Below, piece after piece: positions 1 to 64,000 of a DNA stretch of 64,000 bases. The translations under genes and the position numbers were made by a program. The DNA is taken from positions 60,368-124,367 of the forward strand of contig SNVD02015934.1 in NCBI GenBank assembly GCA_013180625.2. Reading direction: 5' to 3'. The number at the start of each line of letters is the position of its first letter. The stretch's first letter is position 1. The DNA comes from Boswellia sacra. Its lineage: Eukaryota; Streptophyta; Magnoliopsida; Sapindales; Burseraceae. The notes under the pieces are model-generated. The model ran no database searches. It was given only the letters and a program-made list of their open reading frames with translations, and was not told where the DNA came from.

Positions 1-1160
1 GCAGACTAATCTCCTCTGCTTTTGTAAGATTTTAATCTTGGTTCTCTATACTTTTTACTTATTTTATGATATTTGAAATTTTTGGTTCTTGGTATATTCA
101 TTTAGAAATTTTGACCTTATGAATAGATCATTTATAAGTGAGAGCATATTATCATATCATTTAAGAGTTTTGGCTTAGTTAAAGTAACAATACTATTGTT
201 TAGATATATATGGTTCATCAATGTTTCTGTATCACGTTAAAATGATCCTCCTGCTAGTTTAGTGTCAGATCATCCCAACTTTTATGGAAAGTTGGGATTT
301 CTGATATGATGCAAACTATTGCTTTTGTTTTAAGCAGAAGCTATGATAAAACTGTATCAATTTAACCTTTGTGTTGATGATGGTTGAGGAATGAGAGAAT
401 GAATAAAAATTCAGAAGATTTCTCTATGTTTGATTCTGGTGGATTTGTTAAAGCATTAGATATTTTCAATGCATTGACCCAAACGGCGATGAATTTTTCT
501 CAGAATGCTAACCAATAAGTTCTCAAATCAGTAACAAGTTGGACACCCATCTTTTGTTAATTTCTTTTTCCTCAACTTTTAGGCAACCGATTCCCTTTAA
601 ATTAAAATTTTCAACTTCAATTTCAGTTTCTGCACCCATTCAATTCCCACCATCATCCCCATCTCATCTAAATCCGAAAGCAACCTGCTTGAAACACTTT
701 TATTAGATTAACCTACAATTCATTTATTTTCTATTAAATAACAGAATGAGTGAATGACTGAAATGCCCTTACCCTGCTTATTGTCAACCAACGGTAAGCT
801 TAGATTTAACTTCCGCCGTCCAATTGGCATTTAAATTACCAACATCTGTTCCTCAAAATCGAAAAACAACTCTTCCCACTTCCATACAATCTGCCACCAC
901 CACAGCCACGCTCGTCACCAAGCCGGTGTGATTTCTGGCCTTCATTCTGTCCAGCAGCCACTGTACATTCACCCCCTTCGGTTTTGTTTTGTTTTGTTTC
1001 TTGGTCTTTTTGGGGCATTATTGAATAATTATCAATTAATTCTCACTTTCATATATAGTTTGTTAATTAATTTGCCTGATATATGGTATTGATAAATAAA
1101 ATTTAACATCGAAATGTGAATTTTATTTCAAGTAATTATCTTTTTCTTTGTTTCTTTTAG
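1..1160. other. Upstream flank and probable 5' leader of TAD2
   Basis: AT-rich DNA with no coding exon that I recognise. A run of pyrimidine-rich sequence between about 840 and 1010 could be promoter or 5' leader. The bases just before the TAD2 start codon (positions 1151-1160) end in a T-rich tract plus TTTTAG, which looks like a splice acceptor, so the leader probably contains an intron whose donor I could not fix. The first 800 bases may include the end of a neighbouring gene, but no reading frame supports this. Confidence 0.4.
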
Positions 1161-12181
<11,021 letters not shown>

Positions 12182-13748
12182 ATATACTGAAGGTCAGTTT
12201 ATCACCACTGCACATTTAATAGTATGGCATTGTTATTTATATTTCTTTTTCCTTGTTATTATGTTGTCATTATTTAGGACCCATTACTTTTAAAATAGGT
12301 AGGATAATTTTATGAAAGGGATGTAGACAAAAGATTGGAAATGTTTTGGAGTTTTGACTATATAATTAACTACCAATTGTTTGGGAAAGTAGTCGGAGTA
12401 TTGGTTCTTGTATTTTTTTTACTTAATAAAATTTTCAAAAGAATTTCATTCAAATCTGTGCACTATCATGTGAACTCCAGGCATGTGATGATTTGGAGAC
12501 GAGGAAATAATGGCACATCTACTTGGAACAAATGAGTTCAAGTCAGGGACTGCCTGCGGACTAGGAGAAGACTTCAAAATAGTTGGTTACTGTTAAGGCA
12601 TTTTACAAGTCACATGCTTATGAAGAAGTTAATCAAATCAAAGACTAATTCTTAACAGGTTAGTTCTTAACTTGCATCACTGGCAACTTGAAATGCAGGA
12701 CATTAGACACTTTAGAGGTATCAAATTCAAGCATGACTTGTTACAAAACAATTTGTGACTCACAAAATCACTCTTACAAAATAATACATTAAATAGTGGT
12801 TTTTCAATGTCGCAAATTTCATATTGTAACAGAATATATTGATGCCTTGTAATCATATTTAAGTTTCCATTTAGTAAACAAAGGGAAAATTTTTCTCCTT
12901 TCAGTATAAGGAGTATCTCAAATTCACACTTTCAGCAGTAAATTAATGTAATTAAGAATAGGAAAATACTTGTGTCTGGCGTGTGTCTAACCAGTTATAT
13001 TCAGCTGTGTTTAGGGGTGGGGTGGTTGATTTTTCCCTTTTTTAATTAATTTTCTCAATCCTCTCATGATCATTTATCATCATTTCATCGGATTGATTTA
13101 CCAGGTTGTCCCCTCTTCCTCCGTTGTCTCTCAACCCACGTATGAATATATGTCATCATTTCATTAAATAGGTTTTACCAAATCCACAAAGTGACCTGGA
13201 GTGAGTCTATTGATCATAACTCATTCTTGAAGGATAATTCTAGAGATCTAACGCTTTATTCCCATCGTTTAATTTAATTAGCACTTGTCTTCTTATTTTG
13301 TAACAGTAGAAAGATGAAACACTTTGGAAAAGATTCACCAATACTGAAGACCGAAGTAGTGTTCAGAACACCAGAAAAAGATTCGCCAATGATGAAGTAG
13401 TACCTATTTCGAACACCATTGGCATGATTTTCTGGTCACACTCTAAGCGAGGTGCTCAAGTATTCATGTAACTAGGACTGCTAACATCCTATTAGGATGA
13501 AAACAAAATGTTAATGTTTTAGGTGATTTTGTTTTCTTGATCACATTTGAAAGCAATAAACAGGTTAATTAGATATAATATATAGCTTTTATAAGTAAAA
13601 TATATGAATGTCAAATGACCCGATTTTTTAAGCTAGAATGCAACGGTAACCACTACTACAAGTAGACATGCGCAAATAAGTGAACATATAGAGTTGCATT
13701 AACCTTTAAACAATTATGAACTTGATATATATTGGAAAAAAGTGGGAG
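12182..13748. other. Downstream flank of TAD2, no gene seen
   Basis: This should hold the TAD2 3' UTR and intergenic DNA. No open frame has recognisable homology and no structured repeat stands out. I could not choose a poly(A) signal with confidence. Confidence 0.5.
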
Positions 13749-13757
13749 AAAGAAATA

Positions 13758-14688
13758 AGGAAAATTAAAAAAATAGATAAAATTAGGGGGTCTCATTGAA
13801 AAATGGACAGATCTTGAAAAATTTTTATGTCATAGACACTTTCTTGACAAAAAGACTAAAATACCTTTTGAAATTACTTTTATCTGACAAAACTCTTTTC
13901 GGGGGATGAAATGGTCAAATTACAAACTATGGGGACTAAAAAGAAATTAAAAGTAATTTCAAAGACTTGCGCGTTCGACACTCGACACTCAACATAACTC
14001 GACACTCGACACTTCCTTGCATTTGACACAACTCGACACTCGACATTATTTGCATCCGTCACAACTCGAAACTCGACACGTATGTATCGAGTCGTGTCGG
14101 ATTCTCGATAATAGTCTATTTTTGAGGACATATTAATCCGACACTCGACACTCGACACTACCTTGTATCAGACACAACTCGACACTCGACAAATATCCGA
14201 CACTTGGCACTACACATTTTATCACTCGACACACGACATTTTACCACTCGACACTCGACATTCATCACTCGACAAACACTCGACATTCGACATTACATAA
14301 CTCGACACGACTCGACAGGTTGTTTTCGAGTGTCGAGTGTCTTCTTCTTCGTGATATAACACTGGATTCACAACTCGTTTCATCGGTTTTCACATGCATT
14401 AACCCACAAAAATCACATTATAACACTCGATTTAGCCTTAAATAAGTTCATAAATCCTTCAAAAACTTAAATCTCGAATTCAAATTCCCTAGAAATTAAA
14501 TCAAATCTGAAGAGAAGGAGATGGGTTTCGGTCGTCTGAAGAGAGAGAAATAAGGCTTTGAAAAAATTTGAATACATAAGGGTAATTGGGTCTTTTTGTA
14601 AAGAAAGTGTCTATGGCATGAAAATTTTTGAGGATATGTCTAAATTTCAACTAGGGTCCCTAATTTTGTCTATTTTCTCAATTTTCCC
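13758..14688. mobile_element. Mutator-type (MULE) non-autonomous element with internal CGACACT-rich repeats
   Basis: A 931-bp element with long terminal inverted repeats of about 110 bp. The left end and the reverse complement of the right end share GGAAAATT, ATAGA, AAAATTAGG, then AAATTTTNATG, CATAGACACTTTCTT and ACAAAAAGAC. A 9-bp target duplication, AAAGAAATA, is perfect (13749-13757 and 14689-14697); nine bases is the Mutator size. The interior (about 13974-14340) is a degenerate array of ACTCGACACTCGACA-like units. The part between the array and the right repeat (14340-14560) is ordinary AT-rich DNA. No transposase is present. Confidence 0.85.
13974..14340. repeat. Degenerate array of (A)CTCGACA units inside the MULE
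   Basis: Many copies of CTCGACA or TCGACACT, often doubled, are separated by short AT-rich spacers such as TTCCTTGCATTTGACACAA. A reverse-oriented copy near 14087-14100 reads ATCGAGTCGTGTCGG, and the array ends with TTTCGAGTGTCGAGTGTC (about 14323-14340), so its ends can pair with the body as a hairpin. The TCGA core makes it unusually CpG-rich for this locus. Confidence 0.8.
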
Positions 14689-14697
14689 AAAGAAATA

Positions 14698-16164
14698 TTG
14701 GGGGAAACTAATTTTTGATAACATCTCAACCACTTAATTATCACAAACAAAGTTTATATTTATGGTTCTTTGCAATAATAAATCTATAGTACATTGCATA
14801 GGTTCTTATCTTAGACGGCGGTAGATGGGATGAGATATTATGAAAACTAAATTCTCCCTTTTTTTTTTCAACAAAATCAATTTCATAATTGTTACGTATG
14901 GAACCAAAAATATCGACTTTGTTCTTGTCAAATAGTTTCCGGAGTCAGCTAACCAACCACACCACCAATTCCGTCGATGGCTGAATAGGTTAATAATTTA
15001 ATGTTAACATTTTATTATTATGAAAATTCTAAAATTAATTTTATAAGCGAATCAAATTAAACAATTTAGAAGATACTTAAAAGCTAACCATGATAACCGA
15101 TGTTTTTATTTTATTTATTTATCTGATAAAGCTGAAAAAAAAAGTCTTTTTATTAATACAAGAAGGAAATTACACTTTGGAAAATACTTAGATATGCATT
15201 ATGACTCAGATAATCACTTTACCAGCATTATATTTGTTTCAAAATTTGTTTATGTGTTATGCTAAAACGGACGCACATTTAACATTAACCCATATCCTTG
15301 ATAATAAACCGTTCAGCTAATCTAACTAAAAAATTCTCCTTTTCTAAATGATCCATGAAGAATGATATGATTTCAAATTTTATTCAAATTCATATACTTA
15401 GGGCCTATTGGTACCATATCCTAAAATCCTATAAAAAAAATTTTCTTTGCATTCATATCAGTTTAGCAGTTTCTGGATGCCAAACACATGCATCTACGTT
15501 AATTTGCTTTTGATTTTATAAAACATATATACATGTCATAAAAAACCTAAATCAGAAAAAAAAAGCTCATCCTTTTCATTAGTCAATCGAAGATTCAAGA
15601 GCTAACGTACAAGTTAATATTTGGAGAATCATACGAGTTAAAATTAAATAATTTTTGTTCAACTCCATGTGCATATATTGGAAAATCGTATCAATAAATT
15701 CTCTTTCCATGCAAATCAACACTGCAGTTAACGGGTAGCCAAACGAACCCATCAACGTTTACTCTTGACTTTTTATTAAAAATTAACATTTTGTTTTCTA
15801 GTGAAAAATAAGAGATCCTATATATACATTAAAAAAAAAAAAAAAGTGGTTCACTACCCAAAGACATGCAAAGACATGCATCTACTAATACTTAGATGAT
15901 TCAAGAATTCAATTAGGTCAATTAGCATCTTCTTTGCCTTATATTATAATAGTTAAGCAGTATAAAAATATGGCATTTTGAAGGGCCACTAATATGAATA
16001 TCTAATCGAAAACAATACTTAAAAATCATCGGCATGATATGATATGGTCATTTATTTTGTAATAGGTTTTCAATCATACTCACTAACATCCCATGAAAAT
16101 GGTATCAAAATGTTAATATTATAACAGATTGATGCCTTATCTCTTAACATCTCTTCAATTAGAT
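14698..16164. other. Intergenic AT-rich DNA, no gene seen
   Basis: No coding signal was recognised. The stretch 15401-15750 begins GGGCCTATTGGTACC and ends with a loosely inverted GGGTAGCCAAACGAACCC, which hints at an old MITE, but no target duplication was found. Confidence 0.45.
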
Positions 16165-16360
16165 TGTTGTAGAAAATCAGATTTGATATTCCCTAATTTA
16201 AAGGGATTTTATTTTCTAATTCTAAGAGTTATCTTATTTTTCTATTTAAGTTTTGAGAAAAGAGTGAGTTGTTTAGTTTATCTTTATCTCTTGTACAGCT
16301 AATAGTATTAGTATTTATCCTTGATTTTTAGGCATTTAGGACTTTAGAATGTTGTAATCC
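16165..16360 (+). repeat. 5' LTR remnant of the deleted Copia element
   Basis: This aligns with 18467-18483 joined to 22508-22690. It stops matching after about 16355, where the 3' LTR continues with ATTCTTCTTAGTTGG but this copy does not. It preserves the uninterrupted target AGATTTGATATT into which the CACTA element went in the other LTR. Confidence 0.78.
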
Positions 16361-16401
16361 CAAAACACATATTCAGGGAGAGAAATCAACAGTTCAAGAA
16401 C

Positions 16402-18420
16402 ATGCAATTTTGGCAAGATTCTCAAGACCATTGGAAGGTACCCGAGACAAACCATGATTATTACCCAACTTTAGCTGCTACGAGAAACCCATCTGAGACC
16501 CAAAATCCACCTGAGAACAACCATGACGAACAACATGACTTGATTGAAGTAACTGAAAAACATGACTCAACCGAAGTACCTGAAAATAAAAATCCTGAAT
16601 CACTTCCAACAATTCCACTTGTAACTATATACTACCTTCAAAACAAACTAAGTTTTATTCGAGACAAAAATGACCTCAAGAGATGATAAAGCATCATCAA
16701 GTTCCTGAACAAAGCCAATAACCCAACCCGATTCTGAAAACTCCGGGTAACACTATCCTTGAGCCTACTCTTGAAAATAATTCTCTTAATCTTGATGTTA
16801 CTATAGCTCTCAGGAAAGGAGTCAGAAAATGTACACCACATCCTATTAGGCAGTTTGTTTCCTATGAAAGTCTATCTCCTCAATTCCAAGCTTTCACTAC
16901 AAATATCTCCATTGTGGAGATCCTGAAGTCGATCTATGAGGCACTAAAAAAACCAGAGTGGAAGGCGGCTATTGGAGATGAGATTAATGCCTTGAAGAAA
17001 AATGGTGTGTGGGAACTGTTTGAACTACCTCAATGTAAACAACCAGTAGGCTGCAAGTGGCTCTTCAATATCAAATATAAACTAGATGGAACTGTGGACT
17101 ACTTCAAAGCTAGGTTGCTCGCTAAGGGGTTTACTCATTCCTATGGGTTGGATTATTAGGAGAATTTTGCTCTAGTTGCAAAACCTAACTCTGTTTGTGT
17201 ATTATTGTCTCTTGCAGCTAACTATGATTGGCCTCTTTTTCAGTTAGACGTCAAGAACTTTTCTCAATGATGATTTGGAAGATGAAGTTTATATGGAGAC
17301 TCCTCCTGGATTTGAGAGACCTACTAATGCTAATAAAGTGTGTAGGTAGCGAAAATCTTTATATGGCCTTAAGCAATCCCTTCGAGCATGGTTTGAAAAA
17401 TTCAAAAAGGTAATTAAGAAGCGTGGTTATACTCAAGGTCAAGCCAATCACACTCTTTTCATCAAGCATTCACAAGATGGTAAGATAGCAATACTTATTG
17501 TCTATGTGGATGACTTTATTCTAACAGGAGATTATCTAGAAGAATTGAACTAGATTGAAGAAAGTTCTTGCCAGTGAATTTGAAGTTAAGGACCGACGCA
17601 ATCTAAAATATTTCCCAGGGATGGAGATAGCTCGGTCTAAAAGAGGAATCTCAGTTTCACAAAGAAACTATGTCCTAGTTTTGCTTGAGGAGACAGGAAT
17701 GTTGGGTTGTAAGCCAGCAGATACTCCTATGGAGTCAAATTATAAACTGGGATTGAAGAAAAATTATGCACCGGATGACAAAGGGAGATACTAGCGCTTG
17801 GCAGGCAAGCTTATTTATCTATCACATATTAGGCTAGATATTAGCTTCCGCGTGAGTGTGGTAAGCCAATTCATGAATAGTCCTAATGAGAGGCATTTAG
17901 AAAGCTATTTACAGGATCCTCAGATGTTTAAAGATGACTCCAGGAAAAGGATTATTCTTTAGCAAAGGATACAGTAGGAGTACTCAGGTCTTCTCAAATG
18001 TTGACTGGGTAGGATTTGTTACCGATAGAAGGTCTACTACTGGTTATTGTATGTACATATGGGGGAATCTTGTAATTTGCAGAAGTAAAAAACAGGTTGT
18101 TGTTGCCAGAAGTAGTGCCACGGCTGAGTATCGTGCTCTAGCATTGTGCATATGCGAAGGTATGTGGTTAAAAAGGTTGTTAGGGGAACTTGGAGTTACA
18201 ACCAATAACTCAGTGACAGTTTATCATGATAATTTAGCAGCTATCAACATTGTAAAGAATGCAGTTCACCATGTCGAACGAAGCATGTTGAGCTTGATTG
18301 TCACTTCATCAAGGAGAAAGTTGAACAAGGAATACTTGAGTTATCCTATACATCTAATACAACTTAAGTAGCTGATGTTTTTACAAAATCACTGCCAAGA
18401 GTGAAATTTGATGGGCTTAT
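16402..18420 (+). pseudogene. Copia RT and RNase H remnant
   Basis: The fragments, in order, are the polyprotein linker, RT start (PEWKAAIGDEINALKKNGVW, VGCKWLFNIKYK, LLAKGFTHSYGLDY), the LDVKN motif near 17250, a YVDDF polymerase box near 17506, then KYFPGMEIARSKRG, and RNase H with DRRSTTGYC and SSATAEYRAL. Several in-frame stops (for example near 17157, 17346, 17551 and 17792) and frameshifts break it. Gag, protease and integrase are missing. After 18371 the frame breaks again, and a short purine-containing tract leads to the 3' LTR at 18467. This is a decayed copy with no coding function. Confidence 0.85.
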
Positions 18421-18502
18421 TTCCAAGCTAGGAATGATCAACATCTATTCCTAGCTTAAGGACGAGTGTTGAAAATCAGATTTCACTACTAGAAAAGTAG
18501 GT

Positions 18503-18628
18503 ATTTACTGCACCCATTTACGGCGGGCATACAAAAATGCGGTAAAACATAAAAAACTACGGCGGGCCAGCTGACCGAAGTAAAAAACTATTAAATCTAC
18601 AGCAGTTTCCAGTGAACCGCAGTAGAAG
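18503..18628. repeat. Left subterminal repeat array of the CACTA element
   Basis: Short motifs TTTACGGCGGGC, TGCGGTAAAA, CTACGGCGGGCC and ACCGCAGTA occur in both orientations within 125 bases of the left terminus. They are the same words as in the right array, but fewer. Confidence 0.8.
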
Positions 18629-18629
18629 C

Positions 18630-19320
18630 TTATCATATAACATTTCCTTTCTCATTTTTTCTGTCTCTATCGTGTCCTGCTCCTCAACGCCTGTTGTCTC
18701 TAAATCCCTAATTTCCCAATCTCCCCTCTGGCTCTCTCGTCTCCTATTTCAAAATCTAAATCCCCCTTTTGTCTACATTATTTCTTTAATTAGCTCTCTC
18801 TCTTTCTCTTTCTCTTTTTCTTTCTCGGGCCCTTACCTTGCTTTTTCTGTAAGTCTCAAATCTAACCCTTTTTTATGCTTTCTTCCTCTCTCTGCAGCCA
18901 TGTTTATGTATGTATTCTTGCGCATCCAAGGTGAAAAATGGAAAACAAAAACCCTGGAGACTTTCACTCATTTGGTTTTCTTTTAAAAAATATATTATTT
19001 CTTTTAATTTTTTTGAAGATTCGGACTAGGTTTTACGCTTGTTCATTGTTTCTGTTTTCTATTTCTGGGTTTTTTTTAGCCTGGTGCTTGTGGCATGTTC
19101 TGTTTATGTGCACTTGTTTTGTTGTATATTGTTGTTTTGAACTATTATGTGGATAATTGGTGATTTTGTTCGACGAACGTTTGATTTTCTGTTGTAATTT
19201 TTGTTTTTGCAGTGGTTGCATGTGGACTTTATGCTTGATCTGATATGGGTTTCTGTTCCTCGCATTTGGGTTAATTCTATCATGTTAATCTTCTGCCGAA
19301 GTAAGCCAGTGATTTAGTGT
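18630..19320 (+). other. Gene-5'-end-like CT-rich segment inside the CACTA element
   Basis: A strongly pyrimidine-rich stretch (TCTCTCTTTCTC runs near 18790-18830) is followed by donor-like and acceptor-like sites (TCTGTAAG near 18847, CTCTGCAG near 18893, TTTTTGCAG near 19211). It resembles a plant promoter, 5' UTR and first intron. A 124-codon open frame (18612-18986) shows no homology I recognise and is probably fortuitous. The segment may come from the same host gene as the VPS36 exons or from another one; I cannot tell. DNA from 19320 to 20420 shows nothing coding. Confidence 0.3.
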
Positions 19321-20429
19321 TTTATTTATGTTATATAATCTTCTCAATTGTAACAATCCCTCTTGTTTCTGCTAAGCAATTTCGTTACTTTATTTCTCTT
19401 CCTTTGACTTGAAAGGGCATGAATTAGTTTCATACTGGATGTAAAACACAAGAAAGATTAAAACAGATGAAAGAGAAAGTGGGACTTTGCTATGATGATG
19501 ATTGAAAAAGAAAGAAAAGAGAGTATGATTTAATTAACAAAAGCAGGGAAAATGTGAAGACTTTTTCTTTCCTCTTTGGAGTTTTACTTTGTCAGTTTGA
19601 GTATCAGAGGGTACTGGACCCAATGGTTATGGCAATGGACAAACTTACTGTCAATTAACCCCTCTCTCTTTAAGATGCTTTGGATGCAACTTGGATACCT
19701 TTGGCCACCCATTTTGTCACTTGCCTGACAATGCCAGTTTCTATATTTAGAATCCTATAGATTCTCTCAACATAATCTTCTCTGCAAAATATTAACACAA
19801 ACAAACTAATCAAAGATTTATCCATTTTCTAAAAATATTTCATCTCATTAATGAGCTTTAAAACTCTTCTTGTTGGATGAAAAGGCAAATACTTCTTATG
19901 AAAAGTGGTCAAATGAGAGTACTTACCCTCAAAGATTTGGGTTATTTTTGGTGATAATAGAATCTACATAAGAAATCTCGTCCAAATTTTTCTAACACAG
20001 TTGATAGAAGTTAAAATATAAAATTTTGTGAACTTTTATTAAGTTTTCTTTATAGTGAGTTAAGGTTAACCCTTATTTCCAAGATTTATGGCATGGAATT
20101 TTATTAAAATGCAGATATCTTTAAAAGTGAATTGATTAGGAATGATGCCCATGATTAGTGATAGTAAAATTTCAAACCCTCAACCAAAAATGGGATTCAT
20201 AAGATCACTTTTTTTCTTACCTTTTTGTTTTTACATTCTCCTTGTAATGATTATGTTCATGTGAAATAAGTTTTTTAAATGAGAGACATTACCATGTTAC
20301 CTGACATTAGCTACCTGCTACCATATGGGCCTGGCCAACTCTTGGTTTGAGCTGCTACAATAATAACTAGATGAGGAAACATCTGTCTTATATAATGATG
20401 CTTACTTGTTTTATTACTTTGTTCAATAG

Positions 20430-21535
20430 TCTAGTAATGCTTCGGAAGTTTGATAGTGGAGTCATGGTCATCCAGAACAAAGCCCACAGTAATGAGGAGG
20501 TGATCTCTTTCATCTTTAAGCTGTTTTATATTGTTGAATTTCTTTTCTTTTTTTTTAAAGTATTTTTCTTCTGCTTTGTTCATTTGACTTGCATGATAAG
20601 CACTAACCTGGTGCTGTCAACTGCAGGTTTTTGCTAGACTTAAAACCCTTGTGACAAAGCCTGAAGCCCTTAGAGTAGGAATAAGTGCCAGCGATGCTGC
20701 AATGACAATAGGGATTGCTCCTGCCATGGCCAAGGAGCATCTTCTAACTGCTGAGAGCAAAGGTATGGTACTTTGCAGCTTTATTAGAATATTTCAGACC
20801 TTTTGGATCTAATATCCAATTGGAAATCTTTTGCAGGCCTTTTGTGTAGAGATGTCACTCCAGATGGCTTCTGCTTTTATATCAATCTGTTTCCTAAAAT
20901 CATTCCGGATGATTTATACTTGTAAGTGGAAAGTTTCTTATTGGTTTTTATGAACAAATATTCTCTGCTTACCTTTCTAGGCCTTTGACTTGTGGTGGTA
21001 ACTTTATTTGTGACCTCACTTCCTCGTGTCAACTTTCAAGTGTATGATCAAGTAAAGATATTGAGCCTCAGAATGGGCCTCATCTCTTTTCGGTTTGCAA
21101 GAGAGAAGGCACTAAAGATATAGCTTCTAGAGCCTATGTGGCGTACCATGTACAAACTTAATTATCTTCTTTAGCTAATTCAGTACAATTCTAGCAATCA
21201 TCTTTGCAGTTCCAAATGAGTTTATTTGCCTTAGACTTTTATTTTTATTTTTTTATTTGGTGGGGCTGGCTTTGTATGATCATCACCATTTTGATGCAAT
21301 TTATTTTTCATTCTGATATTGTTAAAGATATTAATGTTCATGGTGATAGTGGTCAGATTCTTTTGACTTTCATTTGTCATTTAAATTGTCTTGAGCATTT
21401 TCTTTTTCATTTCTTTATGTAATTTTTTTTTCCTCTATTGTATTTATAATGTGCAATTGTATGTTGTTTTTGTATAGAGTGAAAGACTACTCGATCTATA
21501 GTACACAGGTCAAATCTACCTCCGTTTCTGGGTAA
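20430..21535 (+). pseudogene. VPS36: Captured VPS36 3' exons (ESCRT-II subunit), with introns
   Basis: Four exons with intact GT-AG borders: about 20430-20499, 20627-20762, 20837-20921 and 21478-21535, in one consistent frame. They encode [16 protein letters not shown], then [20 protein letters not shown], then a GLLCRD...YINLFP segment. These match the C-terminal winged-helix domains of plant VPS36 as I know the family. In a full protein these domains bind VPS22 and VPS25 in ESCRT-II, which sorts ubiquitinated cargo at endosomes. The N-terminal GLUE domain and first winged helix are absent. The frame ends at TAA (21533-21535), or may splice from GGGTAAG to an exon near 21698 ending with TGA near 21799. 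An AATAAA lies near 21857. Introns show that the copy was taken at DNA level. Expression is unknown. Confidence 0.8.
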
Positions 21536-22154
21536 GAGTGCTTTTGCCATGTTTTATTGCTTTCATGCTGCTAAACAATATAACACAGCTTGAATTTTGG
21601 TTCAATTTAGTTGATGTTGAGAGGCAATTTGATTAAAGCATTTGTTTATTTATCAAGCTTTTTCTTACTCTTCCTTCTTCAATATCCAATTCTTTTAGGT
21701 TGGGATGGGTGCATGGGCTCAAGATTCTAGATTTATGTACTGAACAGATTGCCATGCTTGACGTGAATGATGTAGGATTTACTGAACAAGTGTACTTTTG
21801 AGGCTGATGTTGCTGTTTTGGGTCATTTTTGTGATTGCAAATTCCATTTACATACAATAAAACCAAAATGGAGGAAATGGTGAAGAGCGACATTACAAAA
21901 TTTATTTGTATAACTTATGGTGAAGAGCAAATAAACTTGGTACTCTTATGTTGTATGTGAATGTATAAATTATTAATTTATGTGTTTGTGATAATATACT
22001 CTTATGTTGTACTCTTATTTTTTTATTGGAATATCATTTTATTGGTTCATGTTTTCATATAATGAATTATTTGAATTAATTAGAAAAAAATAGATTGAAA
22101 AAATGGTTACAGGCCCGGATTTCATATAAATTGCAAAAGGGGTTCTGGGAGTTG

Positions 22155-22490
22155 AGCATTTTTTTACTGCGGGCCTAATGACCGCGGTTAATGACCTGGA
22201 ATAATAACAAACACTTTTTACGGCGGGCACACATCTGCGGTAAAAGACGGACCACACTTTTTTATAATCATTTACGGCGGGCTGAGCGCCCGCGGTAAAT
22301 AATTTTCCACCACACCACGAACTTTAACGGCGGGATGATCGCCCGCGGTAAAAGGTTTTTTACCGCGGGCCAAAACCGCGGTAAAAAGTAAAATGAGTTT
22401 TTACGGCGCTATTTTATACGGCGGGCTTAAACCGCCGTATGCCCGCCGTAGAAGACCTTTTACCGCGGTTTCGGCCCGCGGTAAAAGGCC
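22155..22490. repeat. Right subterminal repeat array of the CACTA element
   Basis: At least a dozen words of the type TTTACGGCGGGC, ACCGCGGTAAAA and GCCCGCGGTAAA occur in direct and inverted order, ending beside the terminus. CpG and CNG density is far above the AT-rich surroundings. A CACCACACCAC word is shared, inverted, with the second CACTA element at 27290-27450. Confidence 0.85.
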
Positions 22491-22507
22491 CATTTTCTTG
22501 TAGTTTT

Positions 22508-22797
22508 GATATTCCCTAATCCCCAATTTTAAGGGATTTTATTTTCTAATTCTAAGAATTATCTTATTTTTCTATTTAAGTTTTGAGATAAGAGTGAGTT
22601 GTTGATTTTATCTTTATCTCTTGTATAGCTAATAGTATTAGTATTTATCCCTGATTTTTGGGCATTTAGGACCCTAGAATGCTGAATTCTTCTTAGTTGG
22701 TATTCCTATATATACAACAATTATACTTCTAATTTTTTCTAAGTGAGAAATATAAGTTTTTACTTCTCAAAATTACAATTATATTACATTAAAAACA
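22508..22797 (+). repeat. 3' LTR of the deleted Copia element, right part
   Basis: This continues the 17 bases at 18467-18483 after the CACTA insertion. It matches the 5' LTR remnant to about 22690, then runs alone through ATATATACAACAATTATACTTC. The exact end is uncertain. Confidence 0.7.
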
Positions 22798-25711
22798 TAG
22801 AATAGTGGAGGAAATTCATCCTATTAAATAAGAACCTCATACTCAAAGGTTGGAGGAAATTAATTTTATTGAAGAACAATATCATAGTTAAAATTTAGAC
22901 ATCAGGGAAAGGGTCTTGGACAAGCAAGTTATAGCCAAGAATAGCTCAATAGAACGTCAAGTTTTACAAATTTCGTCAACGTATATAGTTATGTTTCCAT
23001 ATTATATTATATTTATTTATTTTTTAGTTGCGGGAATTCAAAATTGAGGTTCAGTTATTTTGCACTAATTAGTTTTGATACTTTGAAAAGACAAAAACTC
23101 TGTTGATATATTTAACCTTAGTGCCAATCATTCGTCAAAAATAAAAATATGTATCTTCTAATAATTAATGAAACGTTAAAAAGGCTTAAAGCTCTTATTT
23201 ACTGGGTTATGGGCACCTGTCTGCATTATTGAAATATGAATAGAAATTTAAACAAGGGTTTAATTACAATATCAATATTGAACCAAATCATAATCATATC
23301 TTAAAATTTTTTATAAAACTGTTAAAGTAAAATAAGGAAAGGGCGATTATCCTTTTATTAATTTAACCCCAGAACTTAGTCAGTTCAATTTCATTTTCCA
23401 ATTGCCCATATGTATTGCTGTAGAGTCTCAAAAATTGTTTATTCATGTATTTGAATTCTGCAGTTTCAAGAACCAAACACATCAAGCCTTTCTATCGTTA
23501 ATACTTGGCATTTTATATTTTGTAATGCCAAATTTGAGAGTCGTTTAATACACATGAGAAGTATATACATGGAAAAATTAATAAACTAACAACCATGCTG
23601 TGTAAAAATAGTAGCATTAAGAGCCAATTGAATGGTTTTATTGTGTGGAGTACTGGAGTATTCTAATTTTCAAACTCCCAACCTCGTATGCCTATAGCTA
23701 ACTACAGACAGACATCCATCTAGTATTTTCATAGTTTGAAAATTGAATTGGTTAATTAGCATCTTATTTCCCTTATGTTATAATAGATACCAATATGGCA
23801 ATATCCTAACTGAAAACATGCATACTCACAAATCATTGGCATGAAATGATCTTTTATCGTCATACTTTTTTTGTGAGAGATAATGAAAAATATTTAATTT
23901 ATTTACAAATGAAGAAAAATAATATATGATAGGTAATTAATAATATATAAATAAAATTTGTTAAATATTGTCAATCATATGTTGATGAAGGGCAGCCCAT
24001 TACGGAAGCAGTTTTGATACCTCTATGGTATCACTTTTATTTAAAACATTTAAGAATACATGCCATGGGAATGACCACCAACATCTTATAAGAATGACGC
24101 AAAATCTTATTATTATTAGCATCACAAAGTTTATAAGTCATTTCATTTGCTTGTCTTCATGTTCTCCTAACATTATAATTACCCTGTGATCCCTCTGCTA
24201 CCAATCAAAAGCTATTTAAATTTAGATATACATAATGTATATGATAAAGATTTTGTAAAAAAATAATAATAATTAAAATGTTGGAGGAAACTAATATTAT
24301 CCTTAATAAGCAATTTATCAAAATTCTTTTCACTAAAATAATTTATCATATTAAAATTTAGGTTGCCCTATCAGGATTTAAGGGAGGATGTAGTTTAGAA
24401 CCTTATTGTAGCAGTCAAAACAACTAAAGTTCGGAATATAGTTTGGTTCGCAGGTTTGAATATGGTTGATTAGAAATGGGGTGACAAATGAAGCAATCAA
24501 CTTAAAGAAATTTACAACAAAAATAATAACTAACATAGTTAAATTATTAGAGCGTAGGAATGAAATACTCTATCCGTATACGCATCGAGTTAGTAGTTAC
24601 TAGAGTAGTGTTTAAAGATGGCTATCTTTGTATATCATAAACTAATTACTTTTGCTTAACAAGAGAGTGGATTAAGAAAAAAAAATGAATGTAAAATGTA
24701 AATAAATAAAGAAAAACATATACATTTAAGTGGGACTATCCGATATTTTAATTGCGACTCTTGGTACTTATTGGTCAGAGTAATTTTTGTATCTACATCA
24801 TCCATATCTCATGAAAAAGTAGTTTTTATAGACTAGCAATAAATAATGATGTAATCATGACAATGGTTATTGTATTTATTGAACCAAATTATTCTTAAAT
24901 TTTAATTATTTATTATAAAGATTTACCTTCAAAATTTTACTCACAACATAATATCCGTTTACTTTTTGTTTTCAACCCGTTATGTCTCTATCTATCAAGT
25001 AATTTTAACTTTCTTGACATGATAATAAGTATAATTTAGTTACCTAATAGCTAAATATATCTTTACAGACATTTACAGACATGCATAAATAAGTTTGAAA
25101 AATAATAATAAAGTTAGTCTTATAATAACCATCCCTAGTTTTTTTGTTCTGAAAATATGGCAAAATAATATTATTTTCTTAGTAATTATTTTTATTTAAA
25201 TTCAAGAAAAATTAAATTACATTAGCAATTAATTCAAAGAACTTAAAACCTTTAGGCTTCTTTTCCTTTATAGATCTAACAAAAAATAAAAAGAGAGGGA
25301 AAGGGAAAAAAAATGTAGCCGACTATGAATTTTAGTAATGTTGATACGTACTGAATAATTTAAATAACATAATATCATTTCCGGCTACTAATTGATTGAT
25401 CACATGACCTGGCAAACTTCAAATTTCCATAGCATAGAATGAGAATATGTAAAAGTGGATCATTTCCAATAAGGATGATACTACATAAACGTTGCAGTTG
25501 GCATGATTAATTTATTTCTTGTCACACTTTTGCGAGAGAATTTGGTTTTCAAGCGTACATTCATTCATGTTCAAATAGAAATAGAATGATGCTAAATGTT
25601 AATATTACAAGTGATTTAAGTTTGTCTCGGAATTGAGATACAATCTCAAGTGACCCTAAAGTATAAGCAAAGAAATAGTTTAATTTTAATCAACCTAATA
25701 TAACCCCTATA
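22798..25711. other. AT-rich intergenic DNA, no gene seen
   Basis: There is no coding signal, no clear terminal repeats and no GC-rich block. Short A/T tracts are frequent. Confidence 0.5.
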
Positions 25712-26569
25712 CAGTGATAGACCTAGGATTTTATTTAATATCCGGCATCAATGAGTATTTATATTTTGAAAATTTTGCATAATTACTTTATTGTTAATTG
25801 TACCATAAATATTTCTATTCATGATCTTAGACATTAGTATTATAATTCAAAGTTTAATTCTAAATTTGAGATTTGCGAGCAAATATTGCAAATTAATTTC
25901 AAGATAACTTTGTTCAGAACGGTTAGAAATAATGTCAAACTTAAAAGTAAATTTTCTTTAAAACGTATCATCATAATTTTTCCCAAAAAAAAATTCATAA
26001 TAAACACTATAAAAATAATAAACGTGTTAAACATAATTTTCTTAATGATTTTTTTATTAATTTTTATACTAATCAATAAAAATAAACCATTAAGTGAAGA
26101 TATGATACAATTAAAGTATATAATTTATATTATACTAAAAATCATACATAAAAAGAGTTAGTTATTAATGTTTACTGAAAATTCTTTGAATTGGTATTCT
26201 TTTAGTAAAAATTGATTAATTAGCTATAAATTATAATAATGAGACAAATATAATTTATACAAGAGTAGACAAATGCAAGAAAATTCTAAATTTGATTTAT
26301 AAACTAAGATAATAGAAACTAAATACAAGAGAAATTTACATAATTTTATATTTTCAGCTATATTATTTGGAAAATGAGGAGCTTTGTGAGGCACTAGAGT
26401 GAAAGAACTCAAACTACTAAAAATTTGATAAAAAAAAAATGAAAGACAAAATTTAGATATCGTTACTTTTCCAATAATAAACTAAACTAATAAAACAAAG
26501 GAGATAAAAGAAAATTAGAAAATTTTAGAGGGGGCCCAAGCCCACCAGGCTCTGTGATTAGCCGCTCCT
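25712..26569. mobile_element. Possible hAT-related non-autonomous element
   Basis: The left end reads CAGTGATAGACCTAGGATTTT, and the right end on the minus strand reads AGGAGCGGCTAATC. Both resemble the CAGGGGCGGA-type end of plant hAT elements, although they match each other poorly. The flanks CCCCTATA (25704-25711) and CCTCTATA (26570-26577) match at 7 of 8 positions. The interior is very AT-rich and no transposase is seen. Confidence 0.35.
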
Positions 26570-26582
26570 CCTCTATATATAT

Positions 26583-26584
<2 letters not shown>

Positions 26585-26627
<43 letters not shown>

Positions 26628-26632
26628 CGTGC

Positions 26633-26674
<42 letters not shown>

Positions 26675-26758
26675 GTGTGTGCGTGCATGCGTGCGTGTGC
26701 GTGCATGCGTGCGTGTGCGTGCGTGCGTGTGCGTGCATGCGTGCGTGTGCGTGCGTGC
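26585..26758. repeat. GT / GTGC microsatellite
   Basis: About 175 bases of (GT)n with interspersed GTGC and GCATGCGT units, purest at the left and increasingly GTGC-rich at the right. Alternating purine and pyrimidine throughout could favour Z-DNA. The open frames over it, rich in Cys and Val or His and Thr, are artefacts. Confidence 0.95.
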
Positions 26759-27120
26759 ATATTCTCCTCAATAAAATATAAGAATATGATATTAACTAGT
26801 TTTTCCCATCTAATGGTTACTCAAAGTGATAAGTGTTACATTTTACTTATAGAAGGCAAAAAGATATTATTACAAAACCCATATTTAGATTTAACTTATA
26901 AAAACACATAGTTTAGGGTATAAATAATAGATCTTGAGTTTAAATTTTGGAAACTGCCCAGTTTGGAAGTATGGCTTGTCCTTTAAATAAAATTATTTTT
27001 TGCTCCCAAATTTTACTAAAATGTAAGTTTATATATACTTGTTGTTGACATAATGATTGTTATATTGATTGACTTAGTTGACTGATTATTAACTATCATT
27101 AACTGTCATTACAATAAAAT

Positions 27121-27505
27121 CGACCTTTTACGGCGGACCAAAACTGTGGTAAAAAGTCTTTTATGGCAGTCCAACGGCAGTTTTAGTCCGTCGTATAAAA
27201 TGGCACCGTAAAAGGCATTTTGACTTTTTAGTGTGGTTTTAGCCCACCGTAAAAGCTTGTTAACCGCGGTCTACTCACCCGCCGTAAAAGGTTGTGGTGT
27301 GGTCTAATTTATTTACGACGGTTTTATTACCCGCCGTAAAATATTGTTAAACGACGTAAATGGTTGTGGTGTGGTCTAAGTTATTTACGATGATTTTCTA
27401 GCCCACTGTAAAAGATTGTTAACTGCCGTAATTGGTTGTGGTGTGGTCTCACAACGGAATGGATTTATTTACGGTGGTTTCATGGCCCACCGTAAAAAGT
27501 GTAGA
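27121..27505. repeat. Subterminal tandem repeats of the second CACTA element
   Basis: Three units of about 70 bp start with TTGTGGTGTGGTCT (near 27291, 27366 and 27434). Each carries TTTACGACGG or TTTACGGTGG, then CCCGCCGTAAAA or CCCACCGTAAAA. Many CpGs of the motif have become TpG or CpA compared with the younger array at 22155-22490. Confidence 0.8.
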
Positions 27506-27883
27506 ATCTATTTTTTTTGTTATTTGGGTAACCTGTTTTTATAACCAAAATTTTTTGAAACCTGTTTTCGTTTTCAAGCAATTCATTAAATCCATAAGAA
27601 TATATTCACATACAAATAACAAATAATTTGATATTGGCATAGCACATAAAAGTATAATATAGGAATATATTCCAATCAAGTTTGTTTGCAACAAGTGCAG
27701 AAGTCTAAAATAAGTCTACAAAGTCTTATTCCAATCAAGTCTTCATGTCAGAAAAAACTGCACAAATAAACGCAAAAATTAGTACTTAACTATTCATAAG
27801 TTTATTAAAAAAGTTCAAGTGAAAGCTATATGTTTTACGTTGATTTATTTACATAGAAATGATAAATAACTTCATATATATAC
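27505..27883. other. 3' non-coding part of the second CACTA element
   Basis: AT-rich DNA between the subterminal array and the last transposase exon, with no reading frame of note. A repeated TCCAATCAAGT word occurs at about 27670 and 27731. DNA at 27965-28226 is transposase intron up to the Athila target site. Confidence 0.5.
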
Positions 27884-28226
27884 CTAATTCTCCTTCTCAT
27901 TTGTTGTTGCAAAGTCAATGTTGACACGATTTTGATGTGCACTTGAAGCATATGGAACTGGAGCCTAAGATATTTTGGAAGATTTAGAAAAACTTATAAT
28001 CCTAAATAGTTTCAATCATCAACAGCTTATAATTATTAAAAAAATAAAGTAATCATGTTGTCACTTGGGTTTAGACTCAATGTACTACATATAGCATTGT
28101 GATAAATAGTTAGCAAATACAACTATATTGCTAAAGGCGAGTTCACCAACTACATATTCTCAATGCAATTCGCAATTAAAATCATCAATCAAATCAACCT
28201 CTCACCAGCTTCATGAATTAGATAGT

Positions 28227-29565
28227 TGATGAACACTTAAATATGTATATTTAATAAGAGCTTAATTCATCATATTGCATTAATAGTATCATTAAATTCC
28301 ACAACTTAAGCATATTTGTAGTCTTTACATCTTTTGAATTAACTTTCTCTCAATTTCGATTTTGATGTAGGTTCGATAAATTGGGCATAACTTTCTATTT
28401 ATAAATCAGAATGGTGCAAATCTTAATGTTTTGGAAAGATGATTAAAGTATTTACAAGATTGTATTTCACATGCATCATCAAATTCGGGCTCTTAGTGGA
28501 TCAAAAATGGGCTTCTATAGTCTTGGCCCAGCCTGACCATGCCTTAGTATTTTGATCATATCTCTCAAAATACGTATCCAAATTGTACAAATCAATATGT
28601 CCTAGAAAGATGAGAGAAATATCTACAACTTTCATGAAGACATGTGATTAAAATGCTCGATAATGCAATGTCAAAATTGGTAGTCAAATTGGTGCACCTA
28701 ATGATCCCAATTGTCAAAGTTAGTTCACCTAATATTTGACAACTATTCCTTTGTAATTTGACAAGTTTGCCCTTAAATGTATCTATAAATAGAAGTGCCT
28801 TGTGATCCATTAGGGCATCTTGACCTTTGCTGGGATCCTTTGTTATTGTGTTTTTCTCTCTTGTATTTTTATGTTATTAATGAATTCCCTTTTTCTTATA
28901 ATTTGTTTTCTTTCTCTTATAAAGTTTTCTAATTTCTCTTTTGCAAAGGTGAAAAGGTGAAACCCTTGATATGAGATTTTTCTAACCCTTTGATATGTGC
29001 TTAATAATCATAATCTTTTGTTGTTTATTATATATGATTTATATTTATTTTCTTAATCAATCTTGACACCACTCGTAAAGTAGAGGTCTTGATCTATTGT
29101 AGACAATCCTTGGCACATCAAATGCTTGGATCCTTTTTAGATGTCGTATGGTTCTTCCTTACCGACATGAATCTAGTTAGGAATCTTGATTTGTTGTTGA
29201 CATATGGAGATTGGCACATTGGATGCTTGAACCTATTTACAAGAAGTGGAATAAATATTGGTAACGAAACAAATATAATTCATATAACTAAATGTTTTAC
29301 CTATCCTTATTTGATATATCAAAGGCGGATCCCCTAATCTTAGCTTTCATTATTATTGTGTTAATTCCTTTTACTTGCGTATTTTAATTATTTTCATCTA
29401 TTATTGACATTATCTTGTCATATCTTTGAATAATTCATATCATATTTGCTTACTTTTAATTTGTAGCGCTAAAATCCCCTTTCTCATGGATCGACCCCGG
29501 TCTCACCAGGTTTATTACTTCGACACTCCTATACTTAGGAGATAATCCTATTTTCGGATGTGTCA
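28227..29565 (+). repeat. 5' LTR of Athila-like copy 1
   Basis: A 1339-bp LTR that aligns along its length with 36608-37966 and with the complement of 59121-60650. No ORF of interest. A TATA-like CTATAAATAGAAG sits near 28782-28794, a plausible promoter. Confidence 0.92.
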
Positions 29566-29571
29566 AGTTTT

Positions 29572-29589
29572 TGGTGCCGTTACCGGGGA
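29572..29589 (+). other. Primer-binding site, Athila type
   Basis: TGGTGCCGTTACCGGGGA lies six bases after the LTR. It differs at two positions from the TGGCGCCGTTGCCGGGGA form of Athila elements, thought to be primed by tRNA-Asp. Both differences are C-to-T or G-to-A. Confidence 0.8.
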
Positions 29590-29684
29590 AGGTGAAAATT
29601 GGCGTGCAAAATTGTAAGTTTTCTCATTTTAGATCTTAATTTTTTCTTTACGAAATCCCTTCTTTTCTGGCGGAGACCCCTCGT

Positions 29685-30749
29685 GTGTTCATCTTTTCTT
29701 CTCTTTTCTTTTTTCTTTCTTGCATGAAAATTTGGTCACGAACATCTAGTGGTAGATTTGTTAGAAAAACATCATCTTTCTTAGAAAACATGACCAACAA
29801 TCTAGTGAAAAGGTTCACGGATGAAGGGGACAATCGTTCCCAACAAAATGATCAGAACCAACCAAGAACCCTCAAAGATTACATGAATCCGGTAAGGACT
29901 AGTGCACCATCTTGTGTAGTTTCTCCTCCCGATTCAATCCATTTCAATTTCAAGCCAAGTTTTGTTCGACTTCTACCCACCTTTCATGGCCTCGATATAG
30001 AGAACCCATATTCGCACTTAAAAATCTTTGAAGAGGTGTATAACTTCTACAGTGACCTAAATTGTAGCATAAACACCATTAGGTTAAAGCTTTTTCCTTT
30101 TTCCTTAAAAGATAAAGCTAGAATATGGCTACAAAATTTGAGGATGAATTCCATCAATTCATGGGATGAGATGAAACAACAATTTTTGAAAAAAATTTTT
30201 CCTACCCATATAACAAATTCTCTTAAAAGACAAATTTCCAATTTCGTTAAAAAACAAGGGGAAACCTTTTACCAATGTTAGGATAGGTATAGGAAACTAC
30301 TTAACACCTGTCCTCACCATGGTTTTGAAACTTGGAGAATAGTTGCATACTTCTATAAAGGGTTAACACCTCAAGATAGGCAACTAGTGGAGTTAATGTG
30401 TAATGGAGAATTTGGAGATAAAGACCCTGAGGAAGCAATTGACTACCTAGATTCCTTGGCAGAAAAGGCACAAAATTTTGACACTGCTGGCACTTATGAG
30501 GTACCAAGCAAGGCCTTAAACTCGACATCCAATAGAGGCATTTACAACCTTAAGGAAGACCATGACCTTCAAGCCAAATATGCATCCCTAGCTAGAAAAT
30601 TCGAGGCTTTAGAGATAAAAAAGAGTGGTCAATTGAATTCTATTCAAAAAACTGTCTGTAACATTTGTAATGACAATGACCATTCTACTGATGATTCCCA
30701 ACTTTGCCTGCCTTTAGGGAATGTCTCCATGAGCAAGCCAATGCCTTGA
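29685..30749 (+). pseudogene. Athila-like gag, interrupted by a TAG
   Basis: A single frame from 29685 to 30749 with one TAG at 30279-30281. Plausible starts are the Met codons near 29724 or 29790. Features in order: RTLKDYMNP, LPTFHGLDIENPYSHLKIF, the capsid core with LFPFSLKDKARIWL and PTHITNSLKRQISNF, then after the stop PHHGFETWR, a YNLKE-like linker and a partial CX2C zinc knuckle. At the stop, relatives carry Trp, so TGG to TAG is likely. Right after NPYSQTYNPSW-type repeats the sequence jumps to pre-RT sequence near 30830, and no protease is present. Gag would form the particle core. Confidence 0.85.
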
Positions 30750-30836
30750 ACACTTTCAAAAGGCCAAATCACAATCCATACTCACAAACCTACAATCCCA
30801 GTTGGAGAAATCATCCATACTCACAAACAAGGTAAG

Positions 30837-33617
30837 TTGATACATGTACTTAAAAGGCATAAAAATGCAATCGGATCGACTTTAAAAGACATAAAAGGCA
30901 TTAACCATTTGATTTGTACACATAGAATACATTTAGAAGAAAATGCCAAAACATCCCAACAACCTCAAAGGAGATTAAATCCCCATATGAAAGAGGTGAT
31001 TAGGGCTGAAGTTCTTAAACTACTTGATGTGGGAATTATCTACCCGATTTCTGATAGTAAGTGGGTTAGCCCTACACAAGTAGTACCTAAGAAATCTGAC
31101 ATTACAGTAGTAAAAAATGAAAAGAGTGAATTATTGCTACCTCGAGTCTCATCTAGTTGGAGGATGTGCATTGATTATAGAAAATTAAATGTTATCACCA
31201 GAAAAGACCATTTTCCCTTACCTTTCCTTGACCAAATTCTTGAAATAGTAGCAAGGCACTCCTACTACTGCTTTCTTGATGGATATTCAGGCTATTATCA
31301 AATTTTCATTGCACTCGAAGAACAAGAAAAGACCACATTCATGTGCCCCTTCGGCACTTTTGCATTTAGGAGAATGCCTTTTGGACTTTGCAACGCCCCA
31401 ACCACTTTTGAAAGATGCATGTTAAGCATTTTCAGTGACATGGTTGAGCATTGTTTAGAAGTTTTTATGGATGATTTATTTATCTTTGAAAACTCTTTTG
31501 ATAATTGTCTTGAAAACTTAGAAAAAGTCCTAAAAAGGTGTGAAGAAAAAGGTCTTATTTTGATTTGGGAAAAATGACATTATATGGTCACTTTGGAAAT
31601 TGTCTTAGGTCATGTGGTGTCTTCTAAGGGAATTGAAGTGGACAAAGTAAAAGGCGAATTAATTTCCCATTTGCCTCCACCAAAAACAGTCAAAGAAGTC
31701 CGTTCATTCTTAGAACATGCTGGATTTTATAGGAGATTCATAAGAAATTTTAGTGCTATATCTAAACCTCTTTGTAACCTCTTAATAAAAGACACTTCTT
31801 TTGAATGGACTCAAGAATGTCGAAATGCCTTTGATAAGTTAATTGGACTTTTGACAACTGCTCCAATTATGCAATCTCCTGATTAGTCTTTGCCTTTTGA
31901 AGTGATGTGTGATGCAAGTGACTATGCCGTTGGTGCTATCTTAGGACAAAGAAAAGAAGGTAAGCCTTATGTGATATACTATGCAAGTAGGACTTTAAAT
32001 GATGCACAAATGAATTATACAACAACTGAAAAAGAACTACTTACAATAGTATTTACATTAGACAAATTTCGATCGTATTTAATTGATTCTCCCACGATTG
32101 TTTACACTGACCATGCAGCTATAAGATATTTAATGCCTAAACAGGATGCAAAACCTAGATTGATACGGTGGATCTTATTGCTACAAGAATTCAACATCAC
32201 AATAAAGGATAAGAAAGGAGCCGAAAATGTCATTGCAGATCATCTTTCAAGACTAACGACAGAGACATTAATTAAAACTTCACCTATCAATGATTGTTTT
32301 CCTGATGAATTTTTATTTTTCGTTGTTGCTGTACCTTGGTTTGCTAACATTGTAAATTTCCTTGCAACAAGAAAAATGCCACCTCATTGGAATGCTCAAA
32401 ACAAAAGAAAGTTTTTGACCGAGGTGAAAAATTTTTATTGGGATGACCCATATCTGTTCAAATATTGTCTAGACCAAATAATTAGAAGATGCATACCTGA
32501 CAATGAGATAATTAGTGTCATTAATTTTTGTCATTTGGAAGCACGTGGAGGACATTTTTCATCTAGAAAAACAGCTGCTAAAATCTTGCAATGTGGATTT
32601 TATTGGCCCACCTTATTTAAAGATGCACATACATTTTATAAAACTTATGAAAATTGCCAAAAATTGAGATCCATTTCAAAAAGAAACATGATGCCTTTGA
32701 ATCCCATTCTTGTTGTTGAAATCTTTGACTGTTGGGGTTTGATTTTATGGGACCTTTTCCACTATCATTTGGTTTTGTGTACATTCTTGTTGCAGTAGAT
32801 TATGTTTCAAAATGGGTCGAGACAATTCCGTGTCGAAACAATGACCACAAAACAGTTATCAAATTCTTGAAAGAGAATATCTTGTGTAGATTGAATTCCT
32901 CGAGCCATTATTAGTGATGGGGGTACATATTTTTGTAACAAACCATTTGAAAATTTAGCGAAGAAATATGGAATAACCCATAAAATTTCTACACCTTATC
33001 ACCCGCAAACAAGTAGACAAGTTGAATTAGCTAATAGGGAGATAAAACAGATCTTAGAAAAAACGGTTAACCCAAATCGTAAAGATTGGTCTTTAAGACT
33101 CAAAGATGCATTTTTGGCTTACCGAACTACTTTCAAAACATCATTGGGAATGTCTCCTTATAGATTAGTTTATGGAAAACCTTGTCACTTCCCTGTGAAA
33201 ATTAAGCATAAAGCTTATTGGGCCATCAAAACATTTAACACAAACTTGAATGATGCTTGCAAGTTACGTAAACTTCAACTGAGTGAACTTGAAGAAATCA
33301 GAAATGAGGCTTATGAAATTTCTAAAATCTACAAAGAAAAAATGAAGGTTTTTCATGACAAATTCATTGTTATAAAATCTTTTGAACCTTCACAAAAAGT
33401 TCCTTTGTATGACTCAAGATTGCACTTGTTTCCTGGTAAACTTCGGTCTCGTTGGACTGGGCCTTTCATTGTTAAAAATGTTTTCCCTCATGGAGCAGTT
33501 GAAATTGAGAACCTAAAGAATGGTAATGTGTTTAAAGTTAATGGACAACTGTTAAAACCATTCTTTGAAAATTTTGACCAAAATGAAGAGTCCATTGCTT
33601 TAGTCGATCCTTTTTAA
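30837..33617 (+). pseudogene. Athila-like pol: RT, RNase H, integrase, with stops and frameshifts
   Basis: RT runs from about 30950: WVSPTQVVPKKS, WRMCIDYRKLN, FRRMPFGLCNAPTTFERCM, and the catalytic box VFMDDLF. A TGA at 31575-31577 replaces the usual Cys before HYMV, and a TAG at 31884-31886 replaces the usual Trp before SLPFEV. RNase H follows ([26 protein letters not shown]). Integrase has an HHCC finger ([16 protein letters not shown]), the first catalytic Asp in GFDFMGPFP, the second in ISDGGTYF and the Glu in [10 protein letters not shown]. Frameshifts occur near 32740 and 32900. The end, with [21 protein letters not shown], is open from 33114 to the stop at 33617. Integrase is downstream of RT, which defines Gypsy. 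Confidence 0.92.
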
Positions 33618-33936
33618 AGATTGATTTTTCCCAGTCAAGTGGCAGATACGGTACTCTGTCACTTTTTAAGTCGGTTTTTCAGTTCCCTAAAAACTGTTAG
33701 TCACCTTGCATCCATTTTCTTTTCTTCTCTCTCATTTTCTTCACACGGATACCATTCTCTCAAAATTGCACAAACATTTTCCTTCTCTTCGTCAAAATGA
33801 TTTGCTTAAAATTTAGAAAGCTCGCGCAGAGAGACTAAGGATGTTGATGTGTAAGGGTATGCCTGCTGATGTATGATGGTTAATTGAAGCCAAGGTTTGA
33901 TTTTCTTATGAATTTTTAGATAATCTTGTTTCTCAC
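33618..33936 (+). promoter_or_regulatory. Conserved CT-rich leader between pol and the accessory genes
   Basis: This stretch has a counterpart in copy 2 (63329-63646). It contains TTTTCTTTTCTTCTCTCTCA near 33716-33736 and an acceptor-like CACATGCCAG just before the Cys-rich ORF. Conservation outside coding sequence suggests a leader, internal promoter or splice signal for the downstream genes. That role is inference. Confidence 0.4.
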
Positions 33937-34293
33937 ATGCCAGGTATGGGAAAAAGCTTTTACGCCGAAAAGCGAAAAGCGAAAAGGTTATAAGTTTGTC
34001 CCAAATGTGCAAGATGAACTTGTAACCAGCGTTGCCGCTCCTTGGGATATTTGTCTAATAATCAAGAGGATAAACTACAGTTCATTAAGAATGGACTGAG
34101 TAGGGAGTCTTTAGATGATATCCGAATGACTCTTGAGACGCATTCTTATGGACTTGTGCAGTGTGAAATTTTTAAACTGTGGACACAATTCCGAGATGAG
34201 CAGGAACGCTATAGTCTTTGGAATCTGACTCAAAACGACCACGTTTGTCAATTTATAAGAAAACTGGATAGGAAGCATATCCTTAACTCATAG
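33937..34293 (+). pseudogene. Accessory basic Cys-rich ORF, copy 1 (two stops)
   Basis: A 118-codon frame from ATG 33937 to TAG 34293, the same length as the intact copy at 62972-63328. A TAA (33991-33993) and a TGA (34015-34017) stand where copy 2 has Gln and Trp. The N-terminal third is very basic and is followed by four Cys (C-x2-C-x4-C-x3-C). The C-terminal two thirds (GYLSNNQEDKLQFIKNGLS, then LWTQFRDEQERY, CQFIRKLD) look helical and charged. I know no Gypsy protein like it. The basic stretch plus CxxC recalls nucleic-acid-binding Cys-rich proteins of some plant RNA viruses (carlavirus type), but later Cys spacing differs and I would not assert homology. Confidence 0.6.
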
Positions 34294-34549
34294 AAGGTGT
34301 TTAAGCCGTTTCTAGACGTAAAACCAGAGGAAGATGTGAGCCACAGTCACAACTACATGTACATATGCATGCGTGCCATCATTTTTGAATTTTAATGCCT
34401 TATAACTGTCATTTTAGAATTTGTATCTTTTGTTTGACTTATGGTGTCTTATTTCATCATCTTTCTTTTGAATTTCTATGCATAATTGTCAAATTTGTCA
34501 ATAAGCAGCCAAGCTACCTATTTAGATGTCATCATTAGCATACCTTTTT

Positions 34550-34612
34550 ACACTCCATAAATACCACATTTCTTGTTCTCTTCTTCACACATAGATAGAG
34601 CGTTGCATAGAC
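34550..34612 (+). promoter_or_regulatory. TATA-like core and short leader before LOG, conserved in both Athila copies
   Basis: ACTCCATAAATACCACAT near 34551-34568, followed by CTCTTCTTCACACATAG and then the LOG start codon about 55 bases further on. Copy 2 has the same order on its minus strand (complement of 62682-62720). The spacing fits a plant TATA box and short 5' UTR, so LOG may have had its own transcript. Not tested. Confidence 0.45.
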
Positions 34613-35240
34613 ATGGAGGAAACTTCAAAACATCGAATCCAAAGGATCTGTGTATTCTGTGGATCTCGACCGGATAAAAGTGAGGAGTTTGTAGAAGTAG
34701 CAAATTATCTTGGTAAGTTACTGGCTGAAAGAAAGATTCATGTGGTTTATGGGGGAGGTAGCCTCAGATTAATGGGTTGTGTGTCAATAGCTGCACATAT
34801 AGGAGGTAGTCAAATTTTAGGAGTTATTCCTAAAGCTTTGGCTATAGAAAGCATTGTTGGAAAAACGGTTGGGACGGAGTTACAAGTCTCCTCTATGCAT
34901 GAACGCATGACACATATGCTCATCAATTCAGATGCTTTTATTGCTTTACCAGGTGGCTTTGGTACTCTTGAAGAAATTTTTCAAATTGTCTCTTGGGCCC
35001 AACTGAATCTCCATAAAAAACCCATAGGTTTGTTGAATGTTAAAAGATCCTTTAATAAGTTTTGTTGATGTAGCTGTGAAACAAAATTTTATCCCTCATT
35101 CGGCGAGAAAGATCCTTGTTTCTACCACTACCGCTAGTGAACTACTTAACAAGTTACAAGCAGTCGAGTATCAACCTGACCCAGCCATCACTAAATTTAA
35201 TTGGTCAGGGGGCAAAACAAAAAGTACAAATTGGATCTGA
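34613..35240 (+). pseudogene. LOG-like: LOG-family cytokinin riboside 5'-monophosphate phosphoribohydrolase carried by a retrotransposon (copy 1)
   Basis: An intronless frame from ATG 34613. CVFCGS at residues 13-18, VVYGGGS at 44-50, GVIPKAL near 70-76, MHER at 95-98 and PGGFGTLEE at 113-121 match the LOG nucleotide-binding and active-site signatures. Arg98 and Glu121 fall at the positions known to be catalytic in LOG enzymes, which release free cytokinin bases from their nucleotides. The residue after MHER is Met where plant LOGs usually have Lys. Codon 144 is followed by a frameshift: about 8 bases present in copy 2 are missing near 35040. The second frame (35037-35240) supplies the normal C-terminal third, ending near FNWSGGK. 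Rejoined length would be about 212 codons, typical for LOG. Host LOG genes have several introns, so this is a processed capture. Not functional as it stands. Confidence 0.9.
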
Positions 35241-36607
35241 ATCTCCGTTTGTAATTTTTTCTTGTCCTTTATTTTATTTTTAGCATTTTATTTTATGAGT
35301 CTTTCAGGTTATCTCTCTCGAATAACAGAAGCTTCAGGTAATGTCTCCTATACTTTATCTCTCTACATTCAAATATTGAGGACAATGTTTCATTTGGTTG
35401 GCAAGGAAGGATAGTAGACATAAATGTGTTTTAAATTTTCTTTTTCTTGCCAAAAGAAAAAAAATGAGTTAGTAATTAGATTTAGAGTACGATGTAAGGA
35501 GTTCAAATCCTCTTGAGACGCATTCTAGGTCAAGAATGACAGAGTAGGGAGGGCCAGTTTGAACTCTTGAAACACACTCTATCCAATTTGTCATTTTGCT
35601 TTGATTTTGCATTTTTAGGACTCATTTTAGTTAACTTGATATTATTTAGTTTTGATTTTTGAATTTTATAACAAGGAGGTCTTATTCATTTCACTTTGAA
35701 TTTTTCAAATCTATGAACTCTCACAACCCTATTATTTAATAAACTGTGGCTTATGTACTCGTTAAGCAAGTATTCATGAACTTTTCTACACACACACACA
35801 TACCTTGATGCATGATTATGGGTGGCGAAATGAAATGTTGCAATATTGGAGTCTTTTGTTTTGTTTAGGATAACAACAAAAGGAAGGGGAAAGTAAAAAA
35901 AGAAAAAGAAAAAGAAAAAAGTGAAAGCAAAAAAAAAAAGAAAAAGAAAAAAAAAAGAGCAATTGTGGATAGGTTTGATCTCGTAGCCTCTTTAATTCGA
36001 GCAATTAAGCCCGAGGGGTGCCTCAATACCTAATTTCCTAAGACCAACTGGTTTGGGAGCTATTGGCCCAAAGCTCGCTACATAGATTAAGGAGAAAGCT
36101 TAATGGGATTGAACATCGCACTATCCACAAGTTTCTAAGCAAAAATAAAGTATCGGTAACCTGAGTCGTTAAGCTCATAGGGGTGTCTTAATACCTGATG
36201 CCCTAATACCAACTGGTCTGGGAGTCATTAGCCTAAGGCTCGCTGCATAGGTTAAAGATATATTCTTTCAAAAAAAAAAAAAAGAGAAGAAAGAAAAAAT
36301 ATATATATATAAAATGAATGAATACCCCCTACCTAAGGTTGTTAGCCTTAACAAATCTTAGAACCGATATGGCTTCCTTCTAATAAGCCTCATAGTCATG
36401 TGTCGAATGAGCATTAAAAGAAGGTTTATTGATATCTTGACTGAAGGGTACAGGAGTCATTTCAAAAAAATCGGTTGAGAGTTTGTTTATTTGGATAAAA
36501 TCAAGTAGAGTGCAATGATGACCACCTTGGATGTAAAATTCTATAAATCACTTCTAAATAATAACGCTTTAATTACTAGGGACTAGCAATAAGCTGGTTG
36601 GGGGTTG
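35241..36607 (+). other. Non-coding 3' region of Athila-like copy 1
   Basis: About 1.4 kb between LOG and the 3' LTR. It contains the short palindromic ATTGAGGACAATG at about 35376-35388, seen in this position in many plant Gypsy elements; A-rich purine tracts (35880-35960); and a diverged direct repeat of about 95 bp (36006-36100 and 36170-36260) sharing AGGGGTG, CTCAATACCT or TTAATACCTGAT, ACCAACTGGT and GCTCGCT. The end (36590-36607, AAGCTGGTTGGGGGTTG) is the polypurine tract. The counterpart in copy 2 is 60651-61986. Confidence 0.7.
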
Positions 36608-37966
36608 TGATGAAGACTTAAATATGTATGCTTAATAAGAGCTTAATTCATCATATTGTATTAATAGTGTCATTAAATTCCTCAACTTAAGCATATTTGT
36701 AGTCTTTACATCTTTTGAATTAACTTTCTCTTAATTTCAGTTTTGATGTAGGTTCGGTAAATTGGGCATAACTTTCTATTTATAGATCAAAATGGTACAA
36801 ATCTTAATATTTTGGAAAGATGATTCAATTATCTACAAGATTGCATTTCACAAGAATCATCAAATTCGGGATCTTAGTGGACCACAAATGGGCTTGAAGT
36901 GAACCCATCTATAGTCTCAGCCCAGCCTGACCATGCCTCAGTATTTTGACCATATCTCTCAAAATAAGTATCCAAATTGTACAAATCCATATGTTCTAGA
37001 AAGATGAGAGAAATATCTACATCCTTCATGAAGACATATGATTAAAATACTCAATAGTTCAATGTCAAAATTGGTGGTCAAAGTGGTGTACCTAATGATC
37101 CCAATTGTCAAAGTTAGTTCACCTAATATTTGACAAATATTCTTTTGTAATTTGACAAGTTTTCCCCTAAATGTATCTATAAATAGAAGTGCCTTGTGAT
37201 CCATTAGGGTATCTTGACCTTTGCTGGGATCCCTTGTTATTGTGTTTTTCTCTCTTGTATTTTTATTTTATTAATGAATTCCCTTTTTCTTATAATTTGT
37301 TTTCTTTCTCTTATAATGTCTTTCTAATTTCTCTTTTGCTAAGGTGAAAAGGTGAAACCCTTGATATGAGAGTAAGGATTTTCTAACCCTTTGATATGTG
37401 CTTAATAATCGTAATCTTATGTTGTTTATTTTATATGATTTATATTTATTTTCTTAATCAATCTTGACACCACTCGTAAAGTGGAGGTCTTGATCCATTG
37501 TAGACAATCTTTGGCACATCAAATGCTTGGATTCTTTTTAGATGTCGTATTGTTCTTCCTTACCGACATGAATCTAGTTAGGAACCTTGATTTATTGTAG
37601 ACATATGGAGATTGACACATTAAATGCTTAAACCCATTTACAAGAAGTGGTATAAATATTGGTAACGAAAGAAATATAATTCATATAACTAAATGGGTTA
37701 CTTATCCTTATTTGATATATCAAAGGCGGATCCCCTAACCTTAGCTTTTATTATTATTGTGTTAATTCCTTTTACTTGCGTATTTTAATTATTTTCATCT
37801 ATTGTTGATATTTTCTTGTCATATCTTTGAATAATTCATATCATATTTGCTTACTTTTAATTTGTAGCGCTAAAATCCCATTCCTCGTGGATCGAACCCG
37901 GTCTTACTAGGTTTATTACTTCGACACTCTTATACTTGGGAGACAATCCTATTTTCAGATGTGTCA
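36608..37966 (+). repeat. 3' LTR of Athila-like copy 1
   Basis: A 1359-bp LTR. It starts TGATGAAGACTT, ends AGATGTGTCA and is followed by ATAGC, the near-match of ATAGT before the 5' LTR. Confidence 0.92.
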
Positions 37967-40900
37967 ATAGCAACTCTTTTAATAATCACGTATAGAGTAA
38001 ATGAAAGTTAAGTAAATACCAGATGTCGTATAGGTGGTGGCAACTGCTCTTCAATGTCTGAAAATTTCTATTGCAAAAAGTTGTACAACTACATATTGTA
38101 GTCCTTCAATTCTTTGTTCTCCACTCACATTTCATGTAATTCTTGATCCAATTTCTCCACATCAATAGACTGAGATGAACATTGACTTATGACAGTAGTT
38201 GGAGAAGGACCATGGCCATATGTGCGGGCATAACCACGATGATCACGTCCCTATACATCTTGAAATACTCGTTCTGCTGTAGCTTCGGTTTGTTGCTCAA
38301 TAGGTATTCTAGACATGCCTTCTTTTAGTTGACTCTACAAAATGATGAAAACAACTGTAAGTGAAAGCATAAAAAAAGGATTGTGTAACCAATTTAAAAC
38401 AAATTGTAAGTGCATATAATTTAGTTTAAAAAAGTACAATTATTTCAGCACTCTCAGTGTCTACTACTGTTTTTTAACTATTTAACACAAGTTTAAAGAT
38501 GCATCATTTCTTTCTCTATTTAACTATTTGAAATTTATGTAAAAAAGATATTCTAGACTTTACAACTTCATTTGGGGACCTGAAAAACCTTGACCTTCTA
38601 GAGAGTTGCCAACATTCTCTTCTCTTTCTTACTTTCTTTCTCATAGGAAACAAAAGAAGTACATTACTAATGAAAAAAATGAATTACAATTGTATCTATA
38701 TTATTTATGCTATGGTTTCCTTATTCAAATGCCCTTTAATTCCGGAACTTCGGTTTGTTCTACCCTTAATGTTTTCTTGTTCATTTGTAAAATGATTAGT
38801 TGTGTTTTTGTTTCTTAATATTAATTAGAATTTCTGATTTTTCTCCCTACTTTCCAATTGTTTTGGTTTGCAAAGAATACAACACAGCAGGTGCACGTCA
38901 TTAATATTAATTAGTTGTGTTTTAGTTTTTGATTCTTGAAGTTTATTAATAATGGTTGGTATTGTTTTTGTTATTTGCTTCCATGTTTTCCTTCAGATCC
39001 ACAAATCATTGGTTTACCCTTGGGGTGCATTTTAATATTTGCTACTTATTGTTCTTGTTATTTGTACTTTTATATTTCCCAGATTATTTAAAATTTTGTA
39101 TTTAAACATCAAGCCGACCCTAATAGACACTGCAAATTTAGTGATGTTTGAAGCCCAAGCTTTTTGTAATTGGAAGTTTCTCTTCTTTTGATCAATTATC
39201 ATATAAAAGATGTTCCATTTAAAATTAAGTCACTTGAGCCAATTATATCAAATGATTTGTGGATTACGAATATTTCAGCATCAAAAAGTTATCTTGAAAA
39301 CTTAAACCAGACAATCATAATCGCAGGCATATAATGTCATGCAATTCTTCTATACAATTATATGGCTGTCACATAGCCAAGTTCAAGTCATGTGGCACAT
39401 GCAAACCATTTCCTATAAATAAATAAAATAAATAAAAAGATGCTCCTAGCTAGCTCAAGAACCTAGAGCAGACTCTTTAAGCATAGATCTATAAACTCAT
39501 CCATTCACATATCAACCAAAACAAACACACAAATCAAATCAACAAGATTATAATATCTGAACAAAAATCCAAGTCTCATGAAACACAAACAAAATCACTC
39601 AAATACTGATTACCATCTTAGAGAAACACAAAACTATTCCAAAATTTAAGCAGCAAAATCTTAAACAGCTCTCTTCAAGCTCAATAAACAACACTTGAGA
39701 AGCTCATAAGAACCCACCAAACCCACAAAATAACAAACAAATCAACTGCTAAAATCCCTTCAAGTTAACATATTTTCTGCTCAATATTTACTCCCAAAAT
39801 CTTTACCAATTAAAAAAAAAACTTTAATGATTATTACAGTGTTTAAGTGCTTGCTTTAGCTCAAGAACAACCTTAGTTTCCTATTTTGACCGCTTAGAAA
39901 TTCAATTAGATGCTCGAGAATGGAAGTTTCTATTTTAAACTAGCAAAAATCAGTCATAGATAGGAAAACAAACAAGAATAGCATATACAAACAAGAAAGG
40001 ATGAGCTAGGCTAGCCATAGTTGTTGCATTTAAAAATAAATAAAGAGATACACGATTAGAAGGATGTGTGTTCAATCTCTCTAAGATGTGAAGCAACTAT
40101 AAGTAATCCTTCCCTAATCTATGTAAAATCTGTTTTGACATTTTTGTGAACAATTACTTGGATCTCTTTGTGCACGACTTGTTCACTTGCATCTACTTTC
40201 TCTTTTAATGAAAGTCTCTTTATTTCGGCTCTTAAAAAATAATATAATAATAATAAAAATAAATAAATAAATAATATTTTCCATGGTTTGTGTGGCAACT
40301 GTACGAGGAGCTACTTTTAGACATTTTGTGAAGGTCAGTGTATTCTGAAATGTAGAAAAGCCATAACTTTTAACTTCAAGAAGATCAACCTGAGTTCAGT
40401 CCTAAGTCATGGGTGAAGAGAAGGAATTTGTGTGTTAGTGTGACCACTAATTACTCTCCTTTGCTTGCTTTCAGGTGTTAAATCATTTACAATTACATAG
40501 TTAATATTGATTCTTAATATTAATGATTGTTGTTGGAACGAAACTAGGTTTTCTTCTTTTGTGTGTGTGTGTGTGTGTGTTTGTGTTTGTGTTTACATGC
40601 ACATAAATAAAATCTTTTAGACACTATGTAGCATGCTATGGAGTACTGTGGTTAATTTTGAGTGCATTGTCAATCGCATTTTGAAAAAACTGAGCCCTTA
40701 AATTTGACAACAACCAAAATTCAAGAATGCCCCTAATTCTTAAACTGTGGGCTGATTCATTGGGCTGGTCTCTTTAGTGGGATTATTTTGTGTGCTGATT
40801 TTAATAGTTCCATTTCAAAGCCATTCGGTTGGTTTACTGGGCTAGTTTTTATAGTGGGATTGTTTTGTGTGTTGATTTATTGGGATGGTTTCATTGGTGA

Positions 40901-41146
40901 GTTGAAATTAAATATAAAAATTCTCAAGTATAGATTATTTGTAGGTTCTGTTACTATTATTGGGTTTAAGGGCTAGTCTCATGTATAGATGTCTGGGTTT
41001 CAAAATGTAGTATTATTGGGTTTGAGCTATATTTAAAGAAGTTTACATTGAGCAGGTTCTCCAAAAAAATGTAGTTAAAGAGGTTTACACAACTATTATG
41101 TCAATTTCATATTTACCCAAACATGCTAGCGTAATAAACTACACCA

Positions 41147-41415
41147 AGAGGGCTGGTTTGGGAATGGTTTTTGGTTTTGTGAGTTGTTTTGTTTTAGTGG
41201 TGAACAAGTGGGTTCGTTTACTATAGTTTTTTGATTGGTTTGGGAATGGTTTTTGGTTTTGTGGGCTGGTTTGGTTTATGTTGAACAAGTGGTCTGGTTT
41301 GGTTGAGTTTATGGTTTAGTGGGCTAGTTTTGGAATGGATTTGGTTTTGTGGGCTAGTTTGGTTTAGTGTTAAACAAGAGGGCTGGTTTGGTTTAGTGGG
41401 CTGGATTAGTTTCGT
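41147..41415. repeat. Degenerate minisatellite of GGTTTGGNNTGGTTTTNGTTTTGTGGGCT units
   Basis: About eight loose units alternate GGGCTGGTTTGG, GAATGGTTTTTGG, TTTTGTGGGCT and GAACAAGTGG. The open frame on the minus strand (67 codons, Pro/Asn/Gln-rich) is a by-product of the repeat. Confidence 0.7.
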
Positions 41416-42454
41416 CAAACCCAAGTCTTCTTTTCAAGCTTGAATGATCTAAATGAACATTCTTGACCTCAAGCAGCCAAGAATGGAGAAAATTTGTAAT
41501 CAAATTAAACAAATAGAAAGCTGGTTGAAGATGAGATAGAACATAGTCTATCACATCACCATCAGAGATATGTAGGCAAAAAAAAAAAAAAAAAAAGGAA
41601 CCCAGATCAACAAACTAGCAAAACAAGAAGAAATATTGAATCTTGATACAAAAAAGCACCTCAACTCCAAAAAAAAAAAAAAAAAACCTTAATTGTCTTC
41701 ACTACAGCTTGTTGACCTTCTTAAAAAAAATTTTGATTCTTCTAAACTTTTGCAGCGCCTTGCTCAGCCTGAAAGTTTGGTTTGCCATAAAACGTCCAAG
41801 TTACAACTAAGAGCAATATATTCACTTAGACTCATATAACAAAGCTTCATCTTCACTATTTAACAAGAATCAAGGAATTAAACAAACATATCTATAGCTC
41901 TAAGATATCAATCATATGACAAGCACTAAAGTGATAAAGTAAAGTATTTAGTAAGATTTCAAATTTTGTAAAATACCTCTAAGATGAAACCTTTGAGATG
42001 GTTCAATGATGGGGCTGTATTGGAGCTTTCTAACTATAGAAGCTGTAATGGCTTTGAAATGCCAAATAATGCTGAAAAATAATATCAAAACGATATTATA
42101 AGAAAAATAATAACTTGCATTAGTTTAAAAATAATAAATGACGTTACAATGTTCTTGCATTAGCCCTCTAAAATGATGCTTAGTTGTGGCTGAAATTGAT
42201 ATATGAAAGCTACCAATTTTAATAGAGGCACGGACAATCTGCTAAGTTAGCATAATATGCCCCTATGACTTTCTGAGTTCAAAGTAGCTGATTAGGACCA
42301 TTGAAGCTAACAATTTTGTATTTTTGCATTCTTATTCACATCACTTGTTTTTATGTCAAAAAAACCAACAGAGACTAAAAAGCTCTCGTCCACATCTTGG
42401 AGCATACTCCAATAAAAGGATAAAATGTTTGCGGCCTCATCTTTTATATTAGGA

Positions 42455-42510
42455 GCTTTGCAACCTAATTTCAATTATTGTCGCTTTGCAACCTAATTTC
42501 AATTATTGTC
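42455..42510. repeat. Exact 28-bp tandem duplication
   Basis: The unit GCTTTGCAACC...TTATTGTC occurs twice head to tail (42455-42482 and 42483-42510) without a mismatch, so it is recent. Confidence 0.9.
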
Positions 42511-42982
42511 ACCTAATTCCAATTGTAAGAGATCTATACAGAATAATGCAGAAAATTCTAAAATTATCAATTTGATTGAATTTCAATTTGTTGGCATCAT
42601 GATATTGGAAAAACAGATGAACTTTCCAATTGACCACTTATTGGAATTCATTCGAATAAGTAAGGCAGATTAGCCTTTGAGAAAAAGGTTCTCAAAATAT
42701 AAAAAAATCAAAGCACAGGAATCTTTCTATATCTAAATTTATCAATAGATTAATAAACATATATAGTTAAAAAATAGTGATACAAGTCAGGATTAATTTA
42801 CAGCAGCTTATATTAAATAGACTCTTTAATAATTTTTGTCCTCTATTGGATGTTAGTAATTTGCAACAAAGAATCAAATCATCAAGCCTCTACCTATTTG
42901 GTGCTAACATAATTCAAAATATTCAATTTATAAATAAATTTTTCTGTAATAGAGAACATTAACAATTAACAAATGGCAAACC

Positions 42983-43169
42983 TCAAGGTGTTGACCGACT
43001 GGTAAAGTCACTTGGTCCTAGACTTCAAGTGTCTAAAAAGCATTAGTCTTATTGCACCATGTCTTAGAGGCTGTTCCTGCAGGCTACAGCCTGAGGTTTA
43101 CACAGTCCATGGGGAGGGGGCCCTCTGCATGGGCCTAATGGACTCTAACCATTTTTTTTTTTAAAAAAA
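42983..43169 (+). mobile_element. SINE-like retroposon
   Basis: A 187-bp sequence flanked by a perfect 8-bp duplication GGCAAACC (42975-42982 and 43170-43177). Near the left end TGACCGACTGG resembles a pol III A box, and about 30 bases later CTTCAAGTGTC resembles a B box, as in a tRNA-derived SINE head. The right end is a T run followed by an A run, abutting the duplication. The body includes a GC-rich part (GGGGAGGGGGCCC). I cannot assign a family. Confidence 0.55.
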
Positions 43170-43177
43170 GGCAAACC

Positions 43178-44199
43178 AAAATATAAATAACAATAATAGC
43201 AATAATTCAAGTAACAACATGAGTACCATACTTTTGATCAGAATCTTTATTCTGTTAACCACCGTAAGAGATAGTTTTTACCTTCTATAGAGTTTACAAG
43301 ATCATTATACTCTATTCTGTCCTCAACAAGCAACTCTGCACTGGACAAATGACATAAACTAATTTAATATTTTAATAGTGATAGAAGGGATACAGAGTCT
43401 ATAAAATTGCAAAAGCATCTTCCACAAAGCACAAGAATATGAACAATCGAGCATCCCTAGTCATTATGTCGAAAATTTAGATAGGTAAAATTTCAAGTTT
43501 TCCAGAACCTTAATAACTCTTACTGAGTCCTATTACATTACATAGGGGTCCTTTGCATCTGCTCGATCCAAGGATTCTTAAACACAGATAAAATGTTATC
43601 AAGCCCCATTATTGTAAAGTACTGATGAGAATTACTGGCAGTGGAAAAAGGCATAGTTGCCAATGCTTTAAGAATGGATACCAATTGCACATAGCTAAAA
43701 GAGAATAAAACTAACGTAGCCAATTACTCAAAAGCCTAAAAGAGAAAAACAATATACACAGGGACCTGCAGCATAGGAAACCTTTTATAGCATCTTATAG
43801 TGCGTTTGATTTAATGTACAGTAAAGAAGTGATTATTTATGAATAAGTGGTGTAAACCTCATTATCTGTTCCCATAAAAATCCGTTATTCTCACCAGCAT
43901 TGTTATAGCATCTTCAATAGTCAGTTGGTCTAATAGATCTCTAATATATATGATTAATTTTATACAGTATTACAGAATATTTTAAATTGTCATATAAATG
44001 ATAAATAAAAAATAATGTATGTTAAAATCATTTTAGTATCATAGTTTCTTCTAAGTATTATCTGATTGTGATGAATTCTTATTTTTCTTTCTTTTTCATT
44101 TTTCTTTGAGATTTGGTGCATGTCCCCATAATCAGCTCATCATTGTTTCAATTACAGTGTTTTTTTCCTCCTTTAATTCTTTCTATCTCTTAAAAAGGA
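43178..44199. other. AT-rich DNA, no gene seen
   Basis: No coding signal, terminal repeats or structured repeats recognised. Confidence 0.45.
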
Positions 44200-45439
44200 T
44201 ATTGTAGGTATTATAATTTTGCTTATAGTTTTAAAGTCTGGTGACGAGGACTGAAATACCAATCGAAATGGAATTCTAATCGAGAAAGACATTGAAAATT
44301 ACATTAGAAGCCCAAATTGAAGCCAATTGGAGAGAAATTTGGGACTCTGGGCAATTTTTGGGTCAAAAACCCACTGCACACGCGCGACTGTAGCTATAAC
44401 AGCGCATGTGTACTTACAAATGTGCGTTTGTAGCCTTCTAGTATATATTTTGACCTTTATAATTTTTCTGGGACTTTTGGCCGAATTTTGGAAGGATATA
44501 TGATTTTTCTCTCAATTTTTATTGTATAAAAATCCTATAGACACATTCAAACACATTAAAATACTTGAGAAATCCATTCTTAGAGAGTTTTTAAGTGAGT
44601 TTTGTGAGAGATTCTTGAAGATTAGAATTTCATTTTGAAGTCTTTTGTAAGCCTGAGAGCAATGACTCCATTGCCACCATTTCCTTATTCTTATTTGATT
44701 TATTTTTGACGTTTTTGATTGATTCCTACTTCTAACTTTCTTTGTTATTGATTTTGCTTGATTTTTGGTTGAATTTTGATATATTTTGAATGTTGGTAGA
44801 GGGCTTTTATGTTAAGATAATTGTTTCCATGTCGATTTTGGTGGGTTTTGCCATCTTTTCCTTGTTTTCTTTTAATATAAAGTTGCCATGGGTATAAAAA
44901 ATTAATTAGAATGTTTATTGTTAGTGTTGTGAAGAAAATTATTATGTCAAGTGATGCATGGTTTTATGTAGTTATTAAATACGAATTTTTAGAATTAAAC
45001 AAAATGTTTATATTGATGTTTTGCATGAGTAAGTTCTCTGCCTTGATTGGTTTATTTAAGTTAATATGTTAATATTTGGTGTTTGATGTTAGAAATGGCA
45101 TGAAGGAATGACGAGGAATTTGTGTGTTTATTTGGCAAGATTCTTAGTATGATTTTGATTGTTCATTTGATGATTTATAAGTAAAATAGGGGCTGCCGTA
45201 ATGATTTTGGGTTGTTAGTATGATTATCTTCACGGTTTGATGATAAAAATTTTAGGTAGGAGTAGTATTTAACTATTGTTAATGATTGATGCATTTTTAT
45301 GATTCTTTTAGATGAATCACATGAGATTAGTGGGCTGATATGTCTTATTTTATCTTTATTAAACATCGTCTATGTGATGTTAGAAGATATAACGTGATTT
45401 TGGATATGCATAAGAGTTACGAGAGATGGGTGGGTTCAC

Positions 45440-46020
45440 GTTGTTGGTGAAAAACCAATTTCTCAAATTTGAACTCTGTCGCGTTTTCTATGATATTTCC
45501 TTGCTTAATGATGAACCTTTACTTGAACATGTTAATTTGATATTGAATGGATTCACATTGATGGTGTGAGGTTCATTTTTTTGGAAGATGGGTCGATTTA
45601 ATGTGTTGACTTGGAGTGGATAGACTCATAATGATGACGAGAAATCCAATTTTTGGGGTTTGCATTGTTTAATGAAGAGTTGGAGGCATAGTTTTGATGT
45701 ATTGAAGATGATTATGAGCATACTCACAATTGATGGTGAGGAACTCATTTGAGAACGCTTGATGTTTTTGTTGGTTATTTGGAGTTTTGATGTTAATTGG
45801 CCTCCCACCAATTATGAGAGACTCATTTTTGGAGTTTGAGAGGAATGTTAAGTTTTGAAAGTGTAGCATGTGGATAGACTCACAATTGATGTTAAGAATT
45901 CCACTTGGATGAATTGGAGGTTTGTTGGAAATGTGAAGTGGAGTTAGGATAAGGATAATTGATAAGGAATGACAAGTGACGATGGACTCATGATTGATAG
46001 TGAGGGATTGTCATTTGGAT
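45440..46020. repeat. Degenerate tandem repeats with a GACTCACAATTGATGGTGAG core
   Basis: Six loose copies about 75-110 bp apart (cores near 45548, 45625, 45722, 45805, 45880 and 45986). Each has a variant of GACTCACAATTGATGGTGAG followed by CTCATTTTTGG. A related core occurs at about 47567-47600 (GAGTCACATTAATGGTGAGG), which links this stretch to the Tat/Ogre-like LTR. Confidence 0.6.
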
Positions 46021-46757
46021 GAAATCCTAAGTCAAAGGACCAATTATAAGTGTTATTTTGTTGTTATTTTCATTATTGGACTTGATTTAATTTTATACTT
46101 TTATTTTTATGCATTATGAAGAGTGGTTGTATACAAGATCCCGGATAAGATTTTGACCTAATCAAGATTGTAGAAGCGACTTCAAGATTCAAATCTTGTA
46201 ACTACAGGCTTCAAAATTTTTATACAGCTTTTTTCCACGTGTTCCTAGGTATGTCTGCAAATTGTACGAATAAGACGAGTATGTAGACATTGGATTTTTG
46301 AGGCTCGATGATGAATTAAAGATGAATGTAGAGTAATCAAAATGACCAAAACGCCCTTGGGCGTAAAAGAAAGAAAGACGAGAAGAAATTGATTGAAAGC
46401 TTTGAGAATTGACACAACTTTGAAAAATCACAGAAATTAATCCAGCAGGAACCTAATGATGAATCATATACGATTGTGAAGCTACAGATGCCTAGTTTTC
46501 ACAAAATTTTATGGATCGCGAATTAGAGCTGAACTCAAAGAGTTACATGCGATCAAATGGTTGAAGGTCAAAAGGGACTACATTGAAAAAAATGCAAAAG
46601 CAAACGGTTTAGTGGGCCATAACCGGCCGGCGGTCCATCCACAGCCAGTTGGCGGTCCTCCCATGGCTACCTTGCATCCCCCCTTTAATTTTGATAATTT
46701 CCAATTAGAGCCTTCATTTTTTAGTTTTTTCTTCCATTTTCAACTCCTTACCCTCTC

Positions 46758-46767
46758 CTATATAAAC
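46758..46767 (+). promoter_or_regulatory. TATA box of the Tat/Ogre-like LTR
   Basis: CTATATAAAC in a pyrimidine-rich setting (CCCTCTCCTATATAAACATCC), a good plant TATA context. Transcription would start near 46795 and run toward the gag remnant. Confidence 0.6.
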
Positions 46768-48245
46768 ATCCCCTCTCCTCACTTTTTAACACACATTGAA
46801 ATCTTCTCTTCTCCCTCTTGAAGGCACACTTGATAATTCAAGTAGTCTTTTCTAGTTTAAAGTCTTTTAGTGTTCTATTGCTCGAAAACTGGAAAGGGTA
46901 TGTCTTGAGAACAGTTCTTTCTTCTTCCTCCTGTTTTCTTATTTATTTTTCTTACTTAGAATTAAGCATGCTTAGATTTTATTATACTTATAATGAGCAT
47001 GATTAGGATTTATTTTAATGCTTACTAGCATGTCTAGGGTTATTCTAAATTGTTTTAACCATCTTTTGTTTTACAAGGTGGGAATATGTGTCAAGGTAAG
47101 TCATCTTTCCTTCCTTTATTAGAAACATATTTAGGAGTTTATTTTCTTTGCGAATGCCTTTGAATCATTTTTAAGAGCTCATGATTAGAGTCATGCTAGG
47201 AAGACTTATGATTTTTGAAGCATGCTAGAAAATAGTATAGAATAGGAAAGAATTACCATGTTTACCTTGGAGTGCTTGAATTGGGCTAGAATAGCTATGA
47301 TTGATATTGATGGATTGAGTTAGGTTAGAATATGCCATGATTGCCATGATTACCATAGTTTAGGCTAGAAATGCCATGATTCACTATGATTACTATGAAT
47401 AGGCCATAATTGCCATGCTTAGGTAGAATTACTATGATAAGAAATATCAAATCTAGGTAGAAGTGCCATGATTCTAGATTACAGCATTGTATTGAATTGT
47501 AATTGATTGATTATTTTATAAATACCATGTTTAGCAATATGATTAAAATGATGCCATGAAGTGATGGTGGAGTCACATTAATGGTGAGGGACCATTACTT
47601 ATGAATATGCATGTAGAAGCTTGATAAACATTAAATAGACTCAAATATGATGGTGAGTAATTCTTTATTATCAAGTCTCGAATTGATTATTTATATTTCA
47701 TATTTGAATATATGATTTATATGAATGAATGAATGGATATTTGAACTGCTAGGAGTAGTTTATCCTTATTATTGAAGAACAATTGATGTAATCCTCCTTC
47801 TATTCTCACACATTTGAAAAGGAATGTAACTCTATTCTCTTCCTTCTTTCTTTTTATGAATATACAACTGCTTTCGTTGAATACACCTTACATGAATAAT
47901 AAAGATAAAATTAGAAAATGTGTATAAACGAACAATTTAGGCAGACTGAATAACAACTTAAGCTATTCCTATTTGGTATACCTTAGCGGAGGCTGGATTT
48001 AGATCTAATCAAGACGAATGGCTCATACCTAACTTCCTGAACCCATCTTTCAAGGGATGAGGGTAGTTTAGGTCCTGAAGCGAGAGATCAGATTACCCTC
48101 ATTTATTTCCAATTGAATAACTGGGTGGCGACTTCATGTTCTAGACGTTCCCATGGCTTGTTCGTGTTCCCTTAAGTCTCGAAAAAGGCTTTGATATAGT
48201 GTCGTGGCTGCAAACGCTCTAGCAGGATAAAAACCCCGTTTATAG

Positions 48246-48263
48246 TGGCGACTCCACTGGGGA
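48246..48263 (+). other. Primer-binding site, Tat/Ogre type
   Basis: TGGCGACTCCACTGGGGA. This matches the primer-binding site of Tat/Ogre Gypsy elements, thought to use tRNA-Arg. It marks the end of a 5' LTR just before it. Confidence 0.85.
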
Positions 48264-49200
48264 TATGAGAAGTTGATTCCGATTGGGATACCAAATTCTA
48301 ATAGTTGTTATATTGAGTTCTTGCATCACTACACTTTACAACGGTGTGGCCTTGGCATGAGAAGTCTTTGGCTTCATTCGACCCTTAGATGACTCATATT
48401 GGTGTCATCACCATTGAGCACGTATCATTGACTTGGCATAAAAAGAGGCTGACCTAGTGGGGCATCTTTTGCTCAAAGGAACCCATTGGACCCTTGAGAC
48501 TCAAGCCCATATAGAAGAATCTAGAAATTTTTAGTATGATGAATGTCCAAAACCTATGTTAAAATGCATGTTTATGGATGTAAATTCCACGTGATTAGAA
48601 TAATATTGACTCAAACCTTATGGAACCATGAACAAATGTCACATGTTGAATCACCCATAAGAACAAAATAAAGGCATGTGCCATGAGTTAAGTTATCATG
48701 ACATTTGAGAGCCATGTTATGACAATTATGAAGAATCCAACATCAATTTGAATGCTAGAAATTAGGAGAGTGAAACTCGTATTCCACATCCCACGATGAT
48801 AACTTGGGAATGAGACCAAAAGTCCTAGGAAAAGAAACTCGACCTCACATACGCGGGAGGAATAAGGTTGGAAGGCTAAAAGTCTATCTATGCCCTTGTA
48901 TGAGCATGCATCATATCATGCATGGCATTAACACCTTTGTTTTGCAACCATCATAACTTGGGTTAGACGAGGTGGTCGTTTAAAAAAACATGAGGAACCA
49001 GACGCTGAAATGGTTGCACCCAATAATAACAATCAAGAGATTGTTTCAACAAAAAATTGTCCAACTCATCGAAGCTCTATAAAATAGGCCTATTCGCATG
49101 AACAACTTTTGCCTAAAGGTAATGGTGGTGATAAGAGTGAGACTAGCCACGATAGAGATAAGGGGAAAGCCCAGCCAACCAAAATGAGCCTGAATCAATC
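48264..49200 (+). other. 5' untranslated region of the Tat/Ogre-like element
   Basis: A long leader between the primer-binding site and gag, as usual in this lineage. It includes the GCATGCATCATATCATGCATGG word near 48904-48925, which is frequent in Tat leaders. No intact reading frame. Confidence 0.5.
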
Positions 49201-49585
49201 AGATAGTTGGCCAAATACATGGAGAAAGTCTAATCACTCTTGAAGAAGAAGGGGTTGAAAGGGGTCAAAGACCTAAATGACATTTTGCTCATTGGGGACA
49301 ATGATTTGCCACCAAAGTTTCGCATGAAATATTTGCCTAAGTTCAATGAAGAGGGTAATGTGAAAACACATTTGAGACAATACGCTACTGTCATGGCCAC
49401 CACTCATTTTTCAAAGTAGTACATCTTAAAGTATTTCATGCTATCCTTAGAAGATGATGTGGTAGTATGGTATCATGATCTTTCTAAGAGAGTTTGAGAA
49501 GAGTAGGAGGTATTATCAGAGCAGTTCGTAAAACAATATCGCCACAATACCCAATTGAGAGTAACATTGAGGGATTTGAAGAAGA

Positions 49586-51259
49586 CGTTGACCCAGGTAT
49601 GGCAACCCAAGAGGGGCGGTGAATTGGGTTTTTATTTATCAAAACGGATTTGTAAAACTTTTCTTGAAAGATCAAAATTAGTTCACTCTTTCTTTGAGAA
49701 TAAAGGTGAAGAAGATGAAATTAGAAGTTATCAAAAATGTAATCAAGAGAATAACAATAATGAACAATCATAAGTGGAAGTAAATATAAAGAGTATAGGG
49801 ATAGAGAGAGTGCAAACTCAATTTACGTCGTTCGGCAAACCTTGCCTATGTCCACGGGCTCCTAGCTCCTCCATAAGCTAGGCTTTCCACTAAGTTGTAG
49901 AATTCTTTACAGCTTGCTTGATGAACAACCTCACCAAGACTTTTTCCTTCAACCCTTGATAACACCACACTAAGATTTCTTCTTGATGAACAACCTCATC
50001 AAGGCTTCTTTCTTCAACCCTTGATAACACCACACCAAGAGTTCTCTCAAGGATAACTATTATCCTTTACAAGAAAATCTCACTCTCACCACAATACAAG
50101 AACAAAGATAATTGTTTACAATAAAAGTACAACTCTCTTCAAAGAGTAGATAAATAATATAAAAGCTCTCTAAACTTGATATTTCTCTTACTTTGTTGCT
50201 TGATGGATTCTTGTTGAATACATGGGAGAAGGGATCCTTTTATAGGCAAATGAGATGAACTTAATCAAGTGAAGACACCAACTCCAAATTTTCTGCCCAC
50301 CATAAAAACTGTAATTTTGTTTGCCATTTTTGTCAATATTTCATTTCAAATTTGAAAATTTGCAAAACATAAAAGATCTGCATATTTGAATAAGCTTTCC
50401 AACTCATCAAGAATCAAGTCATTTGGATATTTTTATCTCAAGATATGGATAAAAGACCATTCGATGCTTATGTAAGGTTATTTTTCTTTCTTGTGTCAGT
50501 CCACCAACTTGCATCTTGATTATGTTGCCCTTCCATTTGAACTTTGAATTTCTTCACATGAAAGTTTTGGATATTTGAATAAGCTTTGCAAAACATAAAA
50601 AATCGAGTTATTTGGATATCTCGAGCTCAAGATATAGATAAAAGACCATTCGGTGCTCATGTCAGTTGATTTTTCTTCCTCGTGTCAGTCCACTGACTTG
50701 CATATCAATTATGTTGGCCTTCCATTTGAATTTGAATTTCTTCAAACAATATGAAATATACTTATACTTCATTAAATCATCTCTCCAATGCCATAAGAAT
50801 CAAGTCATTTGAATATCTCTAGCTTAAGATATGTCTAAAATAGTATTCGGTGCTCATGTCAGCTGCTTCTATTTGTCTTTTAACTTTCATGATGATTTGG
50901 ACAACCTTGCACTTGAAATTTGAATTTCTTTAAAACATATAAAATGTTATAAATTGAGCAAGCTTTCCAAAGGCTTAAGAATCATGTTATTTGAATATTT
51001 ATAGAGAAATATATGACCAATTGATTAAACATTGCTCATGTGTCACATTCCTTGAGTCAAACCTTGTTCTTAAACTTTGGTGCCTTTTTACATATAGTCT
51101 TCTCCTTAGTTTCAACACTTCATTTTAATAAGCCTCTTCTTGATTTCACAATTATTTCAATGATCTTATTCTTGCACATAAATAAACATATTAGTAATAC
51201 CTTAATGAATCAATGTGTATTGTTATTATCAAAATTATCATGTAGCCTTGGGGCTAACA
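49586..51259 (-). repeat. 3' LTR of the long-LTR Copia element
   Basis: A 1674-bp LTR. It contains a duplicated stretch with TTGATGAACAACCTCA...ACCCTTGATAACACCACAC near 49919 and 49982, and several diverged copies of an approximately 190-bp unit with TTGAATAAGCTTTCCAA and AAGATATGGATAAAAGACCATTCG-like words between 50380 and 50960. Confidence 0.92.
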
Positions 51260-51275
51260 ATCTCCCCCTTTTTGA
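51260..51275 (-). other. Polypurine tract of the long-LTR Copia element
   Basis: The minus strand reads TCAAAAAGGGGGAGAT directly before the TGTTAGCC of the 3' LTR. Confidence 0.85.
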
Positions 51276-51606
51276 TGATGATAAACCATTGATTGCTTTA
51301 AAATAATATCTAAAATCAAGAATGAAAATAAAATCAAGAATAAGCAAAAACATGACACTTGTTATGAATATAAGCAATCCAACCATTTCTCCCCCTTTTG
51401 TTATCATAAAAAAGATGTAATCAAATTAATTATTCCCCCTAAATATATTCTCCTTTTTAACATATGATACCATTCAAAGATTATCATATAAAAGAAAAAT
51501 TAAGACATATCTAACATGCCTAATTCTCTTCTAATAGTGCAAAATCTATCTTGACTAAGGGGTTTAGTAAAAATATCGGCTAATTGTTTATCGGTAGGAA
51601 TAAATT

Positions 51607-54540
51607 CTAAAGAAATATTACCTGTTGCACATGATCTCTAATAAAATGATGTCTAATCTCTATATGCTTAGTCCTAGAGTGTTGTATGGGATTTTTTGAA
51701 TTGTTGATGGCACTAGTATTGTCATATTTGATGGGAATATGATCAAATACCACACCATAATCTTTTAAAATTTGTTTCATCCAAAGAGCTTGTGCACAAC
51801 AACTTTCTACTACAATATACTCGGCTTCCGCGGTTGATAAGGCAATAGAATTTTGTTTCCTACTAAACCATGAGACTAATGCATGTCCTAGAAAATGGCA
51901 AGAGCCACTAGTGCTCTTTCTATCAAGAAGACTTCCCGCAAAGTTCGCATCAGAATAACTAATTAGATCAAAGTTATCACACTTAGGATACCAAAGACCC
52001 AAATTTATGATTCCAAGAAGATATCTAAATATCCTCTTGACAACCTTAAGGTGAGATTCCTTTGGACAAGATTGAAATCTAGCACACATACACACACTAA
52101 ACATAATATCGAGTCTACTAGTAGTTAAATACAATAGAGAGCCAATCATACCTCGATATTTTGTTACCTCAATATCTTTTCCTTTCTCATCTTTGTCAAG
52201 CTTGCTTAATGTACCCATAGGTGTGTTATATGTCCTTGAATTATCCATACCAAACTTCTTGAGAAGATCTCTTGTGTATTTAGCTTGATTTGTGAAAATC
52301 CCATCTATTGATTGCTTGATTTGAAGTCCAAGGAAGAAATTTAATTCTCCCATTAAGCTCATTTCAAATTCTTGTTGCATGCATTTGAAAAATTCCTCAC
52401 ACATAGAAACATTAGTAGCACCGAATATAATATCATCAACATAGATTTGAACAATTAATAAATTATCATTTTTTGTTTTTACAAAAAGAGTAGTATCAAC
52501 TTTTTTCATTTCAAAACCATTATCAATGAGAAATTTGCTCAATCTATCATACCATGCTCTTGGTGCTTGTTTCAAGCCATAAAGTGCCTTTTTGAGTTTG
52601 AAAACATGGTTTGGAAAATCATGATTTTGAAAACCAAGAGTTGCTCGACATATACTTCCTCCATAATGTAACCATTTAAAAATGCACTTTTGACATCCAT
52701 TTGATATAATGTAAAATTTTTATGACATGCAAATGCACACAACATTCTAATGGATTCTAATCTAGCAACGTGCAAAGGTTTCCTCATAATCAATACCTTC
52801 TTCTTGATTGTATCCTTGAGCAACAAGTCTAGCTTTGTTTCTAATAATGGTGCCATTTTCATCTATTTTATTTCTAAAAATCCATTTTGTGCCTATAATA
52901 GAATGATTTTTGGGTCTAGGGACTAATTCCCAAACTTTATTTCTCTCAAATTGCTTCAATTCTTCTTGCATAGCCAAAATCCAACTTTCGTCATTTTCGG
53001 CTTTTTTAAAAGATTTTGGTTCAAATTGAGAGACAAAATCAAAATGATTACAAAAGTTCTTAAAAGAAGATCTAGTTTTCATACCTTGTGATGGTTCACT
53101 AATAATAAGATCTTTAGGGTGAGCTTTTGCGTACCTCTATTCTTTTGGTAATTCTTGGGAAGAATCATTTACTTCCTCAAGCTTTTCTTGTTGAAGTTGT
53201 AATTCATCTTGGCTCTTTTCATAAAGCGTTGATTCCTTTAGTTGCCTTTCTATCTCAACAATATCATCATCTAAATTCTTTGAAGAAATCACATTAGTTT
53301 CATCAAATTCAACATGCATAGATTCTTCAATAGCAAGAGTCTTTTTGTTAAAAACTCTATATGCTTTACTATAATTGGAGTAGCCAACAAAAATTCTAAC
53401 ATCGGCTTTTACATCAAATTTCCCAAGGTTATACTTGGTGTTTAAAATAAAACATTTACATCCAAAAACTTTAAGAAATCCAATGTTGGGTTTTCTCCTT
53501 TTCCAAAGTTCATAAGGAGTTTTCCTTATTAAGGCTCTAATATGGGCTCCATTGATTATAAAGCATGTAGTATTGACGGCTTAGGCACAAAAATATTTTG
53601 GCAAATTATTTTCAAGTAACGTGGTCCTAGCCATTTCTTGGATAGTCCTATTTTTCCTCTCAACAACACCATTTTGTTGTGGAGCTCTAGATGCGAAAAA
53701 ATTATTTTCAAAACCATTTTCATCACAAAGATTTTCAAATGCAACATTGTCTACTTCACCACCATGATCACTCCTAATGGACACAATAGAATACCCTTTT
53801 TTATTTTGGACTCTTTTTGCAAATTTTGAAAAAGCTTGTGTGACCTCATTTTTAGTTTTCAAGAATGACACCCAAGTAAATCTTGAATAATCATCCACAA
53901 TAACAAAAACATAATACTTTCCACCAAGGCTTTGAGTTCTTGATGGTCCAAATAAATCCAAATGAAGTAATTGTAGAGGTTTATTTGTTGAAATAAATTT
54001 CTTTTGTTTAAAAGAAGTTCTCACTTGTTTTCCAAATTGACAAGCATCACAAATCTTATCCTTTTTAAATTTTATTTTTTGAAGACCATCAACTAAATCA
54101 TTTTTATAAATTGTTGAAATTGTGTCCATGCTAGCATGGCCTAATCTTCTATGCCATAACCAAGCATCATGATTAATAATGAAACACTTTTCTACATGAT
54201 CATTAACATCAATATCGATTATATAAATATTACCACATCTATTACCAATAAATAATGTCTTATTGTTACTAATATCCTTAATCACACATCTATTAGGCTC
54301 AAAAACAACAAAATATCCCTTATCACATAATAGACTAATGCTAATCAAATCATGTTTCAAACCATTAACAAGCAAAACATCTTCAATAATAGGTGAAGAA
54401 AGGTTACCAATATCACCATGTTTGATTACCCTTCCTTTGGCATTATCACCGAACGTCACATATCCTTCTTTCTTCATGATTAATCTTCAGAACTTGGAGG
54501 CATCTCCGGTCATATGCCTTGAGCATCCATTATCTAAGTA
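51607..54540 (-). pseudogene. Copia pol: protease, integrase, RT, RNase H, broken
   Basis: On the minus strand: protease with WYLDNGCSRHMTG (catalytic Asp present, the usual Ser or Thr replaced by Asn), immediately followed by a stop; integrase (54477-53581) with HRRLGHASM and CDACQFGK zinc-finger parts, DLFGP, SDHGGE and QQNGVVERKN for the DDE core; a stop after PKYFCA near 53578-53580, where Glu is usual; a linker; RT from 53082 with KARLVAQGYNQEEGIDYEETF, MDVKSAFLNG, the YVDD box and TKYRGMIGSLLYLT; RNase H with DRKSTSGSC and STAEAEYI; end at 51607. A frameshift joins 52762-53082 and 52572-52862, with another at the gag-protease junction. The RT-RNase H part from 52575 is intact. Confidence 0.92.
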
Positions 54541-56119
54541 CCACTTGTGTTTGCCACTCCTTTATTTCTACAATCAACATTCAAAGAGTAACTTTTTGGT
54601 ACCCAAATGTTCTTAGGTCCTTGGGGGTTAGTTATAGTACTTTTTGGAATCCATATTTGTTTCAAATTAGGATTTCTCTTAATATAGCAAGAATGCACTT
54701 TGTGTCCTTTTCTTCCACAATAAGTACATGAATGATTAGGATTATTCTTAGAAAATGCATGAAAAAAATAGTTTTTAAAATACTTTTGATTTTTATGAGT
54801 TTTATATCCTAACCCTGTTTTATAAAAAACACACCTTTGGTTTTGTAACATAGAATTCAAATTTTTTGTGCTTTTTGTAAAACTATCAACAATATTTCTT
54901 AAATCATTATTTTCCTTTTTTAAAACAACATTTTCTTTCTGCAATTTATCAAAATCCTTTTGTTTTAAAATGTCATTTTCAGTTTTTAATAAATGTATTT
55001 GACTTTCCAAACTTTTAAAATCTTTTTGCTTTAAAATTTCATTTTCATTTTCTAAAGCTTCATTTGTTTCCACCAACTCTTCTAATTGAGATGACATGAT
55101 TTTTGACTTCTTTTCGAAAGCATTGATTTTTGAATTTTGTTTATCAACTTGCACATGTAAATTTTGGAATGCTTTAAGTAATTCATCATATGAAAGCTTA
55201 GGATCATAGTTTAGAGTACTTACCTCATATTCTCTTAAAGCCATGAAGCACATTTTTGCCACTTCGCAATCTTCTTCTTCAGTGGAGCTAGACTCACTAT
55301 CATCCCAATTTGTGGCTTTCATTGCTTTGGATTTCTTGTCTTGACTCTTGAAGTAAGGACAATCCATTTTTACATGTCCTGGTTTTTTGCACTCATTGCA
55401 AATGATTCGATCATTTTTCTTATCTTGCTTTGAGGTTTGCCCTTTGTACTCCCTTCTAGAATTCTTTTTAAATCCTTGATTTCTTCTAATCATCCTTTTT
55501 AGCTTTCTTGTGATGAATGCAAGATCTTCATCATCTTCTTCGTCATCGGAGTCATCTTATTCTTTTGTTAAAGATTTGAAAGCTATATTTTTCTTTTTCT
55601 TGAACTCTTCTTCAAGGTGATTTCATGAGTCATGAGAGAACTCATAAGTTCTTCTAATGGTCGTTTGGTGAGGTCCTTTACTTCTTAAATTGTCGTCACC
55701 TTTGGCTCCTAAGATTTTGGTAGACACCTAAGAATCTTTCTCACCATTTCAACTTTAGAATAATATTTACCAAGAGATTTCAAACCATTGACAATATCCG
55801 TAAATCTAGTAAACATTTCAGAAATTGATTCATCCGGTTTCATCTTAAAAAGCTCATAACTATGAATTAGCATAGTAATTTTAGATTCTTTAACTTGACT
55901 AGTTCCTTCATGAGTTACTTCAAGTGTATGACATATTTCTTGTACCGTAGAACAAGTAGATATTCTATTAAACTCATTTCTATCTAGAGCACAATATAAC
56001 ACATTCATAGCTTTAGCATTCAAACTCAATTTCTTTTTATCATCTTCACTAAACTCTTTAGCTTCTTTAAGCATGCTTTCTCCATTTTCAATTTTGGTAG
56101 GAACAAAAGGTCCTTCCAA
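54534..56119 (-). pseudogene. Copia gag, broken
   Basis: The first part (56119 to 55709) has the UBN2-type capsid with VTHEGTSQVKESKI, YELFKMKPDESISEMFTRF and VEMVRKILRCLPKS, ended by a TAG where relatives have Trp. Related coding continues, with further breaks, to the second part (55493 to 54534). That has a basic start, a zinc knuckle CNECKKPGHVKMDC (CX2CX4HX4C), a D/E-rich segment, a long coiled coil (repeats ILKQKDF, LENENEILKQ), and a second CTYCGRKGHKVHSC knuckle. It loses frame just before protease. Gag would package element RNA; this copy cannot. Confidence 0.88.
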
Positions 56120-56296
56120 AACAATAGACTATAAATCATAATAAAAAGATTGCAAGAAAATACTCATTCTAGTTTTCCAATAAGAGTAATCACTTCCATT
56201 AAAAATAGAGGTCTAGAGATAGTCAACAGAAGAAGTTGGATTAAAAGTTGCCATAGCTCAAAATCGGTTAAGATTTTAAAAAAAATGAGCAACCTT

Positions 56297-56308
56297 GCTC
56301 TGATACCA
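56297..56308 (-). other. Primer-binding site of the long-LTR Copia element
   Basis: The minus strand reads TGGTATCAGAGC, two bases inside the 5' LTR. It is complementary to initiator tRNA-Met. Confidence 0.92.
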
Positions 56309-56310
56309 CT

Positions 56311-57976
56311 TGTTGACCCAGGTATGGCAACCCAAGAGGGGGGTGAATTGGGTTTTTATTTATCAAAACGGATTTGTATAACTTTTCTTGAAAGATCAAA
56401 ATTAGTTTACTCTTTCTTTGAGAATGAAGGTGAAGAAGATGAAATTAGAAGTTATCAAAGATGCAATCAAGAGAATAACAATAATGAACAATCACAAGTG
56501 CAAGTAAATATAAAGAGTATAGGGATAGAGAGAGTGCAAACTCAATTTATGTGGTTTGACAAGCCTTGCCTACGTCCACGGGCTCCTAGCTCCTCCACAA
56601 GCTAGACTTTCCACTAAGTTGTAGAATTTTTTACAACTTGCTTGATGAACAACCTCACCAAGACTTTTTCCTTCAGCCCTTGATAACACAACACCAAGAG
56701 TTCTTCTTAATGAACAACCTCATCAAGGCTTCTTCCTTCAACCCTTGATAACACCATACCAAGAGTTCTCTCAAGGATAACTATTATCCTCTACAAGAAG
56801 ATCTCACTCTCACCACAATACAAGAACAAAGATAATTGTTTACAATAAAAGTACAACTTTCTTCAAAGAGTAGATAAAGAATATAAAAGCTCTCTAAACT
56901 TCATATTTCTCTTACTTTACTGCTTGATGGATTCTTGTTGAATGCATGGGAGAAGGGCTCCTTTTATAGGCAAATGAGATGAACTTAATCAAGTGAAGAC
57001 ACCAACTCCAAATTTTCTACCCACCATTAAAATTGTAATTTTGTTTGCCATTTTTGTCAATGTTTCATTTCAAATTTGAAAATCTAAAAAACATAAAAGA
57101 TCTGTATATTTGAATAAGCTTTCCAACGCATCAAGAATCAAGTTATTTTAATATTTCTATCTCAAGATATGGATAAAAGACCATTTGATGCTTATGTGAG
57201 TTGATTTTTCTTCCTTGTGTCAGTCCACCGACTTGCATGTTGATTATGTCGGCCTTCCATTTGAAATTTGAATTTCTTCTCATGAAAGATTTTGATATTT
57301 GAATAAGCTTTCCAAAACACCAAAAATCAAGTTATTTGGATATGTCTAGCTCAAGATATAGACAAAAGACCATTCTGTGCTCATGTGAGTTGATTTTTCT
57401 TCCTTGTATCAGTCCACCAATTTGCATGTCAATTATGTCGGCCTTCTATTTGAAATTTGAAATTCTTTAAAAAATATGAAATGTGCTTCATTAAATCATC
57501 TTTCCAATTCCATAAGAATCAATTCATTTTAATATCTCTAGCTCAAGATATGTCCAAACTAGTATTCGGTGCTCTGTCAGCTGCTTCTATTTGGCTTTTA
57601 ACTTGCATGATGATTTGGACAACCTTGCACTTAAAATTTGAATTTCTTTAAAACATATAGAATGTTATAACTTGAGCAAGCTTTCAAATGGGTTAAGAAT
57701 CATGTCATTTGGACATTTACAGAGAAATATATGACCAATTGATTAAACATTGCTCATGTGTCACATTCCTTGAGTCTAACCTTAATCCTAAACTTTGGTG
57801 CCTTTAACATGTAGCCTTCTCCTTAGCTTTAACACTTCATTTTAATAAGCCTCTTCTTGATTTTACAATTATTTCAATGATCTTATTCTTACACATAAAT
57901 AAACATATTCGTAATACCTCAATGAATCAATGTGTATTGTTATCATCAAAATTATCATGTAGCCTTAGGGCTAACA
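56311..57976 (-). repeat. 5' LTR of the long-LTR Copia element
   Basis: A 1666-bp LTR. It ends with GGGTCAACA on the minus strand, next to the primer-binding site, and aligns along its length with 49586-51259. Confidence 0.93.
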
Positions 57977-58170
57977 GAAGACTCGCCAAAAGTTGAATGA
58001 GACTTTTTTGGAGTACTTAGTCTGTTAAGGGCCAAAGCAACCAAGATGACCACAAGGCCTACGAATAGGTCTGTATGGTGATTAATAGGGCCCATGCCTT
58101 TATTATTGATAGACTTATGGACTTTTCTATCAAAGCAATTGAAGATTTGTATGATTTGAGCATCCAAATA

Positions 58171-59115
58171 GAAGATTTAGAGGCTAGGTAGAAAAGAAGC
58201 AACAATAGCTACCCTCGAAGAAATCAGAGGCAATACCTCAAGCTGGTAGGTCTAGTATAAAGAATATTGAGGTGAAGATAGTCGTTAAACAAAGGAGGTT
58301 AAGTCGTTTAGGAAGGCCATTGTCAAAAATCTTTGCAAGGTTGAAAATTGAAAGGGTTTTATAGCCATTGCCACTAAGAGAGCTTCTAAACCCATTGCCA
58401 AGGAATTGAAGGCATCACGAGAAATGTGATTTTCACCAAGTGATCAATTATTGAGGAACGAGTCATGAACTCTTTCCAGGAAAATGAAGGATCGAGCAGA
58501 GCCGAAAGAGCCAAAAGAAGAGAAAAGTCCAAGCTTGATAAGTAAGAAGGGTCCACTAGAAAGGTAGCCACTAATAAGAAGCCCAAAATAGAAAAGCCTA
58601 AATTAGATGAACCTAAGGAGATCATTGAGCTGGTAGAAGAGGAGTTTGTTCCTTGGTCAACCTAAATCTTCACTACAAAAGGTAGATAGACCAACATTGC
58701 TATGAAAGGGGGGGTCAATTAAAGCTTAGTGCCCGAGTTTGTGTGACTTAGTGATAATGAAGATGAAGAAGCCTTTGCTAAAAAGAAGTCCATACCAATG
58801 AATGCCTTTACCAAGAAGTGGATGGCTAGAAAAATGACTAGGAGAGGCTCACCACTGAGAAGACTTAAGGTAAAGAAGTTTAGTGAAGCTTAGAAGGGGA
58901 AGTGAATTGAGAGCATTGTAAGAAGAGAGAGTTTAACTAGAAAGTAAGGAGGTGAGAATTGTGGGAATATGGGATGTCATTCCTAAAGTCAAGATCCTTT
59001 CGAACTTTTGGGTTGACTTTACTAGTGATGAAAAGAAATAAAAGTGATAAATGAGGGAGAAACACCTAGAGGGGAGAGTAAGAATGTACAAGGAGTGACA
59101 AAGAGTGGTAGGTTC
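58171..59115 (+). other. Decayed gag-pol linker DNA of the Tat/Ogre-like element
   Basis: Purine-rich and Lys/Glu/Pro-coding in appearance (for example KEPKEEKSPSL near 58509), with many stops. It is consistent with the zinc-knuckle-poor linker of the element, but no domain is recognisable. It is cut at 59116-59120 (TACCA) by the next insertion. Confidence 0.4.
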
Positions 59116-59120
59116 TACCA

Positions 59121-60650
59121 TGACACATCCGAAAATAGGATTGTCTCCCAAGTATAGGAGTGTCGAAGTAAAAAAACCCGGTGAGACCGGGGTCGATCCA
59201 CGAGGAAGGGAATTTAAGCGTTACAAATTATAAGATAGGCAAATGTGATATGGATGATTCAAAGAAATAACAAGAGAATATCAATAAATATGTAAGATGG
59301 TAGGCGGTATTACCGACCATTCAAATATAAAACAAAAAGCAAGAGGAGGTAAAACCATCCATGGAAATAGGTGGTATAACCAACCATAGTAAATTAAAGA
59401 ACAATTTCATAAGGTGGTAGAACCTACCATAGTAAATAAAATAAAAAGTTCATAAATAATAAAATAATTAAAATACAAGAGGAATTAACACAATAACAAT
59501 GAAGGCTAAGGTTAGGGGATCCGCCCTTGATATTTCAAATAAGGATAATTAACCCATTTTAGTTAGATGAATTATATTTTTTTCATCACCAATATTTATA
59601 CCACTTCTTGTAAATGGGTTCAAGCATCCAATGTGCCAATCATCATATGTCTACAACAAATCAAGGTTCCTAACTAGATTCGTGTCGGTAAGGAAGAACC
59701 ATACATCATCTAGAAAGGATCCAAGCATTTGATGTGCTAAGGATTGTCGACAATGGATCAAGACCTCCACTTTACGAGTGGTGTCAAGATTGATTAAGAA
59801 ATTAAATATAAATCATGTTGAATAAACATTATAAGATTAAGATTATTAAGCACATATTAAGGGTTAGAGAATCCTTATTCTCATATCAAGGGTTTCACCC
59901 TTTCACCTTAGCAAAAGAGAAATTAGAAGAACATTATAATAGAAAGAAAATAAAATGCAAGAAAAAGGAAATTCATTAATAACATAAACACACAAAACAC
60001 AATACAAGATCCTAGCCAAAGCCAAAATGTTCCAGCCAAGGCCAAGATGCCCTAATGGGTCACAAGGCACCTCTATTTATAGATACATCCAGGGGCAAAC
60101 TTGTCAAATTACAAGGGCATAATTGTCAAATATTAGTTGTAAATATCTTTGACAATTGGGATCATTAGGCACCGACTTTGACCATCAATTTTGACATCGA
60201 AATGTTGTGAATTTTAATCACATGTCTTCATGAAAGTTGTAGATATTTCTCTCAGCTTTCTAGAACATATTGATTTGCACAATTTGGATACGTATTTTGA
60301 GAGATACGGTCCAAATACTGAGGCCTGGTTAGACTGGGTTGAGACTGTAGATGGTTCAATTCAAGCCCAATTTTGGTCCACTAAGAGCCCGAATTTGATG
60401 ATTCTTGTGAAATGCAATCTTATAGACAATTAAATCAGCTTTCCAAAACATTAAGAATTGCACCATTCTGATCTATAAATAGAGAGTTATGCCCATTTTA
60501 CCGAACCTGTAACAAAACCAAAATTAAGAGAAAGTTAATTCCAAAGATGCAAAGACTACAAATATGCTTAAGTTGAGGAATTTAATGACACTATTAATGC
60601 AATATGATGAACTAAACTCTTATTAAACATGCATATTTAAGTGTTCATCA
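59121..60650 (-). repeat. 3' LTR of Athila-like copy 2
   Basis: A 1530-bp LTR. On the minus strand it starts TGATGAACACTT and ends GGATGTGTCA. An extra block at about 59285-59445, absent from both LTRs of copy 1, holds four units like ATGGTAGGTTCTACCACC. Confidence 0.92.
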
Positions 60651-61986
60651 CACCCCCTAACTAGCTTATTGCTAGTCCCTAGCAATTAAAGCGTTATTAT
60701 TTAGAAGTGATTTATAGAATTTTACATCCAAGGTGGTCATTATTGCACTCTCCTTGATTTTATCCAAATAAACAAACTCTCAACTGATTTTTTTTTTATG
60801 ACTCATGTACCCTTCAGTCAAGATATCCACAAACCTTCTTTTGTGCTCAGTTGACACATGACTATGGGGCTTATTAGAAATAAGCCATATCGGTTCTAGT
60901 ATTTGTTAAGGCTAACAACCTTAGGTAGGGATATTCATTCATTTTATACATTTTTTTTTCTTTTTTTTTTTTTTTGAAAGAATGCATCTTTATACCTAAT
61001 GTACGAGTCCTTAGGCTAATGACTACTAGACTAGTTGGCCTTAGGGCATTAGGTGTTAAGACACCCTACGAGCTTAACAACTTGGGTTGTCGATGCTTTA
61101 TTTTTGCTTAGAAACTTATGGATAGTGCAATGTTCAATCCCCTTTAGCTTTCTCCTTAAACCATGTAATGAGATTTGCGCCAATAGCTCCCAAACTAGTT
61201 GGTCTTAAGGTATTAGGTGTTGAGACACCTCTCGGGCTTAATTATTTGAATTAACGAGGCTGCGAGACCAAACTTATCCACAATTACTTTTTTTCTTTTT
61301 TTTTTTCATTTTTCATTTCATTTTTTTTTTTAAAAAAAACTTTCCCCTTCCTTTTGTTGTTATCCTAAACAAAACAAAAGAACTCAAATATTGCAATATT
61401 TCATTTCGCCACCCACAATCATACATCAAGGTATGTGTGTGTGTGAAGAAAGATTCATAGATACTTGCTTAATGAGCACATAAGCACACAATTTATTAAA
61501 TGATAAGGTTTTGAGAGTTCATAGATTTGAATGATTCAAAGTGAAATGAATAAGACCTCCTTGTTATAAAACTTAAAAAATCAGACTAAGATAATAATCA
61601 AATAAGTCTTCAAAAATGCCCCCAAGAATAAAATGACAAATTGGTTAGAATGGGTTTCAAGAGTTCAAACTGACCCTTCATACTCTGCCATTCCTGACCC
61701 AGAATGCGTCTCAAGAGGATTTGAACTCTTTACACCGCACTCTAAATCTAATTACTAACTCGCTTTTTTTTTTTGCAAGAAAAAAATAAAATTTCAAGAC
61801 ACACTTATATCTACTATCCTTCCCCCCCAACCAAATGAAACATTGTCCTCAATGTTTAAATGTTAAGAGATAAAGTATAGGAGCTTACTGAAGCTTCTGT
61901 TATTCAAGAGGATGCCTACAAAAGACTCAAAAAAGAACATGCAAAAGTAAAATAAATAAGGGACAAGAAAACATTACAACGGAGAT
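60651..61986 (-). other. Non-coding 3' region of Athila-like copy 2
   Basis: The counterpart of 35241-36607. It contains the same diverged direct repeat (around 61010-61090 and 61180-61260, with GACCAACTAGT or ACTAGTTGG and TAAGACACC words), the A/T tracts, a small GT run (61436-61443) and the complement of ATTGAGGACAATG at about 61840-61852. No coding frame. Confidence 0.65.
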
Positions 61987-62654
61987 TCAATCCAATTATG
62001 ACACTTTTTGTTATTGCTGCCCTCCTGCCCAAAATCTAATTTTGAGTACTCAGCATGGGTCCGGTTCATACTCAAACTTCCTTGTAAATTTGATCAAGAT
62101 AGCTCTACCAGCGAAGTGGGCAGAATAAGGATCTTTCTCGCTGAATGAGAGATAAAATTCTGTTCCACAGCTGCATCAACAAAACTTATCAAAGGATCAA
62201 AGAAATTTTTGACATTCAACAAACCTATGGGGTTTTGATGGAGATTCAGTTGGGCCCAAGAGGCAATTTGAAAAATTTCTTCAAGAGTGCCAAAGCCACC
62301 TGGTAAAGCAATAAAGGCATCTGAATTGATGAGCATATGTGCCATGCGTTCATGCATAGAGGAACCTGTAACTCTTTCCCAACCGTTTTTCCAACAATAC
62401 TTTCTACAGCCAAAGCTTTAGGAATAACTCCTAAAACTTGAGTACCCCCTACATGTGCAGCTGTTGACACACAACCCATTAACCCGAGGCTACCTCCCCC
62501 ATAAACCACATGAAACTTTCTTTCAGCCAGTAGCCTATACCAGATAATCTCGCTACTTCCTACGAACTCTATCACTTTTAACCATGCGTCGAGATCCACA
62601 GAATACACATATCCTTAAATGGATTCGAACGTGTTGAAGAATTCCCCCCTCCAT
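61987..62654 (-). pseudogene. LOG-like: LOG-family gene carried by a retrotransposon (copy 2)
   Basis: On the minus strand from ATG 62654. ICVFCGS, VVYGGGSLGLMG, GVIPKALAVESIVGKTVG, MHERMAHML and ALPGGFGTLEE are all present, but in different frames: frameshifts occur near 62600, before YRLLAERK, and near 62360 between KELQV and MHER. The segment around PIGLLNVKNFFDPLISFV is intact here and shows what copy 1 lost. The C-terminal part after about 62100 is decayed. The substrate pocket has Met after MHER, as in copy 1. Both copies share this and other sequence, so the gene was in the family ancestor. No introns. Not functional. Confidence 0.88.
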
Positions 62655-62681
62655 GTCTATGTAACTCTCTAACTATGTGTG

Positions 62682-62720
62682 AAGAAGAGACCAAGACATG
62701 TGGTATTTATGGAGTGCAAA
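62682..62720 (-). promoter_or_regulatory. TATA-like core before LOG, copy 2
   Basis: The minus strand reads TGCACTCCATAAATACCACATG and then TCTCTTCTTCACACATAG, nearly identical to copy 1 at 34548-34590. The distance to the start codon is similar. Confidence 0.45.
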
Positions 62721-62971
62721 AAGGTATGTTAATGATGATATCTATCTAGGTAGCTCGATTATTTGTTGAAAAAGTTGACAATAATGCAAAAAAAAGGTCA
62801 AAAGATGATGAAATAAGACACCATAAGTCAAACAAAAGATACAAATTCAAAAATGACAGCAATGATGTATTAAAATTCAAAAATGATGGCACGCATGCAT
62901 ATGTACAGGTAGTTGTGACTGTGGCTCACATCTTTCTCTGGTTTTACGTCCAGAAACAGCTTAAACACCTT

Positions 62972-63328
62972 CTATGAGTTGGGGATATGCTTCCCATCCA
63001 GTTTTCTTATAAACTGGCAAACAGGGTCGTTTTGAGTCAGATTCCCAAGACTATAGCTTTCCTGCTCATCTCGGAATTGTGTCCACAAATTAAAAATTTC
63101 ACGCTGCACAAGTCCACAAGAATACGTCTCAAGAGTCGTTCGGATATCATCCAAAGACTCCTTACTCAGTCCATTCTTGATGAACTGTAGTTTATCCTCT
63201 CGATTGTTAGACAAATATCCCAATGAGCGGCAACGCTGGTTACAAGTCCATCTTGCACATTTGTGACAAACTTGTAACCTTTTTGCTCTTCGCTTTTTGG
63301 CATAAGAGCTTTTTCCCAAACCTAGCAT
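62972..63328 (-). CDS. Accessory basic Cys-rich protein, intact copy (118 aa)
   Basis: ATG 63328 to stop at 62972. Residues 6-18 are strongly basic (KSSYAKKRRAKRL) and could serve as nuclear signal or RNA-binding arm. Cys21, Cys24, Cys29 and Cys33 form a C-x2-C-x4-C-x3-C cluster able to bind zinc. The rest is charged and probably helical (IKNGLSKESLDDIRTTLE, LWTQFRDEQESY). Copy 1 has the same length and end. It is not a known Gypsy protein. The basic arm followed by CxxC recalls Cys-rich nucleic-acid-binding proteins of carlaviruses, several of which are silencing suppressors. This resemblance is a pattern match only, and the later Cys spacing differs. An acceptor-like TATGCTAG overlaps the start codon, so upstream coding joined by splicing is possible. 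Confidence 0.65.
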   Translation of the reverse strand: MLGLGKSSYAKKRRAKRLQVCHKCARWTCNQRCRSLGYLSNNREDKLQFIKNGLSKESLDDIRTTLETYSCGLVQREIFNLWTQFRDEQESYSLGNLTQNDPVCQFIRKLDGKHIPNS

Positions 63329-63646
63329 ATGGGAAACAAGATTATCTGAAAACTCACAAGAGAATCGACCTTGGCTTCAATTTTCCCATCTTAACTCAGC
63401 AGAATTAATACCCTTACGCATCAACACCTTAGTCTGTCTGCCAGCTTATAATAAATTTTTAAGCAAAATCCATTTTGAGGAAAGAGGAAAATGTGTGGTT
63501 CAATTTAGAGAGAATGGTATCCATGTGAAGAAAATGAGAGAGAAGAAAAGAAAATGGATGCAAGCAACAGTTTTTAGGGAACTGCAAAACCGACTTTAAT
63601 AGTCACGGAGTACCGTATCCGCCACTTGACCGGGAAAAATCAATCC
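63329..63646 (-). promoter_or_regulatory. Conserved CT-rich leader, copy 2
   Basis: The counterpart of 33618-33936, with TTTTCTTTTCTTCTCTCTCA on the minus strand near 63530-63555. It is conserved although it does not encode protein in either copy. Confidence 0.4.
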
Positions 63647-64000
63647 TTAAAAAGGATTGATTAAAGCAATGGACTCTTCATTTTGGTCAAAATTTTCAAA
63701 GAATGGTTTTAACCATTGACCATTAACTTTAAACACATTACCATTCTTTGGGTTCTCAATTTCAACTGCTCTATAAGGGAAACATTTTTAACAATGAAGG
63801 GCCCAGTCCAACGTGATCGAAGTTTACCAGGAAATAAGTGCAATCTTGAATCATACAAAAGAACTTTTTTGTGAAGGCTCAAAAGATTTTCTAACAATAA
63901 ATTTGTCATGAAAAACCTTCATTTTTTCTTTGTAGATTTTAGAATTTTCGTAAGCCTCATTCCTGATTTCTTCAAGTTCACTCAATTGGAGTTTTCGTAA
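63647..64000 (-). pseudogene. End of Athila-like integrase (copy 2), partial
   Basis: The C-terminal part of pol on the minus strand, ending at TAA 63647-63649. It carries [20 protein letters not shown], as in copy 1, and upstream the [15 protein letters not shown] helix. Frame changes occur after FIVKNV and near 63895, so it is broken. A perfect 11-bp inverted repeat (AATCAATCCTT) spans the stop at 63638-63662. Confidence 0.85.

Follow-up and report, generated by a model that had tools for sequence, protein, structure and literature searches.

The data support the presence in Boswellia sacra of an Athila-type family of LTR retrotransposons that carries, in many copies, a LOG-derived gene 3' of its integrase. 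The family was recognized in the window, the whole 64,000-nucleotide stretch of DNA analysed here. The explanation that we favour, with a probability of roughly 40%, is that this gene is one half of a two-gene accessory module held by an Athila-type Ty3/Gypsy element between the integrase and the 3' LTR. The first gene encodes a protein of roughly 185 amino acids related to the Cys/Arg-rich nucleic-acid-binding proteins of plant flexuous RNA viruses (NABP-like), a putative nucleic-acid binder. The second encodes a LOG-fold protein, derived from a plant LOG gene, with an altered substrate pocket and an added tail made of a basic patch and an LxLxL motif; it is a putative nuclear TOPLESS adaptor.

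In the window the LOG gene is intronless and lies inside an LTR pair, 3' of the integrase and on the same strand, as the preliminary description had placed it (Table 1). The frame is enclosed by the LTRs, so that a separate pseudogene outside the LTR pair is rejected. The two LTRs of the element (28227-37966) are identical at 1254 of 1360 aligned positions (∼92%; K2P 0.0675), have TG..CA ends and are flanked by ATAGT and ATAGC, which agree at four of five bases. Domains above the Pfam cut-offs occur 5' of the LOG gene in the order Gag, reverse transcriptase (RT), RNase H and integrase zinc finger, while the integrase core gave a weak match (rve, 24.1 bits against a cut-off of 32.6 in the piece scanned); LOG lies between the end of the integrase at 33617 and the 3' LTR. 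No Pfam match to a chromodomain or to an archaeal-type second RNase H was found in the pieces scanned on either side of positions 32796-32894. The latter domain is a mark of the Tat lineage, according to the available portion of PMC6317226. Absence of both domains, together with the Athila-type trait of an extra sense-strand ORF 3' of the integrase, suggests that the element fits the Athila lineage of Ty3/Gypsy. This label draws on these domain features and also on an apparent resemblance of the integrase and primer site to those of Athila; the primer binding site itself is presumably of the tRNA-Asp type.

Table 1. Features of the two LOG-bearing elements of the window (window positions)
Feature	Position	Strand	Basis or remark
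5' target-site duplication ATAGT	28222..28226	+	3' counterpart 37967-37971 = ATAGC
5' LTR	28227..29565	+	LTR pair alignment
Putative primer binding site TGGTGCCGTTACCGGGGA	29572..29589	+	
gag region, two frames, PF03732 in the first	29640..30749	+	Pfam
Reverse transcriptase region, PF00078	30750..31883	+	Pfam
RNase H and integrase zinc finger, PF17917, PF17921	31887..32795	+	Pfam
End of integrase core (weak PF00665) and C-terminal part	32895..33617	+	Pfam
Viral-NABP-like ORF, broken copy	33797..34293 (about)	+	
LOG-derived gene, frame broken in window copy 1	34613..35254	+	Pfam, TIGR00730, frame reading
LOG C-terminal tail KYKLDLNLRL + stop, basic patch + LxLxL	35222..35254	+	
Putative polypurine tract	36596..36607	+	sequence
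3' LTR	36608..37966	+	LTR pair alignment
Copy 2, viral-NABP-like ORF, 134-aa open piece	62972..63376	-	PF01623, PF05515
Copy 2, LOG-derived gene, broken, approximate ends	61975..62654	-	
Copy 2, 3' LTR, matched as two pieces	59121..60650	-	

The window is mostly made of transposable elements. A Copia-type element at 5536-9863 (minus strand) holds an open frame of 1213 amino acids, in which GAG-pre-integrase, integrase and RT were recognized by eye, and seems only slightly decayed; more Copia-like frames, of RT/RNase H and integrase, were seen by eye at 16722-18371 (plus strand) and 51607-56128 (minus strand). A (GT)n-rich array occupies 26586-26757, and a 72-bp tandem repeat (2.3 copies, 27280-27449) lies close upstream of the LOG-bearing element.

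The membership of the frame in the LOG family is borne out by matches to PF03641 (window 34595-35065, 96.1 bits, cut-off 27), PF18306 and TIGR00730 (134.2 bits, cut-off 96.35), and by the presence of VVYGGGS, MHER and PGGFGTLEE. The start codon at 34613 stands as first given, while the end moves from 35240 to 35254, since KYKLDLNLRL and the stop are in frame with that ATG and make up the final 11 codons. The frame of this copy is broken and readable in pieces. A second LOG-bearing element, on the minus strand at about 59121-64000, runs off the end of the window at 64000; the two copies are 86.7% identical over 4617 bp, and the LOG gene of the second is broken as well. Directly 5' of the LOG start, at 34555-34592, a TATA-like CCATAAATACC comes first, then a run rich in pyrimidines, then ACACATAG; the segment is well conserved between both window copies and might serve as an internal promoter or as a splice acceptor.

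The preliminary description supposed that LOG had replaced or supplemented env. Instead, LOG is preceded by a viral-NABP-like ORF, and the pieces scanned gave neither an env-like nor an ATHILA (PF03078) match. In window copy 2 this ORF, open over 134 amino acids, matches PF01623 (29.4 bits, cut-off 20.9) and PF05515 (24.6 bits, cut-off 23), while the two open pieces of the broken ORF of copy 1, scanned alone, gave no Pfam match. From 28 sequences 13 open NABP-like ORFs were recovered (L013 and L018 are one place). All ten natural copies scanned exceed the PF05515 cut-off of 23 with 33.9-43.6 bits (best E 4.6e-11, match up to profile positions 109-224 of 227), seven of the ten exceed that of PF01623, and none of seven local shuffles matched either profile. 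A chance match as the origin of the NABP-like signal is rejected by the shuffles and by the ten PF05515 matches. The protein has a basic stretch followed by a Cys-rich finger, which reads C-x2-C-x4-C-x3-C in the 13 ORFs extracted; the carlavirus finger, given as C-X2-C-X9-C-X4-C (PMC3689765, excerpt), is not found in it, the spacing being shorter.

NABP-like sequence precedes LOG at 23 of the 24 distinct places examined, that is in all 20 genome copies with flanks and in three of four further places (L009, L011 and L014); at the fourth, L008, no NABP-like match lies within about 1.3 kb upstream of LOG. The pairing also occurs elsewhere. In a gene model of Acer yangbiense (P0150) an NABP-like part forms a fusion with LOG (65% over 81 aa, E 4e-35), and on contig L002, filed under a bacterial metagenome-assembled genome (MAG), an NABP-like ORF with 71% identity over 131 aa directly follows the integrase. 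From its content we infer L002 to be a plant-like contaminant of a bacterial assembly. Plant-like Athila integrase was likewise seen on the contigs L002-L007, filed as Nomurabacteria MAG, Solirubrobacter, Geminicoccus, Blastococcus and Modestobacter, which probably reflects plant contamination of those bacterial assemblies. Searches of a viral contig set gave no relative with the LOG query, one 18-residue match with the integrase and no relative with the NABP-like query. The leader of P0236, back-translated and compared with the window, gave a best piece that merely equals the highest of 200 shuffles.

Further copies with LOG, some of them intact, are present in the genome of the window (638.6 Mb, 7431 contigs). 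A PF03641 search returned 10,198 loose candidates, and the best 150, which were scored, all cover the 131 profile positions without an internal stop. Given these 150 stop-free matches among 10,198 candidates, the presence of LOG in the element is not due to chance. A Gossypium LOG7 query, meant to reach the host LOG exons, brought back at least 150 rows (51-54% identity), which have the look of element copies. Twenty copies among the best 150 were taken with flanks for comparison of the module (L010/L016, L012/L017, L013/L018 and L015/L019 are the same places under two labels). The module is enclosed by LTR pairs in all five copies whose upstream side was examined, with 1414-1532 bp aligned at 93.1-97.5% identity. 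RT-RNase H-integrase matches are present in six of the 20 copies; the other 14, of which 13 have one common upstream layout and L019 is the last, have none or only remnants. In six of the 14 (L016, L017, L019, L020, L026 and L035) the sequence examined starts at or close to the 5' LTR end, so that pol is truly absent there, and the common layout suggests that it is absent from the other eight also. A gag match was seen in four of the 14. Despite the missing RT-RNase H-integrase, all 14 keep both the NABP-like and the LOG ORF. Short tandem duplications between the two ORFs were observed in L025, L031, L033, L034 and others, at about 3.3-3.65 kb and further.

Both genes look preserved by selection, to judge from substitution ratios. 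The LOG set comprised 216-residue frames with distinct DNA, 16 of 22 extracted; the 22 were drawn from 28 distinct or overlapping locus-derived sequences plus 10 from the Gossypium LOG7 search. LOG shows a dN of 0.229 and a dS of 1.17 between two subfamilies of the genome (ratio 0.196, 28 pairs), a dN/dS of 0.18 within the larger subfamily (91 pairs) and of 0.14 among five pol-less copies (10 pairs), values biased downwards because the copies are intact and come from the best-scoring 150, the bias being least between subfamilies. For the two decayed LOG copies of the window the ratio is 0.66 across 138 codons, and 0.43 when the 107 codons from residue 37 on are taken. For the NABP-like gene, comparison with six copies of the same genome yielded a dN of 0.147-0.183 and a dS of 0.81-1.16 for window copy 2, and a dN of 0.213-0.268 and a dS of 0.80-1.09 for L002; its dN/dS is about 0.16-0.29 between subfamilies or species and 0.35 within the genome (66 pairs, the place L013/L018 being counted twice). 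That the captured genes are passengers without function, open merely through the youth of their copies, is consistent with the decay of the window copies and with LTR pairs 93-97.5% identical, which make the copies fairly young. The LOG ratio of 0.196 at a dS of 1.17, the same cassette in Acer and on L002, and a tail conserved behind a variable linker make such a passenger highly improbable.

The origin and pocket of the LOG protein were analysed in 277 proteins from three database searches; each contributed its best 120 matches, and the sample therefore follows the queries. Multi-copy clusters among the matches listed have 328 members (Orobanche minor), 244 (O. hederae), 81, 52, 46 and 39. 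In an unrooted tree of 92 rows (tail columns left out, rows 93% alike dropped), a clade of 64 rows including the window is set apart (100/100) from 28 ordinary plant LOG rows, AtLOG3 and AtLOG8 among them. The clade takes in Reevesia, Diplodiscus, Populus, Paulownia, Melia and Xanthoceras. The preliminary description had inferred a processed host gene; the tree shows no recent copying of this kind but an old element clade common to rosids and Lamiales. A recent private capture in Boswellia sacra is rejected by the clade shared with other plants. When the tree is drawn against the ordinary LOGs, the earliest branches are Xanthoceras/Acer-like rows, whose pocket is ordinary and whose end is short though basic; one element-clade protein, P0138, combines an ordinary pocket with the full tail, and nearly all other rows of the clade have both a changed pocket and the tail.

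Pocket classes, assigned to proteins of 155-260 aa only (CgLOG numbering), divide 267 rows among the matches listed into 69 with Lys100 and Glu125, 194 with neither and four mixed. The 194 element-type rows, defined by the absence of these two residues, retain Arg99 in 178, Glu122 in 189 and Trp129 in 173 cases, and are consistently hydrophobic at 100 with Gln or His at 125 (among the matches listed). Many Orobanche rows among the matches listed (P0230-P0277) have Arg in place of Trp129. The window LOG has Arg99 and Glu122, with Met at 100 and Gln at 125; among the 16 distinct intact frames of the genome, Gln125 is found in all and Lys100 in none. Structure prediction (AF2) gave a confident LOG fold (pLDDT 89.2), to which Foldseek found AtLOG3 (2a33) nearest (E 9.6e-24). 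In CgLOG, Lys100 and Glu125 belong to the adenine site and the putative prenyl site, and alanine at AMP-binding or catalytic residues, Lys100 listed among them, nearly abolished activity (PMC4979012, available in part).

These pocket data bear on what the element protein does. It had been suggested that an element raising cytokinin would favour division of the cells that carry it. A working cytokinin-releasing enzyme is consistent with the retained fold and PGGxGTxxE motif, with Arg99 in 178 and Glu122 in 189 of the 194 rows among the matches listed, and with the low dN/dS of LOG. However, Lys100 and Glu125 are replaced in those 194 of 267 rows, in the window and in all 16 intact genome frames. 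Their loss, set beside the alanine effects in CgLOG (PMC4979012, excerpt), makes a simple cytokinin activator doubtful, a doubt against which stand the Xanthoceras/Acer-type rows and P0138 with their whole ordinary pocket. This account also leaves the tail unexplained; plain cytokinin activation is less likely, and the cell-division scenario as a whole is regarded as unlikely. Alternatively, the protein may be an enzyme whose substrate has changed, perhaps to another (modified) purine nucleotide, and which works in the nucleotide metabolism of reverse transcription. The kept catalytic pair and the consistent replacements at 100 and 125 would fit such a role, although pocket-to-alanine changes in CgLOG lose nearly all activity (PMC4979012, excerpt), the tail is again unaccounted for, and LOG is kept in copies lacking RT. 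We consider a new substrate improbable also.

The tail separates the element proteins from ordinary LOGs. Among the matches listed of at least 205 aa, an LxLxL end is present in 128 of the 159 full-length rows whose pocket is of the element type versus two of the 64 with an ordinary one; these two are P0138, within the element clade, and P0198, whose LxLxL end looks like chance. In 36 rows less than 80% alike, Leu occupies positions -1, -3, -5 and -7 in 33, 35, 33 and 27 rows, respectively, and Lys or Arg occupies -8 and -10 in 33 rows each, while the residues between and before these positions, and the linker, vary. Residues 201-217 of the predicted structure have a pLDDT of about 50 and form an unordered tail outside the confident fold. 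The Xanthoceras/Acer-type rows end before the LxLxL, and many Orobanche rows among the matches listed have a weakened end, ..IDAFLSL. ORF extraction gave short N-terminal pieces only for L024, L032 and L033, whose tails were not counted as absent. The basic patch and LxLxL have the form of an EAR repression motif; the shortness of LxLxL counts against a role of this kind. A tail that is short, conserved, C-terminal and outside the fold might instead dock on the element's own Gag particle, so that both proteins are packaged. Retention of the module in pol-less copies, with a gag match in four of 14, would suit packaging; the basic patch and LxLxL are closer to a known host-binding motif, and Gag docking is judged quite improbable.

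The favoured explanation, a module of an NABP-like protein and a TOPLESS adaptor, would account for the tail through the host. LxLxL binds TOPLESS in other plant proteins such as RBE (PMC10942257), and the fungal effector Jsi1 acts on TOPLESS via an EAR motif (PMC7748000), both as given in the available parts of these papers. By analogy we infer that the LOG tail would bind TOPLESS-type co-repressors. The LOG-fold protein would then be dimeric and nuclear; cytokinin release would no longer be its main role, its enzymatic role being lost or changed, and TOPLESS binding would alter host transcription, in defence, silencing or hormone responses, to the advantage of the element. Points that count against this explanation are the weakened Orobanche tails, the short ends of the Xanthoceras/Acer-type rows, the ordinary pockets within the element clade, the closer finger spacing, the place L008, the downward bias of the LOG ratios, and the higher ratios of the decayed window copies and of the NABP-like gene within the genome. 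The NABP-like protein, by analogy with its viral relatives, would bind nucleic acid and may shield element RNA or dampen silencing. One carlavirus Cys-rich protein (CRP) suppresses local RNA silencing and another is a transcription factor that causes hyperplasia (PMC3689765, seen in part); the hyperplasia leaves room for the cell-division idea by another route. A reading close to this one, somewhat unlikely in our estimate, makes the pair a virus-type counter-defence kit, in which an NABP relative and a LOG turned nuclear TOPLESS-binding effector would be selected even in pol-less copies.

Two extra ORFs of a plant Gypsy element here have recognizable ancestry and a low dN/dS, which bears on the question of what such ORFs do. 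The module gives testable predictions through its pocket changes, its LxLxL tail and its putative virus-type nucleic-acid binder; a gene common to LTR elements and plant RNA viruses would also bear on gene flow between the two, in either direction. Many intronless genes annotated as 'cytokinin riboside 5'-monophosphate phosphoribohydrolase' among the matches listed are probably element genes.

Steinbauerova et al. (2011) reportedly described two Athila-like elements with similarity to LOGL4. The supposition that no Gypsy lineage with LOG had been described gives way to cases in print: a YgdH/LOG domain is reported from Gypsy consensus sequences of Citrus sinensis, C. clementina and Populus trichocarpa (PMC9289625, which cites Steinbauerova et al. 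2011; text available in part). The literature searched (texts of mostly non-subscription papers, including parts of PMC7264820, PMC6317226 and PMC11728184) describes neither the NABP-like ORF nor the LOG tail. LOG in Gypsy elements is thus already published, while the virus-like neighbour and the extra tail seem new. The Citrus and Populus elements share the LOG-family extra ORF, and Populus rows fall in the same LOG clade; the NABP-like ORF, the tail and the pocket changes are not mentioned for them in the portion of PMC9289625 available. Orchid Gypsy elements with an AlkB demethylase, in the same portion of that paper, are alike in having an extra enzyme-type domain, but the domain and the plants are others and one domain is added rather than a pair. 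EAR proteins that bind TOPLESS (RBE, PMC10942257; Jsi1, PMC7748000; each in part) share the LxLxL-type motif with the LOG protein, for which binding is predicted; the LOG protein has no DNA-binding domain. With AtLOG3 (2a33) and AtLOG8 (1ydh) the element LOG shares the fold, PGGxGTxxE and Arg99/Glu122; it differs in replacing Lys100, Glu125 and often His97, in its LxLxL tail and in being borne by an LTR element. The viral proteins of Viral_NABP (PF05515) and Carla_C4 (PF01623) resemble the NABP-like protein in profile matches and in the basic stretch with a Cys-rich finger, from which the element protein departs in being encoded by a retrotransposon, in the closer spacing of its finger and in its longer C-terminal part.
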